Part shown: positions 1 to 64,000 of the stretch, piece after piece
Layout of the letters: every line of letters begins with the position of its first letter
Numbering within the stretch: the stretch's first letter is position 1
From: Polytrichum commune
Taxonomy: Eukaryota > Streptophyta > Polytrichopsida > Polytrichales > Polytrichaceae
Length of the DNA: 64,000 nucleotides
Assembly: GCA_950295325.1 (NCBI GenBank)
Contig: OX485806.1
Span: 19,592,001 to 19,656,000, forward strand
Direction: 5' to 3'
Position numbers and translations under genes: made by a program
Notes under the pieces: model-generated
Seen by the model: the letters and a program-made list of their open reading frames with translations, nothing else
Database searches by the model: none
Told to the model about the DNA's origin: nothing

Positions 1-55
1 TCCGCCCTCCGCCAAAGATGGGAGAATTGGAGGACATGGAAGGAAGGGTAAGTAA

Positions 56-583
56 GGGTTGCTTTACACGTAGAGGCCAGGCCAATTCGTTGTGTAAGAG
101 GTTTGAAATCCTCACTTGTGATTGGCCAAAAGGCTGAAATCAACCCCAACTCCTTTACATCTAGAGGCTGGGGCGATTTGGTGGTATGGATTTTTTAATC
201 AAAAAATGCATGATATGACATGGCCCAAGCTCATTGAATTGGGTGCACCCAAAATGAAAGGCCGAATCTTGGTCTCGAGGCCAATGCCAAATTTCAATTA
301 AAAAAATATTTCTTTATTAAGACATGATTTTTTTAGCGATCCATATCCATTGGATTATGTAGAAATATGAACGGCTCTATGCTAGATTATGCTAGATCCA
401 TTGGATTATACTAGATTTATTGAATCGGCCTAGCTTCTTGGCCCTAAGGCCTATACATATGGGAAAATTGGCCCCTATTATAGTCTTATCATAATGAGGT
501 TGGCCTCCAACCCAAAAGGGGCTGCAATTTCATGTAATCGGCCTCAAGGGGAATTGGCCCGGCCTCTAGGTGTAAAGCGGCCC
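56..583. mobile_element. TIR element (MITE, PIF/Harbinger-like)
   Basis: The ends are inverted repeats of about 34 bp: the left reads GGGTTGCTTTACACGTAGAG and the right, reverse-complemented, reads GGGCCGCTTTACACCTAGAG, followed by matching GGCC-rich sequence. A TAA triplet flanks both ends (53-55 and 584-586), as expected for a 3-bp target-site duplication of PIF/Harbinger elements. There is no transposase ORF, so it is non-autonomous. A second, internal copy of the terminal motif lies near 150-175. The superfamily assignment is inferred from duplication size only. Confidence 0.7.
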
Positions 584-630
584 TAAGTAGAGGTTGGGGA
601 TTATGTCGTTGTAGGCTCCCAGGTGATTTG

Positions 631-834
631 GGCGAACCAACCCATACACTCGTTCCTTGTTGGATGGCTAAACCCTTGCCTCCAAGGAATCAATGTACGG
701 GTTGGTTCACCCCAATCCTCCCGGGTCTCCTAATCTAAGGTAAGGTAGAATTTGGATGAACCAACCCATACACTCTTCCCTTGTTGAATGCCTAAACACT
801 TGTCTCCAAGGAATCAATGTACAAGTTGTTTCCC
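631..834. repeat. Two-unit tandem repeat
   Basis: Two diverged copies about 120 bp apart both contain ACCAACCCATACACTC, then CCTTGTTG, then CCAAGGAATCAATGTAC. There is no coding signal. Confidence 0.6.
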
Positions 835-999
835 CTAGCCGGTAAGGTAGGAGCACCTTAAACCAAGAAAACCCTAAAAATTAACACCCTCGAAATCTTG
901 CATAATAAGTACGTATTGATTTTGAGGATGTCCACCACGTGAACATCAAGTTCCCTTAACGCTTTTGGGTGCCAACACAACTTTCACTTTCAAAAAAAA

Positions 1000-2502
1000 A
1001 AAAATCTATATTGGGGGGGGGATCCAACTATAGATTTGGAGGATAGGAGGACAAAACTTGGAGTTTATAATTCATCCTCAACTAAAAACATGAGAATCGG
1101 TGGATGTGCTCAAATTATCATACATAGAAGTTGGTGTTGGGCTAATAAAAAATCATTTTTCTAGCTTGTTCTATTAAAACCTAAAGTCCTTTCAAAATTT
1201 GAGAGGTGAAAAAAGGAGGTCTCAAAAGTTTCACTCAACATTCAAAATGGGTTCCGATTCACGACGAGCTAACAAGCTTATTAGAAAGTTTCCTCAAAGA
1301 AGGATCAAACCCACCATTTCATCCTTTTTTCAGAGACTTTACAGTTAACTCTATTGTCATACATTTAAAGACCTTGTTTGGGAGGGAGAGACTCAACTAT
1401 GTATTTGAAAGATGAGAAAATGGAATTTGGAAACTTGGAATAATGAAACCACCAAATATGGGCGCATCATTGGACGCACAAAGAGCAACGACTTTGGATT
1501 TTGTAATGGTAGACTACGGAGTCTCATAAATATACCTAAGACTGACATAAAACTTGAAAACCAACACTATGTACCACCCATATCATACATTTGAAGCCCC
1601 AAAATGGCATTGCTTGAGAGGGTGAGTTTCAACTATTTTAATGGAAGATGGGAGGATGGAATTTGAAAGCTCAAAATCCATCCTCCACAAACATAGAGAA
1701 ATTGTTGGATATGCATCTTGAAGGGGAGGTTGTACACGATCGAAAATGTTAGTTTTGAAAACAAAGGTCATTGGACCAGGGTAAACAAATTTGATTTTAC
1801 ATGTGCCTCAATTTTGGTTTCAAGATTGGTCCCTCTTTTCTTGGTTATGAACGTCCGTTTTCAACTTTGATAAATAAAATAAATAAATAAACAGAGGTTA
1901 CAATCCTCACAATGGGGATTCCATCATGACATGCTCTAGAATCCCCTAAAATCTAAGGCACATAGACCTAAAACCAACACCAAACCTAGGAACCGACACA
2001 ACTATGTCCCATTGCCATATATTTTAAGCATAAAAAATGACAAGATGTTTGGGATGATGCATGGAACTTGAGAGGACGGAATTCATGTAAACACGAAATC
2101 TAGATCCCACCAAGGATGGAAAATTGTGGGACATGGGAGGAACAACAAAGGCTAGGGCTTCCGTTATGTTGGCTCCGGGCTCTTGTATAATCTAAGGTAC
2201 ACATGCCTAAAACCAACACTACATGCCATTGTCGTACACTCAAAGTCCCCAAATGGCAATGCTTGGGAGGGAGGCATTCAACTATATACAAGTCAACATA
2301 AAAATTAAATTCAACTTGGAATTTGCCCTCCACTAAAGATGGGAGAATTGGTCGACGTAGAAGGAAATGGCAATGTTGGGGATTATGTTGTGATAGCTTT
2401 TGGTGTCTCTTACAATGTGAGGCATTTATACCCAAAATGGACACTATGTACCCTAATCACCGATATGGGGGCTTCAAATGTATGATACATAGTGTTGGGT
2501 TT
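1000..2502. repeat. Degenerate repeat array, no gene
   Basis: Recurring blocks contain variants of CCAACACTATGTACC, then AAGCCCCAAAATGGCA, then a GATGGGAGAATTGG-like segment; they appear near 1,140, 1,560, 1,990, 2,210 and 2,445, and the window's first bases carry the same last segment. A related block occurs near 38,895-38,935. The units are diverged, with no ORF above about 115 codons and no recognisable protein, so this is decayed dispersed or tandem repeat sequence. Confidence 0.45.
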
Positions 2503-2514
2503 TGGGTATGCCTA

Positions 2515-2880
2515 GATAGATAGATAGAAACTCCGGTCCCTTTGAAGGGGCCAGCGTGAATAAAGTGTCCGTTCGTAAGGTCAACGACCCGATGCCCACC
2601 GGACAAGGGGACATTGGGGCAATACTACTCTCCCCTTTCGAGGATGGGCACTATAGTGACACACCATACTAGTTCCTAGCTAGCCACTAGTGCCTTGAAG
2701 ATACCGGACATGGTATCCCCCCAAAGGGCTTCGAGGTACCCATACAACAAGGTCCAAGGACCCCCCACCATAGTTGGGTGGACTAAGGTGGTGAGCACCA
2801 CACAAGCATGGGGAATAGAACCCACAACCTCCTCATTGGGGGTCATGAGCCCTAACCACCAAGTCAAGGCCCGTGGTGCC
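2515..2880 (-). mobile_element. tRNA-derived SINE with perfect target-site duplication
   Basis: Read on the minus strand from 2,880, the element begins with a tRNA-like head. It has an A-box-like TGGTGGTTAGGGCTCATG and, about 30 bp on, a B-box-like GGGTTCTATTCCC. A non-coding body follows and ends in a (CTAT)n tail, which is GATAGATAGATAG on the plus strand at 2,515. The element is flanked by a perfect 12-bp direct repeat, TGGGTATGCCTA, at 2,503-2,514 and 2,881-2,892. This is the signature of LINE-dependent retroposition. The SINE family is not identified. Confidence 0.8.
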
Positions 2881-2892
2881 TGGGTATGCCTA

Positions 2893-3939
2893 CCTTACAT
2901 CTCAACAACCACAATGGTTTGGTGACTTCATGTATCCTATGCCTACTTGGTCGTGGAATGAAGCTAGGCATGGAACAATATCAAGGGCTTGTGTTTTTTT
3001 CTCTTGGGCCACCGTCAAAGATACAAGCTCGAGTTTCATGAGATTGACTGGATAAAGCTTCACAACACTAACCATGAGGGTAAGTGAAAATGCTAATTAC
3101 CATAAAGAGTTTGGATATTGTTTTTTCTTAGCCCTATAGTCTTTAAATCAAGGCCGTGGACCCCCATCTTAGGGCACATTTCCATGTGCCGACCATTCTG
3201 GCGAAGCAAAAAGAGAGGTTGTCAACATTGACGAAGCTCTTATCAATATTTTCAAACATCTAGATGGCTGACACTTTCATGTGGACCAACATGTAAGGGA
3301 GTAGATTTGTCTTGTTGTCTAACATGCAAGTTGGAATGTGACTATCCTCACACTTACACATGCTGAATGTTGCATGATTGGATTGGTTATACTTTATGTC
3401 ACGAGATGCTAAAAAACGAATCACATGAAAAGTTTGGGCAAGTTTGAATTATAAGAACATGGCATCCTGAAAAAAGAGGTGTAAAATGCAACCATTTTGG
3501 ATCACACGCTGACATTGTTTTATTATTATTTATTTATGCTCAAGGGTGCCCGTTCATTAATGGGACAATCCCATGCACCTTGTCCACCTTCGTTCAAAAA
3601 ATGGACAGGTTGACCCCCTTGGTATCCACCCCAAATCATAGGGATCCAAAAATGGGTAAGGTTGGATAGGTTCCCCCAACGGTTATTTTTTCTACCCTCT
3701 GGTCCCATGGGGGGAATAACCTCCTTCCACGTGGCACTTGTAGATATCTGCTTGCCATGTGGACTCGCCTCAAGTACATGGGATGAGAGATAAAGGCACG
3801 AAGAATAGGTGAATGAGTCACTCCACATGAAAGCACGCATTGTGTAGAAACGGGCGATGTCATTCATTTCTTTCCCCCTCAATGGGTGGAAAGTCCATGT
3901 GACTTGACCCTAATGATATCCCCACACTAGGGTCAGTTA
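2893..3939. other. Unassigned intergenic DNA
   Basis: No gene, RNA gene or clear repeat boundary is seen. The short ORFs on both strands have no recognisable motif. Confidence 0.4.
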
Positions 3940-4165
3940 TTGCTCTTTGGCAGTAGGAGGAGTCCCTTTCGATAGGGAAAGTTCACCTCTTTCAAAAAAT
4001 TATTTGATTAGAGTTGTTGTCTTGTATGCACTAGCAAAACTGCAGTACTTTACATCCAATGAGATTATGATGAGTAGGACAAAAATTCCTTATTGGTAGC
4101 AGTAATTCTTAGATAGAGGTGAGCTTCCCCTATCAAAAGGGACTCCTCCTCATGCCAAAGAGCAA
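3940..4165. mobile_element. Short TIR element (Stowaway-like MITE)
   Basis: Inverted arms of about 55 bp: the left begins TTGCTCTTTGGCAGTAGGAG, and the right arm ends with the complementary CTCCTCCTCATGCCAAAGAG, then CAA. TA dinucleotides flank both ends (3,938-3,939 and 4,166-4,167), which fits Tc1/mariner-type insertion. It is 226 bp with no coding capacity. Confidence 0.65.
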
Positions 4166-5263
4166 TATATTGTTCCACCTATGACTGTAATAAGTCAAAT
4201 ACTATTTCGGAACTACGTTGTACTTATTCTCTCTTACCAACAAACTTAGTCTACTAAACTTGGGTGAACATTCACTAATATTATTAGGAAAGAACGGCTA
4301 AGATGAGCAAATGAATAATATTATGAGCAACAACTGGCTCTAGTGTGGACATAATATAAGTCAAACTTGGTTGAGATTAAACTGGGATGATGTAGCCACA
4401 TCCCTATGTGGGGCGCACGCTTTTGACCCCCCACCCAATGTTCAAGACTGAGGTCTTCAATGCCCTTCAAACACAATTTAGCCCTCCAAATATATTCCTC
4501 TCTCAAAGCAACCCTTCAAAACGCAACCCCAGATTGAAAACGAAGACATCACTTGAAGTCCTTGATATAATTTGCTCACCACAAGAACTAGCCAGCGCAG
4601 GGCATTGTCACTACAAGCAGTGGAGTTAGATGGTTGATTCTTAATTCTTCACATTGTACTAGAAACATGTACCATATAATTCATGCCCGAGTTTAATACA
4701 AGTGTTGTATTTCATTTTTATATTCTAAGATTGACGCCTCGGATTTGAACCAACCCTTCAACTGGAGGGCTGAAATTCGAGATCCCTTCAAAATGAAACT
4801 CATTCATATGAGGGCTTCAATCTTGAACATTGTTGGACATGTTCAATCAACAGCACCCAGCAGCTCCCCTTCTGAAGGACAGGAGATGTGACGCTTATTC
4901 ATGAGTTGCTGCTGAGGTGGACGAGTGAATCCACGTGTATTCGCTGCAGCCAATGGGAGGCCTCCACGCAGGATGTCTAGGTGGCCTTGCTCAGAGCGGG
5001 CCAAGTGGTGTGCTGCCCGGGCCACCTTGTGAGCTGCCCGGACGGTGGAGCTGCCCTGGCCAATGGAAAGGGACAGGGGACCCCTGGTCCAAAGGACGGC
5101 AGTGGTGACTAGTAGAAGCGAGTCTAATATTAAATAAATTCACAATTAAAACAAAACATCCGGGCCCACGTCAATACCCAAATAATAAAACATAATAGAC
5201 CCAGAATTCCTGCTCCCTTGGTCTCATGTTGCCTGGCCTTTTGTAGGTCATGTACATTGCATA
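4166..5263. other. Unassigned intergenic DNA with GC-rich patch
   Basis: No gene recognised. A GC-rich patch at about 4,845-5,110 contains repeated CTGCCCGG/GCTGCCC words, and the rest is AT-rich. Confidence 0.4.
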
Positions 5264-5751
5264 CAGTCCACCCTCGATAAATGTTACACTTATAAACGTT
5301 ACCTCATTATATTTGTTAACAAAATCGTACTCCCCTCATATTCCTAACTAGAATGTTAACTATGTTAAATGTTAACAATAATTTACTCCCCTCTTTGTTA
5401 ATTTGCCACTTATAAATGTTGACCTACGAAATACATCCAATACTGTGTGATGACATCCATTACATTGACTCACAACCTTTCAAAGTGGCAAAAGCCATCA
5501 AATTTGACTTTTGTGATCAAATTATTCATCTGGACTATATTGATTCTTATTTTGTTTCATAAAAATAAAAGATTGGTTTGATACACATATTTTACATATG
5601 ATAATTTTGCAAAACTCTCCCTCCATAATTGTAATGAATTTATATTTGTTAAGCATTCAAAAAGCTCCCTTTATAACTGTTACAATGTTAACTCACTATA
5701 AATGTTACGAAAATTTTACTCCAAAGCCTAACATTTATAGAGGGTGGACTG
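5264..5751. mobile_element. Tc1/mariner-type MITE (Emigrant/pogo-like ends)
   Basis: The left end reads CAGTCCACCCTCGATAAATG and the right end is its near-perfect reverse complement (CATTTATAGAGGGTGGACTG). TA flanks both ends (5,262-5,263 and 5,752-5,753). The motif CAGT..ACCTC(G/T)ATAA is typical of pogo/Emigrant-like elements. The interior is AT-rich with repeated AATGTTAAC words and no ORF of interest. Confidence 0.75.
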
Positions 5752-5791
5752 TACATGGATTTAATGTACTCACGAATGTAGATGGGTCTTA

Positions 5792-6570
5792 GGGCCACTT
5801 CACACATGAGACTGAGAGCCCGTGACCATTGCACTTCAAGCACTCTCATTGGTGGAAAAGGCGGAGCCAGTCCAAGTTCGCGTCACACTACGCTTGAGGG
5901 ACCAATGGAGGTACGTGAATGCAAGATGGATGTAAAGTCTACATGGATTCCTACATGGCATCGAATGGATTGTGTTTCATGGTCACTTGGACCATTTTCA
6001 AAAACCATCTCTTGGAGGTAAACCTAACACAAAACAGGGAGACCTTGGCACTCCGAACGCTTATAACCGTTGGTTTAATTTATTTGATCATGTGTGAGGA
6101 TCCGCATGAATGGAAATTCATTGAAATAACATTTGGTTGAGGGAGTGGTCACATATGACTTCACACAACATTTGAGGGTCCATGACCACAATACATGATT
6201 TTGGAGGTGTGTTGGGACGGCCTTTGGACACTTTCTTTTGGGCTCTCACAATTTCATGGTCACGGATCTTGGCTTGTGTGTGCTTCACAGTTGAGATTGA
6301 AGGCATGTGACTGTCCGAGTTTAATTCACACTAGAATGCGAAGGCGTAAGGGCCCAAATTATCAGGGAGTCCTACGTGGCAAACTATGGATCATGTTTCA
6401 TGCCATGCTGGAGTTTGTGTTAGGCCTACCTACAAGGGGTATGCTTGATGCAAATATTGGTAGACCATGTAGAGTCAAAAGCCTTAGGCAATTGCTATGC
6501 CCATTGGATGAGAGTCAAGAACCCTCACAATGACATGGTGATGGCCTTTGGCTCGTGTGTGAGGTGGCCC
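5792..6570. mobile_element. TIR element, GGGCCACTTCACAC family (copy 1)
   Basis: Starts GGGCCACTTCACACATGAGA and ends with the inverse GTGTGTGAGGTGGCCC. Flanks are TTA on the left and TTG on the right, an imperfect 3-bp duplication. Internally it shares long stretches with the copies at 20,763 and 26,321 (for example CTACATGGATTCCTACATGG). It is longer than the 498-bp copy because of extra sequence near 6,290-6,530. Confidence 0.65.
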
Positions 6571-7480
6571 TTGAATGGTTACAATTTGCCAACTATGTAG
6601 CCCACTTCTCTTAGGATATGAAACACGCGATAAGTACAAAATGGTCAACGAATCCTAATCGAGGTTGTAGCCACTTTCCTCATGATTTTCAGAGCTCGTA
6701 TGAATATCTTATTCATTATCAAAGTGATGATCCTCGTGCTCCTTAAATGGTCATATAGCCCCCCCCCCCCCATAATGTTGATTTTGAGCCTAGTATGATA
6801 TTCATATTCTAAGCACGTAACCCAATTTATATTGAACTCATGTCCTTTTGGGGTGCATTATTGGAACCACGCCATACCATGCACTAGAATTTGAATTTCT
6901 AATTAAGAATATTGGGCATGTTCCAATATCATCCATTGAATATATGGATTATCCCGTGAACATGCGCATAGCTCCCCTCAAATTACCCCTTTATTATATG
7001 TGGTTCATATCCCTACAAAGGGAGTTCACCCCCAACGCACGGGGTGGTCCTAATAAGATCATTAAGTGACCAAATTGGTCACATTGACCTTAAGGTAGAT
7101 GGATCTTTAAATGGTCATTGTTTCTTACTAGCCTACTTCTCCTCGGATACGAAACATGCAATTCGCTCGAGATGGTTAGCGAATCCAAATCAAGGAAGGG
7201 GCATGGCCGCTTTCTCATACTTTTGGAGTTCATATGAACTTCTCATTCGTAACCAAGGTGGCGTTTCTTGTGCTCGTTAAGTGGTCACATAACTCCCCTC
7301 AATTACGTTGACCCCGTAGTCCAACCTTTCAAAACACGTGTATGTTTGGTGACCGTTCTTGGATCCACACATGACCACATAGCACTCAAATATAGATGTC
7401 CAATTAAGATAAGCAACCAAGTTAGACACGCCTACCTTGGGTCCATATTAATGGAGCGGCCAAGTTCTTGACCTCCTTCC
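6571..7480. repeat. Dispersed repeat, two tandem copies
   Basis: Two diverged copies near 6,620-6,770 and 7,150-7,320 share GATACGAAACATGC/GATATGAAACACGC, then a GGTTAGCGAATCC-like segment, a GTAGCCACTTTC-like segment and a GAGCTCGTATGAA-like segment. A further copy lies near 19,395-19,540, and inverted relatives near 22,090-22,440 and 44,560-44,870. A run of 14 C residues lies near 6,757-6,770. No coding function recognised. Confidence 0.45.
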
Positions 7481-7857
7481 AATTAACTAACTTATACTTG
7501 GGACGTGAGTGTATCAATATATACAGTCCCATTTGTTGCAGTACATGAGCTCAGGGTCACGGCTGCTCACGAAGGAGGCTCCAGCCACTTGAGCTGCCTT
7601 TCTTGACCTCCTTCCACTGACCTCGGGCTTGAATATTTTGAGTCGTTTGTATTAGGGTTTGAACTTGACGTCATTTGGGTTTTGTACGGAGGAAATTCAA
7701 CTCGGCGGCCCTCCTTGGAAATTTCCTAACCCTAAACATCCAAACGAGTGTGTGGATTCGAATCGGCTTCTTTCATAGCATTCGGGTATTTAAAAAATGA
7801 CCCAAATAAGCTATGTAGGTGTGTATACGAAGATTTTTTCACCTAGACTTAGAAGTC

Positions 7858-8006
7858 CACTCACACTTGCTGGTGTGGGCCACCAGTGAATAGTGGGTGC
7901 CAACATTGGTTACATCTAGTGGCTCTCATTGGCTAAACCGACTCTAAAAGTGGACCTTGTTGGTAGGAACTGTTCACTGGTGGCTCGCACCAGTAAGTGT
8001 GGGTGG
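7858..8006. repeat. Short inverted-repeat element
   Basis: The left arm CTTGCTGGTGTGGGCCACCA is mirrored by right-arm GTTCACTGGTGGCTCGCACC, then AGTAAGTGTGGGTGG. Arms of about 37 bp surround a spacer of about 75 bp. No target-site duplication was found. Confidence 0.5.
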
Positions 8007-8564
8007 GCTAATAACCACCAGATCTTAAAATTTGATTGGTATTATAATTTTGATCCACATGGGCATGCCATTGATACCATGCATTCACCTACGTACCATA
8101 CCAACAACACTACGCTCCTTAACTTACCTAACTAGGGTAAAAAATTCATGGCACCTGTGTAAGTTGAAGGTAAGCCCACTTGTAGTTCCAAGATTTATGT
8201 ATTCTAGCATAATTGATCCGAAATCAACAGTAGTGACCCTAAATTAGTCTATTCATGCTACGTAGTCATGCTTCCTTCGAGGTACAATCAACTAAGGTAT
8301 GTGGGCGTTATTTGATTTGTTTTTAAAATTTTGAATACCTATATTCGATTGGTGTGAGGTTAGATGAGGATCAAAGAACAAACATTGTAAAGACACGTGT
8401 TTACAAAGATTGAAGTACGTCTTCAAAATTTCTCACTATTCCAAACTCGGTAATGAACAAAGTTCGCATAACTTACGTATTCAGCCGAGGATTCAACAAA
8501 TATGCACCTCCAATTACGATTCTTGACTAATGCTTCTCGTAGATTTGCTAATGCAAAATATGTG
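8007..8564. other. Unassigned intergenic DNA
   Basis: AT-rich sequence with no gene, repeat boundary or RNA feature that can be supported. Confidence 0.35.
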
Positions 8565-9164
8565 TCATTGTGTAATTATGATTAGTAAACATTGGAGATC
8601 AAGAATAAGAAACCTAATAACACCCTTATGCCTTACCACAACCGCATGTATCGTGTGATGTAAGGACATTTGGCATTTTTGGAGAAATGGATGCCTATAT
8701 ATATATAGTATTGGTGTCATGGAAATGTGCACTTCAACGAGTGAGGCTTGAATCAAACAATCCCATGCTTTCTTGAGAAGACATTCCGGTGACCGTCCAT
8801 TGGGCACACATGTGGATACAAAACGAGGGCCCACAAACCCAAATAAATTTAGTAAACTATGGGCAACTTCCGATTGATTGAGATGAACTTGAAGTTCCCG
8901 TTCCCACAACCCTAATAATAATGTGAACGTGATCTCAAGAACCCTCATCGGGAACATTGGAACATGGGCACTTCCCCATCCCTTTGGACTCCGAAAAGCC
9001 AATTCAATTGGAGTTTTGCAGTCTCCGAGAGCGCCTCCATTGTAATGGGGAAATGCAAATGACAAATTTGCTTCTCGAAGTTTCTTTTCTTTTATGTCTA
9101 GCTTTGCAACCTTCGTCTCAAAGCAAATGAATAATGTGTGTAAATGTTTAAAAGGTTTGGACAT
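8565..9164 (-). CDS. Unassigned 199-codon ORF
   Basis: An ATG-to-stop ORF of 199 codons on the minus strand, the longest reading frame outside the two genes and the retroelements. The product is not recognised. It has leucine- and isoleucine-rich stretches (for example near residues 75-85 and 185-198) but no clear signal peptide, transmembrane array, zinc-finger or catalytic motif. It lies between repeats, and no neighbouring exon continues it. A 600-nt frame is long for AT-rich non-coding DNA, so it could be a decayed transposon gene or a chance ORF. Confidence 0.2.
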   Translation of the reverse strand: MSKPFKHLHTLFICFETKVAKLDIKEKKLREANLSFAFPHYNGGALGDCKTPIELAFRSPKGWGSAHVPMFPMRVLEITFTLLLGLWERELQVHLNQSEVAHSLLNLFGFVGPRFVSTCVPNGRSPECLLKKAWDCLIQASLVEVHISMTPILYIYRHPFLQKCQMSLHHTIHAVVVRHKGVIRFLILDLQCLLIIITQ

Positions 9165-9239
9165 TTGGAGGATAACTTATAACATGAAAGGTGTGGTTTT
9201 GAGATGCTCATGTGTTACCGGGAAAAAACCCCATATTAT

Positions 9240-11080
9240 ATTCATCTCGTCAGAATTAGTTGGGATGACATAGCAACCCTAGGCTTGTTGCAAATATGTG
9301 GTGTGTGGTGGTATGGCCCGAAAGCAATGTTGCCTCGGACCCTGACTAAACTTATATACCCAAAAGGTGTGGTGTTGAGTTGTTTCCACAAAGATTCAAC
9401 AACAAAACATGCATGCGGATGTGGATTCCTTGACTCATTTCCTAGGGTGGGGTGAGGCGGTCGATACAACTGTGGCTAATGGCAAGATCAAGGGATTTGA
9501 TAGATGGGGCAATGAAGGATCTAAAGGACACAAACATGTAGAGGACTTGCCCAATCCTTTGACATGCATGCAATGAATCTATGGTCGCAACTCAAACCTT
9601 TCACATTACATCATAACAACCTTAAGGCTTCTCGCAAAGGTAAGTGGTTCACGGTGGTATGACCTACTTAAAAGTTGTTAGTCTGGACCCAAACTTAACT
9701 TATATATACCCGAAAGTTGTGGTTGTAAGTTGCTCGATCATGTAGTTCCAACATATTAAAAGAAGGCTATGATAATAGATTCTACTACTAAGGTAACTCA
9801 CTCCTAGAGTGATTCAACATTCCACCTCACATAGCAACCCTAAGCTTGTTTTAAATATGTGGCCCATGGTGGTATGATCTAGAAGTTGTTAGTCTGGACC
9901 CCCAACTTAACTTATAAGAAAGGTGTGGTTCTAAGTTGTTTATGTGGTATTGGCAAATTAAAGAAAGGCTATGAAAATAAGTACAACTAAGATAGCCTAA
10001 GGTGGTTAGAGAAACCTAAAAACTCCCGGACATGAGGAGTTGTGAATACCATGATTGAGTTCCTAGGCCAAGTTGGGGCAGTAGATACAACTATAGCTCG
10101 TGAAAAGATTTAAGGGATTTGGTGGATGGAGGCGAAGGATCTAGAGGGGACAAATGTGCATAGTACAAGTCTTTACGGAGCTCCTTGACATGCACGCAAC
10201 GAACCCATAGCCATGGGTCAACCCTTTCACATTACATCATAGCAACCCTGAGCTTGTCACAAATATGTGGCCTGAACGTTGTTATAAATCTGGAACCCCA
10301 ACTTAACTCATGTACCCAAAAGGCGTGGTGTTAAGTTGTTCATATGATATTGACAAATTAAGAGGGACATATGATAGTAGATACTACTACTAAGGTAACC
10401 CAAAGTCCTCCTCAAATTAGTTCACTCATAATGATGTTCATCAACAACAATTAGGCATGTGGGATTGTGGACACCTTGACCGAGTTCCCATGCCATGCCA
10501 AGGCAATAGATACAATGTAACAAAGAACAAGAATGAAAGATTTGGTAGATGAGAACGACGAAAGACCTAGAAGGGACACACATGTAGAGGACAAGTGTTT
10601 ATCGAACCCCTTAACATGCATGCAATGAATCCATACACCTTTCCACATTACATCACAACAACCATCATAAGCTTGCACCAAATATGTGGCCCATGTTGGT
10701 GGAACTAATATGGCCAAAGAGTTGTTAGTTCGACCCCCCACTTAACTCTTTAGACCCAAAAGTAGTGGTTTTAGGTCGATCCGGCGGCAAAGTTAAATAG
10801 AAGCCTATGGTAGTAGATACTACTAAGGTACCCTAAGGTGGCCACTCTCCTAGAGAGAGAGAGAGCGAGAGAGAGATTCATCAACAATCAAGCATGGGGA
10901 GTTGTGAATGCCCTGACTGGGCTCGTAGGCGGGAGTGGTAGATACGACTGTAGCCAGGGAAAGATGTACTGATTCCGTAGATGGAGGCGACGTAGAATCA
11001 GGGATAATGGTAGATACGACTGTAACTGATGGCAAGGGAATGGATGACTTGGGAGACGAAGGATCTAGAGAGTGGGATGG
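9240..11080. repeat. Diverged tandem array, about five units
   Basis: Units recur near 9,275, 9,605, 9,835, 10,245 and 10,660. Each carries a CTTGTnnCAAATATGTGG-like block, then GTTGTTAGTCTGGACCC, AACTTAACTTAT and an AAGGTGTGGTTnTAAGTTGTT segment. A second block, GGTAGATACAACT with GGATCTA, follows in several units and reappears at 10,930-11,070. Spacing varies between about 230 and 430 bp, so units have gained or lost sequence. A GA microsatellite lies at 10,854-10,876. The ORFs here are incidental. Confidence 0.55.
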
Positions 11081-11339
11081 GAACTGCCCGTTCACACTCG
11101 GAGAACGAGATATTTGGAAACCCTTATCTGGGTCGTCTCTCTCTCGCGCAAGGGGTGAAGGCTCAAAGGCACCGGAGGGAGGGCGAGTGATCGCTATAGC
11201 CGTAGCGAGAGCATCGCGAGACTCGACCCACGGACGGACGGACGGGGAGACGGAGGGACGGAGGGAGGGTTGCCGTGGCCATTTTCTCGCTTCCTTACTC
11301 ATCCGCGTCCGAAATCCTTTTCTTTTTGTCCTTCACGCG

Positions 11340-11422
11340 ATTTGGCCTTGTTTTCAACAAGATTCGGTGTTCTCTGTTTCTGTTGCCCTCGTTAAGGTGC
11401 GACCTCTCTTTCATCACTGTTA

Positions 11423-11465
<43 letters not shown>

Positions 11466-12140
11466 ACTTCCGCAAGCCGCCACATGTTATCAGTTCTTAA
11501 TCCTCCTGATGCTTGTGCGTGAATTCTGTTGCGTTGTGCACGGCGCTAAGAGTTTGTGGAAGTTTGTGGAAGTTTGTCATCGCACGCTCATCAGGAACGA
11601 ACTTTCTGCTTTATTTGCTCACGTGGATTGACCTCGTTTTCGGCAACATTCGGTCTCCTCTGTATGTGCTGCTCTCGGTAAAGTGCGACCTCTCTTCATC
11701 GCTCGCAAGACCTCTCTCACTTTCTCCGTTTCTTCTTTTTCTTCTCTTTTTCTCTGGTCGATTTCGGCAAGCCGCCACGGGTTATCGGTTCGTGGCCCGC
11801 TCTTAGTTTTGCGGTCGATTGTTGCGTGCGAAGTCTGTTGGGTACTGGACGGGGTTAAAGTTTGTGGAAGCTATTCCCTTCATCATCAGGAACGAACTGT
11901 CTACTTTTCTTGCTCACGTTATTTTGGCAACATCATGTCTTCTCTGTTGCCTTTGTTAAGGTGTGGCCTCTCATCGCTCGCAACACGTCCTTCTCTTTCT
12001 TTCTTATTTTTTCTTCATATCCCTGTGTCTGGTCGATTTTCACAAGCCGCCACGGGTTATCGGTTCGTTGCCCGACTCTCAATCTAACGGGTGCTTCTGT
12101 GCGAATTCTGTTGCGTTTTGCACGTGTTTAAGAAATTGTG
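11340..12140 (+). repeat. Three tandem units of about 290 bp upstream of BT1
   Basis: Three diverged direct repeats start near 11,342, 11,628 and 11,918. Each contains a TTTTnnnCAACAnnnTnnG block, CTCTGT, GTTAAGGTGCGACCTCTC or a variant, a CT-rich tract and GCAAGCCGCCACGGGTTATC (unit 1: GCAAGCCGCCACATGTTATC). They then repeat GCGAATTCTGTTGCGTT-type sequence and GGAACGAACT. The array lies 1.0-1.8 kb upstream of the BT1 start codon and could be promoter or 5' leader sequence; that role is inferred from position. Confidence 0.65.
11424..11462. repeat. (CT)n microsatellite
   Basis: About 18 CT dinucleotides lie inside the first tandem unit upstream of BT1. Pyrimidine tracts of this kind are common in plant promoters and 5' leaders, but no function can be shown here. 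Confidence 0.9.
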
Positions 12141-13138
12141 GAAGCTTTTGGAGGCCTGGATTGGAGCTCCTGGTTGTGTTTCTCTTCCGTCGTGTGGTCC
12201 GAATGTTCATGTTTCGGATATTGCCTTGTGGATGAGGTGTTAGCTTCTGGTGCGTTTTTGTGCCTCGTTTAGGCTCTGGCGCTCTGGCGCCCTTGCGTCG
12301 TCTGTTACTAGTCTGTTGCTGCTTGAGTTGGAGAGGTCGAGTAGGTTTTTGTCTTCTTTACTTGTGGCATTGTTGAGAAGTGAGCGAATTTAGTGGAGTT
12401 TTTGTTTTCTGGAGTGGCCGAACGCTTAGTATCGGAGGATTTTGCTTGCATTCGTCTGATGTGTCAATGGACTGGTGGTCGCTACTGTATTGACAATGGA
12501 TTTCTTGGTGTCCTTCTGGCAGATAAGAGAAGAAGATATAGTAGGTGGCGGAGGATTCCAGGGCATTAAGTCGTTTGAGGAGGTCTCTCGGTACTCGACA
12601 GTTTTCTTCCTGATTTGGGAGAATTCCGTTCGTTGTTAAAAGAAGGAAGGACGTCGATTTGCCAATTTACATGCCCTGTCAAATCGATGGCATTACATAA
12701 GAGTGGGAGCAGTGTTGTGTGGAGCTTCATGTAGCTTGTTGTGCGATGTAGCATAAGGCGCTGTGGTGATCATCTCTACCTTCGAACTACAGATAAAAGT
12801 CTTGCGTAGGTTAATTCCTGCAGCAGGAACAGAGAGTGCCTTCTCCTGTTGACGCATTCCTAGGGCTGAAATATAGAATTGAGTACAAAGACGTAACCTT
12901 ATCCATTCACAGCTCCTCAAAGATGAGCACTGAAAGGGCTTAGGTTTTATACACGCAGCAATTCACCTGATTGAAGAGGCTGACAATTTGTCATACTTCT
13001 AGGAATTCTGCAGTATAGGGTGGTGGTGGTGGAAAAACATAGACACCTTGGGAGAAATTTTCTCTCTGGTTAGCATTCTTAGGAGGAACGTCGTTGAGGG
13101 ATCGTTATCCTCAGAAATCTGAGGCGTGGGAGCCACGT
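12141..13138 (+). promoter_or_regulatory. Probable 5' region of BT1
   Basis: No independent gene is seen. The stretch lies directly upstream of the BT1 ATG and has moderate GC. In the BT1 frame the first stop upstream of the ATG is TAG at 13,040-13,042, with no ATG between, which sets 13,139 as the start. A 5' UTR and possibly a 5' UTR intron may lie here, but no TATA box or transcription start can be assigned. Confidence 0.35.
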
Positions 13139-15610
13139 ATGTTCATTGGGGAAGAGGCAAGAGAAGGAGACAGTAGGAGGTGGATGGCTGGTTCGCGGGG
13201 AACCGAAACCTTGACAGCATGTTCACCCAGGGCAGCCACTGCAGGGTTGCACAGGCCTTCACGGCAGAAGCTTGTCGCAGAGAGAGTGAATCACATGCCT
13301 GCACTGGTTTGCACAACATCAGAGCGAACTATGGAGCTTGTACGAAGACCGACGGCTTCAGCCGGTGTTGCGAGTGTTGTGAAGGCCATGGCTCCCATGT
13401 CTGAATTTGGGTTCAAGACTCTCGTCCCCACTGAAGCAGAGTTCAGGTAGTTCATGCTGTTGTGTTTGTACTTTAGAATTCATAGTCCTTGTTGCCTCTG
13501 TTGATCTTATTTGGCATCTCATCTCCTCTTGTTCAGCATTGTGAAACTTGGAATATTTCTCTGGCAATTGATGATTTCGTCATTAGAGAAATTCTGTGCG
13601 TCTGTCACACTTTTTTAGCAAATGGACAAAGGTTGGATTACTACTTGATAGTTGAAGGTCCTGCCGCTACTTGCATCCTTTGTGCTTTTGGTACCAATTT
13701 CCACAAATATGCTTGTATGACACTTGGTCTCATGTTGTGCACACATGAATGGTCTGATTTATGTGGTGGTCTGTCTTCACTTGAACACAACAAGCTATTC
13801 ATTGTGGAGTTTGTAACAAGCTTGTCAGAGCTAATCAAAATGCCATTGTAGGCATTTACTTAGGGGTTTCGTTTTTGTTCATTAAAAGATCTCCCCATAC
13901 TTCCAATAACTATTCATGTTACTTGTGTATTAATACGTCTATTTCTGGACAGGGAAGTACTCGGTCTGGGTAAGGAGGAGGTGGAAGAAGATGGGGCGAA
14001 GAAGAAGAAAAGACCTGGAAAGTTTGTCTTGAAGGGGTTCAAGCTGAAAGTAGGGAATGCTTCACTCAGGAGGCTCGTTAGTGGAGCTATTGCTGGTGCT
14101 GTATCTAGAACAGCAGTTGCTCCTCTAGAGACTATCCGCACTCATTTGATGGTAGGAACTGGAGGTCAAACCTCTGTTACTGGCATGTTCCAGACAATTA
14201 TGCAAAGGGATGGCTGGCAAGGCCTTTTCCGTGGGAATGGTATTAATGTCCTGCGGGTTGCTCCAAGCAAAGCAATTGAGGTGAGTTAGTACTCAAAAAG
14301 AATACGAGTGTAATTTTGCAGCCTCAATTTTGAAGAACCTTGTTAGCTGAATACTTGCCCTTGTTCTTTGTGGCTTTGCATGTTTAGTCTGGAAGTTCTA
14401 GAACCAACTCTTTTGAAACTAAGCAATTCTTTTAGACCCTATTTTGCAAATTAGGGTTTTCAAAGTGCTCCATGCTATGGCCTGTTGGTCTGGACATTTC
14501 AGTTGGTGGAGCATTTTGGTGGAACCATTCTCACCTTCATTGTGCTTCTTTGTGTAGCTCTTCGCATATGATACTGTGAAGAACCTTTTGACACCTAAGC
14601 CTGGTGAACCATCATTTCTTCCTGTTCCACCTTCAACAATAGCAGGGGCATCAGCTGGAGTGTGCTCCACTTTGACCATGTACCCTCTCGAGTTGCTGAA
14701 AACACGTTTGACTGTTGAGGTAAAATCCTATCTGTTGGAAAGCAATGATCATGCTTCTCCCTGTTTAAGGTTGGGTGACCAATACTTTTAGGTTTTTGGT
14801 GAATTGCTATTTGAGGGGAGTTTGGTATAGTTAGAAATATCAGTTTTTAGGTGTCAGGTATTCTCTGTTTATTTTGTAAACCTTGACTAATATGTCTGCC
14901 TTGGCTTGTAATTTTTCAGCATGGAATGTACGACAACTTGTTGCATGCGTTGGTTAAAATTTGCAAGGAAGAAGGTCCTCTGGAGCTGTACAGAGGCCTT
15001 GCTCCAAGCCTTATTGGTGTTGTGCCTTATGCAGCCATCAATTATTGCTCATATGACACATTGAGGAAGACGTACAGAAGGGTTACTAAAAAAGAGCATA
15101 TTGGAAATCTAGAAACTCTTTTGATGGGCTCCATAGCAGGAGCTGTGGCCAGTACTGCGACATTTCCATTGGAAGTTGCACGTAAGCAGATGCAGGTAAT
15201 GTCTCGCTCTGGATTTTTTATTTTTTTTGTCTCTGTGGTTCAGGATGGCTGGGTTTCTCACCTTTGCAATATTGAAGTATTTGGAGATAAGCTCTGAGGA
15301 GTAACTATTCTGAAGGTGTCAACTTTGGTTTCCGCTCAAAAGCATTGACCTTGTGTCATTCTCACACTGATTCATTGAACACATTTTGCAGGTGGGTAGG
15401 ATTAGTGGGCGCCAAGTGTACAATAATGTGTTTCATGCACTCTCTAGTATATTGGAGCAACAGGGTCCTGGGGGCCTCTACCGAGGTCTAGGGGCAAGCT
15501 GCATAAAAATCATACCAGCGGCAGGGATTTCCTTCATGTGCTACGAGGCATGCAAACGAATTTTGATAGAGCAAGAAGAGAAAGAGATAGAGAATAAGCT
15601 CAAGTCATAG
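13139..15610 (+). CDS. BT1: BT1-type adenine-nucleotide carrier (mitochondrial carrier family)
   Basis: Five exons with GT-AG introns: 13,139-13,446; 13,953-14,280; 14,558-14,719; 14,920-15,195; 15,392-15,610, giving 430 codons and a TAG stop. The product has three mitochondrial-carrier repeats, each with the signature PxE/DxxK/R: PLETIR (about residues 160-165), PLELLK (255-260) and PLEVAR (349-354). RGNGINVLRVAPSKAIE in repeat 1 is typical of the Brittle-1 branch, which moves adenine nucleotides (ADP-glucose in cereal endosperm) across plastid or mitochondrial inner membranes. Residues 1 to about 100 are rich in Ser, Arg, Ala and Thr and resemble an organelle transit peptide; a lysine-rich linker (GAKKKKRPGK) precedes repeat 1. 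All splice phases agree and no frame is broken, so the gene looks functional. Substrate and organelle are inferred from the family. An upstream GC/CT-rich tandem array may be its promoter. Confidence 0.92.
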
Positions 15611-18497
15611 AGTTCCATCGTTCATTCAATGGGAATTGGCCATTGGCATTTGTACATGCTTGAGTTCCATGTTCCAGCAGATGCTACAGGTGCTACTCAG
15701 CAACAGTCTTGTTCATGGACAAGCTATCCAGCAGGACGGGGGAGTGAAAAAACAAGGCATTGTGGCATGAAGACGCGTGAAGCTTTCATGTGGGCAAAGT
15801 TATTCACCGTTTGGTTGCTTTAATGCACTCACCTGTGTTGAGGATGACCGCAGACGTGTCAGCCTTGTGGTGCTATGCAATGATCCCGCCAGGGTAATGA
15901 CTCTAGGGAGAGGAGTGATTATGTGGGTGCTGTGGCTGTGGATTGACTGAAGACCATCATGGGCGGCGGTCTTGAAGCTGAAAAGCCGTATACTGCGGAA
16001 GAGTAATCTACTGCTCTATTTTAGGACAAACGTTGAGTTCAATTGAAGAGAAGAGAAGAGAAGCAAATCATTGAGCTGCGGTGTAGGTGCAGATGATATA
16101 GGATTATGATGCGCAATTGGGAGAAGGATATAAAGTTCATCCAGGACTTTCACAAAATGTGTGGTCGCCTATATCTGCCCATCCACTCGCTGAATTACCT
16201 ACTGTGTTGGTTGGTCATAGGCTAACCCCTCAGAAAATTTTGACAAAATAAATCTCTGGAGTAGGAGTCTTCTACACTCTGTGTCTGGCATTCTTTTGGA
16301 GAAATTTATGGCAGAAAAAGCTCTAGTCACTTTGAAATCATCAATATCAGCGGAAATGTAGATGTGAATTTCTATAATTATTTCCTTTGAGTACGCGGCT
16401 AACCTTTAGAGCTTCAAGGAACAATATCTCACTTGGAAAGTGTTGTACCATATAGGATTGGGCACTGACACCTTCTGGACTGTGCACAGAGGAGAATACA
16501 GCAATATTTGCTGCTGGAGGAATGTGCTCGGCTTTTATACATCTGATTTGTGTTGATGTGATCAGATTATCAGGTTATCTTGAATTTGAAACTCAAGAGG
16601 TCTTAGTTATTTGGATGACCTATTATGTAGTGGGCTAATCTTGAAGAAGCCCATGTTGGATAAGTTTGAAACCTTGAAACCCTAAAAGATGATGTCATCA
16701 GCTTTGATTGGTTGAGGAAGATGAGACTCTTGGTTGTTTTGTTTGAGCAAGATTTGAGCAAGAAATGAAGATAGATTGTCCATGTCCTTCATCTTAGCAA
16801 GTGGTTACCTATGTTCATGATTATGGGCAACCGGAACTTTGGTTGTTATTTGGGTTAAAATGCCTTGTTGGGTTAGAGAGCTCGAGGAGGCGAGCAGGAT
16901 AGGCTCCACATTTGCTTTGTTTGAGCAAGATATACAGTCATGACATGAACACCAACACATTTTGAGCTTTGAGGTTCACTACATTCAAATGGGCGTGTGG
17001 AATCGTGCAAATGATAGCTCCTTGGATAGGTCTTGAGGAGCAATCTCTTGCTTCATTTGAGTAGAGCTCGAGCATATTTGCGAGGCCATTGTGTTCAAGT
17101 GGATGGGTGGACTTGATGAAGGTCTTGAAAATCTTTGCAAAAAACTTTGGAGCCCCAAGAAACCGTTGAAATATGGTTAATTATCATCAAAGTCAGATTT
17201 TAATTATTTTACACAAAATCATTCGTGGGACTTGTGTTGAGAGTTGTGTCTAGCTTTTGACGTAACCCAGCTCTCAACACAAACTCTTGAGCCTCACCTC
17301 CAACCAGTGTTGCCATACAAGCATCCATGTCATACTTGGGACTTGGAACTTGGGACTTGTGTGAAGTGGTAAGTCCCAAGTTTCATGGTCTCAAGGGCCG
17401 AGATTGTAAGGATTGACCTCAAGTGACGTGGAACTTAGGACTTGAGACATGTGTGAATTGACCCTTACAAACAAGGGGTGAGAAAAAAATTATTGTATGA
17501 GCATATCTCTCATTCATCCAATATGTAAGCCTTAAAAACAAAAATGTAGTTTGGAGGTTGTTTTTGTAAGTTGATTTGACACCGAAATTAACTTTAAAGG
17601 CCTTGAACAAGTCTAGTTGTTAAAGGTATTTGAGATGAATCAACCACAAACTTATAGTGTCAAGTTTTTATGTTGGATGGTTGAGAGGAGCATTTGTATG
17701 CCGCATTTCCCTCTTGGCCTTATAAGGGGAGCTTTGGTTTTATGTATATATGTATGTATGTATGTATGTATTGAATTGGGCAAACTCATTGTCTCCTACA
17801 GGCTGCTGAATGATGCCTTCCAATTAAATCGGGCAATTTGATGCCAATTTTTGAATAAAGAAATAAAAATAATAGTAGAGAACCCATGAAGCTATAGAAG
17901 AGCTTGTTGCATTTTCACCTCCACAATCAGATGAGATTACAGTAATACCACAAAGGACTTATTATTTGTTGACAACATTGACTATCACTTACTAGCCAGA
18001 GTTACACAATGCTATTACTTTTCACTTACAAAATATACATTTTTAACCTAATAAATAGAATTAATTCTATAATATCCAAGCAACCATCTGACATACATTT
18101 GTTGGTAACTAATGAAAATGTCAGTAAAACACTGTAATATGTTGGGTATTTCTGTATAGGAAATGGCTCCTCAGATCATAAACTCCGTGTATCTGGATCC
18201 TGGAAATCGGCGACGTACCTTCACTTAACTTACAGTACGATATCTTCAATGAAGTGTCATTGTTTTTGTGATTTAGTACCTAATATATGCATAATTGTTT
18301 TGTGAAGAAACTACATGTCCAGTCTATGAGATACGTATCAATTTGTATCCTCAATTACAACTAATGCAACATTCTTGTTGATCAGCTTATTATTGTTGCA
18401 TCTAGGGTAAGTAGGCCTAAAATGGACACTTTTAGCTTTGCACCAACTTCTCCTAGTTATATATCAAACACACATTTAGCACACAATGACTACACTA
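15611..18497. other. BT1 3' flank and unassigned intergenic DNA
   Basis: The first few hundred bases after the BT1 stop are probably 3' UTR, but no poly(A) signal could be chosen with confidence. Beyond that there is no gene. A (TGTA)n microsatellite lies at about 17,741-17,771. TTGTGTTGAGAGTTG near 17,231 is followed after about 30 bp by the inverse CTCTCAACACAA, a short hairpin. Confidence 0.4.
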
Positions 18498-19008
18498 GGG
18501 GACGCTTCACACTATGGTTGTCAAAGTCGAGAGGCTGTCGGATTGAATGGCCAAACTTTGTTGAGAGTCCAAAGAAATGGGTTGAAAGTAGCCAATAAAG
18601 TATAGGAATTGGAGCCTTTAGTTGGGCATAGTGTGAAGCCTCCAAAGGTCAAGCCCACAGGGAGAGAGAGAGAGGGAGAGAGGGAGAGAGAGTCCCACAC
18701 TTTATTCCTTGCCCAAACCAACCCCTCCAATTTAGTAGTCAAGATCTTGTCAGTTTTTTGATTTTTTTAATAAAAAATTCAACGGTCTCTCAACCATAGT
18801 ATGGGTTTCCATTCCTGTCCGACCCAAACTTCCTTCGAGAGTCCGTCGCCTTGGTCAAAAAATACTGCCATGTAGGCATTCCCGATAGCGTCGGCCTTTT
18901 GACTTTGGCCTCTAGTGTGAAAGGTCGAGAGGCCGAATTCTTGGTTCTTGCAATTTGATTGGTGGAAATCGACGCCCTTTTGACCTTCGGCCATAGTGTG
19001 AAGCGGCC
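18498..19008. mobile_element. TIR element, CTTCACACTATGG family (copy 1)
   Basis: The left end GGGGACGCTTCACACTATGG is mirrored on the right by CCATAGTGTGAAGCGGCC. CTA flanks both sides (18,495-18,497 and 19,009-19,011). The interior shares TTTGTTGAGAGTCCAAAGAA and GGCATAGTGTGAAGCCTCCA with the copy at 37,297. An impure GA microsatellite lies at about 18,660-18,691. It is non-autonomous; the 3-bp duplication suggests PIF/Harbinger. Confidence 0.7.
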
Positions 19009-19011
19009 CTA

Positions 19012-20383
19012 GATATTGTATTTAGTCTCACTTATTATGTTCGTCTTGCTCAATAATGATTGGAAACTGCCCCCGTAGTGTCACAAACACTAAGAGTAGA
19101 TTTAACATTATTTGTCATTCATTGTAAAATGATTTGGGTATTATTATAGATTTACAATGTTGCAATTACTGTCACTTGCTACATGATTTTTCATCCAAAT
19201 TTTGATCATTTTAAAAATATACTTTATTACAAAAATGCTAGGATGCAAATTATACCAAATTACCAGTGGGTGAATTAAAAGTGGGATGGAATGACAATAC
19301 TTGTAATCTTATTCATAGAAGAATCACTAAAAAAGTTAGCACAATGCCATAAAAGACCATATGACACTAGATACAAAAATTAGTGTTTGCAATTTGTGAA
19401 TCCATATCGAGGCTGTAGCCATCAAGTCCCTCATAATTTTTGGAGCTCACATGACCATCTTATTCATTACCCAAGTTACAATTCTCGTTTCCTCAATTGA
19501 ACATATAGGCACCCCTATCTATGTTGAATACCAGACTTATAACAATTACAAAATATAAGCACATAGTCGATTTTATTTCAAGATCATGTATAATTATGGC
19601 ACCTAAATATGCTTGCAATCTAAACCTAGTCATTTAGTTAGCCACTGACGTTTGGCTGCATTGGATTTCGACCATGACATGGTAGCATGGATTAGAGATT
19701 GATGTTATGCTGCACAAAAATAGATTGGCCTAAGATGTGAAAATGGTCGGGAATGGGTCAACTATCTCATATAATAGTGGGCAAGAAGGGTTGTTCTATC
19801 ATATACATTTTGGCACCCACTTATTAAGTTACGGGGGTTATATAGGAAGATAAGTCAGCTTGATAGGTAGGTATCAAATTAGAAGTGCTAGAAACCCCTC
19901 CTTGTTTGCTACATGTTTGCTACCTAGCATAATTACCATGGAGTAGGTTCACCACTCGCTAAAATCACTTAAATATGGGCTTTGTACTATGGAAGTATAC
20001 AGGAGGAACCCCTATGTAAGATATCAAGGTTTCGCTTCAAAACATCAATAAAGAACACGTAGATATGCATAAAGAAGGTAAGAGATCTTGAAAGTGTGGA
20101 AGAAGTTAATGGAGATTTCTCCTGTGTCCAAAGCCAATGAAGTTCATGCACATCAACATATCCCTTCTTATAGAAAATATGCGAACATAACTTTGTTAAG
20201 CAGTGTGCGTTTGTTCATGTGGACACTGATAACATAACCATGTGATGCCCCGATCTAGTGCAAGGAGACTCAGATTAAGCCTTAATTTGTACTAGATTGG
20301 GATATTCCATGGTTATATTCTTTGGGGCCACAAGAAATGCACGCACATTGTTTAGTAATGTTATCGAACCTCACTGCATGGTA
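19012..20383. other. AT-rich intergenic DNA with dispersed-repeat fragment
   Basis: No gene is seen. About 19,395-19,540 is a diverged copy of the repeat at 6,620 and 7,150. About 20,295-20,370 (CCATGGTTATATTC and GCACGCACATTGTT) matches the right arm of the foldback repeat at 30,409-30,565. Confidence 0.4.
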
Positions 20384-20504
20384 CTCCATTTGTCCCAAAA
20401 TGATTGTCCTATCCCCAGAGTATTCTATCCCAAAATGTTTGTCCAACAAACAACTTGGGACATAAAACTTTGGGGGGTAGGACAACATTTTGGGATGGAG
20501 GGAG
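20384..20504. mobile_element. Stowaway-type MITE
   Basis: The left end CTCCATTTGTCCCAAAATGA and the right end, reverse-complemented CTCCCTCCATCCCAAAATGT, form about 25-bp inverted repeats of the familiar plant Stowaway CTCCCTCCGTCCC type. A TA lies directly left (20,382-20,383); the right-hand TA is two bases off (20,506-20,507). It is about 121 bp and inserted within another dispersed repeat. Confidence 0.7.
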
Positions 20505-20762
20505 AATAATTCAAGCAAAGTCATGTGTGCCTTCTCGTAATGGTAAGGTATTTGACACATGAGGCCTCGTTAAATGTGTGATGATACGGCTTGCGCACAA
20601 AGTGGTTCATGGTTTTTATGTAGGGTTTGGCTGAAGACTTCTAAGTCTCTAGACCACATGTGTCAGTTTGGCCCATGTTGTATTATAGGGATATTCGAAA
20701 AATAATACGTTGGGTTATTTACCTTTCATATTGCCTCATGCTCTAGTTTCAGTGAGCACAAA

Positions 20763-21122
20763 GGGCCACTTCACACACGAGCCAAGAGCCGCGACCATGA
20801 AATTGTGAGAGCCCAAAAGAAAGTGTCCAAAGGCCATCGTCCCAACACACCTCCAAAATCATGTAGTGTGGTCACGGACCCTCAAGTGTAGTGGGATGTC
20901 ATATGTGACTGGGCCCTCAACTAAATGCTATTTACATGAATCTCTATTCATGCCAGTCTTCACACATGATGAAATAGAATAAATCAACAATTGTGAGCGT
21001 TTGGAGTGCCATGATCTCCCGGTTTTGTGTTAGGCCTACCTCCAAGAGGTGGTTTTTGAAAACAATCCAAATGACCATGAAACATGATCCATTTGATGCC
21101 ATGTAGGAATCCATGTAGTTTT
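20763..21122. mobile_element. Partial TIR element, GGGCCACTTCACAC family (copy 2, inverted)
   Basis: Begins GGGCCACTTCACACACGAGC and then runs as the reverse complement of the copies at 5,792 and 26,321 (for example CCATGTAGGAATCCATGTAG near 21,100). The second terminus is missing, so this is a truncated copy. Confidence 0.6.
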
Positions 21123-21413
21123 TCCTCTGCAAAGATGTGATGTTCAAGTACGGAACTGCGTTCGAAACACATATTGGGATTTTTCCATCATTGTCACATA
21201 TGAACACATTTTCACTTCCAATTTGTGATAGGTTAAACTACGGGGATTGTTAAATCGAGCACACAAAGGTACAAACTACCACAATCGATATGTAAGGTGT
21301 TAACAAGGCTCTGACTTGTCATCCAAGTTGGTCAAGTTTAATAATTCTAACACACATCTAAATACTTGCTTCTCTTCATGTGTGCAATGGAAATCAAATT
21401 TTGACAAGTCATG

Positions 21414-21909
21414 CTCAGGGAGTGCACTATTCATTAAAACCAAGCATCACGTGCGTGCATGCCCCTTATTAAAATACCCCTGTATACATTTTATTTTTGC
21501 TAAAATAAATCAATATACTTACAAATCTCATTGCTTCAAAATACATTTCCATACGTACACAAGGGTCCAAAAACAAATACAAAAATTGTATATAACATGT
21601 GTACAAATGTTTGGAAATGCAAAAATATGGCCCTATTATATGTATAATATCAAATCATGGATTTTTAGTTATAAATTCGTTACTTAGTGGATGAAAAAAC
21701 ACATGATTCTTGGTCCAGGTTTGATTTGAACGCGTAAACGCGTAAATGCGTACTTTACATATATTTTTCTATAGCCTCATGTATATCTACTTCTTGCTTA
21801 ATAGCAATATGTCTCTTGTACGTACATTTTGTACATGCTTGTTTTAAATAATACCCCTTTTGTGCACCCACGTGTATAAATACAGTACTTGAACAGTGCA
21901 CTCCCTGGG
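21414..21909. mobile_element. Non-autonomous hAT-like element
   Basis: The left end CTCAGGGAGTGCACTATTCA is mirrored by the right end, whose reverse complement is CCCAGGGAGTGCACTGTTCA. An exact 8-bp direct repeat, AAGTCATG, flanks it at 21,406-21,413 and 21,910-21,917. TIRs containing CAGGG with an 8-bp duplication are the hAT signature. The 496-bp interior is AT-rich and encodes no transposase. Confidence 0.75.
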
Positions 21910-22089
21910 AAGTCATGTGACCACGCGACATGTCTTTATGGCCGTTTTAACCAAAATATATGGTCACTTTAACAATTCCCTTGGATAAATATATATTCAT
22001 AGTTAGGGGACTTGTACAAATCGTCATGTACATCATATAAACACACCTTGGGTGTTAAATTCTTGCTTCTTTTGCAAGCAATTCATTGC

Positions 22090-22605
22090 ATACCTAAGTT
22101 AGATGCCCCTAATTTAGTTACTTATCTTAATCTGACACCTATGTTTGAGTGGTATGTGGTTTGGTGTGGTTTCAAGAACGGATACCAAAAAGACATGTGT
22201 TCAAGAAAGATTGGAGTGTGTGTGTTCAAAACATGATAACCATTATAGGCTCAATAATCAACATGGTTGGGGAGATCTACATGACCATTTAATGAGCATA
22301 AAAATCCTCACTCTGATAACGAATAAGATATGTATTTGAGCTTTGGAACTAATAAGGAAAGTGGGCTATGGCCTCAATTTGGAGTTGTTATCCATCATCA
22401 CATGTTTCACATCCTAGGAGAAGACTTGGGCCAGTTTAGAAAAGCAACCATTTAAAGATCCTTCTTCGATCCTACCTCTTTAATATGACACTCGATACTA
22501 TGACAACCTTGATGTAATGACATAATTTTTTAAAAACAAACTTTTTAGTTAAAATGTACCTCTACAATACAATCGTGACACTGTTAATACGATACACATG
22601 CCCCC
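22090..22605. repeat. Dispersed repeat plus mariner-like MITE fragment
   Basis: About 22,090-22,440 matches 44,560-44,870: shared GAGTGGTATGTGGTT, then an AAAAAGAC segment, CAAAAC(A/G)TGA(T/C)AACCATT and a GATAA(C/T)GAAT segment. About 22,480-22,605 resembles one end of the Tc1/mariner-type element at 40,933 (CCTCTTTAATATGACACTCG, then AAACTTTTTAGTT). Confidence 0.45.
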
Positions 22606-25129
22606 CCCAAAATGTTATGCAATAGAGGTAATAAGTGTGTAGCCATTCGGGCTCACACTGCACCGGCAACGGAGCACAGGGGAGCGGCATCGAGCTTGGG
22701 GGCGGAGGAGCTGAGAGCCCGAAGGAAGCAATACCGAGCTGGAGCTTAGAGCTTGAAGGAAGCAACACCGAGTTGGACTGAGAGCCCAAGGTGGAAGAGT
22801 TTCGAAGCCGGCTCACAGTCATGTGAGAGAAGACAGGCAGAGGAAAAGACAAGGAGACGGCCGAAAGGGGAAGGGCGATAGCTAAACCAACGGCCAACCC
22901 AGGAACATGGTTCGGGCATGGACATAAGCTCGGGAACGCGTCGTAAATAGGGCCAAATATGAGAACCGAAGAGGCAGAATTATAGGGCGCGTGACCTAAT
23001 TAAAATGGATGGATGTAATGTTAATGAATACATAACCGATAGATACCAAGGGTTATGTAACTAGTAGAAACATTTCAAGGATGGTAGACTTATAGAAATA
23101 AGGTTAAGACACTAGATCCATAATATAAATAGATACAGTGCTAATTATAGCCGCAACTAACATTTATCAAAATTTGCAAATTCCTAGATATTAACGACTA
23201 TATAAAGAGGGGTACTAACGGACCCTATTACACTTCATTTGCTACTGAACATTCTGACGTGAAGTGTTGATGTAGGACTCAATAAGTGAGAAACCAATTG
23301 AGACCTAAAAACTTAGGAAGATAGAAATGGAAACTTGAAATGAGACTTGGGATTTTGAACACTAAGGAAGTTTGGAAAGCTTGAAGCAAGTATTTCCCAG
23401 AGGCATCTAGATTGAGCTAAAGGAAACTTGAAAGCTCAAAATTGAAACTGTGCCCAGATACTTGAGACACTTTATAATTAAAGCAGTGCGTACAAATTGC
23501 ACTCAAACATTTTAAGGATTCAAAGGATCTTGGAAATTCAAAAGCCTTGATTGGGTTGGAAATATGAATGATCTAGGAAAAGGACTGGAAATCTGGCACA
23601 AGGGAAAACTACTGTGAATCAAGGTATAACCCAAGTCCTCTAGCAACATTGCACTCGAGGTACAAGGGTGAGCCTAAACAAACTAATACGAGGAAAACAT
23701 AATCTATGAATGAAGAAAGCCATAATGACTAAAAAAGTCAATTCAATCCAAAAGAGAGAAACCAAACAAAAGAGTTCTCCATAACCATACCAACTTAGGA
23801 AGACAAGAAATCCAGACAAGGGATATAAAGATATGCACTACAATTACACAAGTAGAAACATCTAGTTCATCAACATCCGGATTGGGAACATATGAAGCTG
23901 AATGAAAAAGGACAAAAGTCATCATCCAAGAATAAAGAAGTGCAAAGAAAATGCTTATGGAAAGTGGTCAAGTAGGCCAAAATATGTTTACTAAGATAAC
24001 ATATCATGACATACTCTATATCAACTCAATTAGATGAGGTGTAAACAAACATGATGTTACTCAAACCAAGATGTTAAGGAAATTTAAGTTGTAACTAAGT
24101 ATAATTGAAATCGAATGTAGGGATAGGGTCTCAAGCCATTCAAATCATAAAAGATATGAGATCAAATTCATAGGATGTTTGGAGCTAAGAATAATTTTAC
24201 TCCCAAAGACTCTTGACCTTGACATTAGGATTTAGGGGAACATAAAGTTGCAAACCTAGGTCATCTACCCCTTGAGGATCCAAGAGAGCTAGAGAAAGGA
24301 ACGTGTTACAAATCCAAGTACCCATAATAGTATACGTACAACCACCTTCAACAAAATGGAGATCTAAGGCAGTTTAATTTTGGTGGAAGTGACATCCATG
24401 TAAACCGGTTCAGCGGTGGGTTACACCATCTTAAGGCTGAGGGTTGAAGTTGACCTCCACAATAAGTGCATATATGATGGGTCCCACACATGTATAAGCA
24501 CATAGCTAATATTAAATCTATGTAACTTTCACATAAAAAATGTTAATAATGTTTTTTTAAGTAAATGATGTTAAAACATGGGAACTAAGGGAACTAGGTT
24601 CTCTATTTCAAAACCTGATCAAGAGACTCATTTGCATCTGCCACTTTTGCAACAATCTTCACCTCAACCCTAAACCAATGTGCATCGTTTATTTTCGAGC
24701 ATTTTGAACTTAATATTTATCAAATTGATTTGATATGCATATTGTTGGAAAGCTCTTGAAATTTCACCCATTAGAATTTGCTCTTGGAAACGTAATGAAA
24801 TTGCAGACCATATCGGAGAAGCTCAATAAGATATACATCGGTAGTTTGAAGTGGCAACATCAACCAACTATTGATTTCTTCTTCAAGTCCATATAGATTT
24901 CATGAAAAAAATTTACATATTTGTAAAACCATTTGAAAAAAATAATACTTTACATATTATGTGGAAAAATATCTAATGTTTGTTTTCATAAAACACCTCG
25001 TTATCATGACAAAGAAGTCCCATAGCATTCAATCTGAACGTGGGAACTATCTCAGAATATTCCGTGGACAGTCGTCAGTCCCACAAAATAACGTTATGAC
25101 CAATTTGTCATATTGCTGAACATTGCTCG
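22606..25129. other. Unassigned intergenic DNA
   Basis: No gene recognised. A GC-rich patch at about 22,640-22,960 gives a 111-codon minus-strand ORF without a known motif. The remainder is AT-rich with only short ORFs. Confidence 0.35.
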
Positions 25130-25340
25130 GGAAGAACCGGCGGCTAGTAACAAATGAACTGGTTGAGTTTCAGAAATAACCAATTGAAGTTGGAGACTTC
25201 AGGAGAATTACCGATCCTTTTAGAGGAACCTATAGAATATACCTCAAAAATGAATAAAGCAAAACTGGAAGATATCAACATGTAACCAGTTGGATGTAGG
25301 AATCACTCGGATCTTGACCGACTAGCGCAACAACTTCCCG
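25130..25340. repeat. Dispersed direct repeat (copy 1)
   Basis: Shares ACAAATGAACTGGTTGAGTT, then AGACTTCAG, TTTTAGAGGAA and TATAGAATATACCTCAAA with 26,819-27,010. An inverted, more diverged copy lies near 44,965-45,065. Confidence 0.55.
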
Positions 25341-25377
25341 GGCATTGTTGTTGCATATGTGACACCTTGATAACTTA

Positions 25378-25904
25378 GGGGCACTTTATATTAGGGCCCA
25401 TTTCCAAACCCTAGGCATCAACCAATGAGAGTGCTTAGATTGCCCAAATGGGCCCTAATATGGGCCCAAGGGCTTTATATTGAGAGTCGGTCACTTTTCC
25501 TAAAGCTTACGTGGCGGCGTTTTGAAGGGAAAGAAATGGGCTGATGCCAAAAAATTGGGTTGAGGGTTTATGGAAACCCACTTCGCACCTTCGGCCCACT
25601 TCACCCAACTTTTGTCATATAGTCATTTATGACTTTATGACTTTATGACTTTAGTTCAAGCAAGGGCATAATTCATTTAAGCCCAAGTGGGCTGTGAATT
25701 GGGCCTTACAATATAAAGTCCCTAGGCCCATTTGGAAGGCCCACTTTAAAGTAGAATTTCCAATTTGGGTCCTACAAGTGGGCCTATGAACTTTATATTG
25801 CAAGGCCCACTCTACGGCCCACTTTGTAAAGTAGGGCTAAAGTTAAGGCCCACTTCAACTCCAAATGGGCCCAACTCCAAAGGAGCCCTAATATAAAGTG
25901 CCCC
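25378..25904. mobile_element. TIR element with TTA duplication (PIF/Harbinger-like MITE)
   Basis: The left end GGGGCACTTTATATTAGGGC is mirrored exactly by the right end (GCCCTAATATAAAGTGCCCC). TTA flanks both sides (25,375-25,377 and 25,905-25,907). The interior contains further inverted GGCCC/GGGCC and AATATAAAGT words and three tandem ACTTTATG units near 25,630-25,650. It is 527 bp with no transposase. Confidence 0.75.
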
Positions 25905-26320
25905 TTATTACTATTGACGGTTTTCTCGACTCCCAAAACGTGCCATATTGAACAGGTAGGACTGTTCCTTAAGGCAACTTTATGTTCAATACCACCTCAC
26001 AACGCGGAACCTTCATAAGGAAAAACAGGTGGAGTCTCATCGAGAGTCGAGACCTGTAGCTAGCTACTTGCTGACAAAACTGTCCCATGTGCCCTAGATG
26101 TCAGAAATCTTGGGCCGAATGACTAGGTCTACTGTCCGGAATTTTAAGGTCCACCTTTGGTCCAAGGTCTCCTTTTCCAGGGCTTCCTTGGCGGCTCAAT
26201 GCCTAGCTAACTCCGGTCTTCTTCTGTGAGTCTTGAGGAAATTCCCATGTTAAAATGTGGCTTCATTTCTCTCTTGTGTGACGTTCCGATTATGGGGGAG
26301 AATTGACCGCTATAGTTACA

Positions 26321-26818
26321 GGGCCACTTCACACACGAGACTGAGTGCCCGTGACCGTTACACTTCAAGCACTCTCATTGGTGGAAAAGGCGGGGGCCGG
26401 TCCAAGTTCGCTTCACACTACGCTTGAGGGACCAAAGGAAGTAAGTGATTGCAAGATGGATGTAAAGTCTACATGGATTCCTACATGGCATCAAATGGAT
26501 CATGTTTCATGGTCACTTGGACTATTTTCAATAGCCAACTCTTGGAGGTAGGCCTAACACGAAACTGGGAGACCATGGCACTCCGAACGCTCACAAATGT
26601 TGATTCGTTCTATTTTATCATGTGTGAGGACCCCAAACCCTAAACCACTGAAATAGCATTTGGTTGAGGGTGTGGTCGTATATAGCTTCACACTACACTT
26701 GAGGATCCGTGACCACACTACATGATTTTGGAGGTGTGTTGGGACGGGCTTTAGATAGTTTCTTTTGGGCTCTCACAATGTCACGGTCACGGCTCTTGGC
26801 TCGTGTGTGAAGTGGTCC
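26321..26818. mobile_element. TIR element, GGGCCACTTCACAC family (copy 3, complete)
   Basis: Begins GGGCCACTTCACACACGAGA and ends with the inverse TCGTGTGTGAAGTGGTCC. ACA flanks both ends (26,318-26,320 and 26,819-26,821). At 498 bp it is the best-preserved copy of the family also found at 5,792 and 20,763. Its ORFs are shadows of repeat sequence. Confidence 0.75.
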
Positions 26819-27010
26819 ACAAATGAATTGGTTGAGTTTGAGAAATAAGCAGTTGAAGTTCAAGACTTCAGAAAAATTACCCATCATTTTAGAGGAATCT
26901 ATAGAATATACCTCAAATTAATACAAGAAAACTAAAGGATCACAACATGTAACTAGTTGGACTGGAAGCACTGAGGATTTTGACCGATTATGCCCAAAAA
27001 TCTCTCCGGA
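26819..27010. repeat. Dispersed direct repeat (copy 2)
   Basis: Diverged copy of 25,130-25,340, including AACATGTAACNAGTTGGA and the segment just before GACCGA(C/T)TA. The MITE at 26,321-26,818 ends exactly where this copy begins. Confidence 0.5.
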
Positions 27011-28300
27011 CATTGTGACGTTACGGTAAAAAAATGCACATCTAGCATCATTGGGTGCGCCCCCCAACTCCATAAACAAATTGGGCCGTTGGATTGGATC
27101 AGGAATTGTTTCATCCAGTCATATTCACACGTATTATCATTTCAAATTCTAGAATCAGAGTTGAATTGATTATGATTATGATTATGATTATAATCATATG
27201 GTCTTTCTCAAGCGACCACCAGTATGCTCTCCCTTCTGTGTTAGCTATTGAACCTAGAATGGTTAACATATTATGAAGACATAAGACTTGGATCGCAACA
27301 TGTCTCTAACTTTTGGACATCCATTCTAATTACAAGCCTTGTCATACACCGCTCAAATACAAGCGTCCTATTGAGATGAGTGACCACACAATATCAGAAG
27401 GATGGGGTGTTTTGCCCACATGGTTTGACATAAATTCTACATGAATCTAGATCCATTATATAAAGTATGTCTTGGTATTTGAGGGGAAAAATAAAAAAAA
27501 TAAAAAAATCTTCCAGAGGGTCACACCAACGTCCACTGGAACTTATCTGTCTTTTGAACTCGTTTATTTGTCATATTCTACTGGTTGCTGCGAAAAATGA
27601 CGTCATAGCTCCTATAGAAGTAATGACATGGCTCCCTTTCACTGTCGATTCTCAATATACTCAAATAAAGGTGACAACATGCAATTAGAATAATCCTCCT
27701 AGTTTATAAAAGCAGCTATTGTCGAGATTGGTTCACCTACACTCAAACAGTCAAACTTTTGTGAAAGAGAAGGTTCCATGTTGAGTGCCAAAGGGTTCAA
27801 ATTATGTGCAACATAAGATAGTCGACCCACACACCTTGATAGTAAAAAATTACATGTTGTTCCATCTTTACGGAGTAATTGAACCTTCCTGGGTGGTGAT
27901 TGCACAAGTCTATTGTAGACCACCTACCCAGCTAGTACTTTCAAAAGGGCAAGACTCTATCCGGTCGTGAAAAAGGAAGTCCAACTTTGACGATCCAAAA
28001 CGTTTGTTGCCGATTGCAAGTTCAAAAACCCGTAAGTCAAGTGTAGTGGACTTCTCACATAGTTAAGTGGTCGGTATAACTTCTAGAAAGTCTGTTTGTG
28101 AAAATCATGCGAGTCTGTTCATTTCACAAAACACGAATCTAGGGATCACTCGTCGTAAATTGATAGGCACCCGCTTTCAAGAGACCTTTTATACTTTTGG
28201 TGGGTTTGTAGGAATAGCTTCAGTCACTGCCAAGCGAAACGAATCAAATTTCAGCGACTGGGTCACACGGGGTTGCGTCGTTGATGGCTTTTTGATTAAA
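27011..28300. other. Unassigned intergenic DNA
   Basis: No gene recognised. A short (GATTAT)n tract lies near 27,170-27,192. The 78-codon ORF at 28,067-28,303 shows no family motif. Confidence 0.35.
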
Positions 28301-28309
28301 TGAGTCGAG

Positions 28310-28690
28310 GGATCCGACCAGAGTCAATGAGGAGCTATATAGATGATCATGAGCCTTTGGACGAAAGCAAGCAATCAGACAGATAGATACATAGGAATGC
28401 GTTTGTGTATATATATATATGATTCAAGCAGCTAGTGGATTCTAGGTGTTGGAAAAGTTCTTCATTGGGAAACTTTTGTTAACGTCGACGAATTGTGGAC
28501 GAACAGAAGTTCAGAAGGCTATTTATAAATGTGTCTAGAAATCCGAGTCAGTTGAAGAGTGTATGAATATCATCACGAGCCTTTGCACGAAAGAAGAGAG
28601 GGAGAGATCCGAGAAGCCGGTGGGTTAAACTTTTGGTGTTGGAGAAGTTCTTCCTGGTGAAGGTTTATATCGACAGATTGCAAGCGAAGT
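28310..28690 (+). repeat. Two-unit local duplication upstream of the oxidoreductase gene
   Basis: Two diverged copies about 200-240 bp apart share GAGTCA, then ATCATGAGCCTTTGGACGAA / ATCACGAGCCTTTGCACGAA and TGTTGGAAAAGTTCTTC / TGTTGGAGAAGTTCTTC. The array ends within 200 bp of the predicted start codon, so it lies in the promoter or 5' UTR. Confidence 0.5.
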
Positions 28691-28863
28691 GGAGGCTTAT
28701 TAGCAAGTTTGTTGTTACTGTTGTAGCACCAGAAAAACGCGTATCATCGAAAGGTGGTAGTAGCCCGCGGGCGAAGAGAGACTCGTCATCCACGTTTGTT
28801 TCCTCAGGAAGCCGGAGTTTCAAATCTGTTCTGTTCTATTTGTTGCAACAAACCATATTCATC

Positions 28864-31800
28864 ATGATGCGGCAGGTGCAGTATGCACAATACATTGGAG
28901 GCAGTAGCGCACTTCAGGTAGATTACTTTCGAGAGATTAACCTCACCTTCATTACCCGATGACGGAATTGCGATTTGAAAATTATCGTCTACTCAGTTAC
29001 AATCTCATAACATTACTAAGTGGGGAGATCGTATTCCTTCCCCCCCCGCCCCAATATAATCTTAGTTGGTTGCACTTTGATTCTAGAAAATAAAGTGCAG
29101 GATACAAAACCTTGAGTCGATTACAATCTGAAGTGGATGGAAAAGAGGGATCAGTAGCCTAAACAGTAGGTTTTAGAAACATAACAAGCTTCATAGGCTA
29201 AGTAATGTTATGTTAGTCTCCTCGCACCTTAACATTTTCTCCTCCTATTTTCCTTGAGGTTCTCAAATGACATATTTCTCAACATCCTCTCTCCCAGGAG
29301 TCCTCCCCCTCGTGTCACAAAACCGCTGTTTTTGTGACACGAAGACACTCCCCATACGTAAATGACATGACACTAATGCGAAAAACCCATGAGCACGCAC
29401 AATCAAAGTGCGCCTTCTTGCAGATTAAGGTGTCATCTTTCATTTGCTTTGCTCGCCTCATGTAGAAAACACAACTTCGTCCATCTTCCAAGTTTTCGAT
29501 TACAACTCCCTTTTCAGCATATCGTATATAGGTGTACGTGCAAATAGTGGTCATGTCATCTTAGTCATTCATCGCCATGAAACTATTTGTGGGTATCACT
29601 ATTGTTGCATTCTAACCCGTTCCAGTTGCCCAAAGTTTTATCTGTATGCAAGAGCTCCAATTGTCACCTGGAGAGTCATAGAGGGGTTCAAGAACGGGGT
29701 TCAAACAACGAATTCGCCAGTGATGATCTCCCATCTGATATCATTACTTACACCATTTCCACTCAGCTTTCTAGATGTAATGACCAACTGAGTACACTAC
29801 GGGAATTGTGGTTCCTACTGTCGGTTCTCCTCCACTAGACGGGGTTGAAATCTACTAGATCGTAATAGATCATGAAGCCATCCATCATTGGTGAGGAACC
29901 GCAGATTTTCGTAGTGGTAGGAGCACTATAAGGAAGAATTCCATCCGTCTCCGCTCACCGTTTTTGCGGGCTACTGATTTCTACAACCTTTTGATCTCTG
30001 TATCTCCAAACTACTCACCTTCTACCTCCAGTTTCTTCTTTTATCTATACACTAACCCAAACAGGTGGGGTCAGCTCCCCTGGAACATCTTTACAGCATC
30101 ACAGGTAGATCGCAAGCATGGTAGACCGCAAGCAAAGAAACTAAGGGCAGAGAACGATGGGGTCCCTTTTGGAACACTCTTATTTATATATAGCCATTAA
30201 AGGAAGTGACCCAATTCTCAGCACGGTAGCTGGATCAAAAGTGGTTCTCACTCCAATCACTACAATCAAGTAGTTATCCTCCCATAGAGTATCCGATCTA
30301 ATTTATGATGATGTTGTATTGTGCAAAGAGAGACGACGCTGACCATGGGTTGACATGAATAAGAGATGTATCAAGCCTGGGCATTGTCTCTACTTGTAAA
30401 TGTCTTGTTCGCATAACATTACTCAATGTTATGGGTCATGGGAATATAACCATGGGGTGCTCAATCTGAATCTGAGTTTCCTTGCCAAAGTTTCACATCC
30501 CATGGTTATATTTCCATGGCCCACAGAACAAACGCACAACGTTGAGAACTGTTATGTGGAATGCATACTTCTTGTATATGATTCTTATGTCCCTAAAATT
30601 TCAAACGTCTTAACGAGAAGCGAAATTTGTTTGTGGCAAAACAGTATGTAGATGTGCCGATCCCAAAGCCCCAAGCAGAAGAGATTTTGGTGAAGGTGGA
30701 GGTAGCTGGAGTGAACCCCCTCGATTGGCGCCTCCAAGAAGGGATAGCAAGACCCATACTTCCACGCAAGTTTCCTTTTGTTCCAGGTTTGTTGCATTTA
30801 CTAATCACAATAATTGTCCTCGAACGAGCGTTCTAGCAAAGGTCCCATATTCCAAAAGTGAGAATATATGTATATATACATAATTATTTTTAACTATTGT
30901 AAAATGGGGGCACTAGAAGTGGAGGGAAGTTTTCTCAAAAAAATTAATCTCCTATGGGTCATCGATTCAGCACTTACAAGCGTGAACCACAAGCGTGAGG
31001 ACCACTTACAAGTCAACATAAACCAATATGTGCTTAGAAAGTTGCATGTGACAAGTAGGCCAATCATCACAACCTTTTTTGTGTTCTCTAAAAAATAAAA
31101 AGCGATTGTGTACACACATAAAAGAGAGCAACATTCTTCAAGAGGACTTGTCATTTGTATTTAGTGCAATCATCAGATTGCATTGGAGCCATGTGACCCG
31201 AGAATGCTTTACTTTTGGGATGTTGTGGAACCTTTTCTTTTGCCTTTTTCCCTCATGAGAGAGGGGTGCGTGTTTGTGCTAATTAATCAAGTTTCGATAG
31301 GGTACCCAACAATTAGCAATTAAGGGTGGACATCACAGATTAGTCAAATTTTCGTAATCTTGCGTAAACTAGAACCCAGGAATTGAATATTTTTGGGAGG
31401 TGATTTGCAGGCACAGATGTTGCCGGTGAGGTGGTGAGCTTGGGACCCGGAGTAAAAGGATTCAATCCAGGAGACAAGGTCATTGCTTACATTGATGTCC
31501 TGGTACGCTCTCATGACAAAACTACTAAGATTTTTGCATTGAGATTCAGCAAAAGAGAAAGATTATACGATTTTTAAATCGGCGAGCTCGTTGCCTCCGT
31601 CTGGAAGAAAGTCGTTACATTGAGTCACTGTGGATTTATGCTGCATATTAGACACTTTGGGAGCACGAGACTGATCATTCTTCATCACCATACACCAAAA
31701 GTTGTTGATGATTTGCAATCGTATTTGTACATGTACTTAATCCTATAACGCTGGAGTGGTAAAGCATTCTCTGACATGTGTTACTAAAATTTGTTTTCAA

Positions 31801-34764
31801 GGGTTTCTTGAGAAGTAGGTATCACAAAATAGTCTAAGTTGGTGAGGCACTTGGCATCAAAGGATCACATCCAAAGGGTTAAATATACAATTGAGAAAAT
31901 AAACACCAAAGAAAAGACAACATCGTTTCTCCTACAATGACACTAAAAGTTTACAAGTCAAAATCTATCACAATATCAAATCTCATTGATTTGATGAGCA
32001 ACTTGGTCGAGAATATACATGCATTAAATCCTGGAAAGCTACAAGCACAACATGATCTCAAAATGTCATTTGAGAATAGAGGCAACCCATGTACGAGATT
32101 TCACGATTGAGGTATTGGAGGTGACAGGTGATTTCAATAACTACGTTTGGAGAAAGAAAAACAATTGGCTCGAAAGCACTGGCATTCAGAGCACGATCCG
32201 ATAACTCAAAACTGTGAGCCCCATTTCGGGACGTTTATTAGGGCATGATAGGTTAGTAATAACTCCCTTTGTGGTGTATCTCATTCGCAGAAAGGCGGTT
32301 CACTTGCCGAGTACGCAATAGCATCTGTGAAGACCTGCATAATTCGGCCCGAAGGCGTGTCGGCCGAAGAAGGAGCCTCCATTGTTGTGTCTGGTTTCAC
32401 CGCTTTACAAAGCGTGCGCCAGGGTGGGATTACAAGCGTGAATGGAGGCAGCGAACACTTGAATGTTCTCATCACCGGAGCATCTGGCGGTGTCGGTGTC
32501 CTAGTTGTGCAGGTAATTATTTCACGTCCCATCACAGTGAACTGTTTTTTGTGTTTTTTTTTTAGAATCCAACGGTGGATAAGATTGTTTAGCCCACTAC
32601 CTATGAATGTTCTTTCTAAAATATGTAACTACCTACATGCGGCACTCAAAATCCACTCAGGAAATCCATACTTTTACATGTACACCTTTTTGTGTAGGTT
32701 AGTCGCCCCAACACATAGTGCTTGAGAAACGGAAGATGGTTGTGAGAGAGAGACAGAAACTTGAACTTCAAGAGGACTTCTCCTTTCTGCTAGTTCAATC
32801 ACAAGTTTGCACTTGAACTAGCAGTGGCCAGTGAATAAGTACTTCACTTCTGTCATGACGTGGATTTCTTGTTTTCTATTTCCTTATGCTAGTTCCTTTT
32901 GGCATGGGAGGGAGTGCTAATGAATCTAATTTTTTATCAACGGGACTCAACAAACACTACACTGTTTATGGTGTTTAGCGTCACTTAGTATTTGGAAGCA
33001 CGCCAGGCTGTAACGTTTTGCTATAGATTTTGTTATCTACCAACAATGGTCAAATATGTTGTGTGGACATCATAGGACATAAAGAAACTCAACAAGGTAA
33101 AAATTTACATTCCACATTAAAAGGTATAGCATCGCGTGACTCCAAATAGTCAGTGACACTAAACACCATAAATGTGTAGTCAAAGTCCTATAGATTTTTT
33201 TATTTTTTTTCACACCCCTCCTCACACCAGTTTCTATCAATAGAGGATCCGAATACAAACAGTGACATATATATATGTATATATCACCTATATTAGACTC
33301 TCCTCACATCACGTATGCAGGTGTTATTTGGTTGCATTTCTTGATCGGACACCTACATTTGGTTTGCGTATGGTGCGGTAAGATCAAAGAACAACCACCA
33401 TAAAGACTCGTGGTTTCTAAGAGATAGGATTACGTCTGCAGAACTTTATTAACTAGTCCACACTCAAGAGTCAACACAATTCGGGAGGACCTGTGTATCC
33501 CCCTAACATTACCCAACCCAATACTCTTAACTCCGGTGCGGAGTTCGATGCGGCTCTGATGCGGCTCCGGGGAGGTTCGGATGCCAGCTCCGGTGGGTCC
33601 ATTTTTCTGGCCCTCCCCGTTTTGGCCCCTTGATGACTTTTTTTGGTTTTTTTTTGCTAAATTTGGGTTCTATGGCCCCAAATTACTCTAGGAGGCCCCT
33701 TCTGAGATCAAGTAAGGCCCCACCCACTCAAAAAAATAGGGGGCAATTTTTGCCCCAACCCACCCGAACCCACCTGAGCTGGCATCCGAACCTCCCCGGA
33801 GCCGCATCGAACTCCGCGCCGGAGTTAAGAGTATTGGGTTGGGTAATGTTATCCTGTGTATCCGGTAAGGAATCAACAAGCAGACACTTCCGATAACCCG
33901 TAACTAAATCAAGAGAGATCCGATTTTCAATCCAACTTGTGCTAGATCGGCTAATGCAACACTAGTTTCGTCGTGGTAAATCTCCTCGGAAGAAGCTGGA
34001 GAGCATGAAAAACCAAACCGAATTAACACCCATCAGTGCCCATGAAATTTCTTTCTTTTTGTGCAGCTCGTGAAGCTCGGAGGAGCCATGTTACGATAAA
34101 CCGTAACTAAATCAAGAGAGTTCCGATTTTCAATCCGACTTTTGCTAGATCTGCTAATGCAATACTAGTTTCGTCGTGGTGAATCTCCTTGGTAGGAAGC
34201 TGGAGAGCATGAAAAACCAAACCGAATTAACACCCATCGGTGCCCATGGAATTTTCTTTTCTTTTTGTGCAGCTCGTGAAGCTTGGAGGAGCCCATGTTA
34301 CAGTCACCTGTGGAGCTCGCAACTTGGAGCTTCTTCGAAGCTTGGGAGCTGACGAGGTTTTGGACTACCGGACCCCCGAGGGCGCGAGGTATGAGTGTCC
34401 CGTCGCCGGGCACAAATACGACGTGGTCCTCCAATGCGCCCACTTCGTCCCCCTCGTGAGCTTCGCCCCCGTGCTCAAGCCCGTGGCGAAGGTGATCGAC
34501 TTGACGCCCACGTTCATGAGCCTCCGGGAGAGCTTCTACAACAAGCTCGCGCTCCTCACGAGGCTCACGAAGTCGAGCCACGCGTTCGAGAATTTCTTCA
34601 TGGCCTCGAGCAAGGCGGACCTCGAGGTGTTGGCGGGGCTCGTGCGCGACGGGAAGCTCAAAGTGGTGGTGGATTCGAACTCCCCGCTCTCCAAAGCCGG
34701 GGAGGCGTGGGACCGGAGCATCGGGCGGCACGCCACCGGGAAGATTTTGGTGTCCATGCAATAG
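28864..34764 (+). CDS. CEQORH: Chloroplast-envelope quinone oxidoreductase homologue (MDR/zeta-crystallin type)
   Basis: Five exons: 28,864-28,917; 30,645-30,786; 31,411-31,502; 32,291-32,512; 34,273-34,764, all with GT-AG introns and matching phases, giving about 333 codons, close to the roughly 330 of the ceQORH family. Exon 1 encodes MMRQVQYAQYIGGSSALQ, matching the family's M.AxQYxxYGGGxxxL start; there is no cleavable transit peptide, as is known for ceQORH. Exons 2-3 carry the GroES-like part (NPLDWRLQEG, LPRKFPFVPG, TDVAGEVV). Exons 4-5 carry the NADPH-binding Rossmann fold (TGASGGVG, about residues 158-165; then TCGARNLELLRSLGADEVLDY) and the C-terminal ATGKIL. The family reduces quinones or reactive enones with NADPH at the inner plastid envelope. 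The Met at 28,864 or 28,867 could initiate. Exon 5 is much more GC-rich than the other exons, and intron 4 contains a decoy splice site. Substrate is inferred. Confidence 0.88.
29311..29341. repeat. Perfect 12-bp hairpin in intron 1
   Basis: CGTGTCACAAAA is followed after a 7-nt loop by its exact reverse complement TTTTGTGACACG. It lies inside intron 1 of the oxidoreductase gene. Function unknown. Confidence 0.6.
30409..30565. repeat. Foldback repeat in intron 1
   Basis: Left arm GGTCATGGGAATATAACCAT and right arm ATGGTTATATTTCCATGGCC are inverted; the outer parts of both arms (CATAACATTACTCAATGTTA and the ACGTTGAGAACTGTTATG side) also pair, with interruptions. Part of the right arm recurs near 20,300. 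Probable decayed MITE. Confidence 0.4.
33502..33852. mobile_element. Long-armed inverted-repeat element in intron 4 (Mutator-like MITE?)
   Basis: Arms of about 90 bp are almost perfectly inverted: left TAACATTACCCAACCCAATA, right TATTGGGTTGGGTAATGTTA, and inner CGGAGTTCGATGCGGCT against its complement. An 11-bp direct repeat, CCTGTGTATCC, flanks the element at 33,491-33,501 and 33,853-33,863, the 9-11 bp range typical of Mutator-like elements. There is no transposase. The left arm has an extra short GATGCGGCTCT repeat. Confidence 0.75.
33892..34301 (+). repeat. Tandem duplication of intron-4 end plus start of exon 5
   Basis: Copy 1 (33,892-34,094) and copy 2 (34,095-34,301) are about 200 bp each and highly similar: CGTAACTAAATCAAGAGAG, then TAGTTTCGTCGTGGT, GGAGAGCATGAAAAACCAAA and CTTTTTGTGCAGCTCGTGAA. 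Each copy contains the polypyrimidine tract, the AG acceptor and about 30 bp of exon 5. Copy 1 has lost one C (GGAGCCATG against GGAGCCCATG). Using its acceptor at 34,065-34,066 would reach a TAA at 34,097-34,099 after ten codons. Confidence 0.9.
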
Positions 34765-34777
34765 CGCGCTTGCTCGT

Positions 34778-34799
34778 GGTTAGGGTTAGGGTTAGGGTT
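34778..34799. repeat. Short telomere-like TTAGGG run
   Basis: Three and a half GGTTAG/TTAGGG hexamers lie 14 bp after the oxidoreductase stop codon. Too short to indicate a former telomere. Confidence 0.6.
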
Positions 34800-35817
34800 C
34801 ATACGTTCTTTTCAAGGGCGCATTCTTTCGCTCGCTTCGTGCCCGTTCTCCTCGGGATGTTGAGCCATCATATATACTTGAGGGGATTGCAGGCCGGCTC
34901 AAAGGTGTATTATAAATCATGAATTGCAAACCTTATTTGGAGGTGACATACAAGAAAAAAGTTGTAGAGCGGATTTTGGAGCGTATCCATATGTTTCAAA
35001 ATGACAGCAGTTGTTGTCGATCTTCGTCACATCATATATTGCGAAAGCATTCGATGTCAGAGAAGAAGTTGAATTCCAAGAAAGGTGAATTAATGATTTC
35101 TTGTTCTAGGCGGGTCAGATTACCTAAACTTTGTGATTTTTCATAACTTCAACCAGTCCATCTGTAACTAGCAGTAGGTTCTCCCTGCCGTTCATTGGGC
35201 CAGTGACTCTACGAACTCACACATTGGAATGCTTTGCATGCCACACGAGGTTCTATGTTTATCGAGAATCTGATAAATTAAGTGGAATCCATTCAGTGCT
35301 CCGCTGCACTACCATTGATCATATTATACATTGAAAGGTGGCCGAGTCCGAAATCATGCATGCATGTATGTGTATACATATCTATATGTGATCACCTGGA
35401 TCATGGTTTCACTTGGGATTCCAGCTTGGAAAGTACTCTTTTAATTTCTAATTTGAAGCGCATGTACGATTTCGTATGTGGGTGGACACTCAATTAATTC
35501 CATGTGGATTTCATCACGCGTCTTCCCTTTGCCCTCATATGTGTTCAAGCAAGCTCAAGAAAATAAAGATGTATATGCAACTCAATGAATGGGGAGAGCC
35601 GACGGCTACGGCTACTTACATATGAGCTGGTTGGGATGAGCAAAGTGACATCCAACATTGTTACCCTTAGGCAAGGATCCGTTGTCCTAAGCACGAATGT
35701 CGGAAACTAAGCCACGGACTCCCAAATTCAATGGAATTCAAGAATATTGTTGATGGTTATCTCAGAATATGACAGGTCATCCAACCCCAAAGTGGGTATC
35801 TTGTGGCTTAGAGGGAC
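34800..35817. other. Oxidoreductase 3' flank, unassigned
   Basis: Probable 3' UTR followed by AT-rich DNA without a recognisable gene; the small ORFs carry no family motif. Confidence 0.4.
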
Positions 35818-35819
35818 AT

Positions 35820-36112
35820 GGCTCGGTCGAGTATGAACTGATAAGGTTATGCTTGGTCGGTTATGAACCTATGAGGTTGTGCTTGGTCATGTATGAACCG
35901 ATAAGGTTATGATTATGCTTGGTCACATATGAAGCGATAAGATTATGCTTGGTCGGGTATGAACTAATAAGGTTATGCTTGGTCAGGTATGAACCCATAA
36001 GGTTATGCATGGTCGGGTTTGAACCCATAAGGTTATGCCTGGTCGGATATGAACCAATAAGGTTATGCTTGGTCGGGTATGAACCCATAAGTTTATGCTT
36101 GGCCAGGTTCTA
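35820..36112. repeat. 30-bp minisatellite, about nine to ten units
   Basis: Consecutive diverged units are based on GCTTGGTCGGGTATGAACC followed by NATAAGGTTAT. One unit carries a 6-bp GATTAT duplication near 35,911-35,916. Because the period is divisible by three, all six frames show decapeptide-repeat ORFs (for example LCLVGYEPIR), which are by-products of the repeat. Confidence 0.9.
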
Positions 36113-36757
36113 AAACAAAGTGAAGGGTGGTTGGGGTCAAGTTCCCAAAAGGATTTCATTTGTGCAACTCTACCTACTCTTACATTCTCTCTCACTCTTG
36201 TGTGGCCGTGATCCACACCAATGGTAAACCCTCCGCTCCGTTATTAATGATACACGTCCTCGTCCTATTGGGGCTCACACTTACCTTAATTTGTTGGATG
36301 GCCTCCTGGGGCCTCGTATTTTGAGCATTAGATTGCAAACCTAGCTAGTTAAGCTTGTAACCTTGGTTTGGGATTTTGGGGACCGTGCTTCATCTACTTT
36401 GACCTCAGACACTTTGCTTGTGACAGTGGGGCAACTTCCGCATGGGGGAAGATTGCTAGAGAGGCGCGGAGTTCGGGAAGTTTTTGAAGCCTTAGTGGCT
36501 AATTGCCGGTAGTTGCTACGAAGGGTCGGATTTTTTCCAATTTACATCGGCAAGAGCCAGTCTTTTGTAAAATCAATCGGCCAATTGCCTATATTTTCAT
36601 ATTTTCATTGGCCAATATCCGATTAAATGGAATTCATATCGGCACTAATTGTTTTAAAAATGTATGGAAAGTTATTAGAAATCATTTCTTAGTACAAAAT
36701 CTTGAATAAGTGAAAAGAAAGGCATGTTCAAAACTTTAAATTTGAAGAGTTAATATC
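36113..36757. other. Unassigned intergenic DNA
   Basis: No gene recognised. The words CGGCTAATTGCCGG and AATTGCC recur here and up to 37,290, suggesting a decayed repeat. Confidence 0.35.
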
Positions 36758-36825
36758 CTTGGCAGGAATTGAACCTAGCAATGCCTTCACCGCTTGAAGG
36801 CCAAGGGTCCCCCAATTCTTCATAG
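36758..36825 (-). repeat. tRNA-like SINE head
   Basis: On the minus strand, an A-box-like TTCAAGCGGTGAAGGC is followed by a good B box, GGTTCAATTCC (complement of 36,765-36,775). It is not a full cloverleaf, so it is read as a decayed tRNA-derived SINE promoter rather than a tRNA gene. Confidence 0.4.
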
Positions 36826-37296
36826 AAGCAATTGGATTTGGTCATGAAAAGGTTGCATAATTCAAAAAGTTTAAGGTTTAGGGTACTTCCTCAAGTGCAT
36901 CATCAGATGCCCCAAACAAACAACGCTATGGATGCTTCCGGTTGAAATCCAGTAACTCACAAGAAGAATCGGCTACATTTCCGGGACATTTTCTGGTCCA
37001 TCGGCTAATTGCCGGAGGATTGAAATTACAGTCGGATTGCCATCCAATGGTTGGAAATTTGGACCGGCCATGAGGGGAAATCCATCGGCTGATAATGAAC
37101 TAGCCGTCGGTTTTCCCCGAACATAGGAGAGTCGGCCAAGCTATTCAACCAATCCTCCTCAATCCAGGCTCTTCTTCTTTATATTTTTCTTGATTTTTGG
37201 TAGACTTTGGTTGCATTCTTGGTAGACTTTGGTAGAATTGTAGATTTCCAACCGATTGATAGTGTGGGCAACAGGAAATTGCCCGACCAAGGCTAA

Positions 37297-37761
37297 GGGC
37301 CACTTCACACTATGGCCGTCCAAGTCGAGAGGCCATGGGATTGAGTGGCCAAACTTTGTTGAGAGTCCAAAGAAATGAGCTGAATATAGTCAATAAAATA
37401 TAGGAAGTGGAGCTTTTGGTCGGGCATAGTGTGAAGCCTCCAAAGGTCAAGCCTAAAGTCCAAACCTTTGGCCATAAACTCCCACAGGCTCTCGACTTGG
37501 ACGGCCATAGTGTGAAGCCGAGCCCAAAGTCCAAACCCAAAGGAGCCTCCCACATTATTCCTTGCTCAAAATAACCCCGTCCAACCCAAACTTCCTTCGA
37601 GAGTCCGTCGCCTTCTTCAAAAAGTAATCATTTTAAATTACGACAGCCTTTGGACTTTGGCCATAGTGTGAAGGGTCAAGAGGCCGAACTCTTGGTTTCT
37701 TGCAATTTGATTGGTGGAGATCGACGGCCTCTCAACCTTCGGCCATAGTGTGAAGCGCCTT
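37297..37761. mobile_element. TIR element, CTTCACACTATGG family (copy 2)
   Basis: Begins GGGCCACTTCACACTATGGC and ends with the inverse GGCCATAGTGTGAAGCGCCT. TAA flanks both sides (37,294-37,296 and 37,762-37,764). The interior matches 18,498-19,008, and an inverted sub-block (GGCCATAGTGTGAAGC) appears near 37,502. The 82-codon minus ORFs here are repeat shadows. Confidence 0.7.
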
Positions 37762-37764
37762 TAA

Positions 37765-38381
37765 GGTCGAGGGGCAATTGCCGGTTACAACAACCATGGA
37801 CCCGGGTTGCTAGGAGCAATGGGTGAATTCCTCTTATTTTTTGTCAAAAACATCCGATCTGTTGATGCGGCTTTAGGTTAACACATATACACCGTGTGTG
37901 TGTGTGTGTGTGTGTAACATTGACAGCCTCTATTATCCAATACATCCTTCAACTGTAGATAATTGGTCTTGATTGTCCAAGGAATGCACACGTGACTCAA
38001 CACACGCCCCCAACCCAAGTCTTATAGTTTATATTATGACTGTCAAACCCATTGTTGTTTTTTTCTTTCATATAGTTGTTGTTATTTGATTATGGATGGG
38101 GTTTCCCAAAACAATCACCCAAATTGAACAAGACCGGCATGTTTGGTATAATTTATCACAATTGTTCATCTTCGTGCACCACATCACAAAGCTTCATGTA
38201 ATCATCAACTAATCTATTGGATGGAGCTTCACATGACTAACACCTTTATCTCACAATGGGCTCACCACCCCTCTACCTACCATGGGTGCATGTGTGTAAC
38301 ATGCATAGACCAAGCTTAAATATCATTAAATAGAGGTAAGACAAGGGCCACACCAGAAACTTGTTACAACCAACTAGACAT
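37765..38381. other. Unassigned DNA with (GT)n microsatellite
   Basis: A GT microsatellite of about 11 units lies at 37,894-37,915. Nothing else is recognised. Confidence 0.5.
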
Positions 38382-38770
38382 AAGGTAGGGGTGGCAATTT
38401 CCGTCCAAATTTCAGATGTGCCTAGTTGGGATGTTGAAACTATTTTTTTATAAATTTTGAGCGCTCCGCAAAGCTGGTGCAAGAGCAACTATGAAAAAAT
38501 CAAAATTTTCCAGCATGTCTATGATTTCCTACAAATTTTTAAAGGAAACCTTGTAGAGTGACCAACACTCGCACATAGGGTACGTGGTATATCCATAGGG
38601 TGGATTTCTAAAACCGACCGCTAGCAGCCAATGAAATGTTGGCAGCGCTGTGCACGGTAAAAGCACCTTGATAGGTGCTTTTGTAAACCCAGGTAAAAGC
38701 ACCTAGATAGGTGCTTCCGACCCTAGGGGTCGACTTTAGGACCCACACGGAAATTGCCACCCCTACCTTA
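38382..38770. mobile_element. TIR element with GGGGTGGCAATTTCC ends
   Basis: The left end AAGGTAGGGGTGGCAATTTC and the right end (GAAATTGCCACCCCTACCTT) are exact inverted repeats of about 23 bp. Inside, AAAGCACCT..GATAGGTGCTT is repeated near 38,664 and 38,694. TAGGGGTGGCAA-type termini occur in plant hAT elements, but no 8-bp duplication was found; a TA duplication is also possible. Confidence 0.6.
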
Positions 38771-40932
38771 GTATTAGTCTTTAGATCTTACCAATTCATA
38801 TACATAAATGTTCCATGTTGGTACAGTAAAAGCCAAACTATTGACCCTATAAGATAGACATACCCAAACCCGATAAATAACCTATTACCAACACTATATA
38901 CCACTATCATATAGTTTTGAAGCCCCCAAATGTATATTTTTGGAACATAGTATTGGTTTTAGGTTCAATATTGGTTATGGGTGTGGGTGCAAGCATGGAA
39001 AAGTGGACAAGCTCCTGATCCATGCCTAGTGTTCAATAAAAGTGATTCAAAACTATATACTAACTTTGAATTTTGTGAAGAAAAAAATCGTAGACATTTA
39101 AAAAACACGTTGATTTACACAGCCAAGCAAAATATGATGACAAAAAAAATCCAAGAAAAGTTTACATATTTTAGAAGACGGTACAAGTGGTGTGCAAGTA
39201 GGTGATATTGAACAAGTGATTATCTAAAAAATATTGAAAGTATGATGAAATTACATTATATTGATGGTTTTTTCACAAAGTTTTGTGATAATGCCCTCAA
39301 GTAGATAATGAATTCAAGGAATATGAAAGAAAATTATAATTTCAAATTGGTTAAGGTCATGAAATCTACGTCCAAAACTAGACTCAATCATTTGCTTTTG
39401 AGCATCACTTTTAATGATAAGTATTGAAGATCTCAACTTGATTTTCTACATTCGAGTGTTCAACACAACAACAAAGGTCATCATGAAAAGAAATCCAATT
39501 GAAAACACGCTTTGCTACTACTTTTAGGCCTTTGACCAAAACAATTATGGTTTTAGTATACTAGAGCACTCTTTTGGTCCACTTTACCATGCTTGCACTC
39601 GTATACACACTTTAGATCAACTCCTATGGTCATTGGAAGATAACATCAATATTCCATTATCTAGGTGTGTGTTTTGGGGCAAGGTTGCAAGCTCATTCAC
39701 CCATAAAGAACATGTGATTTTCAAATTCTTATGGATCACCAAATACTTGAGAGGGGGGCAACCCTCTAAAGCCCTTCCTACCCTAAAGAATTGAGGGTCA
39801 AATCTCTCTCTCTCTCCATGCCTCACATAAGGCCAAGTGTTTGTTTTTCACCTTCCATGAGTGCACGTGGAAGTTACACACATGGAGAGGAGGAAATAGT
39901 ACATTGTCTAGTATTATCTATAGCAACATCGCACATAGAGAGTAATTTTTATTTCTTATTTTATGATGTTATTGTTTGTCATTGGATATATGTTGGACTT
40001 CTCATGTTGACACATGATATTGTGTGGGCACATGTGAGGTCCTTCCCCTCATAAGGACGTTGATGGTTAGGTGCAACATATGAGGGTAAAAATTGTATCT
40101 AAGGTGTGAGTTGATTTCCAAGTCTATTGCATGATTATATGACCACAATCTTGCATTGTTATCAAACAATTGTTGAATGGAGAAGGTTTTAGGAAAACTC
40201 CTAGTAATGCATGTCCCTTTCACAAGATGCAAACACCTTTTTTTCATTTCTGCATACTTGAAAGGAAGGAAACTTATATTGGGTAATTCTGGACTTTTGA
40301 TGAGTTTGAAAATAAGCAAGTTGTTTTTAAAAATAACAACACTTGTGCTTCAAGTGTTTCTCTTTGTACTCGTCATATCGTCATTATATAGGTGATTGTG
40401 TATTGAAAGATTGTGGACATGATGTACGCAAACATTTGGCACCATAATGTCCAGATATTAAAGCAAGTGTGTAGCGGCAATTAAAACATAATTTTCCTTA
40501 AAAATATGAAATTGTCTAGAAATTCAATAGGAGATGTGTGGCTCTATTGAGTTAATGTTGCGCTTCCATTGAGTAAGTTCAAGGATCGCCTTGGACTTGC
40601 CTTGCACCCACGGGTCGTCATTGTTGGATGTATTCTCAATAAGTAGCTTTACACATGTCCCACATGTGTCCAATGTTCCATATTCTACTCCCTCTTGTTT
40701 AACGTTTATTTACCAAACTTTGGCTCACAACACCTATCATGAAGAGTGCAATCAAAACATACTCCTCCCAAATTTGTTGTTGATTTAGGTAACACGAAAA
40801 AATTGAGGTCAAGTTGACTTAAATTTTTAAACCACCACGGTGTACAATATTTCTTTGCATTTTCGCTTTCCCCCTCGTAGGCCCTCAAGACACTTCACCC
40901 TTTATTTTTGGCTTTCAGAGGCAAGCTTATTA
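38771..40932. other. Unassigned AT-rich intergenic DNA
   Basis: About 38,895-38,940 resembles the repeat blocks of 1,000-2,500. No gene, splice-consistent exon series or RNA gene was found. The longest ORF (105 codons, minus strand, 40,002-40,319) has no recognisable motif. Confidence 0.35.
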
Positions 40933-41676
40933 CAGTCTAACCTCGTTAATACGACACCCTCGATATTATGACGCATTTTTGCAAAACCAAACTTTTTAGT
41001 TCAAAACTCCCTCATTTATACGACACTCAATAATGCGATATTTAGGATGTTTGTTTTGTCATATTAAAGAGGTAGTTAATGCTAAAATTCCTTCCATCTT
41101 TGTTATGTACATCTAAAATACATCCATTTTCACTTGGAAATTGTTTGGAAACTTCACTTATCATTGTGAACTTAATGATAATTAGGGTTGCTAGTGTAGA
41201 ATGGACATGGTTAGGGGTAGAGTGGCCTCCTGCCTAGTATGTTGCCTTGTACATGGGTTATATAAGATCACCAGTATCTTGATGCTAAACATCATGTAGC
41301 ATTGTTGTCTAGTTTCTTAGTAGAGAACTCTTTATATTATGGTGTTAATAAAATTATTAGTTTCCAAAAGTTAGTAGGGAATTTAGATAAGATGACAGTT
41401 GCTAACTTGGGTAGACAACACCATAGATCTTTTGACTCTTATTTCAGGAGTTCTTGAGAATATTTATAGTTGTTAAAGTTATACGTTATTATTTCATACC
41501 ATCTATATTGCTTAAACTCGTTGTACATATTCTAAAGCTCATATTACTTATATTTTTGTATTCTCTCAATAATACGATAACTTTACGCCATTTGTCATAT
41601 TAATGAGAAGACGACACCTCAATAGTAAGACTTTTTGTGTGTTTCCGAAACATGTCATACTAGAAAGGGAGAACAG
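40933..41676. mobile_element. Tc1/mariner-type MITE, decayed
   Basis: The left end CAGTCTAACCTCGTTAATAC with preceding TA has the pogo/Emigrant-like motif. The right end near 41,650-41,676 (TGTCATACTAGAAAGGGAGA, then ACAG) is a diverged inverse. A second inner inverted copy lies near 41,568-41,615. No transposase ORF. Confidence 0.55.
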
Positions 41677-44600
41677 AATTTGAGGCACCTAAGTTATGAT
41701 GTCAGAACCAACACTAAAGTGTAGTGTGGTGTGCTCTTTCAGACAAAGAAACTATATTGTTATAAAACCTACACTAGTAGGTAGTTGGGGTTCGACTTAC
41801 AAAGTGGATTCAAAAGCCATGTGACTCAAAATATTTGATCCATATTTCAATTTCTTACCGGATGCCTAGAACATCATTTTTTGAAACCCATTGTAATTTG
41901 TGGGCATCTAGGGGCGTCCGCTTGTGTTATTCATCTAGGTCCTATCTAACCTTTTGCATGGGATAAAAGAGCTTCTTGAATAGCATATTATGACCACAAG
42001 GGCGGGGAGCACTCTTCAATGAGAGTCGGAGCCGTGTGCTTGTAAGACCCATCACCTATGTACAAAAAAATTATGACCAAAAAATAAGATTGCACATAGA
42101 AATTATAGACTACATAATAGTCTCATTATGTAAATCAAAATTTTGGAATAAGTGTGTTTCCTTAATTATGTATACAAAACATAAGAGATTGGAAAAAACA
42201 AAACAAATAGGGATTTTTGGTGTAAATGCTCATAAATCAATTTATACTGACAAAGTCATTGAAGTTATCACCCAGGGGATATAATAGTGCTTCATGGATG
42301 AATACATATGAAAAATTGGGAGGCATAAAGTAAATTTGGAAGGGAAAAAAAACTCTTTTTGTGAGAAACCTTGGGGGAGGGGGGGGCTAGGATATATTTA
42401 CCTTACCTTGATAATTCATGCTACCCTATTTATTTATATGAACCTAGAACAATACTCATCCCATATGCATACATTGTTAGTCAAATTCTCATTAAATATA
42501 CTTTTGTTCACTCACGTGGTACTATACAGGTTACATTGAGTCTCCTCCCTAAAACTACAACCTCGCTTAAAACCTCACAATTGTGGGAATGTGAGACCAT
42601 AAGTAACATGTTGCACTTGTTTATACTGCTTTACATTAGACTCATGACAATAACAAACATGCAAATCCATGGCCCCACTAATGTTGGAGCCTTCAATCAT
42701 TGTCTTCATCACGGCATGCCGCATTGTTTGACTTGTCATGCGTGCACAAAGGTCACATGTTATGCATCCACTCGGATTTTATAATGGGGAACCATGTACC
42801 ATATGTTTTGTATCCATTATCAACATGATTGTAGTTGTTCAACATAGGTGCACAGCGAAACCGAAATAGGTGCACATACCTTTTGTTTCACCTATTTGTA
42901 AGGACGACAAAAAGGCAAACAAATAGCAAAATCATCACAGCAAATTGCACATCTCACAAAGAAAAGAAAAACAAACATCGGCTTTATGCCGACATGGATG
43001 TAAGCCCACTGGCTCTGCCATGTTCGAAAGTCCCCTTGGTCCACCTTAGGGTTTACTACCTACCTTGCAGTAGGTGGACATAACCTACACTCAACATGGT
43101 GATTGAGCTACTCCTAATCCTCATTCAATAATCATCCAAGATATTTGTGATAGTTGCATCCGATCGAACTTAACTATGGAATGCTCATATTGTTGCCGCT
43201 ATTGTGTATGGGCTCATCACATCCCTCACGAACAAAAACAAAACCAAAAAAGAAAGAAAAAAGAAAAAAATGTTTGAAGAATATATTCTCATGATGTGTT
43301 TATGTTTTGAAGAATTACACACCTCAGGGCCTACTTTCACATGAAGAAACCTCATAAAAAATTATTAATTGGGTTATGAGCCAATACACACATATTGTTG
43401 GCATTTGAAGGATCCAAGAAGCTCAAAACTTGTGTGAGTTCAATCGAATTTGCTCAAGATACCTACAAAGAAGCAAGTAGACCCACCAATGTTTAGTATC
43501 TTTGTGGGTAGAGATGTTTTGAAAATCTCATCACTCATTTTGAAAGTTTGACAAAGGTTGTAATCACATTGGTGGCATCAATACACTAGGACCAATTACT
43601 GGGTGTGGGAAATTAGTGAGGTTGGGAAAATAGTGAAGGTGATATTAATTTCTTCACGCTATGAATTAGTGCCACCAAAAGATTCAGGAAGCATTGTTCA
43701 TCTTGTCATTTGGCATTATTCACTTAAAAGTATCAGCACTTGCCATGAAAGTACCGGCACTTGAACAAAAGGTGGGTAAAATGAGAAATTTGAAACTGCT
43801 AGCAATGTACAAATAGACAAAAAGAAAAGGAAAGTGAACATTAATGTTTTTACACCAACATGACATGCGGGGGTGCAAACGGACATGCCTTGCAACTTTG
43901 TTGAAGCCCAAAACCGCAAACCTCATTTCCTAGGGATGCAAAGATGTCGATTATGTAATAGTGCCGGTTTTGTAACCAGTATGTGCGGCAAGACCCTTTA
44001 ATTATCATTAAAAATAACGAATGTCATCAAAGAGTCATAGAAAAGGTAGAAACAAAACCAAATGGAGAGCGATTATGAGTGTAGTGCTAGATACTATGCT
44101 TTCTCTCATAGTAACATTTTTATAGTGTAATTATTCTCAAGTTTTATAATGTGTATGACATCATCTAGTCATATGTTAGATAAATAAAACATGACTCTAG
44201 GTAGATAGAAATATAGTATTATAGCACAAAGTAACATAATCTAAATAGTATAATTCCACTATGTACAATAAATAGTATAGTATTTAGAATCAATACCTTA
44301 GGTGGAGTTCATCTTGCGCCCAACTAATATCACTTTGCACTCGCACATTCATTGTCCATTGTCAAAGTCTTACCGCATGGGTGGATGGTGACACAACTAT
44401 ACCTAATAGTTGGCAATCACTAGGTGGTGCCCCAATCCCTAACCCTTCCTTCACCCCTCACCCTAGTGCATAACCTTGTAGTAGGCATATCATCTTCAAA
44501 TCTAAAATTAAATGAACATAAATAAATAGAAAATCATATTGATGCATTGTGCTTGGAAATAACTTAAGAAGCGCCTAATTTGGTTATAAATCTTAATTAG

Positions 44601-45546
44601 ACACTCATATATGAGTGGTATGTGGTTGAGTTTGGCTCCAAAAATATATACGAAAAAGACTTGTGATTAAAAAAGTTTGGATTGTGTGCTCAAAACGTGA
44701 CAACCATTCTAGGTTCAATAGTCAGTACAATTCGGGAACCTATATGGCCCTCTAATAAACACAAGAACCTTCGCTTTGATAATGAATTAGATATTCATGT
44801 GAGCTCATAAAATTACGATGAAAGGGGCGACGACCTCGATTTGGGTTTGCTAACCATCTTGTGCTAATCGCGTGATAATAGGCATAATCAATCGAGATCT
44901 TAGTGTTTCCAAGACCAACCAGATTATATATGTTGACATCATTCGCATTTTCTTCATTTTTGTGAATTCAAAGAATATTCCTCTAAATGGATCGGTAATA
45001 TCCCTGAAGTCTTGATGAATCTGAATCACTTATTTCCTAAACTCAACTGGTTCACTATAATTAGCGGTGGGTTCTCCCCATTCTTGATGACCTTTCTATC
45101 TATTGAACAAAAAACTCTCTGGGATATGATCCGTATTCTATGACATCATAACAATCTTGTGGGAGTCATCCCCGGCTGTGAAATCCTCTCTCTACTTGAC
45201 AGAAAACTTGCCAAGTGGTCAATCGTCTCCTGCGCTTTGACGCTAGCCTATCGGCCTTCTGTCTCAAACAAAACAAAAACAAAACAAAAACTCGTGGGAG
45301 TCGTAAAGTGCAAAGTGACTCCGACTGCACAGTATGACATTTAATTATCAACCAGATTATACATTAATTTCAACCTACAAGTCTATAGAGTGCTGCAACC
45401 CCCAAAACATGCAGCATAGCATTCTTCAATGTTGGCGAATTTAGCAACCAAAAGTCTAGTGTAAAACATAACGTTACTCAGTACTAGGGTTTTGTCCCCG
45501 AGTGCTAGGAACTTTGGGAGAATAATTCCTATGAGTTGGGCTATCT
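41677..45546. other. Unassigned AT-rich intergenic DNA with dispersed repeats
   Basis: About 44,560-44,870 matches 22,090-22,440, and about 44,965-45,065 is an inverted diverged copy of 25,130-25,340. No gene was recognised. Short ORFs such as 42,371-42,784 (137 codons) show no family motif and lie in low-complexity AT-rich DNA. Just before 45,547 the frame of the nuclease fossil can be followed only in broken pieces. Confidence 0.35.
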
Positions 45547-45915
45547 TTGCAAAATGAATGGTATTCAAGTGGCAGCCACACACATCTAGAATTGGAGGTT
45601 TTCATAGAAAGTTGTTTGGACATGAGAGGTGGACCATATGTTTTGAAACTTGGGGCCACACTACATGTGCAAATGAGCCAACCAGACATCCTCTGTATAA
45701 AAGGACTCCCTTACAAAAATGAACCACCATCAAACCCATCAGACAACATCACAATACAATTTATTGAATTTACATATTGTAACGATAGGTTCCCACAAGA
45801 AACAATTGAAAATAAAATACAAAAGTACCAACCACTTTCAAATAACATAACTAACCTAGGATGGAAAGTTGATCCACTCATAGTCATCACAACATAAGCT
45901 AGAGGCACAACGCAG
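45547..45915 (+). pseudogene. Restriction-like endonuclease domain fossil, 5' part
   Basis: The frame encodes QPDILCIKGLP followed after 14 residues by IQFIEFTYCNDRF and then GWKVDPLIVITT. The PD...(15-30)...EFT arrangement and the GW-V-P-VIT-ARG block resemble the PD-(D/E)XK restriction-like nuclease at the C-terminus of RLE-type LINE polyproteins. The frame has a TAA at 45,895-45,897 where the family usually has a Gly, then continues ARGTTQ and stops being coding exactly at 45,915. The missing remainder lies at 55,227-55,391, so a retroelement has split this frame. No RT domain is left upstream. Identity is inferred from motif pattern only. Confidence 0.5.
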
Positions 45916-47626
45916 TGTCACGGTATGCGGCGTCGACGGCCGCACCTTATCCGTTGGGTTTCATCCATCTAGATTTGGATGGATGAATCTAGATGTGGAG
46001 AGGAAGGCTCTTAAGTGAGGAGCCTCCTCCTTGGCTTGGCATTCTTGCCAAGTCAAGTCTTGTGAGTTAGTGTGTGGAGAGAGCTTGTGTGAGGTGTAGA
46101 TTGCATGATTTTGCAATAAATCTTGAATTCTTCTTCCCCTGCTTACACTCTTGGATTCTCCCTTGGTGGAGTGAGAGATAGCTTGACTAATTGTGTGCAT
46201 TTGAAGAGAGATTTAGAGCTATTATGAGTGTTCTACTCTCTTCCTTCTCACTTGGCAAGAATGCCTTCACTTTTCTTCTTTGCTTGTTCATTCTTGAGAT
46301 ATTATGCGCAACAAAAAGCTTAAGGACAATGAATGATGAAGTTGTGAAGTGGTAGAGCGAAGAATACTGTGGATTTGAGGAGCAACAAGAAGAAAGAGGT
46401 GTCATTGTGAAGTTTACACGTTACCTTGAATTGTGGTGAGAAATCTTTCAATTTTCCACGGAATTTCATGTTATTTGGCTCACATTCAAGCTTAAATTCA
46501 TGACATTGAGCTTTGGAAGCGGATTTGTGATTCCAAGTGCAAGAATCTGTAAATCAAACACAAAAATTATTTGAAACAAATCAAAAAAAAAAAGGAAGAA
46601 GAGGGAGGCCCTCCGTTGCTGCTGACCCCCTGGTTCGCGGCTGTCCGCGGCTGCCACCCAGACTGCCACCAAGGCTGCCCACGACTGCATTCGGCTGCCT
46701 GCGGGCAGGCCAGCGGTTGCTGCAGCCAAGGAATGTAGCAGGTTTGCAAATTATCCAAGTGTTTTTATTTTTATTTTTATTTTATTTTGTGTTTGTGTTT
46801 GTTTAATTAATTAATGCATTAATTAATTAAACCCGAATTTTTTAATTTAATTAATTAATTAAAATTCCCTTACAACTTCTAATCTTTTCTTTTGTCTCTA
46901 AGAGGTTAATTTCTTGGGCTCATTAATCAAGGATACAAGGAAGAAAACCTAAGCTCTTATGAAATATTAAAAATACTTGGAATTTCTTTTAGGGGTTGTG
47001 TTGTACGAAATTTCCGAGGGGAATGCCATTGGAGATTGGGTGGCATGTGAAATTTCCGTTCGGCCTAAAATAAATTATTATTAAGGTTGAATTGTGTTTG
47101 TCAACACATATTCCTAGCATTGTTGTGAGGAGAGATTCTTAGGTAGTGGTGGGAAAATGAGAGATGTGCATTTTATTTTCTTAAGCAACAGGGCCTCTTC
47201 ATTTTTTGACCACCAACCGCAGGCGGGTACCGGTTGGTCACGGTTGCTTTCAATTTTTGTTTAAGTGTTGTTTTGGGGAAGAGGATCCAGTGTTGTTCTT
47301 GCATTGTTCCTTGTATTTTGTTTTGGTACCTTCCCCTATGGCGGGCTGTAGTGTTGGAGTGTTCTAGCATTGCCCCATTTTGTGTAGTCCTAGATTGTGA
47401 TAGGGTACTGTGGAGGTAAGGTCGGATTAATGACCGACATGACCTTTGTTTGTGCACCAAGTGGGCGGTGTTTGTTTTCACTTGTGGTGAGGCTAGGTTA
47501 ATGACCAGCAGACCATAAGTTTTGGTGGTGGTTGCAGGTGCATGTTGCCTTTGACCATTTTTCTCTTTGTACCTGGATACTAATTCATTTGGATTGTTGA
47601 TTCGGTGACCATCCCATTGTGGGTTT
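45916..47626 (+). other. 5' non-coding part of the retroelement (LTR/leader)
   Basis: This 1.7-kb stretch between the inferred left boundary and the gag ATG contains CT- and GA-rich segments, a poly(A) run near 46,585, a GC-rich patch with repeated GGCTGCC words (46,610-46,735) and an AT palindrome TTAATTAATTAATGCATTAA near 46,803. It must hold the 5' LTR and primer-binding site, but neither an LTR end nor a clear tRNA-complementary PBS could be identified. Confidence 0.5.
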
Positions 47627-49408
47627 ATGGTTACAACTCGTACTCAACACTATCGTTCTCCGTCCCTAGGAGCATCGGAAGGTCATCCCTCGGACCTCTC
47701 GGACGTTGAACCAGTGGTAGCACCCAACGAGGTTTTTTAGCCTACTTCGGCGTGGGGGACTATCACTCGGTCTCACGTCCTGTGGGTGGGAACCTTTGAC
47801 AATATGAAGGAGGAGACTAGGGGAGGGATACGGGACCGGTTTTCCGGTCGAGCAGGGACCATTTCTCTGCAAAACTGGAAAATCCGGTTTCGTACGTGGA
47901 TGCGAGAGAAACGCCAACGCAATACCAATTTTAACGATTGGTATGCGTTTGAGCTTCTGCCTCAGCATTTGGAGCATGAAGCTCTCCAAACTTTTGAGCA
48001 GTGGACGGAGGCTCATTGGATGGAGCTGCACCAGGTGGAGCGGTACTGGGAGACTCGGGTTGAGTTGGTATCCGCATTGAAGGAAGGCGCAGCTTCCAGT
48101 TTCATGGCCGTTCCGGATGTTAAGACGGAGGTACCGGAGGGAGGTTATGTGGTGGATGTGGAGGGAGCTCCTCCTGGTGAGCCGAGGGCTACGGGTCCTG
48201 CTCCCACTGCGGCGAGTACGTCGAGCCTAGTTCTTCCACTCTCGCGTTATGCCATGGCCACCCAAGCGGCTTTAGCCTCTTTAGGGGCTCCGCCAGATTT
48301 TGAGCCATTGCGGACATTTGAGCTGCATCTACAGGGGGAGTACGGAGGCTTCCGGCGTGACCAAATGCAGCGGATACAAGATTTCAGACGGGAGAAGGAC
48401 GATACACCTCGTATCATGTATACGAGGTTGGCGAGGTTTTCCAGAGAATCTGGAGGTGTGTTCGCGGAAAGTCAGTTGGTGAAGGTGTTTTTGTCAAAAA
48501 TTGACAAACGTCTCCTTGATATGGCGCTACCCAGGATCATCATGGAGTTTGGTGGTCGAGCGACACTCGCAGAGGCATTCGCCGTGGTGGAGCAGTGTGA
48601 TCGTGCATTATGTCATCACGATGCCACTGATTTGGTGTCCTTGCTAGTGGATTCTAGCAAATCCCGAAGAGTTCCGGTTGCGGCTGCGGGATTAGCGGAG
48701 GCCGAGGTAGACAAGACCATGTATTGTTGGTCTTGTGGGCAGGCCGGCCACGCTAAGAAGGACTGTCCTTCGAAGTAAAGGCAAGCCCAGACCGTCACTA
48801 CTCCGAAGCGGAAACCATTTGTTCCCGCTAAGGGCTCGGCGAAGGGGACGACGGGTAATCAGTTACCCAAGCAGTTGAAGTGTTCCCATTGTGGGCGGAA
48901 CAATCACGCGGTAGAGAACTGCTTTGCTCTCCATCCTGAAAAACGTCCTTCTTCCGACCGGGAGAAGATGTTGGAGGCGAAGATTGGAGCCATGGAGGAG
49001 AGGTTCAAAAGTTTGGCGTCATCCGGCCAAATTTTGGCCTCACCGTCTTCCTCCGGAGCTCATGCTAGTTCTTCCACTCCGGATTACTATATGTTCAGAG
49101 CTTCGGGCGAGGTGGTGAGATCCGCGGCCGTGATACGTGCTCAAGCCGTATCACAATCCATACCTTCGACTACAAATGAATATGTGGCAAGCTCGCGAGC
49201 TCGGGACAATGCGCCCGCGGACCAAATTGGTCAGGCACGACTACCATTATCTTTTGGATTGGCCGATGCCGTCATCCGAACGATGAGGTTTCACATTCAG
49301 CGACTGATGTGGCGCACACGTTGGCATCCAAGGTGTTGCACATACCTTTGTTCACGGCCATGGAGTGGTCATCGCCAGAGTTCCAACCTGCTAAGGTTTT
49401 TCACTTAG
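47627..49408 (+). pseudogene. Retroelement gag with two CCHC zinc knuckles
   Basis: Starts at ATG 47,627 (MVTTRTQHYRSPSLG). A TAG at 47,738-47,740 and a TAA at 48,776-48,778 interrupt one continuous frame, which otherwise runs to 49,408; both fit a C-to-T change in a Gln codon (CAG, CAA). The capsid-like region has the aromatic/basic pattern of retrotransposon gag. The first knuckle is CWSCGQAGHAKKDC (about 48,724-48,765), with CX2CX4HX4C spacing; the second is CSHCGRNNHAVENC (from about 48,878). Between them is a basic linker. The pol frame is -1 relative to gag and overlaps it for at least 200 nt (49,201-49,408), so expression would need a -1 shift, or an indel has occurred; no classical slippery heptamer was seen. 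Confidence 0.75.
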
Positions 49409-51693
49409 CAGGTAGGATTTTGGAAGGGAAGGCATCCTTACCTTCTCTGACTGTGGCTCAAGCCACTACGGACATCCCTGCTTCTGAAGATCCTGAGGAT
49501 GTGGCCAAACGGCGAGCGGGACTTGCGGCAGAGACCATTGCGTCTTTTGACGTACACGCCTCAGATGACAAGACACCGACCACGTCTTATGACTCACCAG
49601 TATCCGCGGGTGCAGCCTATCTGTTTGATGTCGCTGCTAGACATGTCCGCGAGCGCCGCGGTATTCGACCCGGCGTTGTGCGTATGGTGAATGATACCGG
49701 AATTTTGGTGGTCAGTCGCAGTGGGAGCAATGCTACTCGGGTTGCTCCCCGTTGTGTGATGATGGATTCAGGGGCACAACCAGTTATGATCGGCAAGAGG
49801 CTTGCCCAAGAGTTGAGGTTGACGGCCGAGGATTTGGCTCCCTGTCCATTCACCATTGTCACATCCATTGGTCACGTGGAGCGGGCCATGGGTTATACTC
49901 GAGAACCATTACAGCTTAGCTTCCGAGTGAAGCCTGGAAATTCACCGGCACCTCTTCTTCTTAGGTGTGCGGTGACGGATGCGACCAACTATGACATTTT
50001 AGTTGGTCAGCAAGCACTTTACCCTCTTGGTTTTGGTTTGGACAACTGGACTGAGGAGGCGTGGATTCGACCAGGTTGGTCGGCTGGGGATGGCCGCAGG
50101 GAATTTATTCCCGTGGCTTTCGCGGCGGCCGCGACCATAGCACCATTATCTATGGTTTTTGGATGTGGTGCTATGGTGGACACATTGCCTTATGGTTCCG
50201 CATTGTTGGAGGAGTCATTGGCATTCATGGGGAGTACAGACGATCAATGGGATATGGCACCTAAGGGTGCATTGGTGTGCCATCCCAATGATCCCCTTCC
50301 TCCTTGGCGTGATTCCGCCGAGCTATTTCGAAGGTGCGAGGATATTGTTCACTCTCTCACTCCTAGGATACCGGTCATAACGGGTGTCCTCTCGGCATTG
50401 GCACATCCCATTTTGTGGCAACCGCAAGACGCGGGGATTACTTTGGTGGAACTGTTTGGGGGCATCGGCACAGGCTTAGCGTCCGTATTGGAGGCTGGCC
50501 TCACGGTCAGACGGTATGTCTATGTGGACAACTCTCCAGTGTCCACCCGTGTGGCTCGTCACCATCTTCACCAGTTGATGGTATTGTACCTCCAGCAGTT
50601 ACACCCAACTGCCATTCATGGGTGTTTTTCACGTCTCCCTCGTGATGTTACACTCATCAGTGAGGCCAACTTACGACACTTGGGCCCGGTGGATATGGTG
50701 ATTGCGGGATGGCCATGCCAAGGCCACTCACGTGCTGGAGCAGGCCGAGGTTTAGAGGATCCCAGGTCTAGCCTTTTCTGGGACCTCATCCGGCTTATGC
50801 AGTGGTGGTTTACCCACCAACCTTCCCCTCCAGGGTATATCTTCGAGAATGTACCTTTGTTGGGAAACTCTCGGGACAAGGTGTTGGAAGGCGATTATTA
50901 TGTTCGTCAACACCTTGGAGATCCCATTTTTGTGGATGCCGCGAGCATTGGTTCTTATGCCCACCGACCTCGGTGGATTTGGACCAACCTCGCACCGTCA
51001 TCTACTTTAGCTGCAGCATTTTCTGCAGTGCCTCCACCTTTTGATCAAAAGGTGGATGACATCTTGGATCCAAACCGGACTTCTTTGCCAGTTATTCGAG
51101 ATGATTTACCCTCGTTGGCATTGGTCAACAAAATGGGGGCACCACGGCGGGCCTTTCCCACATTTATGACGTTTTCACAGTCATTCGCTTTCCGCGATAG
51201 GGGGCCGGGTATGGTGTGGGATGTTCACACCAAAACCCACACCGAACCATTGGCTGACGAATGGGAACGTGCCATGGGATTCCGCACTGGCACCACCGCA
51301 GCTCCCGGCCTTTCTGAGGGCCAACGACGCTTCGTGTTGGGCCAAGCTATGGATCTTCATACTATGGTGAGGACTGTTGCTTTATGCCTTTCATTGCAAA
51401 GGCATCGTGGTGACCAGTGGTTGTCTCTGGGGGCAGAGGATTCTGGTCAGGGGGCACAGCGGTCCACACCCATGGAAGAGGGAATTCACGCCATGGTTGG
51501 AGAAGCCAAACGAATTTTTCAATTCGAGCAGCATGTGATGGAAGAACTTCGAGCTCAACATTTTTACACTGCTTCGGTTTCTTCGCCTCCGGTGGTGGCT
51601 TCATCATCACATATTGGTGGTGATGAAGAAATGTCAGACTCTAGTACTAGCACCGAGACTGGGGACATGGTTAATGCCCCCTCCTCTCATTAG
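49309..51693 (+). CDS. Protease-methyltransferase part of pol, open reading frame
   Basis: A frame of about 794 codons, open from before 49,201 to a TAG at 51,691-51,693. A retropepsin-like domain has the active-site MDSGAQPVMIG (Asp codon 49,765) and a downstream YDILVGQQALYPLG block. A cytosine-5 methyltransferase domain follows (about residues 375-700). The last 90 codons are a Ser/Thr/acidic linker. There is no ATG at 49,309 (the codon is GTG); the natural product is expected to be part of a gag-pol polyprotein, so the start is arbitrary. The terminal TAG lies in the frame that continues into RT, where CAG (Gln) is the likely original. It is the longest unbroken frame of the element. Confidence 0.85.
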   Translation: MAHTLASKVLHIPLFTAMEWSSPEFQPAKVFHLAGRILEGKASLPSLTVAQATTDIPASEDPEDVAKRRAGLAAETIASFDVHASDDKTPTTSYDSPVSAGAAYLFDVAARHVRERRGIRPGVVRMVNDTGILVVSRSGSNATRVAPRCVMMDSGAQPVMIGKRLAQELRLTAEDLAPCPFTIVTSIGHVERAMGYTREPLQLSFRVKPGNSPAPLLLRCAVTDATNYDILVGQQALYPLGFGLDNWTEEAWIRPGWSAGDGRREFIPVAFAAAATIAPLSMVFGCGAMVDTLPYGSALLEESLAFMGSTDDQWDMAPKGALVCHPNDPLPPWRDSAELFRRCEDIVHSLTPRIPVITGVLSALAHPILWQPQDAGITLVELFGGIGTGLASVLEAGLTVRRYVYVDNSPVSTRVARHHLHQLMVLYLQQLHPTAIHGCFSRLPRDVTLISEANLRHLGPVDMVIAGWPCQGHSRAGAGRGLEDPRSSLFWDLIRLMQWWFTHQPSPPGYIFENVPLLGNSRDKVLEGDYYVRQHLGDPIFVDAASIGSYAHRPRWIWTNLAPSSTLAAAFSAVPPPFDQKVDDILDPNRTSLPVIRDDLPSLALVNKMGAPRRAFPTFMTFSQSFAFRDRGPGMVWDVHTKTHTEPLADEWERAMGFRTGTTAAPGLSEGQRRFVLGQAMDLHTMVRTVALCLSLQRHRGDQWLSLGAEDSGQGAQRSTPMEEGIHAMVGEAKRIFQFEQHVMEELRAQHFYTASVSSPPVVASSSHIGGDEEMSDSSTSTETGDMVNAPSSH
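50434..51400 (+). other. DNMT3-like cytosine-5 DNA methyltransferase domain
   Basis: Motifs occur in canonical linear order, which excludes the rearranged DRM type. Motif I is TLVELFGGIGTGL (SAM binding, Phe codon 50,455). Motif II-like YVYVDNS follows. Motif IV is VDMVIAGWPCQGHS with the catalytic Cys at 50,716-50,718. Motif VI is FENV (Glu codon 50,845). Motif VIII is AHRPRWIWTNL, keeping the RxR pair (50,965 and 50,971). LDPNR and FPTFMTF match DNMT3 LEPGR and FPVFM, then WERAMGF, and motif X is RRFVLGQAMDLHTMVRTVAL. The target-recognition part is short, as in DNMT3. All catalytic residues are present. DNMT3-class enzymes methylate DNA de novo; Ty3-type elements with captured methyltransferases have been reported from charophyte algae and other retroelement classes from dinoflagellates. 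Activity of this copy is inferred, not shown. Confidence 0.92.
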
Positions 51694-54600
51694 CAATTAG
51701 AGTTTGTGCCAGCATCAGGTGGTTCTCCTTTGGTGGAGAGGGAGACTACAGAGTTTGATGATTGGCCATTGGAATTGGGTCCTCATCTCACTGGTGCTGA
51801 GGCACGGAAAATACGAGCATTTATTCACTCGTACCGTAGGTGTTTTGCTTTTAGCCTTCAAGATCTTGAAGGTTATAAAAGAAAGCCCATCCACATTCAG
51901 TTGGAGGACGACCATCCCATTTTTCGGAGGCCTTATAGGCTCAGTGTTTCCGAGCGGAGCGGCGTTCAAGCTCGTTGCCGAGAGCTTTTGGCAGCAAGGC
52001 TAATCGAACTTTCCAACGGGGAGTATGCTTGTGCTATGGTTATGCCATCGAAAAATGATATCTTTGGCAATTGGACGGAGAAGCGGATGTACGGGGATTA
52101 CCGTCCAGTTAATCGGAAGACCAAGTCGGATCGATATCCCATGCCAATCCCGGAGGAGTTGTTCGATGCCCTCGGATTTGCTCGAGTCTTTAGCACGTTG
52201 GACTTGAGATCCGGTTATCACCAACTCCCATTACTTGTGGGAGACCGAGTGAAAACCGCATTCTGGGGAGTTGATCAAGATGGGAAGGATCAACTTTACC
52301 ATTGGAAGTTTCTTCCGTTTGGCCTGAAGAATGCACCTGCGGAGTTTCAGAGAGTGATGGACCAAGTTCTCTCTGGCTTACCCTTTGCTCGGTGTTACAT
52401 TGATGACGTTATCATTTTCAGTATAACACCACAGGAGCATGTAAGGCATCTTCAAGCTGTTTTTGAGCGGTTGCAGCGGTGGGGATTGCGCTTACACCAC
52501 GGCAAGTGCAAGTTTTTCCATGACCGGCTGGCATATCTGGGGCATATGATTGTTCCAGGAGGTCTTGGGGTACAACAAGCTAAGGTGGACGCCTTGCAGA
52601 AGATTCCGGCACCGGTTGACGTGCCGAGACTTTGTGCTTTCTTGGGCTTGGCAAATTACTATCGGCGATTCGTCAAGAACTTTAGCTTGATCGCCAAGCT
52701 TCTCACCATTCTCACGAGCAAGGACCAACCGTGGACTTGGGGTCGTGAGCAACAACAGGCGTTTGAGACATTGAAGCAGAAACTGGGTACGGCTCCAGTG
52801 CTTCGACATCCAGATGTCTCCAAATCTTTCCAGTTGCATACAGATTGGAGTTCATTGGGTTTGGGAGCAGTTCTCACTCAGAAGGATGATTTTAGTCGGG
52901 AGTATGTTGTTGCTTACGCTTCGCGAAGCAATAACACAGCGGAGGCTAATTATTCATCCTACGAGGGAGAAGCATTGGCGGCGGTATGGGCTATTGCCCA
53001 TTTTCGGCCGTATCTTTATGGTCAGCACTTTACTTTAGTGACTGACCATTAGCCATTACGGTGGCTCATGGAGTCGGATAAACTTACTGGCAAGCTTGCC
53101 AGGTGGGCTTTATTGCTCCAGGAGTATGACTTTGAGGTGGTACACTGTACTGGGATTAGCAACATGGATGCAGATGGACTCTCACGCAATCCAAGTCCTT
53201 CAGATGAAGACTTGACCGGGGCCAGATGGCATGGAGATTGTGATTGAGAGGCGGTTCCATGTTGGCATGCGGCTGCCTACCTTACTTTATTTTCTGGTGC
53301 ATCTGTTGAGATTCCGATACAGGGTTCGGATGATGAGACTGATCGGCCTCAAGCTATTGTGGATATATGGGAGGATCTTCCTGTATTGCATAAGCTTCAA
53401 CAGGGTACCTTTCCTTTGTCTATTTCGGCAATGGAAAGGGATAGGATTGGACATCGAATAACAAGGTTCCGTTGGGAGAACGGTTTGTTATTTCGATTGT
53501 GGCCGGATGGGACAAGGCGTATTATTCCTAGGCCGGATCAGAGGGCCTCCTTGGTGCGACAAGTGCACGAGGAACTTGGCCATTTTGGCATACGCAGGAC
53601 ACATTCGATGTTGCGTGGCCAATATTGGTGGACTGGCATGTATCAGCAGGTGGCTGCTTATGTCGGGAGGTGTGAAGTTTGTGACCAGGTCAGGTCTAGC
53701 TTTAACATCTTGTCACCTCAGTTACAGCCCTTACCTATCATGGGATTGGGCTACCGTTGGTCGCTAGACTTTGCGGGACCGTTGGTTGTCACGCCACGTG
53801 GAGCAAAGTACGTGTTGGTGATGGTGGAGCATTTTAGCAAGTGGATTGAGCTTGTTGCTTTACCCCAAAACTCTGCAGAGTTGGCCGCGGCCGCCTTTTT
53901 GGATCGTGTGTTGGCACGTTTTGGAGCATCGGCTGAGGTGTTGACGGACCAAGGGAGGGAGTTCTTTGGTGTTTTTGAGGAGTTGTGCACTAAGGCGCTC
54001 ATAGATCACCGCACCACCTCTCGGGATCATCCGGAGGCAGATGGTTTGGCTGAACGGGTTGTTCAGACAACCAAGCATGGCTTGAGGAAGTATGGATTAC
54101 TTCGAGGAAGCCACCGGGATTGGGACCTTATGTTGCCTTAGATTGCTATGGGCTATCGATTTAGTAGGCAAGCCTCTTTGGCATCCTACAGCCCGTATCA
54201 ATTATTGTATGGACGTGAGCCTATACTCCCGAGTTCTATTCGGGAAAAACTAGCTCCTGTTGTAAAATTGGATGACCCAGACCTTTGGGCAGAGTGTTTG
54301 CAGGAGCGGGCTCAATTCTTCTAGAGGGCCATGCCTATGGCCATGGAGAATTTGTCCATTGCTCAGCACCGTGACACATTGCGTTATGCACGCATTCGTA
54401 GTGGTGCTTACCGACCTCAGTTGCGAAGATTTCGGCAAGGGCATTATGTCTATCTCCAACGTGACTACGACATTGGATGTTAGGGCGGGGCGCACTATCC
54501 TTCGGGTGAAGGAGGTGTTGCCGAGTGGTTTGTTGTTGTTGGAAGGCAAGGATGGCAGGCAATGTCGAGAGCATTCCAAAAACTGTGCCCCATGTCATCT

Positions 54601-54835
54601 AGCTATTGAGGGTACAGTTCATCCTGAACTGGACATCGTGCCAGAAGGTCTTCCATGTTTTGTGTGTGGAGAGAAGAAAGGAGCGGCTACTATGCTCTTG
54701 TGTGATCAATGTCAACGCGGTTGGCACATGGCATGCTTAAGGCCACCCTTGATTTCTCTACCATCTGGATAGTGGAGTTGTCCTCGCTGTCGAGGATCTT
54801 CGGTACTTGGTGCTTCCACCAATCGTACTCAATGA
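51694..54835 (+). pseudogene. RT-RNaseH-integrase part of pol, interrupted
   Basis: In the same frame as the methyltransferase: RT with YGDYRPVNRKT, STLDLRSGYHQ, PFGLKNAPAEFQ and CYIDDVIIFS (catalytic YIDD at 52,396-52,407); RNase H with HTDWSSLGLGAVL, YSSYEGEALA and VTDH; integrase with an HHCC zinc site (HEELGHFGIRRTH ... CEVCDQV), the DDE triad in SLDFAGPL, LTDQGREF and HPEADGLAERVV, and a GxHVYL-like tail. Stops interrupt at 53,050 (TAG), 53,245 (TGA), 54,139 (TAG), 54,322 (TAG) and 54,770 (TAG), and the frame shifts by +1 between about 54,455 and 54,475. Most stops fit C-to-T in CAG or CGA. A TGA at 54,833-54,835 may be the natural end, though coding-like sequence in another frame continues to about 55,010. 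Confidence 0.85.
54656..54793 (+). other. PHD zinc finger at the C-terminus of pol
   Basis: The sequence CFVCGEKKGAATMLLCDQC, then HMAC, then CPRC follows C-x2-C, C-x2-C, H-x2-C, C-x2-C with the conserved Trp two residues before the last pair (WSC), the full zinc pattern of a PHD finger. It sits where chromoviruses usually carry a chromodomain. PHD fingers commonly read histone-tail lysine states, so a role in targeting integration is plausible but inferred. A TAG at 54,770-54,772 interrupts it just before the last Cys pair. Confidence 0.85.
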
Positions 54836-55220
54836 TCCTGTGTGATTTTCATCATCTTGTGTCTGCCCAAATGGAAAATGAGGAGTTATGGCTTAGAGAC
54901 GCAATCAACATGAGGCGGTGGATTTAATTCTTTGGGATCTGATGGCCAAACATCATAGGCGATTAAGGATGGGGCTCACATTGCACCCAGCCTACAGTTC
55001 CTTGGAATAACATTTACCACACTAGTTAGTTGCAGAACAATCTTTCATTATCCATGCCCTTTAGATTGGCATTGGTCCTAGCTGCTTGGCGGGACTCCAT
55101 AGTCAGCTGAGGGGGGGCATGTCGAGGTGTGTTGTTTATGTGTGACTTTGCTATGTTTTAGTGTTGTTTGTTAGTGGTGGTTGGTACTCGAGCTGCAGTG
55201 ACACACGATCGTTATTTACA
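54836..55220 (+). other. Retroelement 3' region with polypurine tract
   Basis: Mostly non-coding after the pol stop. TCAGCTGAGGGGGGG (to 55,117) looks like the polypurine tract; TGTCGAGGTGTG from 55,120 would be the 3' LTR start, leaving only about 100 bp to the inferred right boundary. This short remnant shares only its first dozen bases weakly with the left boundary (TGTCACGGTATG). Confidence 0.5.
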
Positions 55221-55391
55221 CGACAGCACGCCCCATCAATGAAACTCCTCGAAACAACATTCAAACTACCAGAAACCACCATTAAACACACATTCAAGGA
55301 AATAAACACCATCGCCATACAACATGCTGGATCAATTATTCTACATAAAAGGAAAATAGAAAATAACCAACCATTACCTATAGATTACTAA
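55221..55391 (+). pseudogene. Restriction-like endonuclease domain fossil, 3' part
   Basis: After CGACAG, the frame reads HAPSMKLLETTF, INTIAIQHAGSII and LHKRKIENNQPLP, then a TAA at 55,389. This fits the C-terminal end of the same RLE-type domain whose 5' part stops at 45,915: both break points fall on codon boundaries, so removing the retroelement and one duplication copy leaves the frame in phase. It was therefore one open frame before the insertion. Confidence 0.5.
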
Positions 55392-56656
55392 ATCAAAACA
55401 AAACTAACAATAACAAGAGAGTAATGGTGAAAACCACTTTTATTTATATCTTCTGACTAGCTCAAAGTAAACATTTGTCTCAGGAGGGGACAGGGCCGGC
55501 TGGTATGTAACAAACTTTCTTGCCTATGATAAAGTCACTAGCAGTACCAAGTCATGTATATCACAATAACGCTCAAACGGACTCAACGGGAATCAAACCC
55601 GGACCATACAATTGTAACACAAATGCTCCAACCAACCTTGGAACCATGACTTGGTGACCACCAACAAAAACAAATGCCAATCTATACCCACATGATATCT
55701 AACCAATCAATGCTACTAATGTTACTAGTACTTATCCATGGTTACTAAAGTGTCTATTCCCGAAAGGGGAGAGTAGTCTTGTACCAATGGCCCTTTGTCA
55801 TGTGGGCACTGGCTGTCTGGCTCATTGTCAGGACGAACATACACTCTATTCACCCCGGCCTCAAAAAGGCCGGAGTTCATATCTATATGCAAATGAGCCG
55901 GCGTCTTCGTTAGTTTAGTGCCACCCTGCCTCAAAGATGACTACTTTAGAAAAAGAACGGAATATTAATTTCAACCATCTAAGACATGATGTTGCGTTCT
56001 TATTGACTCCCAAATTAATGGGTTGTGTTTTCCTCCCATCATTTTCCAAGAGCTGGCAGTTTGGTGGGAAGACAAACTCCATTTCCTAGCTGCCAATTCG
56101 GTGAAGAATCAACTATTTATTTAGCTCCTAGAATGCTAGGAAAGTGACATTAGTGGAGGAAACCCAACAGTTTCACAACATGTGTGCCCACCCCCCACCT
56201 TTCAACTCGAGTATTGTTGTTCACTCTCCAAGATTGTAGAAACGCCTACAATCTATGCACTTTGATAACAATTTAGTTTTCATTAAAAAAAACCTAAAGG
56301 GTAATCATACAATTTTTCCTCACCACACAAAAAAAATCACCAACAACTGCCAAGCAAAGTGTTACACGAGTGAGGCTATGCCAAATAAATTAATTGACGA
56401 TATCTAATGATTGGTTGGGTTTATGTCCTAGATGTATCAAGAAAATAGGTAATGAGTGACATGAATTGGTGATTTGTATTCGTAAGCGATATTGAGTTGT
56501 AAAATTCCAACAATTTTGATGTTATTGTTTATTAGCATCAAGGCTTCTAAATCAAATCTCCACTAATTAGAAATTGTAACAATTATATATATATATACAC
56601 ACACACACACATGGTTGGTATTATAGCTTAGGTGGTAAATATAGTTTATTGGCCTG
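55392..56656. other. Unassigned DNA with SINE-like head and (TA)(CA) microsatellite
   Basis: No gene. On the minus strand 55,580-55,655 carries a tRNA-like promoter: A-box-like TTGGTTGGAGCATTTG (complement of 55,621-55,638, approximately) and B box GGGTTTGATTCCC (complement of 55,588-55,600). No matching ends or duplication were found, so it is read as a decayed SINE head. A (TA)n(CA)n microsatellite lies at 56,584-56,610. Confidence 0.45.
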
Positions 56657-56688
56657 GGATCCGTGGCGCAATGGTAGCGCGTCTGACT
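56657..56688 (+). pseudogene. 5' half of nuclear tRNA-Trp, cut before the anticodon
   Basis: GGATCCGTGGCGCAATGGTA, then GCGCGTCTGACT, matches the first 33 positions of the plant nuclear tRNA-Trp(CCA) as I recall it: acceptor strand, complete D arm, the 5' strand of the anticodon stem and the two loop bases CT. The sequence then changes to ATTCTCGC instead of the anticodon CCA. No 3' half lies within the window, so it cannot be a working tRNA gene, but the A box of the Pol III promoter is intact. Confidence 0.85.
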
Positions 56689-57041
56689 ATTCTCGCTTAA
56701 GGGGGGGAGCTCCGCAAAACCCGGGTGAGATCCGGTTTTTTAGGGAGCACACAAGAATGTAGTTTTTCTTGAGGGAATGGGAATCGCTGGGATCGACGTT
56801 GCTATGAGAAGATAGATGAAGGAATTGCGCATCGTTAGAGCTACTATAACGATCATTTGGAGCTCCGTAGCATCTGCAGCAAGGAAAAAGATGGCGGCAG
56901 ACGAGTAGCCGCAGACACCTTCATACACCTTCGGGTAGCAGATCACTTGCGCAAGTCGGAGAGGTCGCTCCTCCACAACCAACTGCTTGATCGACGAACT
57001 CGCTTCAGCGAAGAACACTCTCCCCACACACAAACACCACC

Positions 57042-58798
57042 ATGGACGGCATTTCTAGCAACGAGCAGGAATCACCTACACCAACCACATACACCCGCAA
57101 GCTAGTAGTTAATATCCCGGAAGCACTACTAGCATCACTCCGAACTACATGTGCGGCCAAGGCAGATGTATCCCTTATAGGGAGAATCCAGGGTAAGCAT
57201 CCCGGGCTCAAAGCCTTGACGGCTTGGGCTCGGGAAACACTACACCCATCTCTTGCACTTCTTTCGCTTAAAGCTAACAATTTATTTGAAGTCACATTTA
57301 CAGCATAGGAGGGCAGGATTCATGCACTCACGCAAACCGCACTCACCTGCGACACCGCCAACATCTCCTTCTCCAGTTGGCGTCCGCATTATGACTCCAA
57401 AACACCCCAAGCCGAAGACAACCTCGACTTTCCAATCTGGGTTCAAGTTGTTGATCTCTGCCAAGTACTCCGCGATGACACCTTCCTCCAAACAATTGGA
57501 GGACAGATTGGACAGGTGGTCGCGATAGATAGCTCGGACGCGTACAGGGCGAAATTGTTCGGGCCTAGAATTCGGATTCTGGTAAGGGACTTGCAAACAT
57601 TGCCACACACCGTGGTATTCCCAAGATTAGATGGGGAGGGCATAGTTGAATATCCTCTAGAATATAGTGGCCTACCCAATCAATGTGGTAGGTGCCGCGC
57701 AATGGACCATCAAGTCAGACAATGCCCGAAGTGGGAAGGCAGACCAAGAAGAAGAGACTTCCCATCAAAACAGAAACCACCCCAACCACAACAGGACCTC
57801 CCCCCACCTCAAACACCCATCGCTCAACCTCCGGAAGCTGCCCCCACAGAGATTGTCCCCGAACAGGCAACTGCGAGAGAAGCAGCACCACCTGCTGAGG
57901 CTGAAACACCAGCAATCACAGACAACCCAACACTAGAAACGCCAATAAGTGAGGATATTCCTAATGCAGCTCTACAAACAAATGAGATAAATTTTCCAAG
58001 CTTACCCTCTCCGAACCCAAGTGCCTCACCAATTCGATCGCCCTCGACGCCAGCTCCAGGAGCAGGCCCTTCCTTCGTTTGGCGAATGAAGACACCTGAC
58101 ACAACTGCCATGGATAACGAGAAGAGAAAATTCCAAAACAACAAAGGGAGTGACTCAGCGCCGCTTACCCGCCAAGGCTACCGCTCAGGCCGACTAGCGG
58201 AAGATTTTTGGATGGCAATTGGAATGCCGAACATGCCACCTTCTACAAAGAAAAAGCTAAGAGTCATACCAATCCTCACCAAAAACATGGAACACGCAGA
58301 GTACTTGATAGACAAAACCCAACCTTCCTTGAACACATTAGAGTCATTCACGTTGCGGAGCTTCTAGCAGGCATCCCCTGGACAACACCGCGCGCCAGGC
58401 AGCATGTGGTCAACGAGGTATCCCAAGCACTCCACAAACTCCTTATCTTCAACACAAGCAACTCAAATCCCTTTCAGAGATGGAGTCAAGGAAGCTGGCA
58501 ATCTCAATGGACATTGTCAATGGAAGGAGAACACATCTGCACACTGCATGCCATTATCCCAGTGCCAGAATCAAAGATTAAGATCCGAAAAGGCAAAAAC
58601 CTAGGTTGGGGCCCAATTACAGCAAAAATCCAGGGCATGATCAACACGCACAACACAGAGGAGATCACAGAAATGACGGAAGGAAGGCTCACAGGGCACA
58701 CACCTTGCTCCAGCTACCAATCCACACCTCATCTTTCAGCAAAGATTTCTCCTAACCCCTTTGTCGTGCTCAGTGAGGAGGATAACCAATCCTCCTGA
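57042..58798 (+). pseudogene. LINE ORF1 (DUF4283-like, CCHC zinc knuckle)
   Basis: Starts at ATG 57,042 (MDGISSNEQESPTPTTYTRK). Residues about 30-190 resemble the DUF4283 nucleic-acid-binding domain of plant L1 ORF1 (GRIQGKHPGLKALTAWARET; FPIWVQVVDL). The zinc knuckle CGRCRAMDHQVRQC (first Cys codon 57,684) is of the zf-CCHC_4 type after YPLEYSGLPNQ. A Pro/Gln/Ala-rich linker follows. A TAG at 57,306-57,308 interrupts the domain (CAG expected). A frame change lies at about 58,330-58,360, after which the last 150 codons continue in another frame to NPFVVLSEEDNQSS and a TGA at 58,796. The protein would coat LINE RNA. Confidence 0.75.
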
Positions 58799-58815
58799 AA
58801 TCCTAAATCCAATTG

Positions 58816-61800
58816 ATGAAGGGTGACAAACTCACCATAGCAACCCAGAATGTGTGATGTCTGGGCCAAGGCTTCATCGGAAGGCGCAAAAGGAAGGAAA
58901 TTAAGGATTTCTTCGCTCACACCACCACTCCCACAGATATACTGTTACTACAAGAAATTAAGCTGCCAGAAGAGGCTTGTCTCAAACAAGCCCGCTTCCT
59001 GGAGCCCAAAGGTGGTAATAGCTTTTGGAATGAAGCCAATTCTCCGCCCAAACCAGCCGCTTCAAGGGAGGCACAGGAATCGTATTATCTGAACGAATGG
59101 CACAGTCCGTTACGCATCATGGAGTTCTCTACCCGGGACGTGCACAATACATCACCATTCAGCTCAGTACGCAGTTACACATAGGGATCATCAACATTTA
59201 TGGTTTCAGTGAGATTGGGCCCAGAGCGATGCTCTGGAACCATCTCGCACAAACAGAACTCCCGGATGCATAATGGTTTCTTGCAGGCGATTTTAATAAT
59301 ATCGAACAAGCACGCGATAAACAAGGGGGCTCCAACAAAACGAACATCAATAGACGAGAGCTGGAAGGGTGGACAAGATTACTTACCAAACTTGGGGTGA
59401 GGGACTCCTTCCACGTCAGCTCCTTCCCCAGACAATCAGATAAGTTATTTACTTGGACCAATGCACATAATGGGTCCACCATGATACAATCCAAAATCGA
59501 CCGGATTTATATACCTCCACGGGTGGTACTCATAGGAGGCACCATGGAGATACTCCCCACCCTTCATGACATTTCTGATCACGCGGGGGTCACCTTACAT
59601 TTCAACAACGAAGCAAGGAGGCAAGCAAAATCCCCCAGCTTCAATAAAGGGCTGCTCAAGAATGAGGAGAGTAAGATAACCCTCCTTGGCACTTGGAAAC
59701 GCGTAATGGACGATGACGCAATCAGTGGCTGGAACAATAAGATGGTAGCTGCAAATCATGCAATTAGACCGAAATCCGAAGAACTAACAAAAGCGCAAAG
59801 AAAAAAGTGGAAAGAGACGTACGCAGCGCAATTTGCAGACATCATCGAAGTTGAAGCGAGCTTCAGCACAATTGGGGGTCGATGGAAGCAAGGGAACGAC
59901 TCAGCACTGCTCAGGCAGCCCTGCACGAGGTCAGGCAACAAAAATTTCAATACAGAGAAAGCGCCATACTTTCAAAGTGGGCCCGTGTTGGTGACCGATG
60001 CACAAAAGAATTTTTTGAGCATCATTCAGGCATCAAAAGACCCACTCCTATCACAAAAATACTAGATGGGGATAGAATGATCTCCAACCAAACAGAGCTG
60101 GAAGCCCATATACTCACCTTTTATGAGCTCCTCTACGCTAGAGTTGAACAGGTAGAGCACAACGAGGAAGCAAGAGAAGATTGTTTCACATTCGTCAAAG
60201 TAGCGGTAACTGAAGACCAAAATGCAGAGTTGCTGTGGCCACTTACCATGGACGAGGTCACAGAAGCTGTCAAACAGCTTCCCGCGGGTAAGGCCCCAGG
60301 AGTCGATACAATCCCAGCCGAGTTCTACCAAGAACTCTGGGACGATATAGACTATGACATATTCAACTTCGTGTGCGAATCTATAAGTCAAGCCTGCATA
60401 GCCGAAGAACTTAATGTTAGCAAAATCGCCCTTTTACCCAAATCTGAAGATAGATTGAGGATACAAAACTTTCGACCCATCTCCCTACTAAACACACTCT
60501 ACAAAGTAGTTGCCAAGGTATACGCTAATCGCATGAAGCCACTTCTACACAACTGGATCCTACCTTCTCAAACCGGTTTTGTCCCCAATAGATGCATCTT
60601 AGACAACATTTTCCTAGCATTCGAAGCAATAGAATGGACATTGGAAAACAAACAGGCCCTCAGTATGATCCTACTGGATTTTGAGAAAGCCTATGACCAA
60701 GTTAATTGGACATTCTTACAGCGTACAATGGAGAAGATGGGGTTTCACCCTACCTGGATCAAGCAAGTCTTGTCCCTTAACCTGAACGCAGCAGCATCCA
60801 TTATTGTCAATGGGGAGCAATCTCCTATCTTCAAAATTCACAGATCGGTCAGGCAAGGTTGCCCGCTTGCACCTTATTTATTCCTACTTACCGTCGACGT
60901 TTTAAGACAGATGCTCCAGCATCCAGACAACCAGGTACAAGGCCTACAGTTACCAGACAACACCAAGATAACGAACCAGATGTTCGCGGACGACACCTTG
61001 TTATTTCTGGATGGCACCCCCGAAAACCTTGATAGAGCGCTGGAGGTCATCAACAGATTCGGTGCAGCATCCGGAGCCAAGCTTAACTTGCATAAGTCGG
61101 TAGGCTTATGGGTGGCCGACACAGAAAGGTGGTGGCAGTGGGGGGAAGCAGCTGGATTGAAATGGCTCCTTCCGGGCAAGGTAACCAGATACCTTGGTTA
61201 CCCATTTGGCCTCCACATTGCCCAGCAGGAGAAAGACAACAAGATGCTTAGTCAAATTAGGAAACACCTGGCCAAATGGTCCGGGATCAAACTTTCACTA
61301 GCCGGGCGGATTACGGTCTCTAACCAGGTTATCCTATCCTCCATATGGTACCCGGCATCGTGTTCTGATATCTCTGGACATGCACTCAAACTTGCCAGAG
61401 CAACAGTTAGAAATTTTATGCAGTCAGGGCAAAAAGAGTCCTATGCACAAGCAAGAGTGAAATGGGCCACAGCTGTGCTCCCAATCGTCAGGGGAGGAGT
61501 CAAAATATTAGACCCGCAATGGCAGGCATCTACCTTACTCGTGAAGTTGCTGACTAGAGGGTTATCCGTCGGGTATGAGCCATGGAAGGTCCTAGTACGG
61601 CACAGAGTAGCTCAGACAAAGCAGTCCCGAAGAGGGAGATGGCCCGCACATGCAAATTGGATTATGAATGCGCATAATCTGGTCAAGCACGGCTCTACAA
61701 TGTGGCAGGGAGTCATGAAAGCGTGGGGGACAATTCAATCCGGCCTTGAACAACAGGATCCTACGAGCTGGTCCGAAATACACAGGCAACCCCTATATGG

Positions 61801-64000
61801 GAACAGGTTTCTCACCAATGAAGAAGGGATACAGTGGGGCACAGAAACACGAACTATCATGTTAAGGTGGGCGGAAAAGAATTACACCACAATTAAAGGC
61901 ATATCAAGGACAGAGGGATACGGATGGCGAACCTTCGAGGAGCTCCTGAGGCTACGCAACTCCCCAGTATCTCCCCCCTTATACAGAAGAGTCCTACATA
62001 GCATCCCTTGGGAAGCCACACCCATGCCTCCACATTCCACTGGCCAATGGTTAGCACACCCGGAAGATGATGGCTCCATCAAACGGGTCTTCCACCTCAA
62101 AAATTCACAAACCTAGGAGGCATCAGTCTACCAGAAGGAGCCCTCATAGCAACTAAGACCCCTGGAGTACACACAGCCACTACCGGAGGGCTGCAGAGAA
62201 GTTCGCGTAGTGTGCTGTGGAGGGCCAAAGAGAGATATTATAGAGTATAATCCCACGGAAGAGCTAATGGAAGAACAAACACTCTGGTTATGGGGCAATA
62301 CCTAGGTGTGTAACCTTGAATGGGATCCGAAGGAGTGGACCTGGAGGAGATTGGGGATTCTGGCCGACACAAACATCCTTAACTACTACACCAAAAGAGG
62401 TTACAAGGTTGCCCTTCGACAGGATAACAACAAAATGAGTGTCGATGCAGAGCTTGAGGCAGCGGGCTTCAACAGTAAATCTAGAGCAAAGTTTTTTAAC
62501 AGGATTTGGCACCCTCACCTCCCTAGGAAAGTATCTGCCATGCAGTGGCTCATCCTCACGGAGGGACTTCCAGTGGGGGCCTGGAGGGAACGTATTGGTC
62601 TCTCCAGCGACTGTCAACTCTGCCCAAATGGTACTAAAGAGACCTTACAACACGCCTTTAGAGACTGTCCCGAGGTCAGTCAAGCGTGGGAGCTATTCAA
62701 CAACACTCGCGTAGCAGCAGGTTTGACAACATCTTACCGCACATGGTCGGAAATCAGCCGTGGATTTATGACAGAACCTGATGGCCCTAGCGTGGAGGAG
62801 AACCTCCGTTGGGACACAGCTGCTGCATTCTCCATCAATGCTGATACACCATGGGATACACTTCGGGCTCAACTCCTGTGGGCCATCTGGTGCCAACGGG
62901 TAGCCCACGCCTTTAGTGAGGAACAATTCCACTTAGGAGTGGCCTTATGGCACGCGTGGCGTAACACCATTTATTGCGCAATGGAGGCATTCAAATAACT
63001 ATTTCGACATAAGCGCAATGAAGAAAAACGGCATGAACTAATTTCATGCTTTCAGAAAATCTGGACAGCTGGAAATATCATCGGCAAGCAACAAGGAATG
63101 GACATCAAATGGTACCTGACTCCTCACCTTGCCTTCTTGCCAATCGAACTCGGGGCCTGGGTTATTCCACCCATCAACATACACCGGCTGTCTCCTTCAC
63201 CGGACCCGAAGGAGGAATTCGCAGCAAGGGAAGACTTCCCTGATCTGGTCCATGAATTTGTCCAAAACATTGGGAACGCTTGGAGGCCGCCGGTCCAGGA
63301 TCCACGGGAGGACGCACAGCCAACGCCCCCCAATTCCTCCTCCGTTGAGGGGGATCAGCACCACCCAACACCCAATGAAGATGTTGGCCCAACTCACAAT
63401 CCCAATGCTAGTCCCAGGGGGGTGCGGATGGCTACAGCCGACGCCAGCACAAGCAACAGACCCGATGGCGCACGCCCCAAACCCACCAACAGGCCCAAAA
63501 AAAAAGGGAAAATTGCACACACAATTGCAGCAGGAGACGGGCTTACACCAACACCGAGGACTACTCGGAGAGATTCGAAACGTCCAGAGAGCTACCATAC
63601 CACACATTGGACAACAATCCACCAGTGGCAAGGAAAACCACCCATCCGGCCGAATCGCCCCAATCAGCCGCCCAAAGCAACGATGTACATTCGGTCCTCG
63701 CCACGGACACCATGGAGACCTCTCGGTAGCTCCAGCGATTGACAGAGCTCCTCTAACGGACAAGGGAGAGGAGCGACCTGACAACTCCGACATCGAAACA
63801 CTCCTGAACGAAATCCATCTCTGCAGGGATCAGGACACACTCCCTAACCTCCCCTGGGAAGAGGAAACTCCACACGAATCCAGGGAAACAGGACAAGGAA
63901 TTGACGCCTCTCGACCCCCCGACCCAGGGAGGACCCCTCCCAGAAGCAGACCCAAAGCCAAGTGTATGTTTGGGCCGACTAAGAACCTGAATAGGACACG
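58816..64000 (+). pseudogene. LINE ORF2 (APE endonuclease, RT, zinc-binding, proline-rich tail)
   Basis: Begins at ATG 58,816, 17 nt after ORF1. Endonuclease motifs: LLLQEIKL, IGIINIYG, LAGDFNN, KIDRIY and ISDHAG. The RT domain (about 60,240-61,160) shows LPAGKAPGVDTIP, LLNTLYKVVAKVYANR, LLDFEKAYDQVNW, RQGCPLAPYLF and FADD (60,983-60,994). A reverse-transcriptase zinc-binding domain follows (IWHPHLPRKVSAMQW ... CQLC ... HAFRDCP). The frame continues past the TAA at 62,996 into a proline-rich, basic tail running to the window end, after another frame change near 63,730. Stops: TGA 58,855, TAA 59,271, TAG 62,114, 62,147 and 62,303, TAA 62,996; frame changes near 59,050 and 59,880. The uninterrupted core is 59,882-62,116. 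The enzyme would nick target DNA and prime reverse transcription there. Confidence 0.85.

Follow-up and report, generated by a model that had tools for sequence, protein, structure and literature searches.

A multicopy Ty3/gypsy-type retrotransposon family with a DNMT3-type methyltransferase in the moss Polytrichum commune: predicted readthrough and split repeats

DNMT3-type methyltransferases (MTases) carried by retrotransposons have been described in KnitGypsy-Dnmt3 of Klebsormidium nitens and SymbioDIRS-Dnmt3 of Symbiodinium (de Mendoza et al. 2018, PMC5890265), and the first-pass annotation of the locus studied here had rightly pointed to such captures in charophytes and dinoflagellates. 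According to the available text of that paper, CG methylation by SymbioDIRS-Dnmt3 was shown in yeast and the element is treated as an independent capture; the Klebsormidium MTase had no activity in yeast, a result that its authors call inconclusive. The closest known system is KnitGypsy-Dnmt3, and the capture of an MTase by a Gypsy element is as such already known. A 2019 article states that land plants have no methylase transposons.

The moss element and its family

The window analysed here is a stretch of 64,000 nucleotides of the P. commune genome (GCA_950295325.1, contig OX485806.1, positions 19,592,001 to 19,656,000); all element features lie on its + strand. Positions 45916-55225 are occupied by a decayed Ty3/gypsy-type retrotransposon, a copy broken by a frameshift near 49269 and by additional stops and deletions. 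Repeat A1 (334 bp, 45916-46249, starting TGTCACGG) forms the 5' end of the integrated element. Directly after it comes a stretch, ACTTGGCAAGAATG (46250-46263), that resembles a primer-binding site by its position and its near-constancy at the A1 edge; it shows no standard tRNA-CCA primer-site start, and no primer was found for it. The gag-like region (47741-48922), whose frame is broken in this copy, has two CCHC zinc knuckles, the first (48725-48766) matching PF00098 at E 4.4e-4 (20.7 bits, just under the cut-off of 20.8) and the second (48881-48922) recognised by motif. One open frame (49309-51690) then contains the protease (PR; DSGA at 49759-49779), the MTase (about 50443-51357) and a tail under loose constraint. 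Past a single UAG, and in frame with it, lie reverse transcriptase (RT; YIDD at 52396-52407) and RNase H (together 51694-53052; PF00078 3.6e-29, PF17919 2.6e-36, PF17917). These are followed by the integrase (53248-54141), with an H2C2 zinc domain (PF17921) and an rve DDE core (PF00665; LDF 53758, TDQG 53941, HPEADG 54028), and by a PHD finger (54656-54751; PF00628, E 1.1e-8) towards the C-terminal end of the RT-IN polyprotein. The polypurine tract TGAGGGGGGGCA (55108-55119) immediately precedes repeat B1 (106 bp, 55120-55225, ending TACACGACA), which is the 3' end of this copy. A1 and B1 are 98.2% and 98.1% identical to A and B of another copy. The order PR-RT-RNH-IN with an H2C2/DDE integrase is that of Ty3/gypsy-type elements, the protease being placed by its motif and by sub-threshold matches around DSGA (E 0.037 and 0.075), and the best PDB matches of the integrase are to the Ty3 (2.6e-16) and foamy-virus (1.6e-14) integrases. 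The position first proposed for the MTase, between protease and RT of such a polyprotein, is thus borne out. Scans of the window for tRNAs, Rfam families and viral contigs gave 0 matches each.

The MTase matches Pfam DNA_methylase (PF00145, E 8.7e-12), and the full set of C5-methyltransferase motifs that had been read from the sequence is present in one frame: LFGGIG (within 50443-50469), PCQ (50710-50739), ENV (50842-50853), RPR (50962-50982), LDPNR (51064-51078), FPTFM (51154-51168) and a motif-X-like LGQAMDL (51337-51357). FP-x-FM is a DNMT3 feature. In the PDB search DNMT3A/B/C chains ranked first, the best being DNMT3A/3B (from 1.8e-11). Below them, from 4.4e-8 down, came plant-DRM-like and bacterial chains (4onj/4onq, 3g7u, HaeIII and HhaI), of which 4onj/4onq, titled 'DNA methyltransferase', are presumably plant DRM; DRM2 (2.9e-4, 6.4e-5) and DNMT2 (0.0064) also matched, and no chain named DNMT1, MET1 or CMT was among the matches at E <= 0.01. 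NCBIfam gave a dcm-type match only, under the cut-off, and an AlphaFold model of the single domain (pLDDT 31.6) was left out of the evidence. Judged by these matches and by its unrearranged motif order, the MTase appears closest to DNMT3 among solved C5-methyltransferases, as the first-pass annotation had suggested.

At least 57 regions of the 408-Mb genome match the ORF, window included (the 56 others at 81-95% identity), and most cover its whole 794 aa; the genome holds 123 methyltransferase-domain matches in all. As a separate observation, RALF, looked for as an intended marker of land plants, has five loci over the cut-off in this genome. The ORF/MTase search scored the nearest candidates only (57 of 846), as did the RT search (93 of 2961), and more distant relatives without the MTase would lie outside this sample. 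Within it the search for copies keeping the order PR-MTase-RT was successful, as the MTase lies upstream of RT at all six further RT loci sampled. Two findings that would have spoken against a functional family were also sought, namely relatives without the domain and loss of the catalytic Cys; no such relative occurs among the six loci, and 5/5 aligned sequences from two subfamilies retain the residues of PCQ, ENV and RPR. In 7/11 copies the Gag-PR-MTase frame is open over 1364-1372 aa, 49309-51690 being its C-terminal part. Between the two subfamilies ORF1 identity is 53%, and the MTase, at 64% (211/330 identical), is the best-kept part, compared with 78/150 for the gag part, 68/119 for PR, 83/170 for the linker and 37/95 for the tail. 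Pooled pN/pS over 11 copies, a sample tilted to young copies since the first ten beside the window were picked partly for open frames, is 0.31 for the MTase, 0.28 for gag, 0.12 for RT-RNH and 0.69 for the tail, values which indicate that selection on the MTase is purifying. The region after IN, PHD included, has a pN/pS of 1.12 in a seven-copy subset with very few changes. As judged from its genomic copies, this is a multicopy Ty3/gypsy-type family with a DNMT3-type MTase as an inherited part.

The stop codon and the role of the methyltransferase

The stop codon noticed before RT in the first reading is indeed present, but it does not reflect decay. The site (51691-51699), between Gag-PR-MTase and RT-RNH-IN-PHD, reads UAG-CAA-UUA identically in 17/17 distinct copies and UAG-CAA-UCA in both second-subfamily copies read; a chance or decayed stop was rejected because the motif is conserved in both subfamilies. 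The consensus of TMV-type (type I) readthrough is UAG-CAR-YYA. The site fits this consensus and is followed in phase by the open RT-RNH-IN-PHD frame, so that readthrough is predicted. Nine-base windows invariant across 11 copies are common (104/400 locally), so the invariance of UAG-CAA-UUA says little by itself, and it is the survival of the motif in the second subfamily that carries weight. A literature search for UAG with CAA UUA in retrotransposons found none. If ribosomes mostly stop at this UAG, the MTase would be made with Gag and at its level, while RT and integrase would be obtained by readthrough. We speculate that the MTase, packed along with Gag, may then methylate newly made or circular DNA of the element. 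This is the weakest step of our mechanism, and we put its odds a little short of even. CpG observed/expected inside ten copies is 0.70-0.75 and falls below that of the flanks in only one of them (0.70 vs 0.71), which gives no sign of self-methylation.

The MTase might instead act on RNA or on host chromatin, where it could, for example, work jointly with the PHD finger to establish a silent state at the site of insertion. Its DNMT3-type catalytic motifs and the position of the PHD finger on the integrase polyprotein would suit such a role, and the available text of PMC5890265 discusses insertion-site chromatin effects and, for LINEs, RNA effects. The MTase domain lies, however, in the Gag-PR polyprotein and does not adjoin the integrase, and we consider a target other than the element's cDNA unlikely, if still a serious contender.

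It is improbable, in our estimate, that the MTase is an ordinary Pol-side accessory, the UAG a chance stop of a master copy, with re-initiation or a transcript of its own accounting for ORF2 expression. In favour of this view, a stop common to copies that stem from a few masters can be inherited without selection, and the available text of PMC5890265 assigns the Klebsormidium MTase domain to the Pol ORF. Against this, the stop has been kept within UAG-CAR-YYA in both subfamilies, next to a tail that is the fastest-changing part of ORF1, and the ORF2 frames lack a Met until residue 116 (residue 114 for the window copy).

Split repeats and integration

Of 31 copies compared for their ends, seven were set aside because the sequence examined did not include a 3' end. 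The repeat layout is A-int-B-A-B in 18 of the remaining 24 and A-int-B in six. Among the 31 are 20 that were added to a first set; 14 of these have B1 (11 A2-B2, 3 B only) and six do not (5 with no match, 1 partial). Leaving out two copies without a 5' end in the sequence examined (L029 and L042), an exact 4-bp target duplication flanks 20 of the 22 copies with both ends, and 20,000 shuffles give at most 7/22. In the window copy the flanks are GCAG (45912-45915) and GCAC (55226-55229), a 3/4 match. The element ends are TGTC...GACA, and both the TG...CA termini and the duplication, of the 4-6 bp expected, agree with Ty3/gypsy-type elements; identical LTRs at both ends were not found, the ends being A and B-A-B, or A and B. 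An ordinary LTR element with lost LTRs was considered and rejected: the window has no direct repeat of at least 30 bases between 40000 and 62000, which is due to the A-int-B form of this copy. Such A-int-B copies could also be obtained by B1xB2 recombination. No B repeat precedes A1 in 12/12 5' stretches with A1, nor in self-comparisons of seven four-part copies, in each of which 0-7 sites distinguish A1 from A2.

The two repeat joints behave differently. The B-GC-A spacing is constant in 18/18 copies, forming the palindrome GACA-GC-TGTC, while the A2|B2 junction is exact in 13/18, ambiguous in one, and carries inserts of 3, 4, 7 and 12 nt in four. One insert is exactly that copy's own polypurine tract, 12 bases, and another begins with the three bases found directly after A1. 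The 4-bp duplications and the variable A|B junction, once with the polypurine tract, point to DDE integration of end-joined cDNA. We infer that reverse transcription, primed beside A1 and at the polypurine tract, would yield a linear B-A-int-B-A, that is, a normal LTR B-GC-A. Ligation of its ends, into a 2-LTR circle or a concatemer, would account for the variability of the A|B junction. The DDE integrase would then cut the palindrome inside the LTR, GACA^GC^TGTC (candidate cut sequence GACAGCTGTC), remove the two GC bases, as happens during retroviral 3' processing, and insert A-int-B-A-B. These steps, together with the predicted termination at UAG, seem to us well supported as inferences. 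Integration from joined cDNA ends was once proposed for retroviruses and then largely set aside.

The same repeat order could arise in the manner of DIRS/Ngaro, with the internal B1-A2 serving as a template that guides circularisation in place of end-joining. The order is indeed that of DIRS, the split direct repeats A-int-B-A-B being found in 18/24 copies, and the Klebsormidium element is so described (PMC5890265, Fig. 4 legend). Pfam scans of seven window frames, however, found a DDE integrase but gave no match to a tyrosine recombinase. The 4-bp target duplications and the polypurine tract exactly at B1 also speak against this route, and the A2|B2 inserts, one of them the polypurine tract, are at odds with a templated junction. 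We regard it as quite unlikely.

An MTase-carrying family with predicted readthrough, integration of end-joined cDNA and Gag-level methylation is, taken as a whole, the best explanation, with a probability of roughly 0.6. A more specific proposal is tentative and on balance doubtful. In it, integration of this land-plant element would normally start from end-joined cDNA (a 2-LTR circle or concatemer) and use an integrase-cut palindrome inside the LTR, and a captured DNMT3, made in Gag-like amounts as a structural-level part of the particle, would mark circular DNA before integration. The idea that a host DNMT3 gene landed just once in a retrotransposon, without functional link, has only the decay of the window copy in its favour and is refuted by the existence of the family, with its at least 57 matching regions, an MTase upstream at 6/6 further RT loci, a second subfamily at 64% and purifying selection.

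Comparison with known systems

Three features appear new. These are the predicted TMV-type readthrough site between Gag-PR-MTase and RT, the probable integration of joined cDNA as suggested by 4-bp duplications at GACA-GC-TGTC with a variable A|B junction, and a moss host for a methylase transposon; among the titles and abstract openings listed in literature searches there was no report of this element in bryophytes. A moss family of this size would overturn the 2019 statement on land plants and offer a host that is practical to work with. With the readthrough site, the MTase would be expected in a different amount and location, with Gag in the particle, so that the question of what a retrotransposon methylates becomes testable. 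The repeat junctions would be genomic evidence for integration from joined cDNA ends, a route which would account for a Gypsy element having DIRS-like repeats, something that the available text of PMC5890265 describes without a mechanism.

By its description there, KnitGypsy-Dnmt3 shares with the moss element the Gypsy domain set, an intronless DNMT3 of a divergent clade within the polyprotein, A-coding-B-A-B repeats 'as in DIRS', purifying selection and an unrearranged motif order. The common repeat order points rather to one element lineage than to a separate capture, the two elements being set side by side by description only. The moss MTase, however, ends the Gag-PR frame before a putative readthrough UAG, whereas that text places it in the Pol ORF and mentions no readthrough; at least 57 regions in a 408-Mb genome and a proposed mechanism for the repeat order are added here. 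SymbioDIRS-Dnmt3, as described, likewise has a DNMT3 in a retrotransposon polyprotein and split direct repeats, but it has a tyrosine recombinase where the moss element has a DDE integrase. With the catalytic domain of vertebrate DNMT3A/3B, its best PDB matches, the moss MTase shares the order of motifs I-VIII, ENV and FP-x-FM; it differs in having PCQ, not PCN, at the catalytic Cys, in a weakly aligning C-terminal third and in lacking a PWWP or ADD match in Pfam scans, the PHD finger lying in the other frame. Finally, foamy-virus and HIV-1 integrases cleave palindromic LTR-LTR junctions, according to the available text of PMC1180852 and PMC1905944, and the cut proposed here would be of the same kind. 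In those viruses the palindrome is the ligated junction of 2-LTR circles, whereas in the moss element it would lie inside the LTR, so that the integrated copies would be circularly permuted.

Domain order and methyltransferase identity

The first-pass annotation described a complete C5-methyltransferase motif set in one frame with a protease upstream and a reverse transcriptase (RT) downstream, and regarded the methyltransferase as DNMT3-like. Both descriptions are borne out. In the window copy (45916-55225), frame and motif reading of 49309-51690 identified the protease motif DSGA and the full motif set in its normal order, and the methyltransferase matches PF00145 in Pfam (E 8.7e-12). The nearest PDB chains are DNMT3A and 3B, from 1.8e-11 with the single sequence and from 8e-13 with a five-sequence profile. 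The next are 4onj (4.4e-8) and 4onq (5.5e-7), both titled 'DNA methyltransferase', which we take to be plant DRM, and lower-ranked chains include 3g7u (1.7e-7), the bacterial HaeIII and HhaI, and DRM2 (2.9e-4). The PDB alignment spans motifs I-VIII, with weak matching over the C-terminal third. On the 5' side of this frame is a gag-like stretch that contains two CCHC knuckles, and on its 3' side are RT, RNase H, a DDE integrase and a PHD finger. The closest integrases are those of Ty3 and foamy virus. The PHD finger (54656-54751; PF00628, 1.1e-8) lies close to the C-terminus of the integrase polyprotein, a place occupied in chromoviruses by chromodomains, and may read chromatin when a target is chosen. 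Decay of the window copy shows in stops, a frame-shifting 19-base gap near 49269 and further gaps.

Close downstream of the element is a LINE-like element (57309-63739, + strand), with a DUF4283 match below the cut-off (E 1.9e-4) and long frames resembling, by eye, an endonuclease and RT. Exons at 13864-15294 (+) resemble a plant mitochondrial-carrier gene, presumably BT1-like from its translation, and frames at 32252-34761 (+) resemble, by eye, a zinc-type alcohol dehydrogenase/quinone oxidoreductase gene.

Copies, subfamilies and the stop codon between the frames

The genome is 408 Mb, about 406 Mb of it in seven contigs. A search for further copies, as the first-pass annotation had proposed, found that at least 57 regions including the window match the 794-aa frame (the best 57 of 846 candidates scored; 58 match rows, two being adjoining pieces of one region), and among the matches scored the 56 other regions are 81-95% identical to it. 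PF00145 has 123 matches in the genome, all above the cut-off, and the one examined individually resembles a fragment of a host gene that we take, from its motif order, to be DRM. RT has at least 93 matches (the best 93 of 2961 candidates scored). Copies without the methyltransferase, also suggested as a check, were sought upstream of RT at loci missing from the methyltransferase list, and the methyltransferase frame was present at all six loci read. Two of these six form a second subfamily, with 86% identity to the first in RT and 53% in ORF1, the Gag-protease-methyltransferase frame. The methyltransferase is the most conserved part of ORF1 between the subfamilies (211/330 identical; gag 78/150, protease 68/119, linker 83/170, tail 37/95). 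Pooled pN/pS in 11 copies of the first subfamily is 0.31 for the methyltransferase, 0.28 for gag and 0.69 for the tail, and in ORF2, the RT to PHD frame, 0.12 for RT-RNase H, 0.24 for integrase and 0.36 after it. When seven of the copies are taken alone, the part beyond integrase has a pN/pS of 1.12, a value without constraint from very few changes, which counts against uniform selection.

In 7 of the 11 copies a single frame, 1364-1372 aa from one stop to the next, covers Gag, protease and methyltransferase and ends at the stop codon that the first-pass annotation had noted, a UAG (51691-51699 with its context). RT to PHD follow in frame after the UAG and are uninterrupted over 1045-1048 aa in 5 of the 11; ORF2 has its first Met at residue 116 (residue 114 in the window copy). 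All 17 distinct copies have the context UAG-CAA-UUA (18 matches, with one copy represented twice), and the two second-subfamily copies that were read have UAG-CAA-UCA. The tobamovirus-type readthrough consensus is UAG-CAR-YYA. As 104 of 400 local windows around the stop are invariant, constancy among close copies is a weak argument, and the readthrough reading is favoured because the context persists while the adjoining ORF1 tail has changed. On this reading, the methyltransferase would be made together with Gag, and RT-integrase by ribosomal readthrough alone.

The plastid genes are on a 146,561-bp contig. A 200-aa piece of PsaA is nearest to 6l35/7ksq/7kux/7xqp and 8htu, presumably from Physcomitrium patens (446 bits, 4 differences), then to 9lut/9luu (443 bits, 5 differences), with others at 429 bits or less; a 100-aa piece of RbcL has two differences from its best PDB chain. 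Short fragments resembling rbcL and psaA/B also occur on chromosome-sized contigs (G000:C3:14137891, C2:70106055, C4:47707642, C5:337267) and are probably plastid DNA moved to the nucleus. The genome has five RALF loci. These loci, the DRM-like fragment and the presence of seven contigs of chromosome size are consistent with a bryophyte host, probably a moss, a charophyte being less likely.

Repeats, ends and a proposed integration route

The element has two repeats, A (334 bp) and B (106 bp), and its ends were examined in 31 copies (20 kb was read for 11 of them, and 0.9 kb of the 3' side for the other 20). Eighteen have the form A-int-B1-GC-A2-B2, where int is the internal coding region, six including the window copy have A-int-B1, and seven have no 3' end within the fetched stretch. 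Target duplications of 4 bp are exact in 20 of the 22 copies with both ends, and the remaining two match at three of four bases; with shuffled right flanks the maximum was 7/22 in 20,000 trials. The 5' end is TGTCACGG in 22 of 23 readable copies and TATCACGG in one, and the 3' end is ACACGACA in 24/24. No B was found upstream of A1 in the 12 added 5' stretches with A1. In a genome search with A, the best 40 of 943 candidates include 12 pairs whose members share a strand and are 8-11 kb from each other, and for the other 16 no partner is among those listed. A comparison of A1 with A2 in seven copies gave 0-7 differing sites. Copy C3a (L021/L022) is preceded, about 0.7-1.3 kb before its A1, by a further fragment of A plus leader (88.6% identical), which suggests a nested or repeated insertion.

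The B1-A2 spacer is GC in 18/18, so that the inner junction is a palindrome, GACA-GC-TGTC, intact in 17/18. A polypurine tract adjoins B1 exactly on its 5' side, and a primer-site-like stretch adjoins A1 exactly on its 3' side. The latter (46250-46263 in the window; L056-L068 in fetched copies) is ACTTGGCAAGAATG, with 14 bases nearly constant and the sequence variable beyond; the TGG start expected of a tRNA-CCA primer site is absent from it. With this placement of the two sites, standard reverse transcription would give a linear B-A-int-B-A. Joining of the cDNA ends would create a new A|B junction, and a cut at one inner palindrome, for which the proposed integrase cut sequence is GACAGCTGTC, with loss of the GC, would yield A-int-B-A-B. 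The A|B junctions are exact in 13/18, ambiguous in L039 and carry inserts in four: TAT; TTATGAG; ACTA, whose first three bases are those following A1 in the same copy; and TGAGGGGGGGCA, exactly the 12 bases preceding B1 in the same copy. In retroviruses, a polypurine tract remnant at the LTR-LTR junction is a sign of joined cDNA ends. The observed junctions fit such end joining, and the joined substrate could be circles or concatemers, both being compatible with them. The A-int-B form may come from a one-LTR circle, double cutting of the linear cDNA or later B1xB2 deletion. Foamy-virus and HIV-1 integrases are reported to cut palindromic LTR-LTR junctions (PMC1180852, PMC1905944).

Methylation and comparison with known elements

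Ten copies have a CpG o/e of 0.70-0.75, against 0.50-0.71 for the DNA flanking them, and one of the ten is below its own flanks (0.70 vs 0.71). Per site, C/T-type differences at CG outnumber those at CHH by a factor of 1.5-2.7 in 8/8 compared pairs, with small counts in close pairs, and CHG is the highest class in one pair. Such a pattern is what host methylation ordinarily leaves. PMC5890265 states that the DNMTs of SymbioDIRS, a Symbiodinium element, produced CG methylation in yeast, and that the Klebsormidium DNMT gave no methylation there, a result the authors regard as indecisive since human DNMT3B likewise failed.

Literature searches on KnitGypsy, the Klebsormidium nitens Gypsy element with DNMT3, on moss DNMT3/Gypsy capture, on split repeats with integrase and on UAG-CAA-UUA retrotransposons gave, among the papers listed, no report of a bryophyte member, of the readthrough site or of end joining as the origin of the repeat order. 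A Gypsy element that captured DNMT3 and has A-coding-B-A-B repeats has already been described in K. nitens (PMC5890265). In that account the methyltransferase domain is within 'the Pol polyprotein ORF', whereas here it ends the Gag-protease frame; the two elements have in common the Gypsy type, DNMT3 and the A-coding-B-A-B repeats.
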